NCBI GenBank assembly: GCA_002271215.1
Contig: CP018628.1
Span: 558,001 to 622,000 of the forward strand
DNA length: 64,000 bases
Reading direction: 5' to 3'
Source: Lelliottia jeotgali
GTDB lineage: Bacteria; Pseudomonadota; Gammaproteobacteria; Enterobacterales; Enterobacteriaceae
The notes beneath the pieces were generated by a model. The model was not told where the DNA came from, made no database searches, and saw only the letters and a list, made by a program, of their open reading frames with translations. The position numbers and the translations under genes were made by a program. Shown here piece after piece: positions 1 through 64,000 of this stretch; position 1 is the stretch's first letter, and each line of letters opens with the position of its first letter.

Positions 1-15
1 TTTTTTATACCTCAT

Positions 16-201
16 ATGAGGTTAAAAAACAAGAAAATAACTGGATGCAATACCAGTGTGAGGGCAGCCAAGCCAGCTTATTTAAATCTCTGTAAAACCT
101 GTGGCAATTCACTATCTCTCGAATTACACAATATCCTTGCCGACTCTACCGTCATCCACGATGATAGCTATCAGCTAGTTAGCGTTGAAGAGAGGACATA
201 G
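16..201 (+). CDS. Unrecognised small ORF upstream of mcrB
   Basis: A 61-codon frame ends three bases before the mcrB start. It contains one CxxC pair (CKTC) and no other recognisable feature. Its proximity to mcrB would fit a short leader gene or the tail of a degraded gene. It matches no family I know, and it is not SymE, which precedes mcrB in E. coli. It may not be translated. Confidence 0.2.
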   Translation: MRLKNKKITGCNTSVRAAKPAYLNLCKTCGNSLSLELHNILADSTVIHDDSYQLVSVEERT

Positions 202-204
202 GGA

Positions 205-2361
205 ATGCTCGAAGTTGAATTTCAGGAATGGTTGAAAAGCAAAGGAGCCAAAACGCAAGCAGGCCTCAACTCCCGTATTTATGCTGTCAAAACTATAGAA
301 AAAAATCTCGCAGCACTTGGTTCTCCTCATGCAGATCTGGATGCAGCCTACAATGCGGATGGATTTGCGCAATTGAGACAGCGGATCAAAGAGATTCGCC
401 GTGATGCCAAAGACTACGGCAATGACTATCGGTTACTAATGCCTGAATCAGAGCAACCGCTTAACCGATTGTCCAACTGGAATAGCTGGCTCGGACAATA
501 TGGACGCTTCCTGAGCTGTGATGACTCTCAGGCCGACGAAATTCGGGATTATGTCCTTGAAAACTACATCACCCCAGCCAGAGAGCGAGGTGACGCAAGT
601 GTCACCCTAGTAGTTGGCCCTCTGAATACTGAAATGGGTCTCGACAAGGGATGGCCGAACATCTGTCAGGCTCTTGATGGTCAAAAATTTCAGGAACTAG
701 CGGATGTTCCCCCTCCGGTGACGGAAGGGCCTAAAAAGAGCACAACCCGGAAATATACGTTCATCCTTACGGAAGGAAGCGAACTAGTGGCCCAGAATAA
801 ACCAACTCCGACTAACCTTATTTTTTACGGTCCTCCAGGTACCGGAAAGACCTATAACACGGCGAGGGAAGCCGTAGCGCTCTGCGATGGCAAAGATGCC
901 TATCCGAACTCAAAAGATGGGCGGGCGGCCCTGATGGTGCGCTATAACGAACTGATGGCAGAAAAGAGGATCTCTTTCGTCACATTCCACCAGAGCTATG
1001 ACTACGAAACCTTCGTTGAGGGCCTTCGTCCCGAAATCGGTGAAGATGAGTCTTCGTCTGCTGGATTTAGACTCATGCCTACGCCGGGTCTCTTCAGAGA
1101 AATTTGTGCCCTTGCCGATCAGGCCAGAACACAACCCCGTGCACAGACAGATGCCTCGGCACTGCAACTATCCCAAAAACGCTTCTGGAAAATGGGGCAA
1201 GGGACAATTGGCACCGAAGACGATGTGTATGAAGATGCCCGCGACAATGGGTATATCGCTCTGGGTTGGGGTGGGACGATAGACTGGAGCGCGGATAGAT
1301 TTTCATCGTTCAACGCGATTCATGATGAATGGATCAAGCAAAATCCAGGGAATCTGACGCCTAGTAACTGGACGCAAACCTACCCCTTCCGTTGCGAAAT
1401 GAAGCCTGGTGATATCGTGATTGTCCCTTACGGGAACACTGCGTTTCGCGCTATCGCTGAAATCACTGGTGATTACTATTTCGTTCCTGAAGCCGAAGGT
1501 TACTATGCCCACCGCCGCCCAGTTCGCTGGCTATTGACCCTTGATGAACCACTGCCACTCGATACCATTATCGATGGTAACTTCACCATGCGGACGCTTT
1601 ATTCCATTGCCACCAGTCGTGTGAATATCCCGGCGCTTGGCAGACTGCTCTCGAGTACAGAGAACTTGGATAATAGTTCCGATGTTAAAGGACAACCAGA
1701 ACAATTCGTCCTCATCATTGATGAGATCAACCGGGCAAATATCTCGAAAGTGTTCGGCGAACTGATTACGTTAATTGAGCCGGATAAACGTCTGGGAATG
1801 CCTGATGCACTCACCGTAACTTTGCCTTATTCGAAAAAGAAAGATTTTGGCATCCCCGCCAACCTTCATATCATAGGCACCATGAATACCGCCGATCGAT
1901 CCATCGCATTGCTCGACACAGCATTAAGGCGGCGATTCAACTTCCGGGAAATGGCTCCCGACGCGACCCTGCTAAGTGAAGTAGAGGGGATCGATCTCAA
2001 AGCCGTTCTTACCACCATCAACCAGCGTATTGAATATCTTATAGGCCGGGAATATCGCATTGGACACGCCTTCTTTATCAATTGTGAATCCAGGACACAA
2101 GTTGAAGATGCAGTGCGCAATAAGGTCATACCACTGTTACAAGAGTATTTCTTCGAGGACTGGAGCCGAATCGCGGCAGTGCTGGGCGATGGTTTTATGC
2201 AGGAAGCGCAGATTTTTCCGCCACCAGGAATAGAGGGGGAACCATTATCAAGCTGGTCGGTACGTGCTCCGTTCAGAAATGACGCCTTTGATCGGCTGAT
2301 AGGCAAAGCCAGAAAGTTAAATGTCACCGATCTTGAGGTGGCTGGTGAATCGAAAGAATGA
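205..2361 (+). CDS. mcrB: McrB-family GTPase subunit of a type IV (modified-cytosine) restriction system
   Basis: This is the motor subunit of McrBC, which translocates DNA and activates McrC to cut DNA carrying modified cytosine. The 718-residue protein has a Walker A motif GPPGTGKT at about 209-216, then FHQSYDYE, a Walker B-like block LIIDEIN near 502-508 and the McrB signature MNTADRS near 560. E. coli McrB has about 459 residues. The extra length is an N-terminal domain of about 200 residues plus an insertion of about 130 residues (roughly 325-455) between Walker A and Walker B. The insertion has a PUA/EVE-like look (GDIVIVPYG, HRRPVRWL) and may read modified bases; that is inference. 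The gene overlaps mcrC by four bases (ATGA), so translation is probably coupled. The start follows a GAGAGGAC stretch. Confidence 0.88.
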   Translation: MLEVEFQEWLKSKGAKTQAGLNSRIYAVKTIEKNLAALGSPHADLDAAYNADGFAQLRQRIKEIRRDAKDYGNDYRLLMPESEQPLNRLSNWNSWLGQYGRFLSCDDSQADEIRDYVLENYITPARERGDASVTLVVGPLNTEMGLDKGWPNICQALDGQKFQELADVPPPVTEGPKKSTTRKYTFILTEGSELVAQNKPTPTNLIFYGPPGTGKTYNTAREAVALCDGKDAYPNSKDGRAALMVRYNELMAEKRISFVTFHQSYDYETFVEGLRPEIGEDESSSAGFRLMPTPGLFREICALADQARTQPRAQTDASALQLSQKRFWKMGQGTIGTEDDVYEDARDNGYIALGWGGTIDWSADRFSSFNAIHDEWIKQNPGNLTPSNWTQTYPFRCEMKPGDIVIVPYGNTAFRAIAEITGDYYFVPEAEGYYAHRRPVRWLLTLDEPLPLDTIIDGNFTMRTLYSIATSRVNIPALGRLLSSTENLDNSSDVKGQPEQFVLIIDEINRANISKVFGELITLIEPDKRLGMPDALTVTLPYSKKKDFGIPANLHIIGTMNTADRSIALLDTALRRRFNFREMAPDATLLSEVEGIDLKAVLTTINQRIEYLIGREYRIGHAFFINCESRTQVEDAVRNKVIPLLQEYFFEDWSRIAAVLGDGFMQEAQIFPPPGIEGEPLSSWSVRAPFRNDAFDRLIGKARKLNVTDLEVAGESKE

Positions 2362-3662
2362 CTCACCTCACGGTTCGCGAATGGGGTGGTGTTTGTGTGA
2401 ACACTGAAAGCAGCATAAACGCTCCTCATGCTTTTACCCGCCCTCAGGCTGACGCGCTGCTTACGGCGGCGCGCGAGCATCCGCTGGCAAATCAGCACGG
2501 TACCAATATCTTAATCGATCGCCATAACAAAATTATTGCCGGGCAAATGGTTGGGGTCATTGCCGCTCCGGGATGTAGCCTTGAGATCCTGCCCAAATTC
2601 GACGACGAGACGATAGAACCGGACGCCACAATACGCAATCGCCTGATACGTATGCTTGATGTCGCCCTCGGCCTTAAACTCGGCAATGGACAGGCTGCAA
2701 CAATGGCGAGACAAGCTGAAAGCTTGCTAGAGATACTCATCCGCTTGTTCGCCGAGCGACTCTTATCTGAAGTACATCGGGGATTACCGCGCACCTATTT
2801 GGCACAGGAAGACGATTTGCCCTCATTGCGCGGAAGGCTCAATATCAAACGACAATTCACTACGCTTGCCGTCCGCCCCGACCGTCTCGCCTGTCGTTAC
2901 GACGAACTGTCGGCTGATACCGCCCTACTTCGAATTATGAAGGCGTGTGTAGTTCTGCTTCACCATTATGCCCGCGCTGCTGATACGCTCCGTCGTCTGA
3001 ATGAATTGCGCATCCTGCTGGCGGGTGTTAGCGCCCCCCCCTTGAGTCACCTGCCTTGGTCACAGGTTCGGATCGACCGAACCAATCATCGCTGGGAAGC
3101 ACTCTACAATCTGGCACGTCTTCTCCTGCGACGCGACTGGCAAGCTACTCACCACGATAAACGAGCGCAGAACGGGATTACACTGCTTTTCCCAATGAAC
3201 GACCTGTTCGAGGCATATATAGCGGCGCTGGCGAAGCGTGCTGTACGCGGTACGGAATGGACGGTTCGTGCACAGGCAGGCAGATTATACTGTCTGATCG
3301 AGGACGTAAAAGAAGGCAAACCACGCTTCCAGACCCGGCCGGATCTGCTTATCGAGCGGGACCATCAGATTGTTATGATCATAGACACTAAATGGAAGCG
3401 TATTGGGCGTCATCCCGAAGATACCAGGCATGGCATATCGCAGACAGATGTCTACCAGATGATGGCTTACGCCCGGATTTATCACTGCCCACAAGTTATG
3501 CTTCTCTATCCACATCATGTAGGTCTGGGAACGCAACCTCTGAATGTAAGCTATAGGATTCTTGCAGGCGAAGAACAATTACAGGTGGCTAGTGTTGATC
3601 TGATTCCAGATGAAGCCGCCATTGTCGAGCAGTTGATTCATCTTATCCGCATTAATACATAG
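2358..3662 (+). CDS. mcrC: McrC-family nuclease subunit of the type IV restriction system
   Basis: The 434-residue partner of McrB supplies DNA cleavage. The C-terminal half carries the PD-(D/E)xK nuclease core: P328-D329 and then D343-T-K345, with the hydrophobic strand IVMII before the second acid, so the active site looks intact. The N-terminal half is the McrB-contacting and DNA-binding part of the family. The start codon overlaps the mcrB stop as ATGA. A GAGGGGG/CCCCCTC hairpin just after the stop may end the transcript. The pair sits in accessory DNA left of a CP4-like island, consistent with defence cargo. Confidence 0.88.
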   Translation: MTHLTVREWGGVCVNTESSINAPHAFTRPQADALLTAAREHPLANQHGTNILIDRHNKIIAGQMVGVIAAPGCSLEILPKFDDETIEPDATIRNRLIRMLDVALGLKLGNGQAATMARQAESLLEILIRLFAERLLSEVHRGLPRTYLAQEDDLPSLRGRLNIKRQFTTLAVRPDRLACRYDELSADTALLRIMKACVVLLHHYARAADTLRRLNELRILLAGVSAPPLSHLPWSQVRIDRTNHRWEALYNLARLLLRRDWQATHHDKRAQNGITLLFPMNDLFEAYIAALAKRAVRGTEWTVRAQAGRLYCLIEDVKEGKPRFQTRPDLLIERDHQIVMIIDTKWKRIGRHPEDTRHGISQTDVYQMMAYARIYHCPQVMLLYPHHVGLGTQPLNVSYRILAGEEQLQVASVDLIPDEAAIVEQLIHLIRINT

Positions 3663-3699
3663 AGGGGGGAAATGGCATACCTTGAGATCTTGCCCCCTC
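3662..3699 (+). terminator. Possible terminator after mcrC
   Basis: GAGGGGG and CCCCCTC can form a seven-base-pair stem immediately after the mcrC stop. The loop is long and the downstream tail is only moderately T-rich, so this is a weak candidate. Confidence 0.35.
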
Positions 3700-3963
3700 A
3701 ATAAATCTCATTCACGATTCAGACTTACTATTGCAATGCACCCAAGCGTCCGGATCTACACACTAGGTTCAAAGGGGACAAACTCAGGAGTAGAACGTGT
3801 GCTTTGAGCATATATCTCTGGGAGGAAGTGGACACGATCCTGCCCTATAGTTTGGACTGGACTTAGAGATGTCTGTTAAACCCGTGGCGATTCAAAATGT
3901 TTTTTGGATTAATCAAGGTGCGCGTGTCTAGGTGATTTTATATGGTATTGTAACGGGTCGGTA
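3700..3963. other. Intergenic stretch without a recognised gene
   Basis: About 260 bases between mcrC and the convergent glycosyltransferase gene. I see no ORF of note, no tRNA and no insertion-sequence end that I can name. Base composition is mixed, and it may hold debris of an older element. Confidence 0.4.
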
Positions 3964-4902
3964 TTATTTGAGTTTAGCCACGAGTTTGATAAAGAAAAAT
4001 ACATCGCTAAAGCTGCTGATGCCTCTGAATAAACTAGCGAACGAAATGCTTGTTTTGAAGCAGGTTTTCACTCCTGATTTATCCCAAACTTGATTCCGGT
4101 ACAGCCCCAGAAAATGACGAGCCTCCACCAGCGCATGTCTGTAAAAAAATACCTTTATTTTTTTGTTTTGTTCCTGTCCCGCTAGCTGGATGATTTCGGC
4201 GATCACTTCAACATAGCTTATTGCACGAACATCGTAGTAATCCGGTCGGTGCGTGATAGAGGTCCTATTGCTGTTATAGATATAGTCCTTAACATCCAAT
4301 ACGCAGAGACGGCCATTGCCCACCGCAAGATGAACTGTCCAGAGAATATCTTTATGGCTTTTACCGTGTTGGAAACATAGTGAATGCTGTTTAATATAGG
4401 ATGATCTGACCATTTGCAGCCACAGGTAATGCGGCCATTCGCGGTGTGTAACACAGTGTCTGATCCACTCATGGCCTGACAGAGTCACCCCATAGGGTTG
4501 CTTTCTGTGAATCGCTCTTCGATGTTGGTCAGCACCGGAATGCCAGCCATTAAAGATCACGACGTCGGCTTGCGACTCAATAGCTGCTTGCCATCGTTTT
4601 TCAATAAACCCGTCGGTAATATCATCGTCAGCATCGAGGAAAACAATCCACTCCCCGCGATGCAAGGCTAGCGCAGCATTACGGGCGGCGTAGACCCCCT
4701 GATTGGCCTGCTCAATAAGAGCGAGCCGCTCATCTTTGATTTGGCGTATAACGTTCGCGGTACCATCGGTAGAACCGTCATCCACAACGATAAGCTCAAT
4801 AGCCACGCGGGTTTCACTGAGGATTTTATTAACCAGACTTACAATGGTCTCAGCGGCGTTGTAAGCAGGGATAATGACGCTTACATCGATTCTATTTTTC
4901 AT
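3964..4902 (-). CDS. Glycosyltransferase family 2
   Basis: A 312-residue GT2-type enzyme that would transfer a sugar from an activated nucleotide sugar to a glycan acceptor. The N-terminus has the typical fold start VSVIIPAYNAAETI, the VVDDGSTDGT segment near 39-48 and the DxD-like metal site FLDADDD near 91-97. The C-terminal part is less conserved, so the acceptor cannot be predicted. It lies six bases downstream of a small zinc-finger-like ORF on the same strand. No polysaccharide cluster surrounds it, so it may act alone on surface glycans; that is inference. An AAGGAAAA ribosome-binding sequence lies about 14 bases before the ATG. Confidence 0.8.
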   Translation of the reverse strand: MKNRIDVSVIIPAYNAAETIVSLVNKILSETRVAIELIVVDDGSTDGTANVIRQIKDERLALIEQANQGVYAARNAALALHRGEWIVFLDADDDITDGFIEKRWQAAIESQADVVIFNGWHSGADQHRRAIHRKQPYGVTLSGHEWIRHCVTHREWPHYLWLQMVRSSYIKQHSLCFQHGKSHKDILWTVHLAVGNGRLCVLDVKDYIYNSNRTSITHRPDYYDVRAISYVEVIAEIIQLAGQEQNKKIKVFFYRHALVEARHFLGLYRNQVWDKSGVKTCFKTSISFASLFRGISSFSDVFFFIKLVAKLK

Positions 4903-4908
4903 ATTGAG

Positions 4909-5100
4909 CTATGATTTTCCTTCGTTGTCATCTTTGAGGCGTCTGATTGGGATAATCCGTCTTTCCCTGATTTCCTGGTCGATATCAAATAAGCACTCGT
5001 CGCAGAATTCTTTATCGAGTGAGAGCCACCGCTCAAGGACGCTTCTTTTTTTGTTGCAACGTGCACATTTCTTCATCTTTCCGCGCCTTTGTGACCTCAT
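4909..5100 (-). CDS. Small CxxC zinc-finger-like protein
   Basis: A 63-residue ORF with two cysteine pairs (CARC near 12-15 and CDEC near 33-36) around a basic, charged body, a likely treble-clef or zinc-ribbon arrangement. An internal ATG at 5076 would give a 55-residue product starting MKKCARC. The stop is six bases before the glycosyltransferase start, suggesting co-transcription. No family name is recognised. The regular cysteine spacing is the main argument that it is real. Confidence 0.5.
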   Translation of the reverse strand: MRSQRRGKMKKCARCNKKRSVLERWLSLDKEFCDECLFDIDQEIRERRIIPIRRLKDDNEGKS

Positions 5101-5411
5101 GATTTGGGTTACCAGGAAAATGGACGCAGCAAGCCTCGGCTAGATAACTAACCGTAATAAAAGGCTTTTCTGCGTGCAATGTAAGACAAGGATAACTAGG
5201 CAGGGGGCATGAAAGATAATCGTTTTGATAGATCAGTTTTCAGATATTGATCGTTGGTGCCGATCGATAAGAGGTGTGGTTATGCGACACTGTGCGTTTA
5301 CTGTACTGTAAAGCTGAGTTCTGTCAGTCGTGAATAATGCGCCATCGCCTGTTGTAGGAATGCCCGTATGTCAGGCTTTCTCTCTGCATAACCTACGACG
5401 AGAATCCCCCC
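5101..5411. other. Intergenic stretch without a recognised gene
   Basis: About 310 bases between the zinc-finger-like ORF and the zinc-ribbon genes. No convincing coding frame, RNA gene or strong hairpin was seen. It probably contains the promoter for the small ORF/glycosyltransferase pair. Confidence 0.4.
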
Positions 5412-5846
5412 TTAATTCGCAAATTTAACCGGTATCGTCAGGGTATCTAGGTCTTTCATTTCCGTGCTGTAGATATGCTGCCCGCACGCCGGGCAGCAGC
5501 GGATACCATAATATTCACGCTGGCAGAGTACGCAGAAGTAATCTCTGTCTGAAGGTACTGTGACGGACACATCATCACGTTCCATCAGTGCATTCACGGC
5601 CTGGTCAAAAGCGGATACCGGTCTATCCCTGGCAATGATCCGGTACGCACAATGCGTTAATCGGCGTTCGTCAGCGTCTTCCAGGTCATGTTCGAAATAA
5701 CCGCCGCTGTCATGCGTCCAGTGCAGACGCAGGGGATTGTTGCAGGAACGGCAGAACCAGAGCCCCCTTGAACGCGGAGTCAGGTCCCGGATGTAAGTGA
5801 CTTCGCCCTCGTGGTCAAGGGCGGTACGAATGGTTCGAAATTGCAT
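5412..5846 (-). CDS. Putative zinc-ribbon protein, island-encoded (paralogue 1)
   Basis: A 144-residue protein of the type often annotated as putative zinc ribbon in enterobacterial islands. It has an N-terminal CRSC pair, an FEHD/CAY segment with Cys and His, then a C-terminal four-cysteine ribbon: CVLC, CCPAC. The ATG at 5846 is preferred because AGGA lies eight bases upstream; the longer frame to 5879 lacks this. It is downstream of a clearly related gene in the same orientation, so the two arose by duplication. Function unknown; nucleic-acid binding is a guess from the ribbons. Confidence 0.7.
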   Translation of the reverse strand: MQFRTIRTALDHEGEVTYIRDLTPRSRGLWFCRSCNNPLRLHWTHDSGGYFEHDLEDADERRLTHCAYRIIARDRPVSAFDQAVNALMERDDVSVTVPSDRDYFCVLCQREYYGIRCCPACGQHIYSTEMKDLDTLTIPVKFAN

Positions 5847-5897
5847 GGTGTAAATCCTGTCATGGGATCCTGGTAGCAAGTGGCAGATAACGCAGGC

Positions 5898-6290
5898 TCA
5901 TTCTGCGCAACGTTCGGTACTGTGGTCACCGGTACGGCAGGTCAGGCAATAGCGCTCACCGTGATAATCGCTGTCGCAGCCAGAACAGTGCCATTCGGCC
6001 TTGCGCACCAGCGGTAAGACATCCGGCACATAGCGACGCAGCATGCGCACCCGCCTGGCTTCCTTAGGCTCAGGGCGTACATAGGGACAATGGTGGCGTC
6101 CGTTCTCCGTCAGGTCTTCCCATGTGTGCTCAAACCATGGGAGGTTAGTACCCCATTCAGGGTGGAATACCAGAGCGCTGCCACAGAGGTGGCAGGTGTA
6201 GCGGTCGTAAGGGTGAAGCTGTCCAGTGGTTGCTCCCGTGAGACGCTTATTACCGTCAAGCGCAATAAAAGATTTGGCGTAAATCGTCAT
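5898..6290 (-). CDS. Putative zinc-ribbon protein, island-encoded (paralogue 2)
   Basis: A 130-residue relative of the downstream gene with the same plan: an N-terminal CHLC pair, a WFEHTWEDL segment followed by HHCPY, and a C-terminal ribbon CSGC plus CLTC. The ATG at 6290 (MTIYAKSF) has AAAGGA nine bases upstream, making it a better start than the frame to 6359. It lies between alpA and paralogue 1, in what looks like one minus-strand unit starting at the Gp2-like gene. Function unknown. Confidence 0.7.
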   Translation of the reverse strand: MTIYAKSFIALDGNKRLTGATTGQLHPYDRYTCHLCGSALVFHPEWGTNLPWFEHTWEDLTENGRHHCPYVRPEPKEARRVRMLRRYVPDVLPLVRKAEWHCSGCDSDYHGERYCLTCRTGDHSTERCAE

Positions 6291-6408
6291 AGTAATGGGT
6301 CCTTTGCCATACGACAGGCAGCAGTGAACCGTCCCGGGGAGGGCATCAGTGCAGGTCATACGACTGGTGGCTTTAAATCAGGTGGGAGATGTGATTGCGT
6401 TCGATAGA

Positions 6409-6615
6409 CTACTGACGGGACTGCGCGATGCGTTGCTGTAGCCAGGCTTCCACTTCGCTTTCAAGCCAGCGTGAGCTGCGTCCGAGTTTGATGGGTTTAG
6501 GGAACTCACCCAATGAAATCAGTTTGTAGAACCATTTGTCGGTTAAGCCGGTCAGTTTTGTGATAAACGCCATATCGACAAACTTGTCGTTAAGAAGGCT
6601 GGTTGGGATGGTCAT
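6409..6615 (-). CDS. alpA: AlpA-family DNA-binding regulator
   Basis: A 68-residue winged-helix/MerR-like protein of the AlpA family. In the CP4-57 prophage, AlpA activates integrase/excisionase expression. The sequence has the family helix-turn-helix (FITKLTGLTDKWFYKLI) and the KPIKLGRSSRWLESEVEAWL signature. Its ATG has a good ACGGAGAA ribosome-binding site. It lies just downstream of the Gp2/YfjJ-like gene. No integrase gene is in this window, so any excision target would lie to the left. Confidence 0.85.
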   Translation of the reverse strand: MTIPTSLLNDKFVDMAFITKLTGLTDKWFYKLISLGEFPKPIKLGRSSRWLESEVEAWLQQRIAQSRQ

Positions 6616-6702
6616 CGTTTTTCTCCGTTGGTGGTAAGGGAGAAGAAGTCAGGGATTCGAATGGGGCGGACTTCTTCAAACGATGTGGCAACGGCGTAAT
6701 TT

Positions 6703-7386
6703 TTAACTGGCTTTCCGTCGTCTGCCTGTTGTCCGTGGGGCAGGAATATCACTCAACTGGCAGATAACCCCCAGGCTTTTCTGTGCCTGCTTGCTGAGGT
6801 AGCTCAGGATGTACTGCATACCTTTGCGGCCCCTGGCATCGTCATAAGAGGTCACCCATTCTCCTCGCACGCGGTAGTGCTCCTTGGGTTCACACCTGTG
6901 CGCATGCCCCTCTCCCCATGTCACGTCCTTCCAAGAGTCCCTGAGTGCTTCAAAGACAGTCCACGCCCGGCGATGTTTTTGACCATTGAGGTAAAAGGCT
7001 GCATGAACGTGATGACCATGGCGCCCGGTATGCTCCAGTACCCATGCGTAACCCACCAGCCCGTTGATATTCCCGCTGCGTTGGATCAGTAACGTGATAT
7101 CGGCTACTGTCGAGTGAATATCTGCCTCCCCATGCGAATCGCTGTTCTGAAGGTACGAGAAGTCCACCCGCAGCATCAGGAGCTTGGAATAACGCTCAAA
7201 TAACTGGTCCTGGTGATGGCGTAGCTTACGTTGCAGGGTACGGTGCTGAACGTAGCTGAGATTGATATCGGTAATGTCGTGATAGCCCATGTCTGATGAT
7301 TCCCCATGTGAGTGATTGTCATGGGAATGGATACTGGCGTTAGTTTTGAAACGATGATCGGTATCGGTGTGGAATCGGACAGACAC
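6703..7386 (-). CDS. Inovirus Gp2-like / YfjJ-YagK family protein
   Basis: A 227-residue protein resembling the YagK/YfjJ C-terminal domain and inovirus Gp2 replication proteins. The clearest motif is HGHHVHAAFYLNG near 130-142, a histidine-hydrophobe-histidine strand like the metal site of HUH nucleases, followed by a conserved tail GMQYILSYLSKQ containing the usual YxxK-like tyrosine. This fits a rolling-circle-type replication or relaxase-like enzyme, but activity is inferred. A histidine-rich N-terminus precedes a possible internal start at residue 33. It heads the minus-strand unit with alpA and the zinc-ribbon genes. Confidence 0.75.
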   Translation of the reverse strand: MSVRFHTDTDHRFKTNASIHSHDNHSHGESSDMGYHDITDINLSYVQHRTLQRKLRHHQDQLFERYSKLLMLRVDFSYLQNSDSHGEADIHSTVADITLLIQRSGNINGLVGYAWVLEHTGRHGHHVHAAFYLNGQKHRRAWTVFEALRDSWKDVTWGEGHAHRCEPKEHYRVRGEWVTSYDDARGRKGMQYILSYLSKQAQKSLGVICQLSDIPAPRTTGRRRKAS

Positions 7387-8787
7387 CTGCCCTGGGTATC
7401 GAGAAGGTGAAGAGCGAAAACGTGCTTGCTATCACCGGTGCAGATGATGGCGGTAGTGGATCACTTTTCACGCGTTATGCTCTATAAACCGTAAGATGCG
7501 TGAGCGCCCCATCGCTAAACCCTAATCAACGTGACAGGTAAGTCATCTCACCATGAAACATCAGGTTAATCGGGTATATTGAGAGGTATCGGCGCTTCTC
7601 TAATAAAATATCAGTTAATTCCTTAATTGAATGATTCCAGCCTCGTAAAGCGCTCATGCAATCCGGGTGGTATTTATCTAAGCCAGATGGATGACCTTGT
7701 CCTCAGGCATGAGAATATTCAACCTTAACCGGAAATCGACGCCTGCCATGAATTACCCGGATAAAGTTTGTTATCGGTTACGAATGTGCAGGCTATTCAT
7801 GCTTAACAGGCTTACCAATACCATCAGCAGTCGATTACCAGCATGAGGAGATGTTTTTATGTCATCCTCCGGGTAATATCCGGGACCACCGGCTAGCATG
7901 AGTGCATCAGTGGTTAACGTGAGATGAGATTAATCACGCTGAGTGTACAGGGCTGAATTCTGCGGATGGATATCTCGTGGAGTGGTGATGCCTGGTGGGG
8001 GAGCGTAAGCTTCTTTATAAAATAACACTAATAACCTAAATGAATTTATTTTGAGGTTTAGTTAGTCTCCAGTGACTCGTCTTCTGTCGTGATGTATTCC
8101 TGCAGATACGCGACGCTTTACCGGCATGTTGAGTTTATCCGGCTTCACCAGATTAACATCACCGCGAATTCCCGTAAGCTGCCGTACAGGTGTTATGCTA
8201 CGCACACCTTCCCGCCACTTACGTTAATACTCTCTGAGGATGTCGTTCACTGCGTTCACTCCTCTACACCTCAGAGTATTTTATATTCATCACTCTGACA
8301 GCAGAGTGATGGGTGTTCCACCTCTGGTCACTAATATTGGCACAACGGCTACGCCGGTGCCGGAACCTGTAAGGGTAACGTTTCGTATAATTACAGGGTG
8401 GCGTGAAAAAAGAAAGCATCCTGGATGAAACTACGCGAACAGAGTGAAGAGGATGTTCCTTGTGGAGCCAGAAGCCACACTCATGGACCACAGGCAATTC
8501 CTGTTCGTGACATTCAGACTGCGTGCTCAGTAATAACTGACGTTTACTCTGTTTCTGCACTGTCGTCACCAGGTCGCCAGTAGCACTCTGCAGGAGGTTT
8601 TTGGCATCCGCTATGAGTAAATATGCCTTTGACTGTAAGCCCCCTATAGGTGTGATCATGGCATTTACTGCAGCACGCCCTGAAAAACATCACCTTTCCT
8701 CCCATGCATTCACCACAAAAACCCTGTAACTGCTATGTATGCAGGCATTAAATGAAAATAAAAAACCATTACATAGAAATAAAAAAA
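7387..8787. other. 1.4-kb non-coding, hairpin-rich stretch between the divergent island arms
   Basis: No convincing protein gene is visible between the Gp2-like gene and the rightward arm. The right half is full of inverted repeats: an imperfect stem AATACTCT..GAGG with CCTCAGAGTATT (about 8227-8282), a perfect ten-pair hairpin CATCACTCTG/CAGAGTGATG at 8288-8311, and a GGCAC..GTGCC nested stem at about 8338-8365. The position between divergent units suggests promoters, an origin or a regulatory RNA as in P4-type elements. The frames at 8089-8298 and 8264-8659 look like chance frames across these stems. Confidence 0.5.
8288..8311. repeat. Perfect 10-bp hairpin in the island non-coding region
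   Basis: CATCACTCTG, loop ACAG, then CAGAGTGATG. There is no T-tract after it on either side, so it is not an obvious terminator. It is one of several stems clustered here. Confidence 0.6.
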
Positions 8788-8883
8788 ATGACTGATATGA
8801 TAAAAAACATGCAGGGAGAGATAAAAAGCTTGTTAGTGATGCACCCATCAACAGACATCCAGACGTCTATTATTGATAGGTGA
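8788..8883 (+). CDS. Possible 31-residue leader ORF
   Basis: An ATG at 8788 opens a 31-codon frame (starting MTDMIKNMQGEIKSLL) whose TGA at 8881-8883 overlaps a GTG start of the next gene as GTGA. The overlap would allow translational coupling, but the ribosome-binding site is poor and the frame is short, so it may be chance. Confidence 0.25.
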   Translation: MTDMIKNMQGEIKSLLVMHPSTDIQTSIIDR

Positions 8884-10094
8884 GTACATATTCACTCTCT
8901 GACGGCAAAACATTCACCAATGAGGAGCTTGTCGAAATGAGCATTTGGGATGACTTTCTGGCATTTGACTTACATCGCGAAGATCGGGCCTACAAAAAAC
9001 CATTGAAAAAATGGGGAGAAATTTTCGATCAGTACAGATTTACACACTTTTCTGGTAAAAAACTCCCCTGCGAACTACTTGACCTGCTCAACGAGATGTA
9101 CAAAGAGCAGGCAACCAGTGGGAACAAGGATTTCGTTAGACACCACTCTCGTTTTCGCGCAGAAACAACGATAGAAAGCGACCTGATATCCCGCAAAATG
9201 AAAAAGGCGCTTATTGAGGCTATTAGTGATAAAGAGCAGGCTCTGACCTATCTGACGACCCATTACAGTAAGATGGATAAAAAGTCTCGCCCAATTGAAA
9301 TGATCACGTTCGCTTTCCATCTTCCTGATAACTGGCATCAGGAGGAAAAAATGCAGCGGAATGCAAAAAAATATGAATACTTTATACCAGCTCTGAATGA
9401 ACTGAAAAAACGCTTTACATCATTAAAGAAAAAAATAATTTCAGATCGTCTCTATACAGCATCCTGTGGCTATTCAAGGCTCATTTTAATTAATGAGCAA
9501 TCTGAACCTTTTTATGTGGTAAATTTTTTCTTTAGTAAAAAGAAACAAAGCATCATTGACGGTAATATCCCTCTGGATATTTACGACAAATGGATAAGTA
9601 CAGGGGAAAAGGCACACCGATATCATGAGAGAGTTTGTTATTATATTTTTAAAAATGCATCCCGTCCCTTGCGTGAAAGTGATGACAGATTATTCGTTTT
9701 GTCATCGCAGGCAATGCCGGGAGCATGGAAAGTAAATGACAGAGTTGTAAATTCTTTTTTAATAAATACCTCTCCCGATTTCCCGGATGAAAATAACCGC
9801 AAGGGATATCTCGCACTCCTTCGCCTTCAGGCTCAGATATACAACACAATTCCGGGTGTTCGCAGTTTGTCAAACTCCAGTGATTTTACCTATCTTAATG
9901 CAGCGGAACGGAAAAAAAGAAAGTCCAAAAAAGATTCAGGGAAATCTCGAGTCCAGGTTCAACCCAGCCAGACCCGCGAGCCGTCGATGAAGGTGACTTC
10001 AGCCATAACGGAGGTTAGTACCGATGACTTGTTTCACAATACACTTCCATCAAATATGGAAGAGCATCTCAGTCAACTAAAAAAGCTTAATTAA
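8880..10094 (+). CDS. Unknown island protein, 404 codons
   Basis: A 404-codon frame beginning with GTG at 8880. An ATG at 8937 (MSIWDDFLAF) has an excellent GAGGAG nine bases upstream and is the more likely start, giving 385 residues. The protein is rich in lysine and aromatic residues, with no membrane segments, and its C-terminal 80 residues are low-complexity and basic (KKRKSKKDSGKSR). The gene is more AT-rich than its neighbours, which suggests transfer. No family is recognised. It opens the rightward arm of the island and ends before a strong terminator, so it is probably transcribed alone. Confidence 0.65.
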   Translation: MSTYSLSDGKTFTNEELVEMSIWDDFLAFDLHREDRAYKKPLKKWGEIFDQYRFTHFSGKKLPCELLDLLNEMYKEQATSGNKDFVRHHSRFRAETTIESDLISRKMKKALIEAISDKEQALTYLTTHYSKMDKKSRPIEMITFAFHLPDNWHQEEKMQRNAKKYEYFIPALNELKKRFTSLKKKIISDRLYTASCGYSRLILINEQSEPFYVVNFFFSKKKQSIIDGNIPLDIYDKWISTGEKAHRYHERVCYYIFKNASRPLRESDDRLFVLSSQAMPGAWKVNDRVVNSFLINTSPDFPDENNRKGYLALLRLQAQIYNTIPGVRSLSNSSDFTYLNAAERKKRKSKKDSGKSRVQVQPSQTREPSMKVTSAITEVSTDDLFHNTLPSNMEEHLSQLKKLN

Positions 10095-10144
10095 ATAATT
10101 CTCAGTTATACATCACCTTACTGAATTCCCTTCCCTTTAACTTA

Positions 10145-10175
10145 AAAAGGCCATCCCCACCGGATGGCCTTTTTT
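10145..10175 (+). terminator. Rho-independent terminator
   Basis: AAGGCCATCC, a short loop, then GGATGGCCTT followed by a T-run. It separates the unknown 404-codon gene from the GTPase gene. Confidence 0.85.
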
Positions 10176-10190
10176 CATTCAGAGGCCAAT

Positions 10191-11078
10191 ATGAAACATC
10201 CCTCAGGATATGCCCTCATCCGTCGCCATCTTCGACGTTATCCACACGCGCTGCGCCAGCATTTGCTGCTAGAACTTAACCGCCTGGTCACCTATGAACC
10301 CGTGATTGGCATTATGGGGAAAACCGGCGTCGGGAAGAGCAGTTTGTGTAATGCACTGTTCCGCAGCGAAGTCTGCGCCGTTAATGCGGTGGAAGCTTGT
10401 ACCCGTGAGCCGCAGCGTGTTCGCCTGCGCTTTGGGAACCATTATCTGACGCTGGTAGATTTACCGGGTGTGGGAGAAAGTGTTACTCGCGACGGCGAAT
10501 ACCGTGAGCTGTACCGCGAACTGATGCCACAGCTGGATATGGTGCTGTGGGTGCTCAAGGCCGATGACCGGGCTTATGCGGTGGAAGAGCAGTTTTATCA
10601 GGACGTATTCGCGCGGTACAGCGGGCTGTTGCCACCGGTGCTGTGGGTACTCAACCAGGTGGACAAAACTGAACCTGCCGAACAGTGGCGCTGGCCGTCC
10701 GCTCAGCCCTCGGCATTACAGGCGGAACGAATTGCGCAGAAGCAGCAGGCGGTAGCCCGTCAGTTGGGAATTGCTGAGCAGGACATTCTTCCCGTTTCGG
10801 TCCGGGGGCGCTATCGTCTGTCGCGTCTGGTGGAGACCGTGATTATCCGGCTCCCAAAGCAGGCCCGCAGCCCGCTGGTTCCCCACCTGCAGAACGGGTA
10901 TCGCACCACCAGCGTCATCAGCACCGCCAGCAGCAGCTTTGGCGATGCAGTGGTGGAAGTGATTGATAAGATTATTGACCTGGCCCCGCTACCCCAGGTG
11001 GCTCGCAGTGCACTGCAGGCTGCATCACACACTGTCGCCCGCGCGGCACGCTCCCTGTGGGGATTTTTTTTCGGTTAG
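10191..11078 (+). CDS. YfjP/YeeP-family GTPase
   Basis: A 295-residue P-loop GTPase of the Era/50S-ribosome-binding-like group common in CP4 prophages (YfjP, YeeP). G1 is GKTGVGKSS, G3 is DLPGVGES and G4 is NQVD. The last 60 residues are hydrophobic and alanine-rich, suggesting membrane association. The start at 10191 follows AGAGG by five bases; the in-frame ATG at 10164 lies inside the preceding terminator and is unlikely. The cellular role of the family is not established. It is the usual first gene of the YfjP-YfjQ-YfjX-YfjY-YeeT-YfjZ-CbtA gene order, which is kept here. Confidence 0.85.
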   Translation: MKHPSGYALIRRHLRRYPHALRQHLLLELNRLVTYEPVIGIMGKTGVGKSSLCNALFRSEVCAVNAVEACTREPQRVRLRFGNHYLTLVDLPGVGESVTRDGEYRELYRELMPQLDMVLWVLKADDRAYAVEEQFYQDVFARYSGLLPPVLWVLNQVDKTEPAEQWRWPSAQPSALQAERIAQKQQAVARQLGIAEQDILPVSVRGRYRLSRLVETVIIRLPKQARSPLVPHLQNGYRTTSVISTASSSFGDAVVEVIDKIIDLAPLPQVARSALQAASHTVARAARSLWGFFFG

Positions 11079-11135
11079 TCACTTCGCTTTTGATGAGCGG
11101 CCTTGCCGTTTTCGATAAGTTTTCTTGTTTCATCA

Positions 11136-11165
11136 CGATCGATTTTGTCGATCGAGCCGATCGAT
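11136..11165. repeat. Three CGATCGA repeats upstream of the small-protein cassette
   Basis: CGATCGAT (11136), CGATCGAG (11149) and CGATCGAT (11158) lie within 30 bases after the GTPase gene. Each is itself nearly palindromic. They may be binding sites for a regulator of the downstream cassette; that is inference. Confidence 0.4.
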
Positions 11166-11196
11166 ATTCATCGTTGTACATGATTAATCCGGTGGC

Positions 11197-11263
11197 CACA
11201 TAATCCACAGGGCATTATGTGATTTGTTAATTTTAACCATCAAAATCAATGCGATGCATCGCA
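11197..11263. promoter_or_regulatory. Hairpin and 14-bp palindrome before the small-protein cassette
   Basis: CACATAAT/ATTATGTG can pair at 11197-11221, and TGCGATGCATCGCA at 11250-11263 is a perfect palindrome 27 bases before the first start codon of the cassette. The arrangement suggests operator control of the operon. Confidence 0.4.
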
Positions 11264-11290
11264 GGGATTGTCACGCATTAAGGAAAGTAT

Positions 11291-11449
11291 ATGCCGTTAA
11301 TTCTGTTATGGGGCGGTCTGGCCCTGTTGCTGGGTATCGTGGCTTCCGCTAACGGACGCTCGTTCTGGGGCTGGTTCATTCTCGGTCTGATAATCGACCC
11401 GATACTGGCGGGGCTGCTTTACTGGCTTATTGCAAAGGACCGCACATGA
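11291..11449 (+). CDS. Small membrane protein, 52 residues
   Basis: A short gene starting MPLILLWGGLALLLG with a good AAGGAAAG ribosome-binding site. It has two predicted membrane helices (about 3-18 and 26-46) separated by ANGRSFWG and a short charged C-terminus. It overlaps the next small gene by four bases (ATGA), supporting genuine coupled translation. No family name is known to me; it resembles small inner-membrane proteins of conjugative or island modules. Confidence 0.6.
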   Translation: MPLILLWGGLALLLGIVASANGRSFWGWFILGLIIDPILAGLLYWLIAKDRT

Positions 11450-11562
11450 AAACATTTCTGCGTCTGTTCGGTAAGTTCACCCGCTGGTACATCACCCTCA
11501 TTATCTTTATGGCCTGCCTGCTGTTCATTATCACCTCTCTCGGCAATATGGCTTGCTTCTGA
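11446..11562 (+). CDS. Small membrane protein, 38 residues
   Basis: Starts MKTFLRLFGKFTRWYI and continues as one membrane helix (about 16-34) with a positively charged N-terminus, a single-span inner-membrane peptide. Its ATG overlaps the stop of the preceding small gene and its own stop is 12 bases before the next gene, so it belongs to the same operon. Function unknown. Confidence 0.55.
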   Translation: MKTFLRLFGKFTRWYITLIIFMACLLFIITSLGNMACF

Positions 11563-11574
11563 CAGGGCACTTCA

Positions 11575-12051
11575 ATGAAAAATAAACTGATTATTTCATT
11601 TTTACTGGCTTCAGTGCTGACGCCGTCTGTCTCGCATGCGTTTGGCAACCGTGATAGCTGGGTAAGTGGCTATGCGCAGGGAACGTCTGAATACATCATC
11701 CTCGGTAAAGGGCACTCACAACTTTATCTGGCCTGCGATAGTTCCGGCTCACAGCCAGCGACCATTATCTTCACTGACGTGAACGGCCATCAGGTCAGGA
11801 TGAACAGCGGTCAGACACTTGCCATGAGAATTGATAACGCTGAAGAAGTGAATATCAGCGAAAGCGAGTTTCATGTGGGATCTGACAATGTGATGTGGGC
11901 ATGGAACAAATTACGCACCGGCAAACGTGTTGTGGTTTCAGGTAGCGGGGTAAAACCTGTCACTTTCACTTTCACTTTCACTTTAGCGGGGGCTGCTGCA
12001 GTTCTTCCTGCGTTCGGTGACAACGGCTGTGTGCCCGGATTTGCACTGTAG
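11575..12051 (+). CDS. Exported protein of unknown function, 158 residues
   Basis: A signal peptide is evident (KNKLIISFLLASVLTPSVSHA, cleavage after about residue 22), followed by a beta-rich domain. Near the C-terminus a fourfold CACTTT DNA repeat (11961-11984) encodes alternating Thr-Phe, followed by an alanine-rich stretch. Two cysteines could form a disulfide in the periplasm. Probably co-transcribed with the two small membrane genes and the next exported protein. Family not recognised. Confidence 0.65.
   Translation: MKNKLIISFLLASVLTPSVSHAFGNRDSWVSGYAQGTSEYIILGKGHSQLYLACDSSGSQPATIIFTDVNGHQVRMNSGQTLAMRIDNAEEVNISESEFHVGSDNVMWAWNKLRTGKRVVVSGSGVKPVTFTFTFTLAGAAAVLPAFGDNGCVPGFAL
11961..11984 (+). 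repeat. Four tandem CACTTT hexamers inside a coding region
   Basis: Four exact copies of a six-base unit encode the Thr-Phe alternation of the exported protein. Copy changes would keep the frame, so the segment could vary in length without inactivating the gene. Confidence 0.7.
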
Positions 12052-12085
12052 TTCTGCCTCACTCTTACAGGTTAAAGGAAATTTA

Positions 12086-12427
12086 ATGAAGAAAATCATC
12101 ACAGTCGCAGCACTTTGTCTGCTGTCATTTTCTTCGCTGGCCGCTTCTTCACCGGTCAGCGTCAGTGTTAGTCCCGGAAGCTACAGCCACTACTCATCGA
12201 TTAGGATTACATCAAAAGTCGATTCGATTGTGATTAAACAACTCATTGTCAACCGGGGAAACTGCCAGGATGCAGAATTCGCCAGCCCCTGGAAACCGGT
12301 ATGTCTGGGATTTGGCGGTGCTGTATCCCATGAATTTACCGGCAAGGGGCTGATGGTTCCCTGTAATGTACTGGAAGTGGTTGTCCAGACAAGCGAAGGC
12401 GCATGGCAGTTTGATTTTGACAGTTGA
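12086..12427 (+). CDS. Exported protein of unknown function, 113 residues
   Basis: Starts MKKIITVAALCLLSFSSLAA, a textbook signal peptide cleaved near residue 19-20. The mature part is about 94 residues, beta-rich, with three cysteines (NRGNCQDAEF, KPVCLGF, MVPCNVLEV). AAAGGAA lies five bases before the ATG. It follows the other exported protein by 34 bases and precedes a strong terminator, ending the cassette. No family recognised; the two secreted proteins may act together in the periplasm. Confidence 0.65.
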   Translation: MKKIITVAALCLLSFSSLAASSPVSVSVSPGSYSHYSSIRITSKVDSIVIKQLIVNRGNCQDAEFASPWKPVCLGFGGAVSHEFTGKGLMVPCNVLEVVVQTSEGAWQFDFDS

Positions 12428-12461
12428 CACCGCGCGCTTTTCCATCTTTCTTTTCTATCTG

Positions 12462-12495
12462 AACGCCCTGCTCAAACGAGCAGGGCGTTTTCTTT
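12462..12495 (+). terminator. Rho-independent terminator after the small-protein cassette
   Basis: AACGCCCTGCTC, loop AAAC, GAGCAGGGCGTT and then a T-rich tail. It ends the transcript before the DUF932 gene. Confidence 0.88.
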
Positions 12496-12518
12496 TGCCT
12501 CTTTTAAAGGAATTACTC

Positions 12519-13340
12519 ATGAGATTAGCCAGCCGCTTTGGCCGTATAAACCAGATACGCCGTGATCGTCCTCTGACCCATGAAGAGCTGATGAGTCATG
12601 TTCCCAGCGTATTCGGGAGTGACAAACATGAATCGCGTTCAGACCGTTACACCTACATTCCGACCATCACCATCCTCGAAAGCCTGCTGCGCGAGGGATT
12701 TGAGCCGTTCTTTGCCTGCCAGACAAAAGTTCGGGACCAGAGCAAGCGGGAGCACACTAAACACATGCTTCGCCTGCGTCGTGCCGGTCAACTGACCGGT
12801 CACCAGGTGCCGGAAATCATTCTGCTTAATAGCCATGACGGCTCATCAAGCTACCAGATGCTGCCGGGGCTGTTTCGTGGTGTCTGTACTAACGGTCTGG
12901 TCTGCGGTCAGTCATTCGGAGAAGTGCGGGTGCCACATAAAGGTAATGTCGTTGAGAAGGTAATAGAAGGGGCTTACGAAGTGCTCGGGGTATTTGACCG
13001 GGTGGATGAGAAACGTGATGCAATGCAGTCGCTGGCGCTGCCAGCACCGGCCCGTCACGCACTGGCAAATGCCGCACTGAAGTATCGATTTGGTGAGGAA
13101 CACCAGCCGGTCACGGTATCGCAACTGCTGACCCCACGTCGCCGGGAGGACTACAGAGATGACCTGTGGACCGTATACCAGCGCGTGCAGGAGAACCTGA
13201 TGAAAGGGGGATTGTCAGGACGAACCGCACAGGGGAAAAGCAGTCGCACCCGTGCCGTTACCGGTATTGATGGTGACGTGAAGCTCAATCGTGCCCTGTG
13301 GGTAATGGCAGAGAATATGCTCGAGTTTTTCGGGCGTTAA
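12519..13340 (+). CDS. yfjQ: YfjQ/YafZ-type DUF932 protein
   Basis: A 273-residue protein that follows E. coli YfjQ closely from its first residues (MRLASRFGRINQIRRDRPLT) to the end (GIDGDVKLNRALWVMAE). Other landmarks are SVFGSDKHESRSDRYTYIPT, a HTKHMLRLRR segment and the DUF932 core LNSHDGSSSYQMLPG. The ATG at 12519 is chosen because AAAGG is eight bases upstream and it matches the family start; the longer frame overlaps the terminator. The function of DUF932 proteins is not settled. It sits in the conserved island order between the GTPase and the antirestriction gene. Confidence 0.88.
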   Translation: MRLASRFGRINQIRRDRPLTHEELMSHVPSVFGSDKHESRSDRYTYIPTITILESLLREGFEPFFACQTKVRDQSKREHTKHMLRLRRAGQLTGHQVPEIILLNSHDGSSSYQMLPGLFRGVCTNGLVCGQSFGEVRVPHKGNVVEKVIEGAYEVLGVFDRVDEKRDAMQSLALPAPARHALANAALKYRFGEEHQPVTVSQLLTPRRREDYRDDLWTVYQRVQENLMKGGLSGRTAQGKSSRTRAVTGIDGDVKLNRALWVMAENMLEFFGR

Positions 13341-13370
13341 ACAACGGTATCAGCATAAGGAGATAGTTTA

Positions 13371-13814
13371 ATGGATACACAAAACCTTCAGTTCGCTGAG
13401 CAGACAGTAATTACTGCCTCAGTGGTACCTGACGAGTTACGCATCTGCTTCTGGCCACAGCACTTTGGCTCCATCCCGCAATGGATAACCCTTGAGCCCA
13501 GAATTTTTGCCTGGATGGACCGCCTGTGTACCGATTATCACGGCGGTATCTGGCGCTTTTCGACGCTCAGCAACGGCGGCGCTTTTATGGCCCCTGAGTC
13601 AGAGCAGGATGAGAAGTGGACATTGTTCAACAGTATGAATGGCAACGGCGCGGAACTTACTGCTGAAGCTGCAGGGATAGTCGCCTGTCTGATGGTATAC
13701 AGCCATCATGCCTGCCGTACCGAATGTGACGCGATGACAGAGCACTATTATCGCTTACGAGACTTCGCGCTAAACCATCCAGAGTGCAGTGCCATTATGT
13801 ATCTAATCGACTGA
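13371..13814 (+). CDS. ArdB/KlcA-family antirestriction protein
   Basis: A 147-residue relative of YfjX, KlcA and ArdB. These proteins inhibit type I restriction enzymes in vivo without mimicking DNA charge. The typical run GGIWRFSTLSNGGAFMAPE is present near 47-65, with the C-terminal HYYRLRDFALNHPE segment. It lies 30 bases after the DUF932 gene and 12 bases before the RadC-family gene, in one apparent operon. It is about 10 kb from the mcrBC type IV system, which ArdB proteins are not known to inhibit. Confidence 0.88.
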   Translation: MDTQNLQFAEQTVITASVVPDELRICFWPQHFGSIPQWITLEPRIFAWMDRLCTDYHGGIWRFSTLSNGGAFMAPESEQDEKWTLFNSMNGNGAELTAEAAGIVACLMVYSHHACRTECDAMTEHYYRLRDFALNHPECSAIMYLID

Positions 13815-13826
13815 GGAATACCTGAT

Positions 13827-14354
13827 ATGAATACCGTATCACAGCGTGAACTCTTTCCGCTGACGGTTATGCCTCGGAAGGGTTGCCTGCTTCCTGCGAC
13901 ATCCGGATTAACACCCTATGCCCAACGGACCATCCGCCGCGCTATCAACCTTCTGGATAAATATCTGCGCCAACCCGGCATACCCTTTACTTCAAGCACT
14001 GCTGCCCGTGACTGGCTTCGGCTACAGCTGGCAGGACAAGAACGGGAAGTGTTTATGGTGCTCTATCTCGATAACCTACACTGTTTACTGAAAAGCGAAA
14101 CACTGTTTGCAGGTTCAGTTAATCATGTCCAGGTCCATCCCCGTGAGGTGGTGAAATCTGCGCTCAGGCACAATGCTGCCGCCGTGGTGCTGGCCCACAA
14201 CCATCCCAGCGGTCAGGCAGAGCCCAGCCTGGCAGACCGGCAGATAACGACCAGACTGCAGCAGGCCCTGGCGCTGGTTGATGTGAACACGCTCGATCAT
14301 CTGGTTATCGGATCAGATGGCATTGTGTCGTTTGCTGAGCGAGGCTGGATATGA
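13827..14354 (+). CDS. RadC-family JAMM/MPN+ protein (YfjY/YeeS type)
   Basis: A 175-residue protein with the JAB1/MPN+ metalloprotease-like signature: H124-N-H126 followed by PSGQAEPSLAD ending in D137. E. coli YeeS/YfjY lack part of the N-terminal 25 residues seen here. RadC itself is not proven to act in DNA repair. The stop overlaps the next start as ATGA. It is part of the antirestriction-to-toxin operon. Confidence 0.88.
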   Translation: MNTVSQRELFPLTVMPRKGCLLPATSGLTPYAQRTIRRAINLLDKYLRQPGIPFTSSTAARDWLRLQLAGQEREVFMVLYLDNLHCLLKSETLFAGSVNHVQVHPREVVKSALRHNAAAVVLAHNHPSGQAEPSLADRQITTRLQQALALVDVNTLDHLVIGSDGIVSFAERGWI

Positions 14355-14572
14355 AAATCATCAGCAAACGCCAGGCAATGACCCTGTACCGGCAACATCC
14401 TGGCTCCCGACTGTTTCGCTTCAGTACGGGCAAATATAAATGGTCAGGCAGTGTCTGCCATTATGCTGGCCGGGAAGTTCAGGACACACGCGGCGTTCTG
14501 GCCGTGTTTGCTGAACGTCGTCAGGACCGCAATGGCCCCTATGTCATTCTTCGAAGTGTCACTCTCAATTAA
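14351..14572 (+). CDS. YeeT-family (DUF987) small protein
   Basis: A 73-residue protein that matches the YeeT/YkfH pattern: MKIISKRQAM start, HPGSRLFRF, a SGSVCHYAGREVQD run and the ending GPYVILRSVTLN. It overlaps the RadC-family gene by four bases and precedes the antitoxin gene by 25 bases. Function unknown; it almost always accompanies yeeU and yeeV homologues. Confidence 0.88.
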   Translation: MKIISKRQAMTLYRQHPGSRLFRFSTGKYKWSGSVCHYAGREVQDTRGVLAVFAERRQDRNGPYVILRSVTLN

Positions 14573-14597
14573 TCCTTCCCTTTAATCAGGAACAATA

Positions 14598-14963
14598 ATG
14601 AACAATCACTCAGAATCCGGCACCAGGCCGGAGAATCCCGCCATCCAGCAGTGGGGACTGAAGCGCGATGTAACACCGTGTTTTGGCGCACGTCTGGTTC
14701 AGGAGGGCAACCGTCTGCGCTATCTGGCTGACCGAGCAGAATTTAGCGGGGCGTTCACCGATGATGTTGCAATGCGCCTTGACCAGGCATTTCCGCTCAT
14801 AATGAAACAACTTGAGCTGATGCTGACTAGTGGAGAGCTTAACCCTCGCCACCAGCACTGCGTTACGCTATACCACAACGGCCTCACCTGCGAAGCCGAC
14901 ACACTCGGCTCCTGTGGCTATGTCTACATTGCTATCTATCCTGAGCAGGCTGAGCCGCAGTAA
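14598..14963 (+). CDS. YeeU/CbeA-family antitoxin (type IV)
   Basis: A 121-residue YfjZ/YagB/CbeA homologue. In E. coli, CbeA stabilises MreB and FtsZ polymers and so opposes CbtA without binding it. Landmarks are PAIQQWGLKRDVTPCFGARL, LRYLADRA and the tail CGYVYIAIYP. It is 38 bases upstream of its cognate toxin gene. Confidence 0.9.
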   Translation: MNNHSESGTRPENPAIQQWGLKRDVTPCFGARLVQEGNRLRYLADRAEFSGAFTDDVAMRLDQAFPLIMKQLELMLTSGELNPRHQHCVTLYHNGLTCEADTLGSCGYVYIAIYPEQAEPQ

Positions 14964-15001
14964 CCCCCTGCTTATTCCCTTAACAACGCAGAGTAAACAC
15001 C

Positions 15002-15373
15002 ATGCAAACCATATCATCACACCCGACACGGGCGGCTCAGTCCTGCCTGTCACCCGTTGAAATCTGGCAGTTGCTGCTGACTCATCTGTTATCGCTGCAC
15101 TATGGCCTGACGCTGAATGACACACCATTCAGTGATGAAGCCACCATCCAGGAACATATTGATGCAGGAATATCGCTTAGCGATGCGGTGAACTTTCTTG
15201 TCGAAAAATATGAACTGGTAAGAATTGACCGCGATGGTTGCTCTGTCATGGAGAAGTCACCGTTTATCACCAGTATCGATATTCTACGTGCCCGGAAAGC
15301 CTCCGGTCTGATGAAACGCAACAGTCACAAAACTGTTACCAGGGTAACGGCAGGTCAACATCAGGAGCTATAA
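15002..15373 (+). CDS. CbtA/YeeV-family toxin (type IV toxin-antitoxin)
   Basis: A 123-residue homologue of CbtA, YkfI and YpjF, which inhibit polymerisation of MreB and FtsZ. Family features include [55 protein letters not shown] and the closing [13 protein letters not shown]. Here the C-terminus runs about 15 residues past the usual LxR end. The pair closes the island; in CP4 elements this pair is typically near the end distant from the integrase. Confidence 0.9.
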
Positions 15374-15455
15374 GCAATGGAAAGTCAATTAATGTTGATA
15401 TCGACAACATTGATACAATGCTGTCCAATGTAGGGAAAGCTAACAGTAACCAGAT

Positions 15456-15497
15456 GATGAGGGGGTCGCCAAGGCTAAAGCCAGCTCCTCATCTTTA
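15456..15497 (+). terminator. Possible terminator downstream of cbtA
   Basis: GATGAGG and CCTCATC can pair around an internal GGC/GCC stem and are followed by TTTATCT. This fits a weak intrinsic terminator at the end of the island operon. Confidence 0.4.
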
Positions 15498-15579
15498 TCT
15501 GTATCATCTACTCATAGTGGGATTTTGTTCACTTGGCTTTGCCCTGATTCGAGTCCCGAATCCAATGAATTAATGTGTT

Positions 15580-15597
15580 GGTATCTGCGTTGGTACA
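15580..15597. repeat. GTTGGTA direct repeats next to the putative attachment site
   Basis: GTTGGTA occurs twice, separated by five bases (TCTGC). Short repeats of this type flank attachment sites of P4-family integrases and could be integrase arm sites. This is inference from position. Confidence 0.35.
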
Positions 15598-15651
15598 CAT
15601 AAAATTAGTTTGTTTTTATTGGTTTTAATTCAAGGAGTTAATTGTTATGTG

Positions 15652-15666
15652 CGAGTCCGGCCTTCG
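15652..15666 (+). other. Putative right attachment site (leuX 3'-end copy)
   Basis: CGAGTCCGGCCTTCG is identical to 15 bases of the T-arm and acceptor end of the leuX tRNA gene as I recall it from E. coli (TTCGAGTCCGGCCTTCG, then GCACCA). It lies between the island toxin gene and the HNH gene, exactly where the far attachment site of a CP4-like island inserted at leuX would be. No other copy and no integrase are in the window, so the left boundary must lie outside it. Confidence 0.6.
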
Positions 15667-15669
15667 CCC

Positions 15670-16539
15670 TCACCCCCTAAACACCTCCTTCCGATGCCAC
15701 TCAACAAACCCTTCCCGCGGGTAATTCCCCTTCACCATCGGCAGCGCAATCTGCTTCCCGGCAAAATCCCAGAACAACCGTCCCACAATCCCGCTTCCAT
15801 TCACCGCCTCAGACACCAGTACCTGCATATTCTCATCCAGCCCAATCGATCCCTTATCAAACGCCTTATGGTGAATCGCGCACAGCGCTAGCCCGTTCGG
15901 GATTTCACAAGGTCCGCCATGTTGTTTCCATTTGATATGTGCGGCTTCGAGGCCGACGGAGGCATTGTCATGGCGCATATTGAATCCGCAGATTGCGCAT
16001 TCGTAGTTATAAGCGCGGAGCACCTGCTGGCGGAAGAGGGGATCGCGGACCTTGCGGATCTGCTGGATATCAAAGCCCATCTCGTCGGCAATTTCTTCCT
16101 GGATGCTTTCGGGGAAGTGGGCTTCCAGGATTTGTTGCGCCAGAGAGCCAATAAGGTTTATGTTTTTCGTCAGGCGTGAATAGTGTTCTTCATCGAAACC
16201 GCCAGCGACGTTGTACTTGACCAGTTCCCCGGCGGGTGGCTGTTTGCTGCCGGTCGTCGAGCAATGCTCATCATTTTGCAGCTCCCAAAAGCCGTCGCCT
16301 TTGAGACGCCAGAAAGGCATGTCGGGGCGGTACTGAGCGCGTTGTGGACCAAAACGTTCCAGAAGACTGTGGAGCTGCTCGCGCACTTCCGAACCATAGT
16401 CGAACATACGACCATGGCCGCGCTGATAGTTTGCCAGCACATATAAGAGCAATAGCGGTTTATGCGGCGCACGTTCACCACCTTTGCGCCAGATATTAAT
16501 GTCGGCAATTGCCTGTTCGAGGGTTTTACTGGAAGTCAT
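15670..16539 (-). CDS. Phosphorothioated-DNA-dependent HNH restriction endonuclease (EcoWI/ScoMcrA-like)
   Basis: A 289-residue protein with an N-terminal module typical of sulfur-recognising type IV enzymes (APHKPLLLLYVLANY near 20-34, a MPFWRL.GDGFWEL stretch) and a C-terminal HNH nuclease: CAIC, then AAHIKWKQHGG, NGLALCAIHHKAFDKG and a GLDE end. The CxxC and CxxH pairs would hold structural zinc. EcoWI of E. coli is the closest described type to my knowledge. The ATG at 16539 (MTSSKTLEQ) is preferred over upstream frames. It would attack DNA carrying Dnd-type phosphorothioate marks; no dnd genes are present here. Confidence 0.75.
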   Translation of the reverse strand: MTSSKTLEQAIADINIWRKGGERAPHKPLLLLYVLANYQRGHGRMFDYGSEVREQLHSLLERFGPQRAQYRPDMPFWRLKGDGFWELQNDEHCSTTGSKQPPAGELVKYNVAGGFDEEHYSRLTKNINLIGSLAQQILEAHFPESIQEEIADEMGFDIQQIRKVRDPLFRQQVLRAYNYECAICGFNMRHDNASVGLEAAHIKWKQHGGPCEIPNGLALCAIHHKAFDKGSIGLDENMQVLVSEAVNGSGIVGRLFWDFAGKQIALPMVKGNYPREGFVEWHRKEVFRG

Positions 16540-16620
16540 CGCGTTACGAAATAAGCTAAATAATGGCGATGATGCTCGCAAAACCCCTCCCAATCAACCA
16601 CCCACATCTCACAACCAACA

Positions 16621-16643
16621 AAAAAGGCGCCCATCGGCGCCTT
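16621..16643 (-). terminator. Terminator of symE
   Basis: Read on the minus strand, AAGGCGCC, loop GATG, GGCGCCTT followed by a T-run, just after the symE stop. Confidence 0.88.
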
Positions 16644-16661
16644 CCCCACTCAATTGATTTT

Positions 16662-17003
16662 TCAGCCTTTCGAACTCTTCGCCGATATCACCCCAACAAA
16701 ATCCACCACCTGCTTTTGCTTGCGCGCTGAGAGCTTACTCACCTCGCGCACCAGCTTCTCCATCTCCGTCTCTTCCGGTTCTGGCTCTCGTGCGGTCAGG
16801 ATCATGCAGCCTTTCATCACCTTCACGTCCACTTTGGTGCCGGTGCTGAATCCGGCTTCGTCCAGCCAGTAGCCCTTCATGATAAAGGCTGGCATACGGG
16901 CGTGATCGTGAAAACGGCTCGCATAACTCACGGTGAAGGTGCGGTTATCGGCGGGGAACACTTCTGGTTCAAATGAATCTGCAATACAATCGACGTTAGT
17001 CAT
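16662..17003 (-). CDS. symE: SymE-family toxin
   Basis: A 113-residue SymE homologue, the toxin of the SOS-induced SymE/SymR type I system that condenses or degrades nucleic acid in E. coli. The family core is present: [34 protein letters not shown]. The C-terminus adds a charged helix ([21 protein letters not shown]) of about 35 residues. The start at 17003 ([11 protein letters not shown]) has ACGGAGAA upstream. A LexA-like box lies about 80 bases upstream. An antisense SymR RNA would be expected opposite the 5' end but I cannot place its ends. Confidence 0.85.
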
Positions 17004-17082
17004 GGTTACTATTCTCCGTAAATAGTGCTTGTGATGAGCGGTGCGGACGTGTTGGCGCATGTCCGCATCGCGTTAAATACAC

Positions 17083-17098
17083 CTGTAAATTTAATCAG
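17083..17098 (-). promoter_or_regulatory. LexA-like box upstream of symE
   Basis: CTGTAAATTTAATCAG fits the CTG-N10-CAG core of LexA sites with an AT-rich centre; the right half is TCAG rather than ACAG. It lies 80 bases upstream of the symE start. E. coli symE is LexA-controlled, so SOS induction is a natural expectation. Confidence 0.6.
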
Positions 17099-17321
17099 TA
17101 AATAGAATAAAGTCCACATGAATATAAAACATAATAAGCGTGTTTCGGACTCTTTCGAATATATATATGGTGAATGTATGATTCTGTATATTGCTATTTA
17201 ACTTATGGTTTTTCTTTTAAAAATCGTTCGCTGAGTGTTTTACAAATTATGGGGTGGCTCTCAGAATGCATTTGAATTCCGTTTTATGATTTTTTGATAT
17301 TAAATAAAAAATGGACTTGCA
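17099..17321. other. AT-rich divergent promoter region (symE / hcp locus)
   Basis: Low-GC sequence with no gene, separating symE from the rightward hcp locus. It presumably holds the promoter of the latter. With the symE 5' leader it makes a gap of about 320 bases. Confidence 0.4.
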
Positions 17322-17779
17322 ATGGATACAGTTGAAGAACTAAATGGAACTTATTTTTATGCAGGGAGATCCAATCTAACGGCAAGTGAACACTTTTTAT
17401 GATTTTTTGTGAGACTACCGCTGATCATTTTGGTATTGAAGATGTTGGCGCGATAGTCGCTTTCTATACTGGATTTAATAATCAGAAAACCAGACAAAAA
17501 CCAAAGGGAGCGAAAGAAGGTACGTCAAGAGCTTCTAAAGCAATGAGACGATTTTTTAAAACGGATAAGTTTCCTTTAGGTATAAAATTACCTACATGGG
17601 TAGGTGGGTATACGCCCTGGACGGCAGAGCGCAGAATGGTAGCGAAAATAGGCACTTTTGTCGGTCGAACCATTCCTCTTGTCGGCTATGTGATCTTAGC
17701 ACATGATGTCGTACAAATCACATATTGTTCCGTACGGGACTATAATCGGATCGCGAGAGGTAATGATAAATTATGGTGA
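17322..17779 (+). pseudogene. Hcp-locus protein gene, probably frameshifted
   Basis: A 26-codon frame from ATG 17322 (MDTVEELNGTYFYAG) stops at 17400, exactly where a second frame from ATG 17399 begins and runs to 17779 (126 codons). The second frame has no ribosome-binding site. One extra T in the T5 run at 17394-17398 would join the two into a protein of about 152 residues. The downstream part has a GGYTPWTAERRMV segment and a hydrophobic stretch (IPLVGYVILAHDVV). It resembles proteins encoded beside DUF1493 genes in Salmonella-type T6SS islands. A sequencing error in the T-run would explain it equally well. Confidence 0.55.
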
Positions 17780-18105
17780 ATGACATTGAACAGCGCATTT
17801 ATGCATTAGTCAGACGCTATAATGGTGTATGGCTTTTTAATAATGAAAAAAAACAGCAACTGTTAAATGCAGACACGGACCTTGATACTGATATGCATCT
17901 TGATGTTGGAGAGGTAGAAGATCTTATGGATGAGTTTTTTAGAGATTTTCAGGTGGATAAAGGTAATTTCAATATTAAAACATACTACCCAGATGAATCT
18001 TTCTCCTGGAATCCTTTTAAAAAATTTCCCCCAATACCCGTCCCAGATTTCACAATTGGAATGCTGATTGAATCAGCAAAAGCTGGCAAATGGTTATATG
18101 ACTAA
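17773..18105 (+). CDS. DUF1493-family small acidic protein
   Basis: A 110-residue acidic protein with the DUF1493 pattern: a DTDLDTDMHLDVGEVEDLMDEFF stretch in the first half (acyl-carrier-like helix spacing) and the aromatic YYPDESFSWNPF in the second. DUF1493 proteins are typically encoded in pairs with small effector-like proteins. It overlaps the upstream frame by seven bases and precedes hcp by 20 bases, so the three form an operon. A role as immunity or accessory partner is inference. Confidence 0.65.
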   Translation: MVNDIEQRIYALVRRYNGVWLFNNEKKQQLLNADTDLDTDMHLDVGEVEDLMDEFFRDFQVDKGNFNIKTYYPDESFSWNPFKKFPPIPVPDFTIGMLIESAKAGKWLYD

Positions 18106-18125
18106 TCTCACGCAAGGAGCATAAA

Positions 18126-18611
18126 ATGGCTATACCTGTTCACTTATTTTTAACCGATGACGGCGGTGCGGTAATTAGAGGTTCTTCCGATGTCAGGGAC
18201 CGGGAGGGCAGTATAGAACTAAGAGGATTACATCATAATTTAAGTATTCCAACCGATTCATCAACGGGAAAGGTAACGGGAACTCGCCAACACTCACCCT
18301 TTCAGTTCACTAAAGAGCTCGATAGTGCTTCTCCGTATCTCTTCAAAGCAGCGGCAACCGGCCAGACGCTCAAATCGGCTGAATTCAGGTTCTACCACAT
18401 CAACGATGCGGGCCAGGAGGTGGAGTACTACCGGATTACCCTGGAGGGTGTGAAAGTGATCTCTGTCAGCCCTATCATGCATGATACGCGAGGCTGTCCA
18501 GGTACGGGTCATATGGAAGATGTTGCGTTGAATTACGAGAAAATTACGCATCTGTATAAGGACGGTAATCTGTTAGCGCATGATGCATGGAATGAACGGC
18601 AGACAGCATGA
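18126..18611 (+). CDS. Orphan Hcp-family type VI secretion tube protein
   Basis: A 161-residue Hcp protein, the hexameric ring that builds the T6SS inner tube and carries small effectors. It begins MAIPVHLFLTDDGGAVIRG, continues with the HSPFQFTKELDSASPYLFKAAATG core and ends with NYEKITHLYKDGN. AAGGAG precedes the ATG by six bases. No sheath, baseplate or VgrG genes are nearby, so it must depend on a T6SS elsewhere and could export the product of the upstream genes. Confidence 0.9.
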   Translation: MAIPVHLFLTDDGGAVIRGSSDVRDREGSIELRGLHHNLSIPTDSSTGKVTGTRQHSPFQFTKELDSASPYLFKAAATGQTLKSAEFRFYHINDAGQEVEYYRITLEGVKVISVSPIMHDTRGCPGTGHMEDVALNYEKITHLYKDGNLLAHDAWNERQTA

Positions 18612-18655
18612 TGTGATTTGAGGGGGAAGATGCATTTACACCTCAATATCCCCCA

Positions 18656-19666
18656 TCATTCCCTCTCGCTCGATCTCCTCACCCTCAACCGCCCCGCCAG
18701 CGTCACATGCGTCGCCGCATCTTCCTGATTGCACAGATACTCAACGGCCAACCGCCCCAGCTCGCTATAAGGCAGCTGAATACTGGTCAGCGCCGGGGTC
18801 AGCTGTTCGGAAATCTTCTGATCGTCATACCCCGCCAGCAGCATGTCCTGCGGGATCTGCACGTTGTTCACCGCCAGTGCCTGATAGCAGCCGATCGCCA
18901 GCCAGTCGCTGGCGCAGAAGATCGCGTCCGGGCGTTCCGGCAAAGCCAGCAGGGACTCGGTCGCGGTGAAGGACTCGCTGAACTGCCAGTTGGTCGGGCG
19001 CACCAGGCTCTCGTCGAACGCCAGTCCGGCCTGTTCCAGCGCGGCCTGGTAGCCCGCCTTACGCTGGCGGGTGGCTTCCATCCAACTCTCACCGGTGATG
19101 TGTGCGATGCGCGTGGCCCCCTGAGCAATCAGATGGCGCGTCACCTGGAAGGCGTTGGCGAAGTCGTCGGGAATGAACGACGGCAGCAGCGGCGAGCCGG
19201 GGTCGCGCTGGTTGAGCAGCACCAACGGGAGCTGCGTACAGTCCTGGAAATCGGTCATGTCCACCAGGGTGGTGACGGGGGAGGCGAGGATAATCCCCAC
19301 GCAGTTGCGCTTCTCCAGCTGGCGGATGATGTTCAGGGCCAGCTCCACGTCGTCGCCGTAGTCGTACACGGTCAGCAGCGTCTCGTTGCGCCAGGCCGCA
19401 TCCCGCGCCTGGCTGATGGCGTCGATAAAGGGGTCGTAACTTTGCAGGGAGCTGACCAGCAGCGCCACCTCTTCCTGGTTGCGCGGCGCGTGGATGGCGG
19501 GCAGGCGGTCGTAGCCCAGCTCGGCGGCCACGCCGATCACCCGCTGGCGCGTCTCGTCGCTGAGCTTGATGTTGCGGGACTGATTGAGCACCAGCGAAAC
19601 CGTCGCCTGCGACACTCCCGCTGCACGCGCAATATCGTTCATCGTGATTTTGTTTTTCCGCTTCAT
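18656..19666 (-). CDS. LacI-family sugar-responsive repressor
   Basis: A 336-residue LacI/GalR regulator: an N-terminal helix-turn-helix (ITMNDIARAAGVSQATVSLVLN) with hinge, then a periplasmic-binding-protein-like sensor domain. A strong GGGGGAG ribosome-binding site precedes the ATG. It is transcribed divergently from a glycosidase/transporter pair and most likely represses it until a glycoside derivative is present. The ligand is unknown. Confidence 0.88.
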   Translation of the reverse strand: MKRKNKITMNDIARAAGVSQATVSLVLNQSRNIKLSDETRQRVIGVAAELGYDRLPAIHAPRNQEEVALLVSSLQSYDPFIDAISQARDAAWRNETLLTVYDYGDDVELALNIIRQLEKRNCVGIILASPVTTLVDMTDFQDCTQLPLVLLNQRDPGSPLLPSFIPDDFANAFQVTRHLIAQGATRIAHITGESWMEATRQRKAGYQAALEQAGLAFDESLVRPTNWQFSESFTATESLLALPERPDAIFCASDWLAIGCYQALAVNNVQIPQDMLLAGYDDQKISEQLTPALTSIQLPYSELGRLAVEYLCNQEDAATHVTLAGRLRVRRSSERE

Positions 19667-19757
19667 CCGCTCGCTCCCCCTTGAGAAACAGCATCATACC
19701 TTAACCGTCTTCCAAAGCGCGGTCGATCACGTTTCTTATGCGCTCAAGCCTGAACTT

Positions 19758-19773
19758 TGTGATTGCTGTCGCT
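19758..19773 (+). promoter_or_regulatory. Weak CRP-like site
   Basis: TGTGA-N6-TCGCT shares the left half-site of the CRP consensus exactly and two of five key bases of the right half. Its position, about 80 bases before the glycosidase start, suits an activator, but the match is partial. Confidence 0.3.
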
Positions 19774-19811
19774 TTTCTGAACGCGCCAGTTTGCTCATTT
19801 ATAGTTCAACT

Positions 19812-19835
19812 AATATTTATTAGCTAAATATTATC
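19812..19835 (+). promoter_or_regulatory. Candidate operator for the LacI-type repressor
   Basis: The palindrome TTAGCTAA (19820-19827) is flanked by AATATTT and AAATATT and lies 25 bases before the glycosidase start. LacI-family operators are palindromes of about this size, often with a central CG; here the centre is GC, which lowers certainty. Confidence 0.35.
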
Positions 19836-19851
19836 AGCAAGTGAGGCGACG

Positions 19852-20946
19852 ATGAAACAGCAGTGGAGTAAGGAACAGGCGCAGGCGTGGTATCAGCAGA
19901 AAGGGTGGCTGTGCGGGTTTAACTATCTGCCGTCGACGGCGGTGAACTGGACGGATATCTGGCAGCAGGAGACCTTCGATCCTGAAACCATCGACCGCGA
20001 ACTCGGCTGGGCGGCGGACGCGGGCTACAACACCCTGCGCATCAACCTGCCGTTTATCGTCTGGGAGCACGATCGCGACGGATTACTGGCGCGTATTGAC
20101 CACTTTCTGACGCTTGCTGATCGCCACGGATTCAGCACCATGCTGACGCTGATGGACGACTGCGGTTTCTCGGGCGACGAGCCGTATCTCGGCCCGCAGA
20201 AGCCGCCGATCCCGGGCAAGCACAACAGCCAGGCGGCGGCGAGCCCAGGGCGCGACAAAGTGTGCGATCGCGACTGCTGGCCGCAGATTGAGCGTTATAT
20301 CCGCGACGTTATCCGCCAGTTCCGGGACGATAAGCGCGTCCTGGTGTGGGATCTCTATAACGAGCCGGGCAACCGCGGGATTTTTGCGACCGGCACCGTG
20401 GAAGTGCAGTACGACGAAAAACTGGAAAGCTACGCGCATGAGCTGATGAAACGGGCATTCGAGTGGGCGCGGGAAGAAGATCCGGAGCAGCCGCTGACGG
20501 TCTGCGCGTGGCGCGTGTCGCCAGATGTGGAAGTGGAGGGGGAGACGTTCTTTCAGCATCCGCTCGATCAAAGCGCGCTGGAACTGTCGGACGTGGTGAG
20601 CTATCACGCTTACCTCAACACCGGGCGCATGACCGCGATTATCCAGCAGTTACAGCAGCTTGGCCGCCCGATGTTCTGCACTGAATGGCTGGCGCGTCAT
20701 GTCGGGAGCACCATCGAAGAGCAGCTCCCGTTGATGTACACCGCGAAGGTCGCGCCCTATCAGTGGGGCCTGGTGCGTGGCAAAACCCAGACCTGGCTGC
20801 CGTGGCCGGTGATCATGACCGGCTCGACCGACTACTGCCGCCTGTGGTTCCACGATGTCTTCGAAGAGAACGGCATCCCGTTCTCGCGCAGCGAAATCGC
20901 CCTGATGCGCAAGCTGCGCAAAATCGCCCCGCAGCCGCAGGCATAA
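19852..20946 (+). CDS. Glycoside hydrolase (clan A, cellulase/xylanase-like)
   Basis: A 364-residue TIM-barrel glycosidase with no signal peptide, hence cytoplasmic. The acid/base glutamate is likely E171 in DLYNEPG and the nucleophile E278 in FCTEWLAR, the spacing expected for clan GH-A enzymes. Other barrel marks are NTLRINLPF and SYHAY. It is followed 45 bases later by a GPH-type transporter, so it probably cleaves an imported oligosaccharide or glycoside. The exact substrate is not predictable. Confidence 0.8.
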
Positions 20947-20991
20947 CAATAACGATCCGGCGGTACGCCGCCGGACAGCAAGGTACGCACT

Positions 20992-22386
20992 ATGGCAACG
21001 ACAATGAAAATACCGTCTCGCGAGTTGTGGTCCTATTTTGGCTATGGTTTAGGTCAGTGTTTTAGTTTTGGTTTAGTGGGTTCATTTATTAACTATTTTT
21101 ACACCGACGTGCTGGGGATCTCGGCCCTGGCGGCAAGCTCGATCTTCCTGATAGCTCGCGTCTGGGATGCGGTTCACGATCCGCTGTTCGCCAGTATTAT
21201 GGACACCATTAACAGTCGATTCGGCAAGTTCCGGCATTTTTTGCTTATCGCTCCGCTGCTGATCACCGGCGTCACGCTGCTGTCGTTCTATAAAATCGAA
21301 GCGGATATGACCACCAAAATCCTCTACGCCGGGGTGACTTACATTCTGTGGGGGACGCTGTACGCAATCTCCGATATCCCGTTCTGGTCGATGTCATCGG
21401 TGATGACCAACGACTCCGGCCAGCGCACCCGCGCGGTGACGGCGGCGATGCTCGGCGTCAACGCCGGGATTGCCTGCGCGAATATCTTCTTCCCGAAACT
21501 GGCGGCGTTTTTTGCCCAGTACAGCAACGACAAAGGCTATTTCATGGCCGCGCTGGTGATGATGCTCTTCGGCCTGCCGCTGATGCTAAACGGCTTTATG
21601 CAGATTAAAGAGCGCGTCCCGCCGAGCGCGGAGAAGGTGACGATGCGAGACACCTTCCACAATCTGCGTCAGAACAAACCGCTGTTCGTCATCCTGCTGT
21701 CGTTCTTTTTCTGCGTGTTCCACAACGTCGCCAACGGGATTTACATCTACTTCTTCATCTACAACCTCGGCGACGGCAGCCTGCAGATGGCGATTGGGAT
21801 TATGGGGATCGTGTCGGCGGTGGTGTGCCTGATAGCACCAATGCTGACGCGCAGGATGCAGAAGCGAAAACTGTTTATGATCCTCTGCGGGCTGGATATC
21901 GCGGTGCGCGCGGTGATGTGGTTCGCCGGGTATCAGCACACGGCGCTGCTGTTCCTCCTGCTTGGCCTCAGTACGTTGTTCGTGATGATGACCAACATCC
22001 TCACCTCGTCGATGATCGCCGACACCATCGAATACGCCGAGTATCACACCCATAAACGCTGCGCGGCGATCACCTTCTCCGGGCAGACCTTCACCGGCAA
22101 GATGTCGGTGGCGGTGGGCGGGGGCTTGATCGGCGTGTTCCTGACGATGATCGGCTACGTGCCGCAGGCGCCAACCCAGAGCGATGGCGTGCTGACCGGG
22201 CTGTTCTTCGGCATTTGTCTGCTTCCGGCGATTGGCTCGCTGATCCGCCTCGGCTGCATGTCGCGCTTTACCTTTACCGAAGAGAAACATGCGGAGATTT
22301 GCCGTCTGCTGGCGGAGCGGCGTCATGCTTCCGCGCAGGATGTGGAAGGCGACGAGCGGCTGGATCGTCCGGTCTCGGTAAATTAA
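20992..22386 (+). CDS. GPH-family (MelB-like) sugar:cation symporter
   Basis: A 464-residue, 12-helix transporter of the glycoside-pentoside-hexuronide family. The N-terminal cytoplasmic motif RVWDAVHDPLFASIMD, with conserved aspartates, and the loop FGKFRHFLLI are typical of MelB, XylP and YicJ. It lies in an operon with the upstream glycosidase and probably imports that enzyme's substrate. A strong hairpin follows the stop. Confidence 0.88.
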   Translation: MATTMKIPSRELWSYFGYGLGQCFSFGLVGSFINYFYTDVLGISALAASSIFLIARVWDAVHDPLFASIMDTINSRFGKFRHFLLIAPLLITGVTLLSFYKIEADMTTKILYAGVTYILWGTLYAISDIPFWSMSSVMTNDSGQRTRAVTAAMLGVNAGIACANIFFPKLAAFFAQYSNDKGYFMAALVMMLFGLPLMLNGFMQIKERVPPSAEKVTMRDTFHNLRQNKPLFVILLSFFFCVFHNVANGIYIYFFIYNLGDGSLQMAIGIMGIVSAVVCLIAPMLTRRMQKRKLFMILCGLDIAVRAVMWFAGYQHTALLFLLLGLSTLFVMMTNILTSSMIADTIEYAEYHTHKRCAAITFSGQTFTGKMSVAVGGGLIGVFLTMIGYVPQAPTQSDGVLTGLFFGICLLPAIGSLIRLGCMSRFTFTEEKHAEICRLLAERRHASAQDVEGDERLDRPVSVN

Positions 22387-22391
22387 CTTTT

Positions 22392-22418
22392 GTGGACGCC
22401 TGCCCGGCAGGCGTCCAC
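22392..22418. terminator. Bidirectional terminator hairpin
   Basis: A 13-base-pair perfect stem (GTGGACGCCTGCC / GGCAGGCGTCCAC) between the convergent transporter and trpS2 genes. T-tails are short on both sides. Confidence 0.7.
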
Positions 22419-22425
22419 TTGTCCC

Positions 22426-23430
22426 TCAGAATACCGGCACGCCCAGCCCCTGTTTCACCTCTTTGAGCGTCGCCTGCGTGAGCTCGTGCGCCCGTTCGCT
22501 GCCGTTTTTCAGCATCGCCATCAGTTGGCTTTTGTCCTGAATGTAGGTCGCCCGACGTTCACGCATCGGCGCGATTAGCTCCTGCAGGCACACTTCCAGT
22601 TCGTTTTTACAGGTTCTGTCGCCCAGTCCGCCCTGCTTATAGTGGGCTTTCATCGCCGCGACTTTCGCTTTATCGGCGTGGAACGCATCCAGATACGTAA
22701 ACACCACGTTGCCCTCGACCTGCCCGGGATCGCTCACTTTCAGGTGATTCGGGTCGGTATACATGGCGCTCACGGCGCGGTGGATGGTCTCTTCGCTTGC
22801 CGAAAGGTGCAGCGTGTTGCCGAGGGATTTCGACATCTTGGCGTTGCCATCGACGCCCGGCAGTCGGCTGGTGTCGCTCAGCATCGCCTTGCAGTGGCGC
22901 AGCACCGGGGCGGGCAGCAGGCTATTCATCTTGTGGACGATTTCGTTGGTCTGCTCGATCATCGGCAACTGGTCATCGCCAACGGGCACCACTTCTGCTT
23001 TAAAGGCGGTGATATCCGCCGCCTGACTGATGGGATACACGAGGAAACCGGCGGGCAGCGAGCGGGCAAAACCTTTTTGCGCGATCTCATTTTTCACCGT
23101 CGGATTACGCTCCACGCGCGCCACGGTGACGATGTTCATGTACAGCATCGTCAGTTCGGCCAGCGCGGGCAGGGCGGATTGCAGGCAGATCGTCGTGAGA
23201 TCGGGGTCGATGCCTGCGGCGAGGTAGTCGGCCAGCACTTCGGGGATGTTATCGCGGATTTTTTGCGGGTTGCTGCCGTTATCGGTCAGACCTTGCAGGT
23301 CAGCGACCAGTACAAACTGCTGATAATCTTGCTGGAGCGCTACGCGCTGGCGCAGCGATCCGACATAGTGGCCAAGATGCAGAGGGCCAGTCGGACGGTC
23401 GCCGGTCAAAATAATAGTTTTGGTGTTCAT
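22426..23430 (-). CDS. trpS2: Second tryptophan--tRNA ligase
   Basis: A 334-residue class Ic aminoacyl-tRNA synthetase charging tRNA-Trp. The HIGH-type motif is PLHLGHYVGS (16-25) and the KMSKS loop is exact (near 198-202). AAGGAG precedes the ATG. It is distant from the dam-gph-trpS locus of E. coli and has its own attenuator leader rich in Trp codons, so it is probably a paralogue induced when charged tRNA-Trp is low or the main enzyme is inhibited (for example by indolmycin-like compounds). That role is inference. Confidence 0.88.
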   Translation of the reverse strand: MNTKTIILTGDRPTGPLHLGHYVGSLRQRVALQQDYQQFVLVADLQGLTDNGSNPQKIRDNIPEVLADYLAAGIDPDLTTICLQSALPALAELTMLYMNIVTVARVERNPTVKNEIAQKGFARSLPAGFLVYPISQAADITAFKAEVVPVGDDQLPMIEQTNEIVHKMNSLLPAPVLRHCKAMLSDTSRLPGVDGNAKMSKSLGNTLHLSASEETIHRAVSAMYTDPNHLKVSDPGQVEGNVVFTYLDAFHADKAKVAAMKAHYKQGGLGDRTCKNELEVCLQELIAPMRERRATYIQDKSQLMAMLKNGSERAHELTQATLKEVKQGLGVPVF

Positions 23431-23478
23431 GAAAGACTCCTTAAGGTTTTAAAAGCCGAAAGACGTCTTAGAAATGCA

Positions 23479-23546
23479 ATAGCCGCCTTTCGGCGGCTAT
23501 CTGAAAAGAGGGAAAACAATTCCGGGCCGCCTTTAAGAAGGCAGCC
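23479..23546 (-). promoter_or_regulatory. Tryptophan attenuator of trpS2
   Basis: On the minus strand three alternative stems can be drawn: 1:2 GGCTGCCTT with AAGGCGGCC, 2:3 GGCGGC with GCCGCC, and 3:4 ATAGCCGCC-GAAA-GGCGGCTAT (23479-23500, nine perfect pairs). A ribosome stalled at the tandem Trp codons would cover segment 1, free 2 to pair with 3 and prevent 3:4. The U-tail after 3:4 is weak; a second stem GCCGAAAG/CTTTCGGC followed by TTTT could help. Confidence 0.75.
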
Positions 23547-23589
23547 ACCACTGGGTGTGATGGAAAGCGGGGAGGTGTTTTCTGTTCAT
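23533..23589 (-). CDS. Leader peptide with tandem Trp codons
   Basis: An 18-residue frame MNRKHLPAFHHTQWWLPS with two adjacent TGG codons (14 and 15), ending 103 bases upstream of trpS2. The stop lies just before the antiterminator segment, as in the trp operon leader. The ribosome-binding site is weak. Confidence 0.75.
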   Translation of the reverse strand: MNRKHLPAFHHTQWWLPS

Positions 23590-23634
23590 TGAATTACCGT
23601 ATCATGTTCTGAGCGAAACACAACAGGGGATCAC

Positions 23635-24057
23635 ATGCTGCAATCACTGAATCACCTCACGTTGGCCGTCAGCAACCTGCAAACTAGCGTGAATTTCTGG
23701 CGCGATCTACTGGGATTGTCGCTTCATGCGCAGTGGGACACGGGCGCATATCTTACCTGCGGCGATCTCTGGCTGTGTCTATCGTTCGACGAAACCCGCG
23801 ACTACGTTCCGCCTGATGTGAGCGACTATACCCACTACGCGTTCAGCGTCGCACCCGCCGATTTCGACACCTTCTCGCACAAGCTGGAGCAGGCGGGTGT
23901 CACCGTCTGGAAAAACAATAAAAGCGAAGGGGCGTCGTTCTATTTTCTCGACCCGGACGGACATAAGCTGGAGCTGCACGTGGGCGATATCGCCGCGCGA
24001 CTGGCGGCGTGTCGGGAAAAACCCTATGCGGGGATGCGGTTTTATTCGCAGGATTAG
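23635..24057 (+). CDS. fosA: FosA-family fosfomycin glutathione transferase
   Basis: A 140-residue vicinal-oxygen-chelate enzyme that adds glutathione to the epoxide of fosfomycin, inactivating the drug. The metal ligands H7, H67 and E113 are at canonical positions, with the K/S-rich loop [20 protein letters not shown] that binds potassium and substrate. No mobile element is adjacent, so it is the intrinsic chromosomal type seen in several Enterobacteriaceae. Its stop overlaps the stop of the convergent GNAT gene by four bases. Confidence 0.92.
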
Positions 24058-24863
24058 TCGCTAATCATCTCGCGCTGCGTAATCTCCATTTGCGCGTAAC
24101 CTGCCGCCAAAAACAGCGGCGTCAACCGCTCCGGCACCGAGACCGGGGTGCTGATGCCAGGATACTGCTCGCACAGGATCTGCAACATTCGCTGAGCCTC
24201 TCCCTTGCCGCGCGATGCCGGTTCCACAAACAGATAGCGCAGCTGCGGCGCCGGGCCGTGAGTGGTGATGGCCGCCCATGCGGCCTGATCTGTGTTTAGC
24301 ACCGTGCAAGGCAAGGATCGCAGCGCCAGCGGGTCCAGCTGCCAGGGAGTGGCCTGCGATGGTGCAGTATAAACGGCGCGGTTGAGAGCATCTGGCGAGG
24401 CAGTGTGCAGTTTCGCGCCCAGGGCGGTTTCCGGCGAGGAGCCTTTAAACCCGTGCAGCGCCTGCGAATCGCGAAAACCCAGCGATGTGTACAGCGCAAT
24501 CCCTGCGTGGTTTTCGGCGATCACCTCCAGGTAAAAACGTGTCACCCCTTTGGTTTTCAGAGCTGCGAACAACGGCGCAAGCATCGCGCGCGCCAGCCCT
24601 TTCCCGCGAAGGTCGGGAATAATGGCAAACGCCGCCAGACGAGCAAGAGAATCGCGTCGGGCAATAATGGCGATGGCCACCGGCTCACCGTTCTGCAGCC
24701 AGACGCAGGAGTCCTCAACACTCATCCCTTCGGAGCCGAAACGCAGGGCAAAAGCTTCCGGTGTGAGCGAGAAAGGAACGAAATAGTTCTGAAAGCAGCG
24801 CCCCAGAATGTCAGTTAGTTCCGTAAAGCTGAAATGAAGGGCGCTGACTGCGGTCAGTTTCAT
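24054..24863 (-). CDS. GNAT-family N-acetyltransferase with a second GNAT-like half
   Basis: A 269-residue protein. The N-terminal half has a clear acetyl-CoA site ([19 protein letters not shown]) and the GNAT tail [20 protein letters not shown]. The C-terminal half repeats the pattern in weaker form ([18 protein letters not shown]), suggesting a tandem fold. The ATG at 24863 ([11 protein letters not shown]) is preferred over an upstream GTG. Substrate unknown. Confidence 0.8.
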
Positions 24864-24905
24864 GGTGGACTCAATGTAAGGGTTCCAGGCCACCAGTGTA
24901 GCGGA

Positions 24906-25292
24906 TTACTCGCCCACCAGCTCAATCCGGTTTCCGTCTGGATCGGCGATCACCGCTTCGTAAAATCCATCTCCCGTCATGCGCGGTGCGCTGAGCAGCG
25001 TGCCGTTCTGCTGTGCTTGTTCCGCCATGCGATCCACGTTGGCTTTGCTGCCAACGTTGAGAGCGATATGCGCCCAGCCAACAAATTCTGGATGCGCGGG
25101 CGCGTCGGCCAGTTCCGGTACCGTCATCAGCTCAATCGTTGGTCCATCGGTGAGCGTAATAAAATGCGACTCAAATCCAGGGCGATTTTTGCTGATGTAT
25201 TTCTCGTTGCTGCGGCCTCCGAAGATCGTTTCCCAAAACAGAACCTGCGCGGGCAGGTTACGGGTCCAGAGTGCGACGTGTGCAATGTTCAT
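24906..25292 (-). CDS. VOC-family (glyoxalase-like) protein
   Basis: A 128-residue protein with the paired beta-alpha-beta-beta-beta fold of the vicinal oxygen chelate family: MNIAHVALWTRNLP start with a metal-ligand-type histidine, VGWAHIALNVG in the middle and EAVIADPDGNRIELVG with the terminal glutamate. The start overlaps the stop of a small upstream ORF as ATGA. Substrate unknown. Confidence 0.85.
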   Translation of the reverse strand: MNIAHVALWTRNLPAQVLFWETIFGGRSNEKYISKNRPGFESHFITLTDGPTIELMTVPELADAPAHPEFVGWAHIALNVGSKANVDRMAEQAQQNGTLLSAPRMTGDGFYEAVIADPDGNRIELVGE

Positions 25293-25465
25293 AGTAAGCC
25301 TCGTTGTTTGCTGGGTGTTATTGAATGATGTTCCTGAAACTGGGCGGGAAGTTCCTCCCGCGGTACTTTTTGCTGCGAGCGTTCCGCGTGAATGACGGGT
25401 TGAAACCAGAATCCATCATACGGGTGACTGGCAGCCAACGGGGTCGACGGCTTGTTGCGATTCAT
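25289..25465 (-). CDS. Small ORF translationally coupled to the VOC gene
   Basis: A 58-residue frame (MNRNKPSTPLAASHPYDGFW) with AAGGAG seven bases before the ATG at 25465, while the stop overlaps the VOC start as ATGA. Good initiation signals at both ends argue that it is translated. The peptide is hydrophilic, with no membrane segment or cysteine motif. Family unknown. Confidence 0.5.
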   Translation of the reverse strand: MNRNKPSTPLAASHPYDGFWFQPVIHAERSQQKVPREELPAQFQEHHSITPSKQRGLL

Positions 25466-25559
25466 CATCACGCTCCTTCACAGCGTACAGATTGACAGGT
25501 TGAGCGTCATGCAACATTATGCGCATTGATGCTCGATTTGGATTTTAACAGGACTCTTT

Positions 25560-26330
25560 ATGCTCGATTATGCTGCTTTTCCGGAACAACGACAAGACCT
25601 GATCCGTAAGATCCTTCAGGAGAGTGGGAGAGTGGTTTGCACAGAATTAGCCACCCAGATGAAAGTCTCAGAGCACACAATTCGCCGTGATTTACATGAG
25701 CTTAGCAAAGAAGGGCTGTGCAAAAAGGTGTACGGTGGCGCGGTGCTCCAGCTGCCTGACGCAGGGAACTTCCTCAGTCGCGAGCCAAAAAACCACGCAA
25801 AAAAAGACATGATCGCGCAGAAAGCAGCAACCTTTATTAAACCGGGCGGCTGCATCTTTATTGATACGGGCACTACCAATCTGGCGCTGGCGAAGGCGCT
25901 ACCTGCGGATTTGAAAGTGACCATTGTGACCAACTCCCCGGCGATCGCGGCGGAGCTGCTTCGCCACCCTCTGTGCGAAGTGATCATGACTGGCGGGCAG
26001 ATCCAGCGCGCCTCCGGCGGCGCGGTCGGGGCGACGGCAGCCCGTCAGATCCAGGGGATTATCTTTGATCAAGCCTTTATCGGCGGCTGCGCGATGGACC
26101 CAGAGATGGGGCTGACCGGCTTTGATTTTGCCGACTGCGAGTTCAAGAAAACGGTGATCGCCCAGAGCAACCAGACGATCGTGGCGCTGACCACCGATAA
26201 GATCCCCGGCGTGGCGCGCTTCGTGGTCGCAAAAACCGGTGATATTGACCTGCTGGTGGTTGAAGCGAGCATGAACAAAGAGGTTCTTGATGCATTTGCC
26301 ACTCAGGATGTTCGCATTGTGTGCGCCTGA
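25560..26330 (+). CDS. DeoR/GlpR-family transcriptional regulator
   Basis: A 256-residue repressor with an N-terminal DeoR helix-turn-helix (VVCTELATQMKVSEHTIRRDLHELSKEG) and the C-terminal sugar-phosphate isomerase-like sensor (IDTGTTNLALAKAL, TNSPAIAAEL, MTGGQ). Members respond to phosphorylated sugars. No sugar operon is adjacent on the same strand, so the target is not clear; it stands alone before a ClpP-like gene. Confidence 0.87.
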   Translation: MLDYAAFPEQRQDLIRKILQESGRVVCTELATQMKVSEHTIRRDLHELSKEGLCKKVYGGAVLQLPDAGNFLSREPKNHAKKDMIAQKAATFIKPGGCIFIDTGTTNLALAKALPADLKVTIVTNSPAIAAELLRHPLCEVIMTGGQIQRASGGAVGATAARQIQGIIFDQAFIGGCAMDPEMGLTGFDFADCEFKKTVIAQSNQTIVALTTDKIPGVARFVVAKTGDIDLLVVEASMNKEVLDAFATQDVRIVCA

Positions 26331-26394
26331 CGACTTTGCCTGGCAAAACAGGCTACACTCTGACTTTGAGCGCTAAAAGCCGAGGATAACAACA

Positions 26395-27000
26395 ATGCAC
26401 TTCACACAGAAAGATCGCGATAACACAGAAAAATCAGAAGGGAAAAACGGCGCGGGCGCACTGCAGCAGAAATTACTCGAGTCCCGCTCGATTATTATTT
26501 CCGGCGAAATCGACCAGGCGCTGGCGGAAAAAGTGATCACTCAATTGATCCTGCTGCAAAGCGTGAGCAACGATCCGATCAAGCTGTACATCAACAGCCA
26601 GGGCGGTCACGTGGAAGCGGGTGATACCATCCATGACTTTATCAAGTTCATCCGCCCGGACGTGCACGTGATCGGCACCGGTTGGGTGGCGAGCGCCGGG
26701 ATCACGATTTTCCTGGCGGCGAAAAAAGAGCACCGTTACGCGCTGCCAAACACCCGCTTCATGATCCATCAGCCGCTGGGCGGCGTGCGTGGTCAGGCCA
26801 CGGATATCGAGATCGAAGCGCGCGAGATCATCCGCATGCTGGATCGCGTGAACAAACTGATTGCTGATGCGACCGGTCAGCCGCTCGAAAAAGTGAAAAA
26901 AGACACCGACCGTAACTTCTGGATGTCTCCTGCCGAAGCGCTGGATTACGGCATTGTCGGCAAGATCATCACCCAGTATGACGAGCTGAAACTGGATTAA
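26395..27000 (+). CDS. ClpP-like serine protease
   Basis: A 201-residue paralogue of the ClpP peptidase. The catalytic triad appears intact: S100 in GWVASAGITIF, H125 in RFMIHQPLGG and an aspartate at 170 or 172. The segment around the serine differs from ordinary ClpP (GQAASM), so it is not the housekeeping copy. The N-terminal 20 residues are charged and lack a propeptide-like pattern. The gene is free-standing with GAGG upstream and a terminator hairpin downstream. Whether it pairs with ClpA or ClpX is unknown. Confidence 0.85.
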   Translation: MHFTQKDRDNTEKSEGKNGAGALQQKLLESRSIIISGEIDQALAEKVITQLILLQSVSNDPIKLYINSQGGHVEAGDTIHDFIKFIRPDVHVIGTGWVASAGITIFLAAKKEHRYALPNTRFMIHQPLGGVRGQATDIEIEAREIIRMLDRVNKLIADATGQPLEKVKKDTDRNFWMSPAEALDYGIVGKIITQYDELKLD

Positions 27001-27008
27001 GTGTTCCT

Positions 27009-27034
27009 GTTAGCGCCCGATTTCGGGCGCTAAC
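27009..27034. terminator. Bidirectional terminator hairpin
   Basis: GTTAGCGCCCGA/TCGGGCGCTAAC, 12 perfect pairs, between convergent genes. The 3' arm overlaps the stop of the minus-strand SH3-like gene. Confidence 0.7.
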
Positions 27035-27326
27035 GTTCATGTAAGATAATCGCAATCCAGTTGGGTCTGATCATTTCCGGAAATTCCGGATACGGCTCCA
27101 GCCGCGTACAGGCTCCCGCCCAAATATACGTATCCTCTCCTACCCGATACCAGTGCGCATTACCTTCCACCGCATCACCCACTACCGCACCGTGAATGGT
27201 CACGCGGCTCCCGGCTGGCAACTCATGTGCGACGGGCGAGAATACTGACGGATTATCCTTGCGCGTGAACACTCCCATCGTAGTTTTAACGTTTCCAGTA
27301 ACGGCGAGTTCGGTGAAATTGCTCAT
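27030..27326 (-). CDS. Small SH3-like protein of unknown function
   Basis: A 98-residue protein starting at ATG 27326 (GAGG six bases upstream). The region GSRVTIHGAVVGDAVEGNAHWYRVGEDTYIWAGACTRL has the strand and aromatic pattern of bacterial SH3 domains, which often bind peptidoglycan, but there is no signal peptide, so a cytoplasmic role is more likely. Family not identified with certainty. Confidence 0.6.
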   Translation of the reverse strand: MSNFTELAVTGNVKTTMGVFTRKDNPSVFSPVAHELPAGSRVTIHGAVVGDAVEGNAHWYRVGEDTYIWAGACTRLEPYPEFPEMIRPNWIAIILHER

Positions 27327-27531
27327 ATCAGGCCTCATGACAGCGCGCTATTACGTTAACGATATAAGTCGCTAACGAACGGGCGATAACCATAAAGGCT
27401 GAAACTGTCACGGTGTGTCATGCGAACGGCTGAAGGACGAGGGATTTGGCGGGCAATTGACCCACGACAAAGCAGCCGCCCGGCCCGTCTCTCATAATCG
27501 CACCTGTTTCCCTTCTCACTGGTGCTTTCCC

Positions 27532-28653
27532 ATGGCGTATCAACTGAATCTCAACTGGCCGGAATTTCTCGAAAAATACTGGCAAAAACAACCCGTTGTG
27601 CTGAAAAATGCCTTCCCGAATTTTGTCGATCCGATCACGCCTGATGAGCTGGCGGGCCTGGCGATGGAGCCGGAAGTCGACAGCCGTCTGGTCAGCCATT
27701 TCAACGGTGAGTGGCAGGCGAGCAACGGTCCATTCGAACATTTTGACGGTCTGGGCGAAACTGGCTGGTCGCTGCTGGCGCAGGCGGTGAATCACTGGCA
27801 CATGCCGTCCGCTGAGCTGGTGCGTCCGTTCCGCGTGCTGCCGGACTGGCGTCTGGACGATCTGATGATCTCCTATTCCGTTCCGGGTGGCGGCGTTGGC
27901 CCGCATATCGATCAGTACGATGTCTTTATCATTCAGGGCATGGGGAGCCGCCGCTGGCGCGTGGGCGATAAACTGCCGATGCGTCAGTTCTGTCCGCATC
28001 CGGCGCTGCTGCACGTCGATCCGTTTACGCCAATTATCGACGAAGATCTGGAACCGGGCGATATCCTCTATATTCCGCCAGGATTCCCGCACGATGGTTT
28101 TACCCATGAAACCGCGCTGAACTACTCCGTCGGTTTCCGTGGGCCAAACGGTCGTGACCTCATCAGCAGTTTTGCAGATTACGCGCTGGAAAACGATCTG
28201 GGCGGCGAGCACTACAGCGATCCGGATCTGACCTGTCGCGAACACCCTGGTCGCGTGGAACAGTACGAGCTCGATCGCCTGCGCAGCATGATGATCGAGA
28301 TGATCAGCCAGCCGGAAGATTTCAAAAAATGGTTCGGCAGCTTTGTCAGCACTCCGCGTCATGAACTGGATATCGCAGCAGCAGAACCGGCCTATGAACC
28401 GGAAGAAGTGCTGGATGCGCTGCTGGGCGGTGAAACGCTGTCTCGTCTGAGCGGCCTGCGCGTATTGAACGTGAGCGGCAGCTTCTTTATCAACAGCGAA
28501 CAGCTGGAAACGGTGGATGCGAAAGCCGCTGACGTGCTGTGCCGTTACACCGAATTTGGCCAGGACGAACTGGGCGACGCGTTGCAAAATCCGGCGTTTG
28601 TCGCGGAGCTGACGGATTTGATTAACCAGGGTTACTGGTTCTTCGAAGAGTAA
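27532..28653 (+). CDS. roxA: Ribosomal protein uL16 3-hydroxylase RoxA (YcfD)
   Basis: A 373-residue JmjC-type 2-oxoglutarate/Fe(II) oxygenase that hydroxylates an arginine of ribosomal protein L16. The iron ligands are H125, D127 (GPHIDQYD) and H187 (PGFPHDGF), at the positions known for the E. coli enzyme. The start MAYQLNLNWPEF at 27532 matches the family; the frame extends upstream without support. In E. coli K-12 this gene is next to phoQ, so its place here is a rearrangement or an additional copy. A strong hairpin follows. Confidence 0.92.
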   Translation: MAYQLNLNWPEFLEKYWQKQPVVLKNAFPNFVDPITPDELAGLAMEPEVDSRLVSHFNGEWQASNGPFEHFDGLGETGWSLLAQAVNHWHMPSAELVRPFRVLPDWRLDDLMISYSVPGGGVGPHIDQYDVFIIQGMGSRRWRVGDKLPMRQFCPHPALLHVDPFTPIIDEDLEPGDILYIPPGFPHDGFTHETALNYSVGFRGPNGRDLISSFADYALENDLGGEHYSDPDLTCREHPGRVEQYELDRLRSMMIEMISQPEDFKKWFGSFVSTPRHELDIAAAEPAYEPEEVLDALLGGETLSRLSGLRVLNVSGSFFINSEQLETVDAKAADVLCRYTEFGQDELGDALQNPAFVAELTDLINQGYWFFEE

Positions 28654-28660
28654 TTTGCAG

Positions 28661-28695
28661 GAAGCGGGACAGGCTGATTAAGCCTGTCCCGCTTC
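28661..28695. terminator. Bidirectional terminator hairpin
   Basis: A 15-pair perfect stem GAAGCGGGACAGGCT/AGCCTGTCCCGCTTC between roxA and the convergent five-gene operon. Confidence 0.75.
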
Positions 28696-28703
28696 GGCAT
28701 GAC

Positions 28704-29681
28704 TTACGCGGCGATGAATAGAACCTCATCATTTTCAGCGTTAAGTAATTGCAGAACTTCTGGTTTCGACTCAGCAAGACGTAATAATTCAGTCTGGTAA
28801 GCGAGAGCTTCAACATGGGCTTTGCGGAAGTTAAGAAAATCGATCAATTTCCCGCCGTCACCACGCGTTAACTGATGCAGAGTTGCAGGCGACTGGCTCA
28901 GGTCGTCTACGATGGATTGGTTGATTTCCAGCCAGTCGTTCTGCAAGGTTTCTAAAGACTGTACCGCAAACTTCGCTGCCCCAATTTTATGCTGAATATA
29001 ACTACGGAACAGACCGAGGTGCATGAAGCGTTCCTGAAGGATGCTCAATTCATGTAACGAATGATAAAAGGCTGGCTCGTTGGCGGCTTTGGCGGTGTTT
29101 TTTAACATCAGCCGGGTAAATTCGTATTGTTGGTTTAACGGATGAATGAGCGATTGCAGCTGAGTTATTTCGCCCATTTCTACAAATTGCTTTGCAGTAC
29201 TGATGACGGCATTGAAGCTGGCAATATCACGAAAAGCTTCTCGTTGCCGGGCATCAAGCGCCAGCGAAAGTAACGCATCAAGTTGCTGGGTGTGACCCTG
29301 AAGAACTGAATCAATATGATTGAGCTTACGGCATACAATCACGAATCCCGCCGCAGAAACGGCCAGGTTTAAACCCGAAAGGGCGAGGTTGGCACTTTGC
29401 AACGTTTGAAGTGTTCCCAGTGAACCCTGGATGGATTCAATCCCATTTTGTAGATTATCTAATTTCGATGAGAGAACCTTTTTCAGGTTTTCAATTCCTT
29501 CCTGCGCCTTCTCTGCATTATTGGGGAAAATAAGATGGGCGACGATGCTTCCCGCGTTATCGTGGCCTTTCGCAATGCGAACGACACCGCCATAAATTTT
29601 ATAAAGCCCATTTTGTATCCCTTCAAGGATCTCGGGAGACTGCTTAATGGTGCGATACAACATTTCTGCTTCTACAGACAT
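28704..29681 (-). CDS. Unknown coiled-coil-like protein, last gene of the CrfC/patatin operon
   Basis: A 325-residue protein from ATG 29681 (MSVEAEMLYRTIKQS), with GGAGA upstream. Residues about 50-85 form a heptad-rich helix (ENLKKVLSSKLDNLQNGIES), followed by a hydrophobic segment (ALSGLNLAVSAAGFVIV) that could insert in a membrane, then further long helices. It overlaps the upstream gene by ten bases. I do not recognise the family. The helix-membrane-helix plan and operon partners suggest a membrane-associated structural or pore component; that is inference. Confidence 0.7.
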   Translation of the reverse strand: MSVEAEMLYRTIKQSPEILEGIQNGLYKIYGGVVRIAKGHDNAGSIVAHLIFPNNAEKAQEGIENLKKVLSSKLDNLQNGIESIQGSLGTLQTLQSANLALSGLNLAVSAAGFVIVCRKLNHIDSVLQGHTQQLDALLSLALDARQREAFRDIASFNAVISTAKQFVEMGEITQLQSLIHPLNQQYEFTRLMLKNTAKAANEPAFYHSLHELSILQERFMHLGLFRSYIQHKIGAAKFAVQSLETLQNDWLEINQSIVDDLSQSPATLHQLTRGDGGKLIDFLNFRKAHVEALAYQTELLRLAESKPEVLQLLNAENDEVLFIAA

Positions 29682-30481
29682 TGTCTCATCTCCGAACAAA
29701 ATTGGTCTGTTTGCTGCTGAATATTTTCCAGACGAATGCATGCGATACGAATGACGGCAGGTATGGTGACACGATAGGCGGGACCGGTCAGATCGTAAGT
29801 CAGCCAGGCGGCAGAGACGACTGCGGCAATGGGGTTAAGCATTGCAGGTGCTCTGCCAGCGATAACTTTACCCAGGGCGGGTAATCCGGCCTTTGCGGCC
29901 AACTTTATCGCGGGAACCATCGCGGAATTGACCATCCTGGATATGGCGTAGGGACCACACGAAGAAATAAGTAAAGAGACCAGCTCAGATGTTTTGTCTT
30001 GCTTCAGGAGATGCTCAATTTGCTCGCGACTGACATTAAGCTGATTGCTGGAAAATAATCTGATCAGTTCTTCTTGTTGACCTTCCTTCAGCGACTTGCT
30101 CAATATGTTCTCGATAATGGCTCGCTCAATCTCCAGCAACGTCATTTTTTTACTGACTTTTGCACCCAGTTTTTTAGCGACATCTTTAGCGACAACATCA
30201 TAGGGAATATTCGTTCTTTTACGAAAGGCATTTGCCACCGTATTCCCCCCAAACATGCAGATCTCGCTGGCTAACGCCAACGCCATCTTTTGCCTGTTAT
30301 TTTGGCGTTTGTATTGCATGAGCATTTTCTTCGCTGATTCTGTCAGCGATACACGGCCACGCCCTTCATCAGTAATAATATCTGCCAGCGCATTCAGATC
30401 GGCTATTGATGCACAGGACAGCAATTTTTCGAGCGGGAGTTCCCGCTCTATAAGCCATTCAGAAGTGGACAGGTTCTCCAT
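29672..30481 (-). CDS. DUF3944/YaaW-family protein
   Basis: A 269-residue protein. The N-terminus has the DUF3944-like pattern (KLLSCASIADLNALADIITDEGRGR) and the C-terminus matches YaaW (GPAYRVTIPAVIRIACIRL). A central FGGNTVANAFR segment is also shared with YaaW. There are hydrophobic stretches near 205-235. YaaW has no firm function. AGGAG lies seven bases before the ATG; the gene follows the patatin gene by 21 bases and overlaps the next, so it is part of the same operon. Confidence 0.75.
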   Translation of the reverse strand: MENLSTSEWLIERELPLEKLLSCASIADLNALADIITDEGRGRVSLTESAKKMLMQYKRQNNRQKMALALASEICMFGGNTVANAFRKRTNIPYDVVAKDVAKKLGAKVSKKMTLLEIERAIIENILSKSLKEGQQEELIRLFSSNQLNVSREQIEHLLKQDKTSELVSLLISSCGPYAISRMVNSAMVPAIKLAAKAGLPALGKVIAGRAPAMLNPIAAVVSAAWLTYDLTGPAYRVTIPAVIRIACIRLENIQQQTDQFCSEMRQCL

Positions 30482-30502
30482 TTTTTTACTCCTGTTACTG
30501 GA

Positions 30503-31576
30503 TTACTTTAAACGTTCCATAGCACGACTGAGCGTTGCATTCGCCGCATCATTTCTCTTTAAGCTGGTGGCAAGCGCCGCTTCTGAATGATGGTGTGTCT
30601 GACGGGCTTGCAGAGGCTTCCGAATGCGTTCAATCGCCGCCAACGTATCCTGATAACCTTGATCAATCCAGGACTCGATGTGCATTGCTTTAAAGCCCAG
30701 CAGATCCTTTGCCCCACCCAACATTCCGTCATGACGACGTAACGTATTTTGCGGGCGTATTTCCATTACGATAGTTTCAGGGAATTGATGACGATCCCAC
30801 AGAGAAGCATCACTAAGATGTGTCACGATAACCATGTCACAGCCAGCCTCAACTAAAGGCGTCACCGGCGTATTACCCTGCATGCTCGCCCAGCCTCCCA
30901 TGCCCCCGTCGCTATATTGAGTACCATTGATATGACGAGGTTTAAACAATAGAGGGAGCGCGGCAGACGCCAGCAATGCTTCTTTTTGCTGGTCTATCGG
31001 CAGACTTTGGACATGATGAAACTCAGAATCCCGGGTTGAGCCAAGGCCAAATTCAGCAGCAATGCAGTTCACAATATCCTGCACGCCGCCTTCCGTCGGA
31101 TACAAAGAAACGTAAAGCGGCAAACCGGAGGATAACGAATGAACGTCCAGATAGCGGTTCATCAAGTCAATAAGCGGCTGATCGGAGAGCAAAGGTTCGT
31201 TTTGCAGGCCTGTGATACCGGTCATCACGCCAGCCTGGTGAAGAAGAGAGCTGAGCAGGCCGCCGGCCTTACTCAAAATCGGCGACAGGCCCATCCCGAT
31301 GCCAAACTGCGCCAGCAGAGAAATATAAACGGAGTTATTCACGGAAAGAACATTGCCATTCCCGAGATGCGTCCAAATCTCTGCCATTCTTTCTGATGCC
31401 TGCAGCAGGTCCGAAGAGGAGGCCACGATGGCACCATTCAGTGCGCCAATGCTCGCGCCGGAGACGACATGCACATCGGTTCCTGATTCTGCCAGTGCTT
31501 TAACAACGCCGACCTCATACGCGCCAATGGCTCCGCCGCCAGAAAGCGCCAGGCCGACTTTCATGGGTTGAGTCAT
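30503..31576 (-). CDS. Patatin-like phospholipase
   Basis: A 357-residue lipid hydrolase of the patatin family. The oxyanion loop is SGGGAIGAY (12-20), the nucleophile S42 is in GASIG and the dyad aspartate D223 is in SDGGMGG, so the enzyme should be active on membrane lipids. There is no signal peptide, so it acts from the cytoplasm. It overlaps the RdcB-family gene by four bases (ATGA). Patatins serve as membrane-damaging effectors in several phage-defence systems, which makes this operon notable. Confidence 0.88.
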   Translation of the reverse strand: MTQPMKVGLALSGGGAIGAYEVGVVKALAESGTDVHVVSGASIGALNGAIVASSSDLLQASERMAEIWTHLGNGNVLSVNNSVYISLLAQFGIGMGLSPILSKAGGLLSSLLHQAGVMTGITGLQNEPLLSDQPLIDLMNRYLDVHSLSSGLPLYVSLYPTEGGVQDIVNCIAAEFGLGSTRDSEFHHVQSLPIDQQKEALLASAALPLLFKPRHINGTQYSDGGMGGWASMQGNTPVTPLVEAGCDMVIVTHLSDASLWDRHQFPETIVMEIRPQNTLRRHDGMLGGAKDLLGFKAMHIESWIDQGYQDTLAAIERIRKPLQARQTHHHSEAALATSLKRNDAANATLSRAMERLK

Positions 31577-32475
31577 GCTATCTCCTTATAGAAGAGTTCA
31601 TCCACCATGCTGTCAGCAATGCGTTCAGCAGAACTTAAACGCGGCATCCGCAGAGGTAATACGTCGTACTGTTGAGTCGTTGACCAAACAACAGGGTGAG
31701 CATCTTCATCACACCAGTCGGCCATCCAGTTGATGGTTTCTGGCCAGTCATTGTGTTGAATCTGCCCCGATTTCCAGGCCAGCCAGCTTTGGGTATCGTG
31801 TCGAACCAATGCACTGCTATTGTGGTCCAGGGCTAATTGCGTTAATGCCTTATTCTTGAGGATGGTGAGCATCTGATTGACTTGATGCGTTTCGCCATGA
31901 CGAATGACATCGCCAAATGCCCCCCAACGCAGCTCTTCCAGGGCGACGTAACAACGCGCCGCCAGCGGTAGAGAGGCGAAACGGCCAGCACTCCAACCCG
32001 AAAAGACCTGGTCGAGGTGCAACTGGCTACGCTGAAGCATATCCACCCGGTTGAGTTGTTGCTCAAGGCTGCTGAGTTTATTGTTCACCTGTTGTGCCAG
32101 GGTCGTTAACTGCTCGCGTGTATCTGCGGAAAAATGAGCGATAGCGGCGGTATCATCAATCAGCGATGTGACGCGATCGTTCACTTGAGCGAGGGCATAG
32201 TTGGTTGTCGCAAGCGATGAAGTCAGCTCTGTAAGCCAGGTCAGTGAGGCTTCAACACCGTCCGCGAGGGAAGCATTGATCGAATGCTGACGAGCAGACG
32301 CATGACCGTTTATTCCTTCTTTTAGCCTTAAGAAAAAGCGGCGATCTTTTTGCTGACGCAGATGATCTTTTACAACATCGATTCCATTTGCGAAATCAAC
32401 GATAAATTTTTCCGGCAGGCATGCCAGAATCTGGCATGCCTCGTGTTGTGGAAAGACTTCCTGAAACGTGGCCAT
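31573..32475 (-). CDS. RdcB-family (YjcZ-like) protein
   Basis: A 300-residue protein of the family of E. coli YjcZ/RdcB, described as acting with the dynamin-like RdcA (CrfC/YjdA) on the diguanylate cyclase DgcN. It has long helices with a coiled-coil-like stretch (ALAQVNDRVTSLIDDTAAI and QLTTLAQQVNNKLSSLEQQL) and a C-terminal domain rich in tryptophan. It overlaps the dynamin stop by one base (TAATG), matching the yjdA-yjcZ order in E. coli. Confidence 0.75.
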   Translation of the reverse strand: MATFQEVFPQHEACQILACLPEKFIVDFANGIDVVKDHLRQQKDRRFFLRLKEGINGHASARQHSINASLADGVEASLTWLTELTSSLATTNYALAQVNDRVTSLIDDTAAIAHFSADTREQLTTLAQQVNNKLSSLEQQLNRVDMLQRSQLHLDQVFSGWSAGRFASLPLAARCYVALEELRWGAFGDVIRHGETHQVNQMLTILKNKALTQLALDHNSSALVRHDTQSWLAWKSGQIQHNDWPETINWMADWCDEDAHPVVWSTTQQYDVLPLRMPRLSSAERIADSMVDELFYKEIA

Positions 32476-34859
32476 TACAGTAAAGGCTCCAGTTCTTCTT
32501 TCAGGGCTTTACTATCACGGATCATCTCGGGTGTGAGCTGCTTCAGTTCCTGCAAGCGCTCGGTAAGTTGTTCTTGTTCGAATTGATTATTTTTATGATC
32601 TTCTGTGCTTTGTATTAATGTATTACGCAGCTGCTCTACTTTGCTTTTGAAAGCAGTGAAGAAGATCTCAATCTCTTTGAGGATTGGCTTGTTGATATGG
32701 CTATCTATCGCCAGATTCATCTCTTTAAAATGCTGTAAAGTCTGTTTCATCACCGCATCTCTGATTTTATGAATATCTACGACGCTTCGGGTCACATTCA
32801 CGCTGTAATCTTCCCAGCCCCAGTCATCGGTATTAAACCATCGACAGACTGTTCCCCAGGCGCCTTTTGAACGACGGCTACGCGTTTCGCTGTAGGTTTT
32901 CTCTTCCAGCAAATTGGTCATGCGCGTGGTGATCGAAAGGTTGGTTTGCAGCTCCTGAACTTTTGGGAAGTTAATGCTTACGGTAAAACCATCGTCCTCA
33001 AGACGAGTATTAATCTGATGCGCAATGCGGTCGACAGCCTGAATGGCATTCCCCTGGAAACTGTCTGCGATACCATTCACTATTTGACTGAGCGTTGGCT
33101 TAATTTTATGTTCTGTTTCTGCAAGTAAATCTGTCACCGATGTTTCAATTTGCTCGATAAACTTAACGGCATCACTTTGGCTGGTGAATTTGACCTCTGG
33201 GTTATTCGGGTCGAAATCCTGCTCCCGGGTTGTGGTATTACCCTTCAGACCCCGAACAATTGAACCGATTAGGCTGACATTTAATGGCACCCGGGTATTC
33301 TGGAGGGCGAGTTCTTCTTTTTCTTTACGCTTCCCATTCTTGAAATATTCATCAAGATCGCTGTTCAGTTTTATTTCAGCCTGGCGGAGTAGCGCATCTG
33401 TTTCATGAGTAATCCCCTTCATCGCGCGCTTAACTTCCGCATCCACATCTTTCTGGCAGGTACTGATGCTATCGATATCACTGAGTAGCCCGGTGATCTG
33501 CATTTGTAATGCCTGAATGCTGGTCTTCAGCCCCTGGTGGCGGATTGAAAGATACTCGTTGGCATTTTCAGCATTTTGCACCAATTTGGCGGCGGCGGAA
33601 TCGACGGCAAGAGCGGCGGCTTTGGCATGCGCGGCCTGAATAACTTCGGTAATTAATTTATCAAATAACGAACGACGCCATATGCTGCCGGCGCTCGCAA
33701 TAACACGCTCTTTATCGGCGAGTACTGACTCTTCCCACGCATAGCCAAATGCTAATTGCGCGAAATCTTCCACCCACTCTTCATTTACTGAGAGTTCGCC
33801 GTTCTGGCTGATCACACTACGCGCCCGGTTAGCTAAAAACGCATGACGAGAGGAACCTGGGTAAACACGATCGCTGCTTAGCGCGCCATTTTTAAGCATG
33901 GCAGGGACCGTCTGCTTCACTGTCTCGGCGGTATCGCTATTGCGATCTTTCTGATCAAATTTATTAACGAGTATAAACAGTCGGCCTGCGGCAACTTCGG
34001 CAATGTCATTCAGTTCCTGACGAACTTGCTGATCTGCCTCGGAATTTAATTGTGTGTAATCCATCACGGCAAGCACAGCGGACGCTTTTTGTAGCTGATC
34101 GCGCATCATCGCTTGTAATTTGGGTTGGCCCGCTTCATTTGGTCCTGGGGTGTCGAGCAGTGTCAGCGTGCCCTGGCTATCGTCCAATCCGTTCAGATGG
34201 CTGAATTCAACTTCGATGACCGGAAGTTCGTGAACCTCTTCATAGGATTCAAACGGGAATTCAACGCCCAGTGCTGTTGCAAGGCGAACCAGATCGTTTA
34301 GCGAGGCCAGACATTTGAAAATTTCTGCTTCACCGCAATAGTCATTTTTAAGCCAGCTGTCATCTGCGGCAATACTCAACAACTTGCGTTTTTCCTGGTC
34401 TTTATTCAGCTCAAGGACCTTTTTCTTACCCTCTTCAGTGGTGATGGCTTTGTTTAAGGTCTTCAGCAGAGAGTGAATAGGTTCAATATTGTTTAGATGT
34501 AAATCCGGTGTGGTTTTTCCCTGAACGTGACGAATAAGCGTAGGAATCGAAGTCATGGGGCGGTTACGATTGGGAAGGATCTCTTTACCCACAATCGCGT
34601 TTATAGAGGTGGATTTGCCGGCTTTCATCGTACCCACAACAGCAAGCACCATCTCCTTGCGTGTTATTTTGGTTTGCTCGCCTTTTAACTCTTCAATTCT
34701 TTTTTTGGCTTTGTCAGTGTTAAAAAGCTGCTCAGTGTGGCTTTGCTTGCTCTCGACGAGGACATTTGGCTCATCAACCATTTTTTCCAGCAAGTTGATA
34801 TTAAGCTGAAGTAACCTTTCTGCCTCGCTACATAACAGAGCAATGTTATTCTCGTGCAT
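32475..34859 (-). CDS. crfC: CrfC/RdcA (YjdA)-family dynamin-like GTPase
   Basis: A 794-residue dynamin-like protein. G1 is GTMKAGKST (76-84), followed by the strongly conserved ILPNRNRPMTSIPTLIRH, G3 is LDTPGPNEAGQ and G4 is VNKFDQKD. Long helical stalk segments follow. E. coli CrfC (742 residues) binds the beta clamp and influences nucleoid positioning, and with RdcB affects c-di-GMP signalling. Here the GTPase heads a five-gene operon including a patatin phospholipase, which E. coli lacks beside yjdA. AAGGAC precedes the ATG. Confidence 0.85.
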   Translation of the reverse strand: MHENNIALLCSEAERLLQLNINLLEKMVDEPNVLVESKQSHTEQLFNTDKAKKRIEELKGEQTKITRKEMVLAVVGTMKAGKSTSINAIVGKEILPNRNRPMTSIPTLIRHVQGKTTPDLHLNNIEPIHSLLKTLNKAITTEEGKKKVLELNKDQEKRKLLSIAADDSWLKNDYCGEAEIFKCLASLNDLVRLATALGVEFPFESYEEVHELPVIEVEFSHLNGLDDSQGTLTLLDTPGPNEAGQPKLQAMMRDQLQKASAVLAVMDYTQLNSEADQQVRQELNDIAEVAAGRLFILVNKFDQKDRNSDTAETVKQTVPAMLKNGALSSDRVYPGSSRHAFLANRARSVISQNGELSVNEEWVEDFAQLAFGYAWEESVLADKERVIASAGSIWRRSLFDKLITEVIQAAHAKAAALAVDSAAAKLVQNAENANEYLSIRHQGLKTSIQALQMQITGLLSDIDSISTCQKDVDAEVKRAMKGITHETDALLRQAEIKLNSDLDEYFKNGKRKEKEELALQNTRVPLNVSLIGSIVRGLKGNTTTREQDFDPNNPEVKFTSQSDAVKFIEQIETSVTDLLAETEHKIKPTLSQIVNGIADSFQGNAIQAVDRIAHQINTRLEDDGFTVSINFPKVQELQTNLSITTRMTNLLEEKTYSETRSRRSKGAWGTVCRWFNTDDWGWEDYSVNVTRSVVDIHKIRDAVMKQTLQHFKEMNLAIDSHINKPILKEIEIFFTAFKSKVEQLRNTLIQSTEDHKNNQFEQEQLTERLQELKQLTPEMIRDSKALKEELEPLL

Positions 34860-35048
34860 TCTTTGTCCTTAAAATTTATTCGCTGTGCTTAATCAAGTAA
34901 TTAACGGCAATTCTCTGGGAAACTTAAGTCCAATTCCCACCTAATTCTGGGGGATTGTAACCCCTGGCAGTGTCAGGGTATGTCAGCGTAGCCTTTGCGC
35001 CGTCGCAATGTTATGGTTCCTGCGCCACCCGCTCACACAAACGCCACC

Positions 35049-36023
35049 ATGAACTCTGCCGCACTGCCTTATTCGTCAACCAAACGCCTGTTCTGCGTTG
35101 AGGATTTCATCGGCTTTGGCGAGCGCTACGGCATTGATTACCGCTTCCCGCATCTGGCCGATAACGCCAGCCGCAACAGTCCCGTTCTCCACGGCGATGT
35201 CGAAGAGATGACGCTCTCCTCCGGCATTTCGCTCACGCATTCCGACGTGCGCGTGCTTCAGCCCTACGAAACCACCTCTCGCCACAGTAGCCCGCTGTAT
35301 ATGCTGGTGGTGCTGGAAGGGTGTGTCACGCTGACGCTCAATGGCCAGGAATATCAGGTGCTGCCGGGCATGGCGTTTAGTTCACAGCTGAGCGAACAGC
35401 AGGCGATGAGTGCCCGTCACGATGCGAACAGTACCCTGAAAACCCTCTCTTTTGGCGTTTACCCAAACAATGCCGATCGCGAGAGTTTACTGGAAACACT
35501 GCTCCAGGAATGGCAGCGCCTGCAAGCGCCGACGTTCGTCTGGCCGGTGCCTGGGTTTGTGCTGATCGGCATTCAGCATGCGCAGCAGAAGGGCCTGAGC
35601 GCCGTGTCACGCAAGCTGCTGCTGGAAGGACTGATGTATCAGTTGCTCGGTCACGGTCTGAATCAGTGCCAGCCGCAGACGACTCGCGGTGCGTTGCCGC
35701 AGTGTGGTGAACATGCGCGTCTGGAACATATCCGTCGTATGCTTGAACAGTCGCCGGAACAGGAATACACGCTGGCACAGCTGGCGGCACAGGCGGCGAT
35801 GAGTTCCGGCAGCCTGCGGACTAAATTCCGTCAGGCCTACGGAAAAACGGTGTTCGATTACCTGCGCGACTGCCGCCTTGAACTGGCGCGCTGCTATTTA
35901 CTGGAAGGACATAGCGTGCAGCAGGCCGCGTGGATGTCCGGCTATCAGCACGCGACCAACTTTTCCACCGCGTTTCGCCGTCGCTACGGCATCTCTCCGA
36001 GCGACGTACGCCGACACGGCTAA
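35049..36023 (+). CDS. AraC-family regulator of the siderophore receptor
   Basis: A protein of about 324 residues (start uncertain: ATG at 35049, or 35013 for 12 more residues; neither has a clear ribosome-binding site). The last 100 residues contain the double AraC helix-turn-helix (YTLAQLAAQAAMSSGSLRTKF, VQQAAWMSGYQHATNFSTAFRRRYG). The N-terminal cupin-like half probably senses a ferric siderophore, as in PchR/FoxR-type activators. It is co-oriented with the downstream TonB-dependent receptor gene 139 bases later. Confidence 0.85.
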   Translation: MNSAALPYSSTKRLFCVEDFIGFGERYGIDYRFPHLADNASRNSPVLHGDVEEMTLSSGISLTHSDVRVLQPYETTSRHSSPLYMLVVLEGCVTLTLNGQEYQVLPGMAFSSQLSEQQAMSARHDANSTLKTLSFGVYPNNADRESLLETLLQEWQRLQAPTFVWPVPGFVLIGIQHAQQKGLSAVSRKLLLEGLMYQLLGHGLNQCQPQTTRGALPQCGEHARLEHIRRMLEQSPEQEYTLAQLAAQAAMSSGSLRTKFRQAYGKTVFDYLRDCRLELARCYLLEGHSVQQAAWMSGYQHATNFSTAFRRRYGISPSDVRRHG

Positions 36024-36119
36024 CCTACTTTTCCCCATCGCGCGAATATCTCGCATACGGTTTGTCATTGCGCATACGTAACCTGGCGTCACGGATAGCT
36101 GTTTGCATTCTCAAAAAGG

Positions 36120-36134
36120 TAATAATTCTTATTA
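36120..36134 (+). promoter_or_regulatory. Fur-box-like palindrome
   Basis: TAATAA-TTC-TTATTA is a perfect inverted repeat close to the 7-1-7 Fur consensus and lies 29 bases before the receptor start. Iron repression is expected for such a gene. Confidence 0.55.
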
Positions 36135-36162
36135 ACAATTAGAAATACCTTTGGAGAATTTC

Positions 36163-38253
36163 ATGTTCGCTCAATCACGGCTGGCACTGCTGGTGGGATG
36201 CGTTACCGGCAGCGTTGCATTCCCTTTGCTGGCGCAGGATACGCCGAAAACCGAAACCGTTGTGGTCACCTCGCAAATGCAAAGTGGCGCGACCAAACTC
36301 GAAACGCCGGATATCGAAACCCCGCAGTCGGTGTCGATCGTGACCCGCGAGCAGTTTGAAGAGCAGGGAGCGACCAGCGTGCGTCAGGCCGTGAGTTATA
36401 CGCCGGGCGTATACAGCAACCAGATCGGTGCATCGAACCGCTTTGATTACATTGTGATGCGTGGTTTCTCCGACGGTAGCCTGGATAACATCTACCTCGA
36501 CGGCCTGAAGATGATGGGGGACACCAACTCCCACAGTTCGCTGGTGGTCGATCCGTGGTTCCTGGAAAATATTGAAGTCGTTCGTGGTCCGGCATCCGTG
36601 CTGTACGGGCGTTCATCTCCGGGCGGGATTGTGGCACTCACTTCGCGCAAACCGTCATTTGATGCGGGCGGTGAAATCAAACTCTTCGCCGGGAATAACG
36701 ATCAGCGCGGGGCAATGTTCGATGTCACCGGCCCGCTGGACGACAACGACCGTGTAGCGGCGCGTCTGAGCGGGATGACCCGCTACGCCGATTCGCAGTT
36801 CGGCCCGCTGAAAGAAGAACGCTACGCGCTGATGCCGAGCCTGACCTGGCGCATCACCGACAACACGCGTCTCGATCTGATGGCCTATCTGCACCGCGAT
36901 CCGGAAGGCGGTAGCCACTCTGGCCTGCCATACGAGGGAACCGTGGTTCCGCACGATGGCAAGAAAATTTCCAATACCTTCTTTGAAGGCGAGGACGATT
37001 ACGACAAATACGACCGCCGCGAGAACATGGTCGGCTACAACATCGAGCACATGTTTGATAGCGGCTGGTCGGTGCGCCAGAAACTGCGCTACCTGCACAC
37101 CAAAGTCGAGCTGAATCAGGTGTATGCCGCAGGCTGGCTGAACGAAACCGATCTGAATCGCGGTTATTCCGGTTCCGACGAGAAGATGAACGCTATCACC
37201 CTGGACAACCAGGTCGACGGCAGCTTCGATACCTGGGCGGTGAACCATCGCGTGCTGATTGGCCTGGATTATCAGGATCGCAGCAACAATACCACCGGCT
37301 ACTATGGCGGCTTCCCGCCGATTAACGCTTTCCATCCGGTGTACGGCGCGAAGCCGGATTACATCACCATGTACAGCAAAGAGAAGCACAAGCTGCGCCA
37401 GACCGGCTATTACTTACAGGATCAGATGTCGATCGACCGCTGGCGTCTGACGCTGGGCGGGCGGTACGATCAGGTGAGCGTTTCCAATATCGACAAGCTC
37501 AACAACAGCCGTAGCGATCTGGATAAAAACAACTTCAGCAGCCGTGCGGCGTTACTGTATCTGTTCGACAACGGTATCGCGCCGTACATCAGCTACTCCA
37601 CCGCGTTCACGCCGACCAGTTTTGCCGATGAAAATGGCCAGATTCTCGATCCAATGAAAGGCAAGCAGTGGGAAGCGGGCGTGAAGGTTGAGCCAGAAGG
37701 CATGAACAGCCAGTTCAGCGCGTCGGTGTTCCGTATTAACCAGAAAAACATCGCCACCAAAGAGGAGCCGACCGATCCGTACCGTTCCATCGGTGAGATC
37801 GAATCTGAAGGCGTCGAGCTGGAAGCGATCGGCCAGTTGACCGACAGCCTGCGCGTGCAGGCGGCGTATACCTATACCGATATTCGCTATAAGAAGAGCA
37901 GTCCGGAAGAAGAGGGCAAACGTGCAGTTTACGCCCCGCGTAATATGGCCAGCACCTGGCTGAGTTACGATGTTAAAACCGGTCCGCTGGACGGCCTGAC
38001 GCTCGGTTCCGGCGTGCGTTACGTGAACGGCGTGACCAGCGATCGTCAGAACACGCACACGCTGCCGTCTTACACGCTGGTGGATTTGGCGGTGGGATAC
38101 GACCTGTCGAAACTGGGTGTGAAGGGGTTGAGCGCGCAGCTTAACGTCAATAACCTGACCGATGAAAGCTACGTAGCGGCCTGTAACTCGCTGTCATATT
38201 GCTACTTTGGTGCCGAGCGCAGCATTGTGGGCAGCGTTTCCTGGAAGTTCTGA
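36163..38253 (+). CDS. TonB-dependent ferric-siderophore receptor (FoxA/FhuA type)
   Basis: A 696-residue outer-membrane receptor. The signal peptide (FAQSRLALLVGCVTGSVAFPLLA) is followed by a TonB box-like TETVVVTS, the plug domain (ETPQSVSIVTREQF, VRQAVSYTPGVYS, IYLDGLKMMGD, VVRGPASVLYG) and a 22-strand barrel ending in aromatic F (SWKF). The C-terminal loop has a cysteine pair (AACNSLSYCYFG) seen in hydroxamate receptors such as FoxA and FhuA. The ligand is probably a hydroxamate, not proven. GGAGA lies six bases before the ATG, and a Fur-like box is upstream. Confidence 0.85.
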   Translation: MFAQSRLALLVGCVTGSVAFPLLAQDTPKTETVVVTSQMQSGATKLETPDIETPQSVSIVTREQFEEQGATSVRQAVSYTPGVYSNQIGASNRFDYIVMRGFSDGSLDNIYLDGLKMMGDTNSHSSLVVDPWFLENIEVVRGPASVLYGRSSPGGIVALTSRKPSFDAGGEIKLFAGNNDQRGAMFDVTGPLDDNDRVAARLSGMTRYADSQFGPLKEERYALMPSLTWRITDNTRLDLMAYLHRDPEGGSHSGLPYEGTVVPHDGKKISNTFFEGEDDYDKYDRRENMVGYNIEHMFDSGWSVRQKLRYLHTKVELNQVYAAGWLNETDLNRGYSGSDEKMNAITLDNQVDGSFDTWAVNHRVLIGLDYQDRSNNTTGYYGGFPPINAFHPVYGAKPDYITMYSKEKHKLRQTGYYLQDQMSIDRWRLTLGGRYDQVSVSNIDKLNNSRSDLDKNNFSSRAALLYLFDNGIAPYISYSTAFTPTSFADENGQILDPMKGKQWEAGVKVEPEGMNSQFSASVFRINQKNIATKEEPTDPYRSIGEIESEGVELEAIGQLTDSLRVQAAYTYTDIRYKKSSPEEEGKRAVYAPRNMASTWLSYDVKTGPLDGLTLGSGVRYVNGVTSDRQNTHTLPSYTLVDLAVGYDLSKLGVKGLSAQLNVNNLTDESYVAACNSLSYCYFGAERSIVGSVSWKF

Positions 38254-38274
38254 TGTAAGTCGGTGCGGCCTGGT

Positions 38275-38304
38275 GCCCGGTGGCGCTGCGCTTACCGGGC
38301 CTAC
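38275..38304. repeat. REP element
   Basis: Palindromic element beginning GCCCGGTGGCGCTGCGC and ending CCGGGCCTAC, downstream of the receptor gene. Confidence 0.8.
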
Positions 38305-38321
38305 GTGATGTGCGGGCTGAT

Positions 38322-38354
38322 GCCCTCACCCCAACCCTCTCCCACGGGAGAGGG
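38322..38354. repeat. Dispersed hairpin repeat (CCCTCTCCC/GGGAGAGGG)
   Basis: CCCTCACCCC plus a stem CCCTCTCCC/GGGAGAGGG. A second copy in opposite orientation lies at 46246-46279. Such elements are common between enterobacterial genes. Confidence 0.65.
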
Positions 38355-38403
38355 AGCAAACACCAAAAACGGCAACCTGTGGTCGCCGTTTTGCATTGAC
38401 CTT

Positions 38404-38435
38404 GTAGGCCGGGTAAGGCGCAGCCGCCACCCGGC
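38404..38435. repeat. REP element
   Basis: Inverse-orientation element beginning GTAGGCCGGGTAAGGCGC and ending CACCCGGC. With the element at 38275 it frames the repeat cluster between two convergent genes. Confidence 0.8.
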
Positions 38436-38467
38436 AAAACTACTCTTCCATCGCGATGTAAATCGCC

Positions 38468-39853
38468 TCACCCATTTTCTTTAACGCCTCGATTTTTTTC
38501 GGTAGGCGGCAGGGCGACGTTAATCCGCAGGCAGTTGCGATACTTCCCGGAGGCCGAAAACAGCGATCCCGGCGCAGCCTGAATTTTCAGCGCACACAGC
38601 TGCTTACTGACGCACACCATGTCCACCTGTTCCGGTAACTCGACCCACAGCAAAAAACTTCCTTTTGGTCGCGTGACACAAATCTCACACGGAAAATATT
38701 GCCGCACCCAGCAAGTATAGCGTTCCATATTGTGCTGATAAATCTGACGCATACGGCGCACGTGGCGGTGATAATGTCCGTCACGAATAAACGCCGCGAC
38801 CGCCATCTGCGTGGCCGGGACGTTGAACCCGCCCGCCGCATATTTCATGTGCATCACCCGGTCGTAATAGCGGCCAGGGACAATCCAGCCCACGCGCAGT
38901 CCGGGCGCGACGGTTTTAGTAAACGAACTGCACAGCAGCACGCGACCGTCGATATCGAAAGAGTGAATGGTGCGCGGGCGCGGGTATTCTGCCGCCAGCT
39001 CGCCATAGATATCATCTTCGACGATCACAATATCGTGCCGCTGCGCCAGAGCCAGAACCTGCCGTTTGCGCGCTTCCGGCATGATAAACCCAAGCGGATT
39101 ATTGCAGTTGGGCACCAGGATCACGGCTTTGATCGGCCACTGTTCCAGCGCCAGTTCCAGAGCCTCAATGCTGATCCCGGTTTCAGGATCGGTTGGGATC
39201 TCGATCGCTTTGATATCAAACCCGCGCAACATCTGCATGGTGCCGTGAAACGACGGCGACTCCACCGCCACAATATCCCCCGGTTTGCACACCGACAGCA
39301 AAGCCAGAGACAGCGCGCCGTGACAGCCGTTGGTGATCACAATCTCTTCTGCCGCGACGGTCGAACCGCCGTCGAGCATCAGGCGCGCGATTTGCTCGCG
39401 CAGCTCTTTGCGACCTTCCAGCACATCGTAGCTCAGCATCTCTGCCGGATTGTGCTGTGCAATGCGGCTCATTTCGCGCCACAGGGGTTTCAGGCTCGGC
39501 TGGGTCAGACACGGCGAACCGCCGCCAAAGGAGATCATCTCGCGATCGCCGCGTGCATCAAGCAGCATCATCACGTCATCCCACTGAGTCACGTCAACCG
39601 GGCGCTGTACCGGGCGTGTCATCGCCGGGACGGGCGGCAGGGCTTTCTTCTGGGAAACAAAATAGCCGGAGCGCGGCTGGGGGGTGATCAGCTGTAGATT
39701 TTCGAGGATCTGATAGGCCTGCTGAATGGTACTGATGCTGACGCCATGCTCCTGGCTCAGTGTGCGCACCGATGGCAAGCGCTCGCCGCTACGATACAGC
39801 CCTTGTTCAATGCGCTGCGCCAGCAGATTGGCCAGATGTTGGTAACGGGTCAT
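38468..39853 (-). CDS. yjiR: MocR-family regulator YjiR, C-terminus frameshifted
   Basis: A 461-residue GntR-type winged helix (MTRYQHLANLLAQRIEQGLY) fused to a class I aminotransferase-like domain; the PLP lysine is in SSFTKTVAPGLRVGW. It closely resembles E. coli YjiR over its length, but after LPPTEKN the frame differs and stops early (GVKENG). A shift at the A7 tract (T7 at 38493-38499 on the plus strand) would restore a tail IEALKKMGEAIYIAMEE ending at 38440, matching the E. coli end. So the gene carries an indel, or uses slippage. It is divergent from yjiS as in E. coli. Confidence 0.85.
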   Translation of the reverse strand: MTRYQHLANLLAQRIEQGLYRSGERLPSVRTLSQEHGVSISTIQQAYQILENLQLITPQPRSGYFVSQKKALPPVPAMTRPVQRPVDVTQWDDVMMLLDARGDREMISFGGGSPCLTQPSLKPLWREMSRIAQHNPAEMLSYDVLEGRKELREQIARLMLDGGSTVAAEEIVITNGCHGALSLALLSVCKPGDIVAVESPSFHGTMQMLRGFDIKAIEIPTDPETGISIEALELALEQWPIKAVILVPNCNNPLGFIMPEARKRQVLALAQRHDIVIVEDDIYGELAAEYPRPRTIHSFDIDGRVLLCSSFTKTVAPGLRVGWIVPGRYYDRVMHMKYAAGGFNVPATQMAVAAFIRDGHYHRHVRRMRQIYQHNMERYTCWVRQYFPCEICVTRPKGSFLLWVELPEQVDMVCVSKQLCALKIQAAPGSLFSASGKYRNCLRINVALPPTEKNRGVKENG

Positions 39854-39874
39854 GCTGTATCCTCGATTATCCCC

Positions 39875-39975
39875 ATACAGATTCGGAAACCAGTACAGAT
39901 AGCGGCGAAAATCGCCATGCAGATTCATTTTTAGCGGATCTGTATGTTAAAGAAAAGTTGTTTTTGAATCTGTAT
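39875..39975. promoter_or_regulatory. Repeated operator cluster between yjiR and yjiS
   Basis: Five copies of an ATACAGATTC-like motif: ATACAGATTC at 39875, GTACAGAT at 39893, ATGCAGATTC at 39917, and in inverse orientation GGATCTGTAT at 39936 and GAATCTGTAT at 39966. MocR regulators bind direct and inverted repeats of this size, so this is probably the YjiR binding region. Confidence 0.65.
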
Positions 39976-40029
39976 TGTAAAGTGCCTTTCCGACGATGAT
40001 AGAGCCTCAAACAGAGTGAGGAGAAGATC

Positions 40030-40200
40030 ATGGAATTCAACGAAAACCGCCCGTTTCGCCCTTTTATCGGCTTCGTTTTAGTCTGGCAGGCGTTTGTGAA
40101 ATGGCGTCGTCGCGAGCAGACTCGGCGGCTTTTGCAGGGCATGAGCGACGAACAGCTGCGGGATGTCGGGTTAACGCGCAATGATGCAGGCAATTTCTGA
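40030..40200 (+). CDS. yjiS: YjiS, DUF1127 small protein
   Basis: A 56-residue arginine-rich protein ending with the DUF1127 motif (SDEQLRDVGLTRNDA). DUF1127 proteins in other bacteria bind RNA or affect phosphate and carbon metabolism; YjiS itself is uncharacterised. It is divergent from yjiR, as in E. coli, with the repeated operators between them, so YjiR probably controls it. Confidence 0.85.
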   Translation: MEFNENRPFRPFIGFVLVWQAFVKWRRREQTRRLLQGMSDEQLRDVGLTRNDAGNF

Positions 40201-40208
40201 AGGGCAGG

Positions 40209-40240
40209 GCATTTATCTGCAAGGGGGCGCAGATAAATGC
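40209..40240. terminator. Bidirectional terminator hairpin
   Basis: GCATTTATCTGC/GCAGATAAATGC, 12 perfect pairs with an eight-base loop, between yjiS and the convergent DUF4282 gene. Confidence 0.65.
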
Positions 40241-40247
40241 CTGAGGT

Positions 40248-40502
40248 TTACTCTGCGGTTGTTTTGCTGGTGTTTTCCGCAATGCGGCGCAGATATTCGT
40301 TATTTTTAAACGCCACCATGATCAGCTCGAACATCACGCGACAGCCGATCAGGCTGAAGATCATGCCGATAAAGCCGGTAAAAAGATGCTCGGTGAACAT
40401 GGAGTACACGCCACCGATCAGAATAAGCAGCATGGCGATCCAGTAGAAAAAGACCAGCACGCGCGGCGTTAACAGATAATCAAATCCTAAAATTGACTTC
40501 AT
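40248..40502 (-). CDS. DUF4282-family small membrane protein
   Basis: An 84-residue inner-membrane protein with two hydrophobic helices (about 13-33 and 41-62). The ATG at 40502 (MKSILGFDYLLTPRVLVFFYW) has AAGGA eight bases upstream; the longer frame is not supported. The family is widespread and functionally uncharacterised. Confidence 0.8.
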   Translation of the reverse strand: MKSILGFDYLLTPRVLVFFYWIAMLLILIGGVYSMFTEHLFTGFIGMIFSLIGCRVMFELIMVAFKNNEYLRRIAENTSKTTAE

Positions 40503-40609
40503 TTTCTTGTCCTTAGAAAAATGTCGGAACCCGACGAAATAAGCTCGCGGAGTATAACCAGAGTTATTCTGTCCCGTACACCTACGAAATTTACCGGGTC
40601 CGGATCGGG

Positions 40610-42001
40610 TTATTCCAGCAGGCGTAGCGTCTCGGCCAGCGGGCGTCGCAGCAGTTCCAGCGCCTCTTCGAAGCTCCGCACGTTGTTGTAGCCCATCACC
40701 AGCCCGTAGCGTTTGCCAGACCCGCGATACCACTCAGAAAGTGCATTGACCTGCAATTGCTGCGCCTGCCAGCAGCGGGCGATTTCGCGGTCGCAACTGC
40801 CTTTGGTCAGAAACGCGACAATGTGCATCCCGCCGTCGTTTTGCTCGGTGAAAAAGCGCTCGCCGTAGACTTCCTGAAGCGCGGCAATCATCCAGTCTCG
40901 GCGCTGCTGATACAGCGTGCGCATCTTCTTAAGATGGCGGAAAAAATGGCCTTCATTAAGAAAGGCGGTGAGGATTTTTTGCGTCAGCACCGGCTGGCCG
41001 CTGGCGACAATATCCGCGCAGTCGGTAAAGGCCTCGACGGTGCTGGCGGGCATCACCAGATAGCCCATGCGCAGGGACGGCATTACGGTTTTGCTGAAGG
41101 TGCCCATAAAAATCACCCGATCGTGACGATCGAGGCTTTTCAGCGACGGAAGCACTTTGCGGGTGTAGTGAAATTCGCCGTCATAGTCGTCCTCGATGAT
41201 CCACGCGTCGTTTTGTGTTGCCCAGTCGAGCAACTGCTGTTTGCGCGGCAGCGACAGCGTCACTGCCAGCGGGCTTTGATGTGACGGGGTGACGATAGCA
41301 AAGCGGGCGTCGCGGTGATGGCGCAGAAGATAGTCCGTATCCATACCGGAACGATCCACGGGGACGGTGTGCAGGCGCGGCACGATCCGTTTCAACAGCT
41401 GCTGGCCCATAAAATAGCCCGGATCTTCAAACACCACTTTGTCACTGCGACTCGCCAGCGTATCGAGGATCAAACGCAGGCTGCCGCTGTAGCCGCTGGT
41501 GATCAGCACCTGCTCCGCCGTGCAGGACAGCCCACGCGAAATGTTCAGATAGCGGGCAATCGCCTGGCGCAGGGGAGCCCAACCCATCACCGGCGGGTTC
41601 AGCATCTCGTCCTGACGCATCGAGCGCGTCGCCTGGCCTGCTAATAGCAGCCACTTTTTATAGGGAAAACTGTCCAGCGCCGGAATACCCGCACGTAAAA
41701 AACCGGCGCGTTCACGTTGGGTGATCAGCGATTCTGGCAGTGTGCCGGTGGCTTGTTCTAAGGGCGCGGATTGTTTTACCGGGAGATTCAAATCAGGATT
41801 TACCCGCGTCCCGCGCGCGCCCTGACTGACCAGATAACCTTCACCGATCAGAATCGCATAGGCGGTTTCGACGGTTTTGCGCGCCACCTTCAGCTCTTCG
41901 GCCAGCACGCGAATGGCAGGCACTTTGTCGCCGGGCTTCAGCACGCCGCGCGTAATGTTGTCGCGATAGCGGGTGTAAATGTCGTGATAGCCCGATTTCA
42001 T
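40610..42001 (-). CDS. MocR/PdxR-type regulator with aminotransferase-like domain
   Basis: A 463-residue protein: GntR winged helix (LKPGDKVPAIRVLAEELKVARKTVETAY) and a PLP-binding fold (lysine in GTFSKTVMPSLRMGY, DDYDGEF). Members regulate B6 synthesis, GABA or unknown targets. It is divergent from an AhpD-like gene across about 100 bases, which is its most likely target. Confidence 0.85.
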   Translation of the reverse strand: MKSGYHDIYTRYRDNITRGVLKPGDKVPAIRVLAEELKVARKTVETAYAILIGEGYLVSQGARGTRVNPDLNLPVKQSAPLEQATGTLPESLITQRERAGFLRAGIPALDSFPYKKWLLLAGQATRSMRQDEMLNPPVMGWAPLRQAIARYLNISRGLSCTAEQVLITSGYSGSLRLILDTLASRSDKVVFEDPGYFMGQQLLKRIVPRLHTVPVDRSGMDTDYLLRHHRDARFAIVTPSHQSPLAVTLSLPRKQQLLDWATQNDAWIIEDDYDGEFHYTRKVLPSLKSLDRHDRVIFMGTFSKTVMPSLRMGYLVMPASTVEAFTDCADIVASGQPVLTQKILTAFLNEGHFFRHLKKMRTLYQQRRDWMIAALQEVYGERFFTEQNDGGMHIVAFLTKGSCDREIARCWQAQQLQVNALSEWYRGSGKRYGLVMGYNNVRSFEEALELLRRPLAETLRLLE

Positions 42002-42102
42002 GTCCTACCTCGTTTCACCGGTTTTGTGTCTTTTTACTATGTCATGATCGGCGTAGATTTGCCCCATCGCATTTGATATGCCGCATAAAAAGAGGAAAGA
42101 CA

Positions 42103-42582
42103 ATGAGCACTCGCGTTAACCACCACAAAGCCACACCTGCACTGGCCAAAGCCCTGTCCGACCTGAGCATGGCTGTCGGTAAAACTTCCATTGAACCGGC
42201 CCTTAAGCACCTGATCGATATCCGCGTTTCCCAGCTGAATGGCTGTACCTTCTGTCTGGATATGCACTCGAAAGAGGCGAAAATTGCCGGGGAGCGCGAG
42301 CTGCGCCTGTATCACCTGACGGTCTGGCGCGAATCGCCGCTGTTCAGCGCCCGCGAAAAAGCGGCGCTTGCCTTCACCGAAGCCCTGACCCAAATCAGCG
42401 TGGAAGGGATTAGCGACGAGCTGTACCGCAGCGTGTCAGAGCACTTCTCCGACACCGAAATTTCCGAGCTGAACTTTGCCATTGTGGCGATCAACGCCTG
42501 GAACCGTCTGGGGATCACCTCACGCATGGAGCCTGGTGCGATGGACGTGGCTTATGGTTTGAATAAAGCTAACCTGGAATAA
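42103..42582 (+). CDS. Carboxymuconolactone decarboxylase-family (AhpD-like) protein
   Basis: A 159-residue protein with the AhpD-type redox motif C48-TF-C51-LDM-H55, suggesting peroxidase or disulfide reductase activity. The AGAGG ribosome-binding site precedes the ATG. It is divergent from the MocR-type regulator. Its 3' end overlaps the convergent LysR gene by 14 bases. Confidence 0.87.
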   Translation: MSTRVNHHKATPALAKALSDLSMAVGKTSIEPALKHLIDIRVSQLNGCTFCLDMHSKEAKIAGERELRLYHLTVWRESPLFSAREKAALAFTEALTQISVEGISDELYRSVSEHFSDTEISELNFAIVAINAWNRLGITSRMEPGAMDVAYGLNKANLE

Positions 42583-43471
42583 TCCCGCGTTCGCGAACCA
42601 GTGCCACCAGCGCCCGCAAACCCGGCGGAACGTGCCGGTGGCCGGGATAATAGAGACGCAGCCCGGCAAAGGGCTGCGTCCAGTCATTAAGTACGCTCAC
42701 CAGTTCACCCGATGCCAGCTCTTGCTGGATATAAAGTTCCGGTAAAAACCCTATCCCCAGACCCGCTTTGACCGCCCGTATTGAGGCAAACAGATCCGAT
42801 GTCGCAAAGCGCGGCGGAACCGCTAGCTCGTAACGTTCGCCGCGTCGTTCCAGTTCCCAGCGATAAATCCCCCCGTGCGCCATTCGCATACCAATTCCCT
42901 GATGGTGCAGCAGCTCGTCCGGCGTTTGTGGGATGCCGTGGCGAGCCAAATAATCCGGCGTGGCGGTGACGAGCTGGCGGATATCGGCGGTAAGTGGGAT
43001 GGCGATCATGTCCTGCGGGACGGACTCTTCCAGACGGATCCCCGCATCAAAACCCTCGGCGACAATGTCGATCAGACGCGCTTCGCTCGCCGTTTCCACG
43101 CGCATTTTCGGGTAGCGGATCATGTAGTCGATCAGCAGGTCATCGAGAAACAGTGGGCCGATATTGTTCGGTACGTTCAGGCGCAGGGTTCCGGCAGGTT
43201 CGTTTGTCTCGCTGTGGATCTCTTCGCTGGCCTGGCGGATCTCCTGCAAAGCGGGGCCGATCCGCGCCACGTACCGCTGCCCGGCATCCGTCAGCGCGAC
43301 GCTACGCGTAGTGCGGTTAAACAGACGCGTTTGCAGGCGGCTTTCCAGCCCGGCGATGGCGTTGCTCACCGCAGTCGCTGACATGCTCAGCTCCTGCGCC
43401 GCACCGCGAAAACTGCCGCGACGCACTACCGCCATCACCACTTCCAGCTCTGTGAGTCCTGAACGATGCAT
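42569..43471 (-). CDS. LysR-family regulator
   Basis: A 300-residue LysR regulator: N-terminal HTH (LTELEVVMAVVRRGSFRGAA) and effector-binding domain. Divergent from the aldehyde dehydrogenase gene across 99 bases, it probably controls that gene. The effector is unknown. Confidence 0.88.
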   Translation of the reverse strand: MHRSGLTELEVVMAVVRRGSFRGAAQELSMSATAVSNAIAGLESRLQTRLFNRTTRSVALTDAGQRYVARIGPALQEIRQASEEIHSETNEPAGTLRLNVPNNIGPLFLDDLLIDYMIRYPKMRVETASEARLIDIVAEGFDAGIRLEESVPQDMIAIPLTADIRQLVTATPDYLARHGIPQTPDELLHHQGIGMRMAHGGIYRWELERRGERYELAVPPRFATSDLFASIRAVKAGLGIGFLPELYIQQELASGELVSVLNDWTQPFAGLRLYYPGHRHVPPGLRALVALVRERGIIPG

Positions 43472-43570
43472 AGATTATCCTGAAAATCGAAATAACCTTT
43501 GCAGGATAGCGTGGATTATCGAAACGTTAAAGGCGTGCCAGACTGAGGTCAATCAGCCTGAGGAGGTGTT

Positions 43571-44980
43571 ATGCGTCATATCGAACAGATTTTTATTAAC
43601 GGCGAATTTGTCACGCCGCACGGCACAGAGCGTTTTGATCTCTACAATCCAGCCACCGCGCAGGTCTTCGGTCAGGTCCGTCTTGCGGATGATCACGATG
43701 CCGAACGCGCGATTGCGGCGGCAAAAGCAGCGTTTCCGGGATGGGCCAAAACCACCCGTGAGGAGCGGATTGCCGCCCTGAAGCGGATGCATGCGGCGGT
43801 CACGGCGCGTCATGATGAATTACTGGAAGCCATAATCGAAGAGTACGGTGCGCCCGCGTCGCGCTCGGCGTGGATGGCGAGCTATCCGGCAGACGTGATT
43901 GCCCAGGCCATCGATGCGCTGGAAAGCTTTGAGTTCACCACTCAGACTGGCGCTGCGACTGTGCAGATGACGCCGCTCGGCGTGGCGGGTCTGATAACAC
44001 CGTGGAACAGCGATGCCGGGTTTATCTGCGGCAAACTGGCGGCGGCGCTGGCTGCCGGCTGTACGGCGGTGATCAAACCGAGCGAAATGAGCGCGTGGCA
44101 AACACAGATTATCACCGAAGCCCTGAACGAAGCCGGGCTGCCCGCAGGCGTGTTTAACATCGTCACCGGGCGCGGTGAAACGGTCGGGGAGACGATCAGT
44201 CGTCATCCGGACGTGGCAAAAATCTCGTTCACCGGTTCAACGAACACGGGCAAAGCGATCCTGCGTAATGCGGCGGAGAGTTTTAAACGCGTCACGCTAG
44301 AATTAGGTGGGAAATCGCCGACGATCGTTTTGGAAGACGCCGATTTAGCCGAGGCGGTTCCGCTGGCGATTCAGGCCGGGCTAATGAACAGCGGGCAGGC
44401 GTGCGTCGCCGGAACGCGTATTCTGGTGCCGCAATCGCGTAAAGCCGAATGCGAAACGGCGCTCGCCGAGGCGATGGCGGCGGTGAAATCGGGCGACCCG
44501 CGCGACCCGGCAACGGAAGTGGGGCCGATGGTCAGCGAAAAGCAGTGGCTTCGCGTGCAGGGCTATATCCGCAAAGGCACTCAAGAGGGCGCACGGCTGC
44601 TGGCGGGTGGAGAAGGACGACCGGACGGAACACAGGCTGGCTGGTTTGTTCGCCCGACGCTGTTTACCGACGTGGAAAACCAGATGACTATCGCACGCGA
44701 CGAGATTTTTGGCCCGGTTCTGTCGATCCTCACCTATCGTGATGAGGACGAAGCGATCGCCATTGCCAACGACACGGATTACGGCCTGAGCGCGCTGGTC
44801 CTTGGCGGTGAGCGTGCGGCTGTCGTCGCGCAGCAAATCGAATCTGGCCGTGTGCTGGTGAACACCCTCGCCCACGAACCGAAAGCGCCATTCGGCGGAT
44901 TCAAACATTCCGGCGTAGGCCGCGAAATGGGCGCGTGGGGGATTGGCGCGTTTATGGAGCCGAAGACGATTATTGGCTAA
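43571..44980 (+). CDS. NAD(P)-dependent aldehyde dehydrogenase
   Basis: A 469-residue enzyme of the aldehyde dehydrogenase superfamily. The general-base glutamate is in LELGGKSPT and the catalytic cysteine in NSGQACVAGTR; the cofactor loop FTGSTNTGK is present. Its physiological substrate is not predictable. The stop is followed by two REP elements. GAGGAGGTG precedes the ATG. Confidence 0.88.
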   Translation: MRHIEQIFINGEFVTPHGTERFDLYNPATAQVFGQVRLADDHDAERAIAAAKAAFPGWAKTTREERIAALKRMHAAVTARHDELLEAIIEEYGAPASRSAWMASYPADVIAQAIDALESFEFTTQTGAATVQMTPLGVAGLITPWNSDAGFICGKLAAALAAGCTAVIKPSEMSAWQTQIITEALNEAGLPAGVFNIVTGRGETVGETISRHPDVAKISFTGSTNTGKAILRNAAESFKRVTLELGGKSPTIVLEDADLAEAVPLAIQAGLMNSGQACVAGTRILVPQSRKAECETALAEAMAAVKSGDPRDPATEVGPMVSEKQWLRVQGYIRKGTQEGARLLAGGEGRPDGTQAGWFVRPTLFTDVENQMTIARDEIFGPVLSILTYRDEDEAIAIANDTDYGLSALVLGGERAAVVAQQIESGRVLVNTLAHEPKAPFGGFKHSGVGREMGAWGIGAFMEPKTIIG

Positions 44981-44986
44981 CACCCT

Positions 44987-45058
44987 GCCCGGTGGCGCTG
45001 CGCTTACCGGGCCTACAAAACCCGAAAGGTAGGCCGGATAAGCATTGCGCCATCCGGC
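44987..45058. repeat. Pair of REP elements in opposite orientation (BIME-like)
   Basis: One element at 44987-45016 (GCCCGGTGGCGC..GGGCCTAC) and one at 45029-45058 (GTAGGCCGGATAAGC..CCGGC), 12 bases apart. Confidence 0.8.
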
Positions 45059-45141
45059 AATACCGATATTTCGCTCCTCAACGAAGCATCCCTCCTGATT
45101 CCCCTGCATGCTCTTCGCAATATCACAGCGGAGAGACACTT

Positions 45142-45468
45142 ATGATCGCAGTCCTTTTTGAAGCACAGTCCGCACCGGCGCATCAGGCGCGCTATCTGGA
45201 ACTGGCGGCGGAGCTAAAACCGCTGCTGGCGGATATCGACGGATTTATCGATATCGAGCGTTTTCAGAGCCTGACCACCGAAGGCAAAATTCTGTCACTT
45301 TCGTGGTGGCGGGATGAAGAGGCTATCCGCGCCTGGAAGCAGAACGTTTTCCACAAGGCGGCGCAATCCGAGGGGCGGGAGTCGATTTTCGCGTATTACC
45401 GCATTCGCGTAGTGCAGCTGGTCAGAGAATATGGTTCGGGTGACAAGCCGGAGCAGGGCTCATGCTAA
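45142..45468 (+). CDS. Antibiotic biosynthesis monooxygenase (ABM)-fold protein
   Basis: A 108-residue dimeric ferredoxin-like alpha/beta-barrel protein. Features: the DIDGFIDIERFQS segment, LSLSWWRDEEAIRAWK and a terminal YYRIRVVQL strand. Enzymes with this fold oxidise quinones or degrade heme. It overlaps the downstream regulator gene by seven bases, which suggests co-regulation. Confidence 0.82.
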   Translation: MIAVLFEAQSAPAHQARYLELAAELKPLLADIDGFIDIERFQSLTTEGKILSLSWWRDEEAIRAWKQNVFHKAAQSEGRESIFAYYRIRVVQLVREYGSGDKPEQGSC

Positions 45469-46199
45469 GCTGGTGGCAACGGTCAATCATACGTGGGCAG
45501 CCTGTGCAGAAGAAAAGTTTACCGACTGAGAATAGCGACGCGCTGGAGTGTGCCGTTGCGGCGATTGCGGCGGCGATGGCCGATCTGTCACGGGTTAAAA
45601 TGCTCTCTGCTCTGATGGATGGTCGCGCCTGGACCGCAACAGAACTGAGCGCGGCGGCGGATGTGGCACCGTCCACGGCCAGCGGGCATCTGGCGCGGCT
45701 GGTGGAGGGAAAACTGATCGTCTGTCTGTCTCAGGGGCGTCATCGTTATTACCGGCTTGCCGGGCATGATGTCGCCGAGCTGGTGGAGCAGATCATGGGG
45801 ATTTCGTGGAGCCGCATCATGCCGCCGGAAACCACGGCACCGAAATCCATGCGCGAGGCGCGTACCTGCTACGACCATCTGGCGGGCACGATCGCGGTGC
45901 AGATTTACGATTTTATGCAGACGGAAAACTGGCTGGAGCCGGACGGTTCGGCGCTGACCGTTCACGGGCGCGAGCAGTTCCTGAAACTCGGTATTCCAGT
46001 GAATACTCACTCCCGGCGCAAAGCATGCTGCGCCTGTCTGGACTGGAGCGAGCGACGATTTCACCTGGGCGGTGAAGCGGGCGCTGCGCTGCTGATTTTT
46101 CTGGAAACCAAAGGGTGGATTCAGCGGGTGGCGGGGTATCGGGAGGTGGTAGTGACGTCTGCCGGGAAAAGCGCTATTCGTCAGCATTTCAGCCGCTAA
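45462..46199 (+). CDS. ArsR-family winged-helix regulator
   Basis: A 245-residue regulator with an N-terminal ArsR/SmtB HTH (ALMDGRAWTATELSAAADVAPSTASGHLARL, then a wing SQGRHRYYRLAG) and a longer C-terminal domain with cysteines (KACCACLDWSERRFHLGG). The start overlaps the ABM gene. It may sense a redox or electrophile signal; that is inference. Confidence 0.83.
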   Translation: MLSWWQRSIIRGQPVQKKSLPTENSDALECAVAAIAAAMADLSRVKMLSALMDGRAWTATELSAAADVAPSTASGHLARLVEGKLIVCLSQGRHRYYRLAGHDVAELVEQIMGISWSRIMPPETTAPKSMREARTCYDHLAGTIAVQIYDFMQTENWLEPDGSALTVHGREQFLKLGIPVNTHSRRKACCACLDWSERRFHLGGEAGAALLIFLETKGWIQRVAGYREVVVTSAGKSAIRQHFSR

Positions 46200-46201
46200 A
46201 C

Positions 46202-46231
46202 GCCCGGTGGCGCTGCGCTTACCGGGCCTAC
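46202..46231. repeat. REP element
   Basis: GCCCGGTGGCGCTGCGC..CCGGGCCTAC immediately after the ArsR-type gene. Confidence 0.8.
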
Positions 46232-46245
46232 AGGGCGGTTTTTCT

Positions 46246-46279
46246 CCCTCTCCCTGCGGGAGAGGGTTGGGGTGAGGGC
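46246..46279. repeat. Dispersed hairpin repeat, second copy
   Basis: CCCTCTCCC/GGGAGAGGG followed by TTGGGGTGAGGGC, the inverse of the copy at 38322-38354. Confidence 0.65.
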
Positions 46280-46388
46280 AACAGCGCGCACCGAAAACAA
46301 ATTCGCAATTCCTGCTCTTTCTCCTCTCGTTTCTTGATACTTACCCTGATAACTATTATCTTGCTTGCGTGTGATGAGAGGATTTCCC

Positions 46389-46859
46389 GTGAGCGAAGAA
46401 GATCTGTTTTGCCGCAGGCCGATGGGGATGCGGATGGCAATGATCGTGCGTCAATGGCGCGCGGTGATTGATGACGCCATTCTCGACACCGGCCTGACCC
46501 AGTCGAGCTGGACGGTGATGATGCAGCTCAAATCGCTGGGCGATAACGTCTCGGTCAGCGAACTGGCGGAAGTGCAGGGAATCGAACTGCCGCCGCTGAT
46601 GCGCACTCTGGCTCAGCTCGAAAAGCAGGGCTATCTGCTGCGCGCGGTATCGCCGTATGACAAGCGCATTCGCCTGCTCACGCTCACGCCTGAAGGCAAC
46701 GCTGTCCTGGAAACACTCACCCGCGTGATTGAGAATTTTCAGGAACGCGTGTCGCACAATATCGCGCCGGAACATCTGGAGATTTTCAGCGCAACATTAA
46801 ATCAAATCGCCTGCAATTTGCGGTCAATCCGCGAAGAAGACAACAAGACCCAAAAATAA
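46389..46859 (+). CDS. MarR-family regulator of the efflux operon
   Basis: A 156-residue MarR/SlyA-type repressor starting at GTG 46389, with GAGAGGA seven bases upstream. The winged helix is NVSVSELAEVQGIELPPLMRTLAQLEKQGYL, with a DKRIRLLTLT wing. Its stop overlaps the HlyD-family start by one base, so it regulates its own efflux operon. Confidence 0.86.
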   Translation: MSEEDLFCRRPMGMRMAMIVRQWRAVIDDAILDTGLTQSSWTVMMQLKSLGDNVSVSELAEVQGIELPPLMRTLAQLEKQGYLLRAVSPYDKRIRLLTLTPEGNAVLETLTRVIENFQERVSHNIAPEHLEIFSATLNQIACNLRSIREEDNKTQK

Positions 46860-47923
46860 TGACTCCTGAACAAAAGTTTGCCCGCTGGGTAAGGGTGAGT
46901 ATTGCCTCTTTCCTGCTGATGTTTGTCTATTTTATCGTCGCGGATATCTGGATCCCGCTGACGCCGGACTCCACCGTGATGCGCGTGGTGACGCCGGTCT
47001 CGGCGCGTGTCTCCGGTAATGTCGCGGCGGTGTACGTCCACAACAACAGCCAGGTAAAGAAGGGCGATGTGCTGTTTGAACTCGATGCGACGCCGTTTCG
47101 CAATAAAGTCGACGCTGCCCAGATCGAGCTGGAACAGGCCCGGCTCTCTAACCAACAGCTGGACGCACAGATCGTTGCCGCACAGGCCAATTTGAAAACC
47201 GCGCAGCTGACGGCCCGTAACGATAAAGTCACCTTTGACCGTTATCAGCGCCTGAGCACCCTGCAAAACGTCTCGCAGGCGGATCTGGATAAAGTGCGCA
47301 CCACCTGGCAGAGCAGCGAGCAGTCGGTGGCGAACCTGAACGCCAGCATCCATAACCTGCGCATTCAGCGCGGCGAGCGGGATGAACAGCATAACGTGAC
47401 GCTGCAAAAATACCGCAATGCACTGGAAGAGGCGGAGCTGAATCTGAGCTGGACCAAAGTCTATGCGCTGGCCGACGGCACCGTGAGTAACGTTCAGCTC
47501 AGCCCCGGTTTTTACGCCTCGTCCGGTTCTGCCGCGCTGGCGCTGGTGAATAACCAGACCGACATCGTCGCCGATTTCCGGGAGAAAAGCCTGCGCCATA
47601 CCCATCAGGGCACCGATGCTGCGGTGGTGTTTGACGCATTCCCGGGCCGCGTTTTCCGCGCCCATGTGACCAGCAGCGATGCGGGTATTTTGGCGGGGCA
47701 GGAAGCGGTTAACGGCGAGCTCTCTGCGCCTGAAACGTCAAACCGCTGGGTGCGCGACGCACAGCGCATGCGCATTCACATCGCGCTGGACGAAGATCTG
47801 CCGAAACATTTACCGACCGGTGCCCGCGCCACGGTGCAGCTGTATAACAGCGAAGGGCCGTTCGCGCGCTTCTTCTCCGGGCTGCAAATCCATCTCGTGA
47901 GCCTGCTGCATTATGTCTATTAA
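46859..47923 (+). CDS. HlyD/EmrA-family periplasmic adaptor
   Basis: A 354-residue membrane-fusion protein: a single N-terminal membrane anchor (VSIASFLLMFVYFIVADIW), a biotinyl-lipoyl-like segment (VYVHNNSQVKKGDVLFELD), a coiled-coil hairpin and a beta-barrel. It links an inner-membrane pump to the outside. It overlaps the DUF2955 gene by 11 bases. Confidence 0.88.
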   Translation: MTPEQKFARWVRVSIASFLLMFVYFIVADIWIPLTPDSTVMRVVTPVSARVSGNVAAVYVHNNSQVKKGDVLFELDATPFRNKVDAAQIELEQARLSNQQLDAQIVAAQANLKTAQLTARNDKVTFDRYQRLSTLQNVSQADLDKVRTTWQSSEQSVANLNASIHNLRIQRGERDEQHNVTLQKYRNALEEAELNLSWTKVYALADGTVSNVQLSPGFYASSGSAALALVNNQTDIVADFREKSLRHTHQGTDAAVVFDAFPGRVFRAHVTSSDAGILAGQEAVNGELSAPETSNRWVRDAQRMRIHIALDEDLPKHLPTGARATVQLYNSEGPFARFFSGLQIHLVSLLHYVY

Positions 47924-48980
47924 TACGCTCGCGCGGGTGTTTACCCCGCACGGCAACATCGTCTACACGGCCAACGATTTTCGCCAGACCCTGCGCATCG
48001 TCTTTGCCGGGATGATTGCTCTGAGTATTTCAACGTTTTACAACACCAGCTACGGCGTGTTTTACGTGGTCTATCCGATCATGCTCCTGTCGCTGGTGCC
48101 GGTTTTTAACCGCCACGTGGCGAAACAGTTTGTGTTCAGTGCGTCGCTGAACTGCATCGAAATGGTGATTATCATCGGCTATCTCTCGCAATGGCCGCTG
48201 ATCATGACGCTGGTGGTATTTGCCCTCTACGTGATGCGTTTTCGCTTTATGAGCCAGGGGCCGCTGTTCCTGTTTGGTTCGATGGGCGTGGTGTGCCAGA
48301 GCGTGATGCTCAACTTTATGAGCTACCCGACGACCAACTGGCACACGCTGCTGTTCTCGAACGTCGAGGCCAGCATCATGGCGGTCTGTTTAAGCGCGCT
48401 GATGAACTACCTGCTGCCGGACGTCGAACCGCGCAAGCCGCCACCGCTGATCGAGAAAAACGCCGCCCGCGTTCGCCACGAATCCCTGCTCTCCGGCACC
48501 GTGGCGACGCTGATTTTTGTCGTCTTCCAGATAAGCGATCTCAGCGATTCGCTGTCGGCGCTGATGGCGGGCGTGCTGATCCTCTTCCCGATGCACTATC
48601 GCGGCGCAGTGATGAGCTCCTTGTGGCGCGTGGTCGGAGTGGTCCTCGGCTGCCTGTATATTCTGGTGATGCAGCTGGTACTCTACGATCACAGCAGCCA
48701 CATGATTCTGATGATGCCGCTCATTGGTCTTGGGCTGGCGTTCGGCGCGCGTCTGCACGTGATGGAAAAGGTCGGTGCGGGCGTGGGTTTTGCCAGCATC
48801 ACCACTATCGGCATCATGTTTGGCCAGAACATGCACCCCGACGGCGACCTGGTGTTCAGTGACCTGTATCGCATCGTTTCCGTGACGGTGGCGCTTGTTG
48901 CTACGCTGACGCTGGTGTTCCTGGTGCATCTGTTCCTGAACCTTTTTGAACCTACCCGCTACGTCATTCGCGAACCGTGA
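47913..48980 (+). CDS. DUF2955 inner-membrane protein (efflux partner)
   Basis: A 355-residue polytopic membrane protein with two halves of about five helices each, of the DUF2955 family related to aromatic acid exporters (FUSC-like). It is always found beside HlyD-type adaptors, as here. A MarR repressor heads the operon, suggesting induction by a phenolic or drug-like compound; the substrate is unknown. Confidence 0.84.
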   Translation: MSINTLARVFTPHGNIVYTANDFRQTLRIVFAGMIALSISTFYNTSYGVFYVVYPIMLLSLVPVFNRHVAKQFVFSASLNCIEMVIIIGYLSQWPLIMTLVVFALYVMRFRFMSQGPLFLFGSMGVVCQSVMLNFMSYPTTNWHTLLFSNVEASIMAVCLSALMNYLLPDVEPRKPPPLIEKNAARVRHESLLSGTVATLIFVVFQISDLSDSLSALMAGVLILFPMHYRGAVMSSLWRVVGVVLGCLYILVMQLVLYDHSSHMILMMPLIGLGLAFGARLHVMEKVGAGVGFASITTIGIMFGQNMHPDGDLVFSDLYRIVSVTVALVATLTLVFLVHLFLNLFEPTRYVIREP

Positions 48981-49049
48981 CACACCCTTTTTCTGCGTTC
49001 TGTGCTATCACTGTCGGCCAGTCAATGGAGCGATAAAAGGAGCAGAGAG

Positions 49050-50723
49050 ATGTGGGAGACGAGGGCGCTGGAGCTGAATAATCAGGCGTACTGGAACTGG
49101 GAGAAAGCCTGCGAGCTGGTGGATTACGCCGTCGCGCATGATTTTAATACTCTGATTGTCGGGCAGGTGGATCTGTTCGACATGCTGGTTTCGCCAAAGG
49201 GTTATACGCCGCATCAGTACAACGATCGTCTCTCCAGCCAGCAGCGCGCCCGCTGCGTCTATCTCAATCGCCTCGGTAAACTGTGCCAGCAAAAAGGGCT
49301 GCGTTTTTATCTCCAGGCCAAAGAATTCAACTTCCCGACGGACCTGCTGCTGGCGCATCCGCATCTGTTTGAACCGGGCCACGGCGTGCGCTTTGACGTC
49401 GATTTCTGGTGCGCGTATCTGAGCGAGAAAGTGTCGTTAATCTGCCAGCGCATTCCGGCGCTGAGCGGCCTGCTTATCGCGATTTCCAATACCGACGGCC
49501 TGCTGCCCATCTCGCGCCCGAACTGGGAGCTGCAGGCGGACGACAACGCCCGGATCCCTGAGCGCGACGAGCGCAGTTTTGCCCTCTACAGCCGCTGCTT
49601 TAACACCCTTTCCCGCGCGATGCAGAAAGAGAACAAACATCTGGTGCTGCGCGTGTTTCCGGCGGGCAATCACGATCTTGGTAACGTGCTGGAGGCGATC
49701 CGCCCGCTGCCCGAGAGCGTCAGCGTCTCCATCAAGCTAACGCCCGAGCGCTTCTGGCCCTCATTCCCTAACAACCCGGCTCTGCTGGCGGTGCGCGAGC
49801 GTGAAGTATGGGCAGATATCGATCTGGTGGGCGAAGAGGTGGGCTGGGGCATTTTCCCGTTCCCGCGCATCGACGAGCTGCAGGGCCGCCTGCTGTGGTG
49901 TCGCAGCAATCCGGCGATCCGCGGCGCGGTGTGCAAAACCAGCTGGGAAGGGGTCGATAACCACTGGATCATGGGCACCTTGAGCGAGTGCAACCTGGTG
50001 GCGTGCAGCCGGATGCTGGCGAACGATGGCGCGCATCTGTCGCGCGATCAGCTCCTGACCTACTGGCTCGACGAAAGCTACGGCTGGCGGCCCGAACCGC
50101 CGGTGTTCGAAGAATTCACCGCTATGCTGGAGCAGGCCGGGCAGGTGCTGTACAGCGCGATTTACGTCCGCGACCACGTGTTTCATCGCCACAGCCAGGT
50201 TCCGGAAAGCTACGGCCAGGCGGTGTGGAGTTTGTACGGCCAGCTCAACCGCAACCACTGGCTGCCGGGCTCGGAGCGCGATATCTCCTTTAACGCCAGC
50301 GACGTGGAAACCTCCGCCGCCTGCCTGTCGCGCATCGCCAAAGAGAAAGACGACGCCCGCGACGCCTCTGTGAACTTGCGTGAACAGGCGCTGCGTTTTG
50401 CTGAAACCGCAGCGTTCCCGTATGCGCTGAAAAAACGCTGGCTGGAGGAGTGGCAAGGTTTTGCTCTTTACTGCCATCTGTTCCTGCATGCGCAAAAGGC
50501 CTTCTTCACCCTGCGCTTTGCCCGAGAGGTGGAAAACAGCTGGAGCATGCGCGAGATCTGCCAGATTAACATTCAGGAGCTGTATCGCAGCGCGTCCGAG
50601 ATGGAAGACTATTGCACAAAACACGCCGATGCCTCGCCGGGATTGCACGTCCTGTTTGATGCCTCGCGCGTGCGGGCGCTGGCGGACAGTCTGGGGGATG
50701 AGCTGAAAGCGCTGAAAGGGTGA
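49050..50723 (+). CDS. Unknown TIM-barrel-like glycosidase-type protein
   Basis: A 557-residue protein starting at ATG 49050 (AAAGGAG upstream). The first 300 residues have the alternating strand-helix pattern of glycosidase barrels (VDYAVAHDFNTLIVGQVDLF, GLRFYLQAKEFNFP, GLLIAISNTDG, LVLRVFPAGNHD). It resembles alpha-glucuronidase-type proteins without a decisive motif. The C-terminal third is helical. It is 227 bases upstream of the GH105 operon and may share its purpose. No signal peptide. Confidence 0.6.
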   Translation: MWETRALELNNQAYWNWEKACELVDYAVAHDFNTLIVGQVDLFDMLVSPKGYTPHQYNDRLSSQQRARCVYLNRLGKLCQQKGLRFYLQAKEFNFPTDLLLAHPHLFEPGHGVRFDVDFWCAYLSEKVSLICQRIPALSGLLIAISNTDGLLPISRPNWELQADDNARIPERDERSFALYSRCFNTLSRAMQKENKHLVLRVFPAGNHDLGNVLEAIRPLPESVSVSIKLTPERFWPSFPNNPALLAVREREVWADIDLVGEEVGWGIFPFPRIDELQGRLLWCRSNPAIRGAVCKTSWEGVDNHWIMGTLSECNLVACSRMLANDGAHLSRDQLLTYWLDESYGWRPEPPVFEEFTAMLEQAGQVLYSAIYVRDHVFHRHSQVPESYGQAVWSLYGQLNRNHWLPGSERDISFNASDVETSAACLSRIAKEKDDARDASVNLREQALRFAETAAFPYALKKRWLEEWQGFALYCHLFLHAQKAFFTLRFAREVENSWSMREICQINIQELYRSASEMEDYCTKHADASPGLHVLFDASRVRALADSLGDELKALKG

Positions 50724-50761
50724 CGCAGGTCACGCCTTCAGGCGCTGTCGGGGCGTGTTCC

Positions 50762-50777
50762 TGTGATCGCCATCACC
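50762..50777 (+). promoter_or_regulatory. CRP-like site 1 upstream of the GH105 operon
   Basis: TGTGA-TCGCCA-TCACC matches the CRP consensus at nine of ten key positions, about 175 bases before the first gene of the operon. Confidence 0.55.
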
Positions 50778-50802
50778 TTCAGTTTCTTACTTTGGCGTAA
50801 GG

Positions 50803-50818
50803 CGTGATCGTCATCACG
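50803..50818 (+). promoter_or_regulatory. CRP-like site 2 upstream of the GH105 operon
   Basis: CGTGA-TCGTCA-TCACG, with perfectly symmetric half-sites, lies 41 bases from site 1 (about four helical turns). Together they suggest catabolite control. Confidence 0.5.
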
Positions 50819-50950
50819 TCGCTCTTCTCCCTCTGGTCCGCTTTGTGAGGGGCCAGGCATATCCCATAAATCCGCCCGATCCGTTCCTCGTTGAAATCCC
50901 TGCTCCCCCCGAAAATATTCGCCACGAATACAGAAGAAATGAGGGGCGAT

Positions 50951-51925
50951 ATGTCACGACCATTAACGCAGGGCGAGGCGCTGGGGCGTTTTCAGGTTTC
51001 AGCGGCCAAAGCGGAGCGTTTTGCGGAGTTCTACACCGGCGAAGGGGCCGACCCCGCGAGCCACGACTCTTTTTTCCGCCAGGTTTTTCGCCGCAGCCAC
51101 GCAGAGCGAGCGGTCGATCCGGCGCAGGCACCAACCTGCGAGGAAGTCGCGGTTGCTGATGAAAATGGCTGGTTCGATTTTTCCGCTTTCAGCCCATTGC
51201 CATTTCACGTTCAGCGCTGGCTGTCGGTTGATCTTATTGCGCCACGCGAGGGCGAATATGCGTTTCGTCTGGGCACCTGCGGCGGCGTACGGGTGTGGTC
51301 TTCCGGCAGACTGATGGCCTGCTTTACGCCGTTTACCCGCAACGTGATGCAGTTTCAGGACGTCAGGCTCAGCCTGTGTCAGGGGAAAAACCGCGTCCTG
51401 ATCCACCTTGACGAGCTGTTTGAGCGCGACACGTTATGCGGCCTGAAAATGGTGTACCTCGACGAGACGCCACTGGGGACGGTTGCCTGCGAAGGGCTTC
51501 AACAGCAACGCATCCCCGTGCCGTCAGCGTCCGATCCCGAACATCTGCTGATGTTAATGGCGCAGAAGGAGTATGGCCCGGAGGCGGATGCGCTGCTCGC
51601 GCATCTGCTCAAACGGGTGAGTGCGCGCGAAGAGGGGTCGGTCTATTGCCTGCTCGCGCTGCTGCAACTCTGGCAGGATTATCGCAACACGGACTTCCCG
51701 CCACCGCTGTGGCGCAGGGTTAAATCGTCCATTCTGGGGTATCGCTACGGGCACGATGAACGCGGCTGCGACGTGATGGATTTCTCCAATCACGCCAGCG
51801 CCTTTCGTTGCGCTCAATCTCTTGCGGGACAACTGTTCCCCGACGAGCTGTTTATCGCCTCTTCACGCGTCGGACATCAACAAAAAGCGCTGGCGGAAGG
51901 ACGAATGAAAGGAGCCAAATCATGA
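50951..51925 (+). CDS. Unknown protein encoded before GH105
   Basis: A 324-residue protein from ATG 50951 (MSRPLTQGEALGRFQ). The middle has a carbohydrate-binding-like beta region (WFDFSAFSPLPFHVQRWLSV, GEYAFRLGTCGGVRVWSSGRL). No catalytic motif or signal peptide was seen. Its stop overlaps the GH105 start as ATGA, so the two are coupled. I do not recognise the family. Confidence 0.65.
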   Translation: MSRPLTQGEALGRFQVSAAKAERFAEFYTGEGADPASHDSFFRQVFRRSHAERAVDPAQAPTCEEVAVADENGWFDFSAFSPLPFHVQRWLSVDLIAPREGEYAFRLGTCGGVRVWSSGRLMACFTPFTRNVMQFQDVRLSLCQGKNRVLIHLDELFERDTLCGLKMVYLDETPLGTVACEGLQQQRIPVPSASDPEHLLMLMAQKEYGPEADALLAHLLKRVSAREEGSVYCLLALLQLWQDYRNTDFPPPLWRRVKSSILGYRYGHDERGCDVMDFSNHASAFRCAQSLAGQLFPDELFIASSRVGHQQKALAEGRMKGAKS

Positions 51926-52995
51926 ACCAGGCCGAAAGGATGGCAACGCTGAACCGCGTGGTGCAGGGTTTTTGCCGCTTAAAAAATCTCGATGAAGTGG
52001 GCGTGGAAGAGGGTTTTGCGATCCACTTCGAAGAGTGGGAATGGGAGATTGGCGTCGGGCTGTACGGCTTCTGGCGCTATGCCGCGCATCAGCAAGATGC
52101 GGCGCTGCAACAGTCGATCCTCGCATGGTACGAACAGCAGATCGCTAAAGGCCTGCCGGAGATGCAGATCAACACCACCGCGCCGATGATCGTGCTGGCG
52201 CTGGTGGCCGGGGAGCATCAGCGTGAAGATCTGTTGGCGACGGTGAACGACTGGGCTGATGCGCTGCTGCGCGATCTGCCGAAAACCGAAGAGGGCGGAT
52301 TCCAGCACGTGGTGAAGGAGCAGCCCAACACCGGTCAGCTGTGGGACGATACGCTGTTTATGACCTGCCTGTTCCTCGGCGTGGCGGGGATCGTGCTCAA
52401 GCGCCGCGATCTGATCGACGAAGCGAGTTATCAGTTTCTCCTGCACACGCGTTATCTCAGCGATCCGGTCAGCGGGCTGTGGTATCACGGCTGGACGTTC
52501 GTCGATAAACACCATTTTGCCGGGGCGTTTTGGGCGCGCGGCAACGCGTGGATCACCGTCGCCATTCCGGAATTTATTGAGCTGATGGGAGAACATCTCG
52601 ACACCGGCGTGCGCCGGTATTTGTCACAGGTGGTGGCGCGTCAGGTGAGAACGTTATGTGAATTGCAGGCCGACAACGGTATGTGGCATACGGTGCTCGA
52701 CGATCCGCTCTCGCCGCAGGAGTCGTCCGCTACGGCGGGGATCGCTTACGGCATGCTGCGCGGCGTGCGGATGGGGATTCTCGATGATTCCGTAGTCAAT
52801 CACGCCATGCGGGCATTTGACGCGGTGATGGCACGGATTGACGAGGGCGGCATTGTGCTTGAAGCTTCGCGCGGCACCATGCTGGGCTGGGACATTCAGT
52901 ATTACTGTGATATCGCGATGGCCCCGGTGCCTTACGCCCAGGCGCTGACGATGTTGTTGTTGCTGGAGGTCGAACAGGGGAGCTGGCAGGCGTAA
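51922..52995 (+). CDS. GH105/GH88-type unsaturated glucuronyl hydrolase
   Basis: A 357-residue (alpha/alpha)6-barrel enzyme like YteR, which removes the unsaturated uronic acid left by polysaccharide lyases. The catalytic aspartate lies in LWDDTLFM (D142/D143); other family marks are YHGWTFVDKHHFAGAFWARGNAW. The start at 51922 overlaps the upstream stop. No lyase or transporter gene is nearby, so the oligosaccharide source is not clear. A tandem REP array follows the stop. Confidence 0.85.
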   Translation: MNQAERMATLNRVVQGFCRLKNLDEVGVEEGFAIHFEEWEWEIGVGLYGFWRYAAHQQDAALQQSILAWYEQQIAKGLPEMQINTTAPMIVLALVAGEHQREDLLATVNDWADALLRDLPKTEEGGFQHVVKEQPNTGQLWDDTLFMTCLFLGVAGIVLKRRDLIDEASYQFLLHTRYLSDPVSGLWYHGWTFVDKHHFAGAFWARGNAWITVAIPEFIELMGEHLDTGVRRYLSQVVARQVRTLCELQADNGMWHTVLDDPLSPQESSATAGIAYGMLRGVRMGILDDSVVNHAMRAFDAVMARIDEGGIVLEASRGTMLGWDIQYYCDIAMAPVPYAQALTMLLLLEVEQGSWQA

Positions 52996-53028
52996 TCGCC
53001 CGGCGGCGCTGCGCTTGCACGGGCCTAC
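52996..53028. repeat. REP element, inverse orientation to the adjacent array
   Basis: CGCCCGGCGGCGCTGCGC..CGGGCCTAC, directly after the GH105 stop. Confidence 0.7.
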
Positions 53029-53053
53029 CAAAACCGTAGGCCAGATGAGTTTT

Positions 53054-53556
53054 GTAGGCCGGGTAAGGCGCAGCCGCCACCCGGCAAAAAGACCGCACCA
53101 AACCCGTAGGCCGGGTAAGGCGCAGCCGCCACCCGGCAAAAAGACCGCACCAAACCCGTAGGCCGGGTAAGGCGCAGCAGCCACCCGGCATAAAGGCCGC
53201 ACCAAACCCGTAGGCCGGGTAAGGCGCAGCCGCCACCCGGCAAAAAGACCGTACCAAACCCGTAGGCCGGGTAAGGCGCAGCCGCCACCCGGCAAAAAGA
53301 CCGTACCAAACCCGTAGGCCGGGTAAGGCGCAGCCGCCACCGGCAAAAAGACCACACCAAACCCGTAGGCCGGGTAAGGCGTAGCCGCCACCCGGCAAAA
53401 AGACCGCACCAACCCGTAGGCCGGGTAAGGCGCAGCCGCCACCCGGCAAAAAGACCGCACCAAACCCGTAGGCCGGGTAAGGCGTAGCCGCCACCCGGCA
53501 AAAAGACCGCACCAAACCCGTAGGCCGGGTAAGGCGCAGCCGCCACCCGGCAAAAA
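53054..53556. repeat. Tandem REP array, ten units in one orientation
   Basis: Ten head-to-tail copies of a unit of 51-52 bases start at 53054, 53106, 53158, 53210, 53262, 53314, 53365, 53416, 53468 and 53520. Each has a REP palindrome (GTAGGCCGGGTAAGGCG..CCACCCGGC) plus a constant linker of about 20 bases (AAAAAGACCGCACCAAACCC). A few units differ by point changes (GTAGCC, CAGCAG, GTACC) or lack one base. The linkers are nearly identical, so this is not a CRISPR array. Long open frames across it are artefacts of the repeat. Confidence 0.92.
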
Positions 53557-53561
53557 AGCGA

Positions 53562-54830
53562 CTACGGCAGCAGCACAGGTATCTGCGACAGCAAAAACAA
53601 AATCAACCCAATCGTCCCGCCGACCAGCGTGCCATTGACGCGGATAAACTGCAGGTCTTTGCCGATATTCAGCTCGATCTGGTGCGACATATCTTTCGCA
53701 TCCCAGCCTTTCACCGTGTCACTAATGTGGCGCGTGAGGAACGCCGCGAAGTCTGGCGCGACGCGATGCGCTGCCTGCTCCAGATGCTCGTTCAATGAGG
53801 CGCGCAGACTGGCGTCGGCCACCAGCGTTTCACCAAACCACTGCCCGGCCCTGGCGATGCGCTGCTTCACCCGCGAGTCATCGCTCTGCATATCCGCTTT
53901 CAGCCACGCGCGCAGGTCGGCCCACATCTCACCGAGATAGCGGTTAAACGCCTCGTCGTTCTTCAGGTAGTGTTTGATGTTCTCGGCTTTCGCCGCCATT
54001 TCCGGATCGTTCTTCAGGTTGTCGATAAGTTTTAGCGTGGCGCGATCGAACGCCTGGCGGATCTGGTGTGTGCGGTCGTGGCTGATATCGTCGAGGATCG
54101 CATTCACCGCATCAGACACCAGTTCAGCGCTTTGATCGCCCAGCCATTCGGTGGGCAACACCATCGCCTTGCGGGGATGCTCGGTCTTAAGCCAGTGGAC
54201 GATCTGCGTGGCGATCAATTCCCGCGTGCTGTCGCGCTGAATTAGATCGATCAGGCGGCGAATTATCGCGTCGAGCAGCACCTGATGGCGATTATTTTTG
54301 GTCATACTCTCCAGCATCGCGGCGCTGGTTTCGGTGAAATCGACCTTATCAATGGCCTTATGCACGGCGCGTTTCAGTAAGCGCTGAATGCGTCCGTCGT
54401 CCGTCAGTTCCAGGAACCCACTCATCACCTGAATCAGATGCTGCCCGACGCGCTGAGCGTTATCCGGCTGGCTAAACCAGGTGCCAATCATCTGTGCCGG
54501 TTCGTAGCGGCGAATCAGCGCCACTAACGACTGGGTATCAAGAAATTTCTCCTGCACGAACAGGCCGAGATTATCGGCGATCCGGTCTTTGTTGCGCGGA
54601 ATGATCGCCGTATGGCGCGAGATAAAGGGAATAGGCACCCGACGGAACAGGGCGACGACGGCGAACCAGTCCGCCAGCGCGCCGACCATCGCCGCCTCGG
54701 CAATGGCCTTCACACCGCGCACCCAGAAGGTCTGCGGCAGGAACAGAGTGGTCGCGAAGATTGCTGCGGCAATCAGCAGCAGCGACAGCGCCAGGAGCTT
54801 GGCGCGTTTGAGTTCAGCTAATTTTTCCAT
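53562..54830 (-). CDS. yjiN: YjiN, DUF445 membrane protein
   Basis: A 422-residue protein of the DUF445 family (E. coli YjiN 426 residues). Two N-terminal hydrophobic segments ([33 protein letters not shown]) include the conserved [14 protein letters not shown], then a long helical domain and a C-terminal membrane segment ([18 protein letters not shown]). The start [11 protein letters not shown] at 54830 fits the family. Function unknown. Confidence 0.9.
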
Positions 54831-54877
54831 AGGGTTAAGGATAGAGCGGAACGCGGGAGGAGTGCAAAAAAGAGCGA

Positions 54878-55813
54878 TCAGTCGCGCAGCGCGTGCAGAA
54901 AACGGGTGAACAGATCCGGGAGCGGTTCGTCGTACCACAGCGCGTAGAGATCGGCGGGGATGGTTTCGGCAAGTTTCAGGAACACCACGCCCGGCCAGTG
55001 AATTAACGCGCAGGATTCAGGCAACAGCGACACGCCATTGCCGGTACTGACCAGCGCCAGCGCGGTTTGTGGCTCGAACACCTGATGCGTGACCAGCGGA
55101 GAAATGCCCAGCGAAAGGCAATTGTCGTAAACCTGACGGGCAAAATCGCTGTGAGTAAAGGAGAGTGAGATAAAAGCACGTTCGGCCAGATCTTTGAGCG
55201 AAACGGAAGTACGCCGACAAAGCGGATCGCTCTCGTGCACCGCGACGCACACCGCTTCACGGGCAATCAGCTGGCAGCGAATTTTGGCTTCGACGTGCGG
55301 AATGACGTTGCGATTGATGGCGATATCGATAGTGCGGGCGCGCAGGGCTTCTGTTTGTTCCTGCTGTCCCAGCTCGTGCAGCGTCCAGTTGACGTCCGGG
55401 TTTGCCTCGCGGAAGGCTTTCATGCGCGTCAGCAGCGGGCCCCACATCGCGCTGCCGATCACGCCGATATTGATGTGTTGTTTTTCGCTACGGCCAATCT
55501 GGCGCACGTAGTTCAGGGATTGTTCGGTGGCGCTGAGCAGTCTGTCGACCTCCGCCTTCAGCACTTTTCCGGCGTGAGTCAGTGCCACTTTTCGACTCGA
55601 ACGTTCAAATAACGCAACGCCGAGGATCTCCTCCAGCTCTTTAATTTGCATGCTGAGCGGCGGCTGAGAGATGTTCAGGAGTAGGGCGGCGCGACCAAAA
55701 TGCAGTTCATCGGCGAGGACTTGAAAATAGCGCAGCATCCGGAAGCGAACGCGGCTGTTGGCCTGTGGATCGAGCATACCGGGCACCGAGAAAAAGGAGG
55801 GTGGCGATATCAT
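54878..55813 (-). CDS. LysR-family regulator of the xap-like operon
   Basis: A 311-residue LysR protein with HTH ([31 protein letters not shown]) and effector domain; it resembles E. coli XapR in sequence and position. The start at 55813 has AAGGAGGG upstream. It is last in the operon xapA - MFS transporter - regulator, the same order as E. coli xapABR, and probably activates it in response to a purine nucleoside. Confidence 0.82.
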
Positions 55814-55833
55814 GCAACCCTCCTTCAAGCCTG

Positions 55834-57036
55834 TCAAACCGCGACCGCCTCGCCCTGATGTAGGCGTTCTGCTTTGCTGCAGGCAATTCCGGCGAGCAGG
55901 GTGACCATCAGCAGCGCGTAGGCGCAGGTGGAAGCATTGACCGCACCGTGCAGGCCGAAACGGCTGTTGACCAGAGAGGAGACGGTAGCGAACAGCAGCG
56001 TGCCGACGGTGCCGCAGGTGAGCAGGGCGGAGATCAGCGTCGGCGAACTGCAGCTGACCTGCAGCGAGCCGTAGCTCATCAGGCCGGAGAACAGACCGGA
56101 GTTAAAGAAGCCGAACGCGCCGCAGGCAATCAGGATAACGGTAGTATTGGCGCTGTTGCTGATAAGCGCGATAGACACCAGCCCGACGGCGGTACAAATC
56201 AGCAGGAAGGTGCGCAATTTCATCCATTTAACGGTGAACTGATTGAGGAACAAACCCGTCGCTTTCGCCACCCAGTAAACGGTAGTAAACAGCGCGGCTT
56301 GTTCTGGCAGCATATGGAAACGCCACAGCAGATAGCCCGGTGTCCACATGGTGAAGATCGGCTCCGCCAGCAGGAACAGGAATAGCGCGCCGCACAGCAG
56401 CCACACGGAACGGCCCCACGGCTCGTTGCTGGTGGACGCTTCCTGATGCTCAGGTTCCGCCGCTACGGTTGACGGGTAACGGCTGCGCAGTGTCAGGATC
56501 AGCATCAGCACGCCCAGTCCGCCCATGATGCCGTACATGGCAATCCAGCTCGCGCCCATTTTGAACAGCCACGCCAGCAGGAAGGAGAGCGTCGCGCCCG
56601 CCAGGCTGAAGAAGAAGTCGGTGAAAATCAGGCTCGACGAGCGGCTCTTTTCGTCCGGATTAATGCGCACCACCAGGTAGCTGCCGATGGTCATAAAAAT
56701 CCCGCCGCAGGCGCCGATAATGGCGACCGCCACGCTGAACATGGTGAGCGTCGGGGTAGCAAACAGCAGGGCGCTAATGAGGATCGTCAGCGCGGCGGCA
56801 ATCACCAGCGGCTTTTGCAGACCCCATTTTTTCATCAAAATGCCGCCGAGCATGATTGGCACGAACATCCCGATGTTCATCAGCGTAAACACCTGGCCGA
56901 TAAAGCTCGGATCTTTATTGAACGCGGCGCACAGCGGGCCGAGAACAATCCCCAGCGTCGAGACCAGCGCACCGACAAAGTAATAGCTCAGATAGGAAAT
57001 CGCATTCAGACTGCCGCGAGAGTAATTTTCTGACAT
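55834..57036 (-). CDS. TsgA-like MFS transporter, probably for nucleosides
   Basis: A 400-residue, 12-helix major facilitator of the TsgA/FucP-like group. The second ATG at 57036 (MSENYSRGS) has a better-spaced AGGAG. In E. coli the equivalent position is filled by XapB, a nucleoside:proton symporter of a different family. Location between xapA and its regulator suggests nucleoside import by a replaced transporter; that is inference. Confidence 0.78.
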   Translation of the reverse strand: MSENYSRGSLNAISYLSYYFVGALVSTLGIVLGPLCAAFNKDPSFIGQVFTLMNIGMFVPIMLGGILMKKWGLQKPLVIAAALTILISALLFATPTLTMFSVAVAIIGACGGIFMTIGSYLVVRINPDEKSRSSSLIFTDFFFSLAGATLSFLLAWLFKMGASWIAMYGIMGGLGVLMLILTLRSRYPSTVAAEPEHQEASTSNEPWGRSVWLLCGALFLFLLAEPIFTMWTPGYLLWRFHMLPEQAALFTTVYWVAKATGLFLNQFTVKWMKLRTFLLICTAVGLVSIALISNSANTTVILIACGAFGFFNSGLFSGLMSYGSLQVSCSSPTLISALLTCGTVGTLLFATVSSLVNSRFGLHGAVNASTCAYALLMVTLLAGIACSKAERLHQGEAVAV

Positions 57037-57081
57037 CTGCATTTCTCCTGGCGGGCGCGTGGCCCGCCGCTGGACGGGAAG

Positions 57082-57915
57082 TTAGCGGCAGTTCTTCACG
57101 AACTGGCTGATCAGGCGCACGAAATCGTCGGTGACCATCGCCGCGCATTTCAGGGTTTGTTCGTGTGAGAGCTCCACATCGCTCAGGCCTTCCGCCATAT
57201 TGGTGATGGCTGATACGGCGAGCACTTTCAGGCCGCAGTGGCGCGCGACGATCACTTCTGGCACCACCGACATGCCGACCACATCGCCGCCCATGTTCTG
57301 CATCATGCGGATTTCCGCAGCGGTTTCGAAGTTTGGCCCAGGGTAGGAGACGAACACGCCTTCGTGCAGCGTCAGGCCGAGATCGCCTGCCGTGTGGTGC
57401 AGTTTTTCGCGCAGATCTTTGTCGTAGGCATTTGCCAGGCTGAAGAAGCGTGGACCAAAACGATCGTCATTCGGCCCAACCAGCGGCGTGGACGGCATGG
57501 TGTTGATGTGATCGTTAAGCGCCACCAGGCTGCCTGCCGGGATGTTCGGATTAAGCGAACCGGCGGCGTTGGTGCAGAACATAAATTCGCAGCCGAGCAG
57601 CTTAAAGGTGCGTACCGCGTGGGTCATAATGCCCATCCCGACACCCTCGTAGAAATGCCCGCGCCCCTTCATGCAGATGAGATCCACGCCGTGCAGTGAG
57701 CCCATCACCACTTCACCCGCATGACCAATCACGGTACTGACCGGGAATCCCGGCAGTTTTTCGTAAGAGATGACGGTTTTGTTTTCGAGTTTATCCGCCA
57801 GCACACCGAGGCCGGAGCCGAGAATAAATGCGATGCGCGGGGTAAAGCCGGGCTTGGCCTGACGCAGGATTTCAACGGCTTCGTACGGGGTGTCGTTAAT
57901 GATGGAATGAGACAT
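57082..57915 (-). CDS. xapA: Xanthosine phosphorylase / purine nucleoside phosphorylase II
   Basis: A 277-residue trimeric purine nucleoside phosphorylase that splits xanthosine, inosine and guanosine with phosphate. Motifs: the phosphate loop GSGLG (33-37), GHAGEV, the TNAAGSLNP active-site strand and MSVVPEVIVARHCGL. E. coli XapA has 277 residues. AGGAG precedes the ATG at 57915. It heads the operon; a 12-base palindrome lies about 58 bases upstream. Confidence 0.9.
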   Translation of the reverse strand: MSHSIINDTPYEAVEILRQAKPGFTPRIAFILGSGLGVLADKLENKTVISYEKLPGFPVSTVIGHAGEVVMGSLHGVDLICMKGRGHFYEGVGMGIMTHAVRTFKLLGCEFMFCTNAAGSLNPNIPAGSLVALNDHINTMPSTPLVGPNDDRFGPRFFSLANAYDKDLREKLHHTAGDLGLTLHEGVFVSYPGPNFETAAEIRMMQNMGGDVVGMSVVPEVIVARHCGLKVLAVSAITNMAEGLSDVELSHEQTLKCAAMVTDDFVRLISQFVKNCR

Positions 57916-58315
57916 GAGAACTCCTGAATGCTTTTTGGGTATACAGGCATTCTGTGGAGGGAATGATTGCAAATCCAATTGGATAAATGGGTGTATTGAT
58001 AGATTTTAGTGAATTGATTAGATGTAGGTGTATGGATATTCAAGGAGTTAGGAATAATGCCTGGTGGTTTGTGTCTGGAATGACATGAGGGAAGTGTGAT
58101 GGGGTTTGAGTTTTGCAGCCTCGGCGTATTGCCGGGCGGCACTGCGTTTGGCCGGCCTCCAAAGTCTTATCATTGCACGGCCCGCAGCGCCACCGAGGGA
58201 TGTGCGGTTTTTGCAAAGTATGTCCTAAGAAACATCCGCATATACCCAACTTTACCCCCGTCCTCAGTCATCTTGACTACCCTTAATACCCTAAGCGGTA
58301 ATTAAGGAGACCTAT
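57916..58315. other. Divergent promoter region between xapA and the SSADH-type gene
   Basis: About 400 bases without a gene. It holds the palindrome ATCCAATTGGAT at 57973-57984, a possible site for the LysR regulator, and a degenerate REP-like stretch near 58127-58165 (GCCGGGCGGCACTGCG..GGCCGGCC). Confidence 0.5.
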
Positions 58316-59686
58316 ATGGCTTACCAGACAGTGAATCCTGCTAACAACAAACTCATCAAAGAGTACAAACCTCATACCGATGCGGACGTCGAGGCAGCGC
58401 TGAAAACGGCGGATGCGCTTTACCATTCCGAGTGGGCGAAAGGGGCTATCGAACAGCGTCTGCCGGTGCTGCACAAGCTGGCGGATCTGATCGACAGCCG
58501 CAGCGAAGAGCTGGCGAAAATCGCCAGTCAGGAGATGGGGAAACTCATCGAGCAAAGCCGCGGGGAGGTGAAGCTCTGCGCGCAGATCGCCCGCTATTAC
58601 GCGGATAATGCGAAGCAATTTCTGGCGCCTGTGAAGTACAAATCGGAGCTGGGTGACGCCTGGGTGGAGCACCATCCGATAGGCGTGGTGATGGCCGTGG
58701 AGCCGTGGAATTTCCCGTTCTATCAATTGATGCGCGTTCTGGCACCGAACCTGGCGGCGGGGAATCCGGTGGTGGCGAAACACGCCAGCATCGTGCCGCA
58801 CTGTGCGGAGGCGTTCGCCCATCTGGTGCGAGAGGCCGGTGCGCCGGACGGGGCCTGGACCAATCTCTTTATCTCTTCGGATCAGGTCGCGAAGATCATT
58901 GCCGATCCGCGCGTGCAGGGCGCTGCACTGACCGGGTCTGAAAAGGCCGGGAGCGTGGTGGCGGCGCAGGCGGCGAAGCACATTAAAAAATCGACTCTCG
59001 AACTGGGTGGTAACGACGTGTTTATCGTTCTCGACGATGCGGATCTTAAAAAGGCAGTGAAGATCGGTGTTAACGCCCGACTCAACAACGCCGGGCAGGT
59101 GTGTACCGCCGCGAAGCGATTTATCGTTCATGAGAAAGTCGCGGACCAGTTCCTGACCGCGTTTACCGAGGCGTTCCGCGAGGTGAAGATCGGCGATCCG
59201 TTGGATGAGAAAACCACGCTGGGGCCGCTGTCATCGAAGGATGCGCTTGAGACGCTAACCAAACAGGTCAACGAGGCGGTGAAAAACGGGGCGAAGCTGC
59301 ATTTCGGCGGCAAGCCGGTTGAGCGCGAAGGTAACTTCTTCGAGCCGACGATCCTGACCCATATATCACGCGAAAATCCGGCCTATTTCGAAGAGTTCTT
59401 CGGGCCGGTGGCGCAGTTCTATGTGGTGAAAAGCGACGACGAAGCGGTGGGCCTGGCGAATGACTCGAACTACGGCCTCGGCGGGGCGGTATTCAGCCAG
59501 GATATTGATCGTGCGAAGAAAATGGCGTCACGTATCGAAACCGGGATGGTCTATATCAACTGGCTGACCGACACCGCGGCAGAACTGCCGTTCGGTGGCG
59601 TGAAGCGTTCCGGCTATGGTCGCGAGCTGTCGGATCTCGGCATTAAAGAGTTCGTTAACCAGAAGCTGGTGGTGGTTCGCCGGTAA
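58316..59686 (+). CDS. sad: NAD(P)-dependent succinate-semialdehyde dehydrogenase (Sad/YneI type)
   Basis: A 456-residue aldehyde dehydrogenase. The general base is in TLELGGNDVF, the cysteine nucleophile in NAGQVCTAAKR and the PWNFPFYQ motif is exact. The sequence follows the Sad/YneI group, which oxidises succinate semialdehyde to succinate, the last step of GABA use. TAAGGAG precedes the ATG and a strong terminator follows. In E. coli this gene is elsewhere, next to glsB, so synteny is not conserved. Confidence 0.8.
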   Translation: MAYQTVNPANNKLIKEYKPHTDADVEAALKTADALYHSEWAKGAIEQRLPVLHKLADLIDSRSEELAKIASQEMGKLIEQSRGEVKLCAQIARYYADNAKQFLAPVKYKSELGDAWVEHHPIGVVMAVEPWNFPFYQLMRVLAPNLAAGNPVVAKHASIVPHCAEAFAHLVREAGAPDGAWTNLFISSDQVAKIIADPRVQGAALTGSEKAGSVVAAQAAKHIKKSTLELGGNDVFIVLDDADLKKAVKIGVNARLNNAGQVCTAAKRFIVHEKVADQFLTAFTEAFREVKIGDPLDEKTTLGPLSSKDALETLTKQVNEAVKNGAKLHFGGKPVEREGNFFEPTILTHISRENPAYFEEFFGPVAQFYVVKSDDEAVGLANDSNYGLGGAVFSQDIDRAKKMASRIETGMVYINWLTDTAAELPFGGVKRSGYGRELSDLGIKEFVNQKLVVVRR

Positions 59687-59706
59687 GCGGTTTAACAGCA
59701 GTCAAC

Positions 59707-59735
59707 AGGGTGGCTTTCGAGCCGCCCTTTTTTTT
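59707..59735 (+). terminator. Rho-independent terminator after the SSADH gene
   Basis: AGGGTGGCT, loop TTCG, AGCCGCCCT and a run of eight Ts. Confidence 0.9.
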
Positions 59736-59903
59736 GCAATCGACTAGGTCTTGTGATTCGCCTGGTGTCACATAACAGATATATTTGTATCATGAATTAG
59801 TTAACAGACTCACAGTTCGCAGTGAAACAAACTGGCTGTTCTGGATAAGATTTAGCCTCTTGCTAGTATCAAATCGAAAATCATACACCTGCAAGAGGAT
59901 ACA

Positions 59904-62444
59904 ATGAAAAATACAAATCGTATGATCGTGAACTGTGTTGTGGCTTCCCTGACGCTGAGCTGGAGCATCGCTGCTCTGGCAAATACCGCCCCGACAGAGG
60001 TCAAGATCGTTCGCGATAACTACGGCATGCCGCATATTTACGCCGACGATACGTACCGTCTTTTTTACGGCTACGGCTATGTGGTGGCGCAGGATCGTTT
60101 GTTTCAGATGGAGATGGCGCGGCGCAGTACCCAGGGTACGGTGTCCGAAGTGCTGGGAAAATCCTTTGTGAGTTTTGATAAAGATATCCGCCAGAACTAT
60201 TGGCCAGAGTCGATTCATGCCCAAATCGCGGCGCTGCCCGCAGATGATAAAGCGATCCTGCAGGGCTACGCCGACGGGATGAATGCCTGGATCGATAAAG
60301 TAAATGCCGAGCCCGGCAAGCTCCTGCCCGCGCAGTTTGCCGAGTTTGGTTTTAAGCCTGGACATTGGCAGCCCTTTGATGTGGCAATGGTTTTTGTTGG
60401 CACTATGGCGAACCGTTTTTCCGACAGCACCAGCGAAATCGACAACCTGGCGCTACTGACGGCGCTGAAAGATAAATACGGCGCGCAAAAAGGGATGGGG
60501 GTATTTAACCAGCTGAAATGGCTGGTGAATCCGGCAGCACCGACGACAATCGCTGCGCAGGAGAGTCATTATCCGCTGACCTTTGATCTCAAAAACACCC
60601 AAACAGCCGCGCTGCTCCCGCGCTACGATCTCCCCGCACCGATGCTCGATCGCCCGGCCAAAGGCAATGACGGCGCGCTGCTGGCGCTCACCGCCGGGCA
60701 AAACCGCGAAGCGATCGCTGAACAGTTTGCCCGCAGCGGTGCCAACGGTCTGGCCGGGTACCCGACGACCAGCAACATGTGGGTGATTGGCAAGAAAAAG
60801 GCGCAGGACGCGAAAGCCATCATGGTCAACGGCCCGCAGTTTGGCTGGTATGCCCCGGCGTATACCTACGGCATCGGGCTGCACGGCGCGGGCTATGACG
60901 TCACCGGTAATACACCGTTCGCCTATCCGGGGCTGGTGTTTGGCCACAACGGGCATATCTCATGGGGCGCGACGGCGGGGTTCGGCGACGATGTGGATAT
61001 CTTTGCAGAACAAATCTCGGATAAAAAACCAGGCGAATATCTGCATAACGGCCAGTGGGTCAAAATGCTCAGTCGCGAAGAGACGATTGCCGTGAAAGAC
61101 GGCCAGCCGGAGACGTTTACCGTCTGGCGAACTGTGCACGGGAACGTGATCAAAACCGATCCGACGACCCACACCGCCTATGCCAAAGCGCGCGCCTGGG
61201 ATGGGAAGGAAGTCGCGTCTCTGCTGGCGTGGACGCATCAGATGAAAGCCAAAGACTGGTCGACCTGGACGGATCAGGCAGCAAAGCAGGCGCTGACAAT
61301 CAACTGGTATTACGCGGATGTCGACGGCAACATCGGCTACGTTCACGGGGGTGCGTATCCGAAACGCCAGCCGGGGCACGATCCGCGTCTACCGGTGCCG
61401 GGCACCGGAAAATGGGACTGGCAGGGGCTGCTGTCGTTTGATCTGAATCCGAAAGTCTATAACCCGCAGTCGGGCTATATCGCCAACTGGAACAACTCGC
61501 CGCAGAAAGATTATCCGGCGTCGGATCTGTTCGCCTTCTTATGGGGCGGGGCGGATCGCGTCACGGAGATCACGCAGCTTATTGATAAACAGCCGACGCT
61601 GACCCACGAGCAGGCCTGGGAATTGATCCAAAAAACCAGCCGTCAGGATCTGAATTTGCGTCTGTTCCTGCCGACCCTGCAAAAAGCGACGGCGAGCTTG
61701 TCAGAGAACGATCCTCGGCAGCAACTGGTGAAAACACTGGCGAGCTGGGACGGCCAAAACGTGATGAGTGACGACGGGAAAACCTATCAGCAACCGGGTT
61801 CCGCCATTCTGAACGCCTGGCTGACCAGTATGTTGAAACGCACGGTGGTCGCTGCCGTTCCGGCACCGTTTAACACCTGGTACAGCGCCAGCGGGTATGA
61901 AACGACGCAGGACGGGCCGACCGGCTCGCTGAATATCAGCGTCGGGGCCAAGATTCTGTTCGAAGCGCTGGAGGGGGAGAAATCGGCGATCCCGCAGGAA
62001 GTCGATCTGTTTGCCGGACAGTCGCCGCAGGCGGTGGTGCTGGATGCGTTGCAGGACGCCTGGCAGACGCTCTCGACGCGCTACGGCGCGGATATCAATG
62101 CCTGGAATACACCTGCGATGGCGCTGACGTTCCGCGCAAATAACTTCTTCGGTGTCCCGCAGGCGGCAGCCAAAGAGGCGCGGCATCAGGCCGAGTATCA
62201 GAACCGCGGTACGGAAAATGACATGATCGTCTTCTCGCCGACATCCGGTAAAAGCCCGGTGCTGGCCTGGGATGTGGTCGCACCCGGTCAAAGCGGGTTT
62301 GTGGCACCGGACGGAACGCCGGATAAGCACTATGACGATCAGCTGAAAATGTACGAAACCTTTGGCCGCAAGCCGCTGTGGTTAACGCCGCAGGAGGTGA
62401 GTGCGAATCAGGAATCGCAGGAGATTTTGCAGGTTCGGCGCTAA
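59904..62444 (+). CDS. pac: Penicillin G acylase precursor
   Basis: An 846-residue Ntn-hydrolase precursor, the same length as E. coli Pac and clearly the same protein as the E. coli and Kluyvera enzymes. It cleaves phenylacetyl amides, including penicillin G. A 26-residue signal peptide ends ALA. Autocatalytic cleavage should occur before S290 in [11 protein letters not shown], releasing a spacer between the alpha and beta chains. Calcium and substrate residues ([22 protein letters not shown]) are present. AAGAGG precedes the ATG. No phenylacetate genes are adjacent. Confidence 0.95.
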
Positions 62445-62450
62445 GTAGAG

Positions 62451-62490
62451 ACGAAGTGCCGCCTGAGAAAATCGCCTGGCGGCACTTCGT
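62451..62490 (+). terminator. Hairpin terminator after pac
   Basis: ACGAAGTGCCGCC/GGCGGCACTTCGT, 13 perfect pairs, followed by TTTGC. Confidence 0.7.
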
Positions 62491-62529
62491 TTGCACAGGT
62501 CTACAAAACCATTGATATGTCTGGATATT

Positions 62530-62559
62530 GTAGGCCGGGTAAGCGTAGTGCCACCCGGC
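62530..62559. repeat. REP element
   Basis: GTAGGCCGGGTAAGCG..CACCCGGC between pac and the convergent yfaZ-type gene. Confidence 0.75.
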
Positions 62560-62570
62560 AATAGATAACC

Positions 62571-63116
62571 TTAGAAGCTCACGCCGCCGCCCACGTAGGC
62601 ACCGTCAATCAGAGTGTGGTTTGGACGACCGTCTTTGCCATCAACGCTCACGTGGCGGTAGCCCACTTTCAGCGTGACGGGTTTAATCGGAGTCCAGCTT
62701 ACGCCGCCGTTGGCTTCAACGTAGTTTTTCACGCTGTTGTTCAGGCCGTTAGGTGCGACGTAACCTTCACCGAACACATTAATGCTGTCGGTCAGAGCAA
62801 CGCTTACACCGCCGCCGACCGGGAATGCGACGCCGTTATCGCCTTTTTTCGGCCCGAGGTAGATAGCTTTCGCACCGGCATTTAGCATTGCTGGGCCAAC
62901 TTCCAGGTTATAACCTGCGCCAACACCACCGGTCTGGGTGCCGTCGTCGGTATTTTTAAGCCAGTTGCTTTCGGCATAAACACCGGAGGTGGATTTACCC
63001 ATTTCGATATTTAAATTGGTGAAGTTCTTACCCTGCTCAATAGAAGCGCCCATTGCCAGTGCGGAGCCAGAAGTCACGGTCAGAACAGAAAGCAGAATGA
63101 AGTTAATCTTTTTCAT
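62571..63116 (-). CDS. YfaZ-family outer-membrane protein
   Basis: A 181-residue exported beta-barrel protein. The signal peptide is MKKINFILLSVLTVTSGSAL through A, cleaved near residue 21. The mature chain has amphipathic strands and the YfaZ ending GRPNHTLIDGAYVGGGVSF with terminal phenylalanine. GAGGAA lies before the ATG at 63116. E. coli yfaZ lies elsewhere on the chromosome. Function unknown; possibly a small pore. Confidence 0.85.
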   Translation of the reverse strand: MKKINFILLSVLTVTSGSALAMGASIEQGKNFTNLNIEMGKSTSGVYAESNWLKNTDDGTQTGGVGAGYNLEVGPAMLNAGAKAIYLGPKKGDNGVAFPVGGGVSVALTDSINVFGEGYVAPNGLNNSVKNYVEANGGVSWTPIKPVTLKVGYRHVSVDGKDGRPNHTLIDGAYVGGGVSF

Positions 63117-63460
63117 GGTGTATTTCCTCGTCATCAAATTAATCTGAGGACACCTTAACAAGCGATGTTTACGACTGCAAATGTGACGTAACTCGAAGTT
63201 TTACACTGGTTTTGTTATGAATAGATGATTTTTACGTTAAGGGAAAGTTGATTTGTCACGGCGTCAATGCGTATTTTTTTCGTGTTTAGACTTCGTTCAA
63301 TTTCGTCGCTAAACAAAGGTTGAATATGGCGGAAATAATGATGAGAAATGAATTAATGAGGATTTTCATTATTTCAAATAAGTTCTGAAAATAACGAAAC
63401 ATTACATTTCTCGAATTGAAATTACTGAACCGCCCCGTATAAAAGGGCGGTTTTGGGTCA
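63117..63460. other. AT-rich intergenic stretch
   Basis: About 340 bases with no gene, probably the promoter of the YfaZ-type gene on the right of that gene and the terminator of yjiA near 63440. Confidence 0.45.
63428..63452. terminator. Hairpin downstream of yjiA
   Basis: AACCGCCC/GGGCGGTT with a T-run on the plus side, a few bases after the yjiA stop on the minus strand. Confidence 0.6.
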
Positions 63461-64000
63461 TTAGGCCTTGAGTGCGGCAAACGCTGCGCGGATTTCCTCT
63501 TCCGGAAGTTGTATTCCGATAAATACCATCGTGCTGTGCGGCGTTTCATCACCCCACGGTCGGTCCCAGTCGGCGCTGTACAGGCGCTGCACGCCCTGGA
63601 ACAGCAGGCGGTTCGGTTCACCGTCGATCCACAGCATCCCTTTGTAGCGCAGCAGTTTGTCGGCAAACGACAGCAGCAGGTTTTCCATCACGCGGGAGAC
63701 GTCGCTGATGTCCACAGGGTAATCCAGCTCGACCACGATCGAGGTAACGTCGTTTTGCTTATCGCCGATGAAGTGGAAGCGCGGTGTAGCGGTGATGTTC
63801 TCTTCGAGCATAAAGCCGTTGGTGTTGAACAGCTGCGCGAGATCGATATCGCCGTGAATCACCGTATACATAGGCGCGCGGGCGTTGATGCGCGTCAGGC
63901 GTTCACGCAGTTTTTCGCTCTCGCCCGCCACGTCGGTTTTGGTCAGCAGAATGCGATCCGCGTAGCCAATCTGCGACTGGGCGATGGTGAACTGGTTCAT
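63461..64000 (-). CDS. yjiA: YjiA, CobW-like GTPase (C-terminal part, cut by the window end)
   Basis: The last 179 or so residues of a COG0523/CobW-type P-loop GTPase; the family inserts or delivers metals such as zinc or cobalt. The G4 motif LTKTD is visible near the start, and the C-terminal CobW domain (ENLLLSFADKLLRYKGMLWIDGEPN, WGDETPHSTMVFIG) closely follows E. coli YjiA. The frame is open to the edge, so the real start and the Walker A motif are outside. E. coli YjiA has 318 residues. Confidence 0.93.
   Translation of the reverse strand: MNQFTIAQSQIGYADRILLTKTDVAGESEKLRERLTRINARAPMYTVIHGDIDLAQLFNTNGFMLEENITATPRFHFIGDKQNDVTSIVVELDYPVDISDVSRVMENLLLSFADKLLRYKGMLWIDGEPNRLLFQGVQRLYSADWDRPWGDETPHSTMVFIGIQLPEEEIRAAFAALKA

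Follow-up and report, generated by a model that had tools for sequence, protein, structure and literature searches.

The dynamin-type GTPase RdcA (YjdA/CrfC) and its partner RdcB (YjcZ) activate the diguanylate cyclase DgcE in E. coli via the MASE1 domain of the cyclase, and RdcA is described as a soluble protein that is inhibited by GTP and binds RdcB (PMC6510439). In the E. coli genome inspected, crfC and rdcB are followed by proP, with no patatin. Dynamin-family GTPases have also been tied to phage infection, with DynA of Bacillus delaying phage lysis (PMC8844932); in one experiment the dynamins of a different dynamin-carrying island were inactive against the phages used (PMC12595487). According to a review, in the Juk system (JukA-JukB), which has been studied in Pseudomonas aeruginosa, JukA detects the early jumbo-phage vesicle and JukB forms pores in it, nucleus-forming phages being blocked at this stage; phospholipases are counted among the Juk effectors (PMC13282480). 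Phospholipases of the CapV type also serve as effectors in CBASS.

The window analysed here, a stretch of 64,000 nt from Lelliottia jeotgali, contains five open reading frames on the minus strand between 28704 and 34859 (Table 1). The first two, a dynamin GTPase gene followed by a YjcZ-family gene, show the RdcA/RdcB-type arrangement, and are succeeded by a patatin gene and by jukA and jukB. As the JukB model begins at residue 21 of the 345-aa frame, jukB probably starts at 29681. With this start the successive junctions are a 1-base overlap, a 4-base overlap, a 21-base gap and a 10-base overlap, as given in the initial annotation, and the five co-directional genes look like one transcription unit. 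Between the stop codons of jukB and the neighbouring JmjC gene, an inverted repeat read by eye is possibly the terminator; it has no clear T run and is absent from the scan list.

Table 1. Features of the inserted cassette, in window coordinates.
Feature	Position	Strand	Length	Remarks
Inserted cassette	28655..34985	n/a	~6.33 kb	G+C 0.45-0.53 vs 0.53-0.60 outside (1-kb windows)
Dynamin GTPase (first gene)	34859-32475	-	794 aa	RdcA/CrfC-like
rdcB	32475-31573	-	300 aa	YjcZ family
Patatin phospholipase	31576-30503	-	357 aa	GASIG S42 and DGG D223
jukA (gene 4)	30481-29672	-	269 aa	Putative sensor
jukB (gene 5)	29741-28704 (ORF); 29681-28704 (from likely start)	-	345 aa; 325 aa	Putative pore-forming effector
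Inverted repeat	28662..28694	n/a	14 bp	Between jukB stop and JmjC-gene stop; candidate terminator, by eye

The same two flanking genes are separated by only 22-26 bp in a relative (G349), which represents a clean empty site, and the GTPase version of the operon was found in one of 61 congeners. Judged from this sequence context, the cassette is a recent, horizontal acquisition. Fixation among the core genes of the genus, which the initial annotation had named as counting against a defence role, was examined for the GTPase and does not apply, with the operon version carried by 1/61 species. The four other large inserts seen at this site look like defence genes, with GmrSD-type pairs in three species and jukAB together with ZorAB-like genes in one. 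A resident yjdA-yjcZ pair, located at 379-382 kb, is also present in the window genome, and this copy is only 38% identical to the cassette version.

The families first proposed for genes 1-3 (dynamin GTPase, RdcB and patatin) proved correct by Pfam and NCBIfam matches. The GTPase matches Dynamin_N (1e-19) and the NCBI CrfC equivalog model (5e-179), the latter scoring 597 bits where the cut-off is set at 1146, and it is thus a paralogue and not CrfC itself. It carries the G1, G3 and G4 motifs, and its K82 and T103, which are kept in all 23 sequences compared, occupy the same positions as the GTP-binding lysine 82 and threonine 103 of E. coli CrfC, so that the likeness to the E. coli pair extends from gene order and both families to these residues. 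The predicted structure comprises a GTPase domain and a helical bundle with a beta hairpin, and the hairpin of the model carries a conserved Trp-rich loop that could bind membrane. No PADLOC family was matched by the GTPase at E <= 0.1, and hence no defence-dynamin model, which together with its other partners distinguishes it from DynA. RdcB (PF13990, 4.9e-69) is modelled with a single helix at residues 58-162 and low confidence over its first 90 residues; comparison of the model with PDB folds gave 16 matches, none at E <= 0.001. Kinship between RdcB and JukB was rejected (profile comparison probability 0.4%), as was descent from a common origin with spike or fusion proteins of viruses, since the sequence matches in PDB fall mostly in the long helix and are read as coiled-coil likeness.

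The patatin (PF01734, 1.7e-23) had been described as active-looking, and its catalytic residues S42 and D223 are kept in all 20 aligned sequences, including that of the window, and in 27/27 when the window is compared with 26 loci carrying the dynamin-rdcB-patatin trio. It resembles the CBASS phospholipases as a suspected membrane-damaging effector, but scores 18.2 bits against the CBASS lipase model NF041079 (cut-off 200) and matches PADLOC effector models weakly (best 2e-4). As had been noted at the outset, no nucleotide cyclase of the CBASS type occurs in the operon; searches of all five proteins with Pfam, NCBIfam and PADLOC detected none. Relatives of the patatin in IMG/VR, where carriage by phages was sought, are distant (seven loci, 22-29% identity).

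Genes 4 and 5 had been under-identified as a YaaW/DUF3944 protein and a coiled-coil protein, an assignment that is replaced by JukA and JukB on the basis of PADLOC and a profile match to the solved JukB. Gene 4 matches the JukA models PDLC04112 (4.3e-57), PDLC04111 (3.8e-43) and PDLC04113 (9.2e-31), with no solved relative at E <= 0.1, while gene 5 matches the JukB model PDLC04114 over 323/323 positions (6.4e-117). The JukB family profile matches 9jht_A across positions 1-296 of 321 (3.3e-35), compared with E 0.055 for the single sequence. In JukB, residues 117-138, numbered in the 345-aa frame, form a hydrophobic segment, and the protein has the highest Kyte-Doolittle maximum of the five (2.05), followed by the patatin (1.59). 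The strong family models and the adjoining jukA-jukB order are shared with the P. aeruginosa system, but the window pair is a distant subtype and is preceded on the same strand by the trio. JukB was restricted to the window genome in a class-level search (1/369 at E <= 1e-20) and occurred in 5/295 at E <= 0.001 in an order-level search; a scan for carriage of JukB by phages, made with exact short patterns from one sequence, gave no match.

Of the relatives of the patatin in a genome scan, at least 445 in number, the 80 best were kept, and the first 38 of these (L023-L060) were analysed. The trio is contiguous in 27 of these 38 best loci, across at least five phyla; of the remaining 11, one lacks an rdcB match (L052) and ten have the patatin alone, some near contig ends. 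The patatin of the trio is rare among species representatives, with 2/394 and 1/398 in two surveys. Contrary to the initial annotation, E. coli is not limited to the yjdA-yjcZ pair: the trio is present in 2426 of its 5426 complete genomes. Some DNA match to the E. coli core pair is present in 5369/5426, at a cover below 80% that makes it unusable as a count. Distances among the three genes, calculated for the window and for those 26 of 30 trio loci whose GTPase ORF exceeds 650 aa, are strongly correlated (Mantel r 0.914, 0.894 and 0.905; 0/999 permutations as high). By these comparisons the trio is a separate conserved operon and a co-diverging unit. E. coli CrfC and RdcB group with the enteric trio in the trees, and the comparison suggests that the patatin-less, DgcE-regulating state of CrfC(RdcA)/RdcB in E. 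coli is derived, with the trio as the likely ancestor of these biofilm regulators.

The five genes could alternatively constitute one Juk variant, in which JukA, on sensing the vesicle, would set off JukB as well as the patatin, and the GTPase and RdcB would help by remodelling. Such a variant would suit the short junctions, the likely single operon and the inclusion of phospholipases among Juk effectors in the review cited above. Nevertheless, within the sequence available jukA or jukB relatives accompany none of the 27 trio loci, 20 of which have at least 2.5 kb of sequence beyond the patatin (the other seven have <2.5 kb), neither the patatin nor the rest of the trio has a relative beside jukA at seven further loci, and no DNA match to the window jukAB was found in the complete E. 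coli genomes, despite the abundance of the trio there. This reading is consequently unlikely, and trio and JukAB are, on the loci compared, separable modules joined in the window. A single machine of five parts is thus not supported, and in the loci compared the proposed co-occurrence of the families holds for the trio but does not extend to JukAB.

Defence genes or WYL regulators are near the trio in several loci. WYL regulators lie upstream on the same strand in six of 27 loci, immediately before the GTPase gene in three, and one locus (L041) contains Zorya II, with ZorE directly upstream and ZorA behind it. At 1e-10, PADLOC gave 120 model matches in 117 trio-flank proteins (110-999 aa, from 25/27 loci; L033 and L059 gave none) compared with 10 in 113 control proteins (from 21/25 control loci, capped at 117 with four long proteins omitted), an excess in which many of the 120 fall repeatedly on one protein and the control flanks stem from other phyla. 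Some matches look like housekeeping genes, as with a 933-aa protein matching the DRT-PolA model, and a DndA/SspA match is possibly a cysteine desulfurase. When scanned singly, nine of 20 trio-flank proteins had no match, and no named defence system lay beside the trio in the E. coli islands read. Two of the E. coli trio regions read directly adjoin an Ag43/Cah adhesin gene. The latter, together with the activation of DgcE by RdcA/RdcB (PMC6510439), would favour a signalling or biofilm module with the patatin in lipid signalling or envelope remodelling and JukAB alongside by chance. The WYL and Zorya neighbours, the patchy distribution, the defence-like contents of the site and the resident yjdA-yjcZ pair argue against this module, which is considered improbable.

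The cassette is thus probably an anti-phage island of two modules, a GTP-switched dynamin/RdcB pair gating the patatin, and JukAB. The anti-phage role first suggested is, by inference, well supported by the membership of JukAB in a characterised family, the neighbours, the site and the recent acquisition; the literature searched yielded no phenotype of the trio with phages. The GTPase and RdcB would form a switch kept off by GTP as in E. coli RdcA/RdcB, with the patatin proposed as its partner in place of DgcE (PMC6510439). Phage infection may lower GTP or disturb the membrane, and the changed switch would release or recruit the patatin, which would cut membrane lipids and stop the infected cell, while JukA, by analogy with its relatives, would detect the early jumbo-phage vesicle and JukB would make pores there. 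Repair, or delayed lysis as ascribed to DynA (PMC8844932), with the GTPase patching phage damage and the patatin clearing damaged lipids without suicide, could draw on the Trp-rich loop but is very improbable given the lack of a PADLOC match, the description of E. coli RdcA as soluble (PMC6510439) and a lipase that, in our judgement, is an odd repair partner.

More tentatively, the dynamin-RdcB-patatin trio may represent a previously unrecognised, widespread immune system, a nucleotide-sensing switch gating a phospholipase, carried by almost half of the complete genomes of E. coli. RdcA/RdcB would descend from this system in a tamed form, having shed the lipase and come to act on a diguanylate cyclase instead, and the system would have merged with JukAB in the window to direct a pore former and a lipase from one operon against phage or host membranes. 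If so, an operon that is common in E. coli and currently bears the annotation 'diguanylate cyclase regulator RdcB family' along with a dynamin and a patatin would be an anti-phage system, testable as such in laboratory E. coli. Its trigger would follow a new principle, a dynamin-type GTP switch in place of a cyclic nucleotide, the origin of RdcA/RdcB and the place of a soluble dynamin in a biofilm pathway would be explained, and two membrane-attacking systems would be united in one operon. The closest protein relatives of the window genes bear names such as Yersinia, Pectobacterium and Kluyvera, among others, and the fusion of trio and JukAB may be commoner than the single case seen.

The five ORFs of the initial annotation lie on the minus strand, and their stated positions, the overlaps of 1, 4 and 10 bases (the last holding with a gene 5 start at 29681) and the single 21-base gap were all borne out. 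As the terminator scan returned no terminator-like site in this gap, expression of the five-gene operon as one transcript is plausible. The first three genes, here termed the trio, match the Pfam families Dynamin_N (1e-19), YjcZ (4.9e-69) and Patatin (1.7e-23). The GTPase scores 597 bits against the NCBIfam CrfC equivalog and, because this falls short of the cut-off of 1146, is taken as a paralogue of CrfC/RdcA. Genes 4 and 5, without a Pfam match above the cut-off, had been described as a YaaW/DUF3944 protein and a coiled-coil protein with a hydrophobic segment. PADLOC instead recognises JukA (4.3e-57) and JukB (6.4e-117, full model length covered), and the hydrophobic segment of gene 5 stands, its Kyte-Doolittle maximum of 2.05 being the highest among the operon proteins, followed by the patatin (1.59, slightly below the threshold of 1.6). 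With a 29-sequence profile of gene 5 and its relatives, the match to the solved structure of JukB (9jht_A) reaches 3.3e-35, whereas the single sequence gives only 0.055, which makes gene 5 a distant subtype of the known JukB family. We hold these gene identities, and the two-module structure of trio and JukAB, with high confidence.

According to excerpts of a 2026 review (PMC13282480), JukA is a sensor of early phage proteins present in the early phage infection vesicle and acts together with a range of effectors, phospholipases and transcriptional regulators among them, while JukB assembles into tetrameric pores on this vesicle. The anti-phage role first proposed for the operon is well supported for JukAB, which belong to a known anti-phage system, and the trio is a strong candidate for such a role. 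We consider the operon to be probably an anti-phage cassette, joining JukAB to a conserved trio that may form a system of its own, for which the patatin active site and the genetics of RdcA/RdcB suggest a GTP-gated lipase mechanism. The short junctions suggest one operon, but a single five-part machine is not supported, as the two modules also occur apart. No jukA or jukB relative (E <= 1e-3) was found in the sequence examined around any of 27 trio loci, 20 of which extend at least 2.5 kb past the patatin, and seven other jukA loci have no patatin, rdcB or GTPase relative (E <= 1e-3) within the stretch examined. On a Pseudomonas luteola plasmid, type I restriction genes adjoin jukAB. At a further locus a ZorB2-like gene (8.5e-100) lies shortly downstream of jukAB, which adds another example of Juk close to Zorya-type motor genes, and at another the gene after jukA encodes an unnamed protein of 371 aa that matches no Pfam family and is possibly another Juk effector.

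Coordinates of the operon and of features at related loci
Feature	Sequence	Coordinates	Strand
Five-gene operon	Window	28704-34859	-
JmjC/RoxA-like flank gene	Window	27415-28653	
ClpP-family protease gene	Window	26395-27000	
yjdA-yjcZ-type pair	Window genome	379-382 kb	
jukAB and ZorB2-like gene	L159	5813-10044	
jukA and 371-aa protein gene	L155	4683-6608	
Second dynamin-like ORF	L047	3930-5525	
Two unnamed genes, rdcB, patatin	L017 (Aliarcobacter plasmid)	5288-8978	
jukAB and Zor-like insert	L217 (genome G306)	384-7806	

A patatin profile scan with one genome per species yielded at least 445 relatives, from the best 80 of which the first 38 loci were examined by neighbour search. GTPase, rdcB and patatin are contiguous in that order in 27 of these, some GTPase ORFs being broken or cut at contig ends; one locus has GTPase and patatin with no rdcB match, and ten the patatin alone. 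The 27 loci belong to Gammaproteobacteria, Betaproteobacteria, Campylobacterota, Cyanobacteria and Neomarinimicrobiota, along with a bin of Gracilibacteria and another labelled Syntrophomonadaceae. A patatin relative occurs in 35 of 72,556 plasmid records, and six of the seven plasmid regions read contain the trio. In the seventh, from Aliarcobacter, two unnamed genes without Pfam match precede rdcB and patatin and no GTPase is recognisable; the dynamin seems to have been replaced, or to be too distant for a match. A Shedu nuclease gene lies close by. The trio patatin was detected in 2/394 Enterobacterales species-level genomes at E <= 1e-40, counting the window genome, and in 1/398 of the phylum at E <= 1e-50, the window genome itself; from this rarity the trio is patchy rather than core.

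The statement that E. coli has only yjdA-yjcZ proved incorrect, as an E. coli-type trio with patatin (at least 80% query cover) is present in 2426 of 5426 complete E. coli genomes. Matching places of any length are chromosomal in 3384 of 3385 cases and number up to five per genome. All three E. coli-type trio regions read have yeeS/cbeA/cbtA-type genes downstream, and two stand directly behind an Ag43/Cah gene. Excerpts of PMC13182975 name patatin and rdcB among island cargo in E. coli O118. Duplicated patatin and rdcB-patatin fused forms were seen in the public proteins P0002, P0024 and P0038, perhaps through recombination between trio copies.

The window genome also carries its own yjdA-yjcZ-type pair, which at the DNA level matches genes with the annotations crfC and rdcB in E. 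coli. Where these two genes were read in an E. coli genome, proP comes next and, unlike in the trio, the patatin is absent. In trees of RdcB (36 rows) and the GTPase (35 rows), the core rows, comprising those of the window's family and E. coli CrfC/RdcB, form one clade (support 100/99 and 100/100, respectively), which joins the enteric trio clade inside the trio-bearing rows (100/98 and 99/95). Read most simply, the trees have the E. coli-type pair losing its patatin, although both trees are midpoint-rooted with several weak deep forks and a long core branch, and a root on that branch would reverse the direction.

Pairwise distances of the three trio proteins across the window and 26 loci correlate at 0.914, 0.894 and 0.905 (0/999 permutations as high), shared descent adding to the correlation, and the trio evolves as a unit. 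Patatin residues G13-G15, G40, S42, G44, D223 and G224 are identical in 27/27 sequences, with G225 replaced by Cys in three. In the GTPase, P-loop lysine 82 and threonine 103 are unchanged in 23/23, and E. coli CrfC has both at identical positions; excerpts of PMC6510439 report that RdcA K82A keeps full function, that T103D loses it and that GTP appears inhibitory. The GTPase model (mean pLDDT 81.9) comprises a GTPase domain, a long bundle of helices and, at 652-695, a beta hairpin enclosing a Trp-rich loop that most rows retain, and the sequence weakly matches the bacterial dynamin-like protein structure 2j68 (3e-5). The RdcB model (mean pLDDT 81.7; residues 1-90 of low confidence) has one helix (58-162) and no match among PDB folds at E <= 0.001. 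In the patatin tree, an Acinetobacter sequence pairs with one from Actinobacillus, and loci bearing WYL regulators are spread over several branches, as would be expected from transfer. In the open full-text literature, with subscription journals mostly outside it, no test of the trio was found among the matches listed for dynamin together with patatin or phospholipase and phage or defence, nor among those for YjdA, YjcZ or CrfC with phage defence, and no two of RdcB family, patatin-like phospholipase and dynamin family protein were found together.

As to the suggested enrichment beside defence genes, 117 flanking proteins at 25 of the 27 trio loci (nearest ORF products, up to three per side, 110-999 aa) matched 120 PADLOC models at 1e-10, versus 10 models in a control set of 113 proteins that flank 21 distant patatins not among the 38 loci, a ratio that overstates the effect because the controls are from other phyla, several models match one protein and some matches resemble housekeeping proteins. 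When 20 flank proteins were scanned one by one with PADLOC, nine had no match. WYL regulators, which in the BrxR family have an established co-localisation with phage defence (PMC9122601, excerpts), lie upstream on the same strand at six trio loci, immediately before the GTPase in L043 and L053, immediately before a second dynamin in L047, and separated from the trio by other ORFs in L026, L027 and L060. The second dynamin-like ORF of L047 is directly ahead of the trio. At the trio locus L041, ZorE is immediately upstream, with ZorA behind it.

Fixation as core genes of the genus, which the initial annotation considered as evidence against defence, was not observed for the GTPase: relatives at E <= 1e-30 occur in 59/61 genomes, including the window's, those other than the operon's own show 37-51% identity, and the operon version is found in 1/61. 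The JukA model matches 14/61 genomes, best in the window (4e-56), the rest at 5e-35 or weaker. The operon's flanking genes are only 22-26 bp apart in the close relative G349. Of the 60 other genomes, all but G334 and G345 were covered at this site; among these 58, the AraC flank lies within 12 kb in 36 and is absent in 22; the gap between flanks is 35-36 bp in 5, 406-977 bp in 27 and > 4 kb in 4. Large inserts in G337, G338 and G298 contain GmrSD-type gene pairs, that of G298 assigned solely by matching ORF lengths and starts. The insert of G306, searched in separate pieces, holds jukA split by an IS transposase, jukB (PDLC04115, 6.7e-138), an AAA gene, an unnamed gene and ZorA/ZorB-like genes. 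Counting the window operon, each of the five large inserts observed at this site looks like defence. At another place in the window genome stands a second copy of the JmjC/RoxA-like flank gene (~74% DNA identity), congeners having similar second copies, and a ClpP-family protease gene lies near the insertion site.
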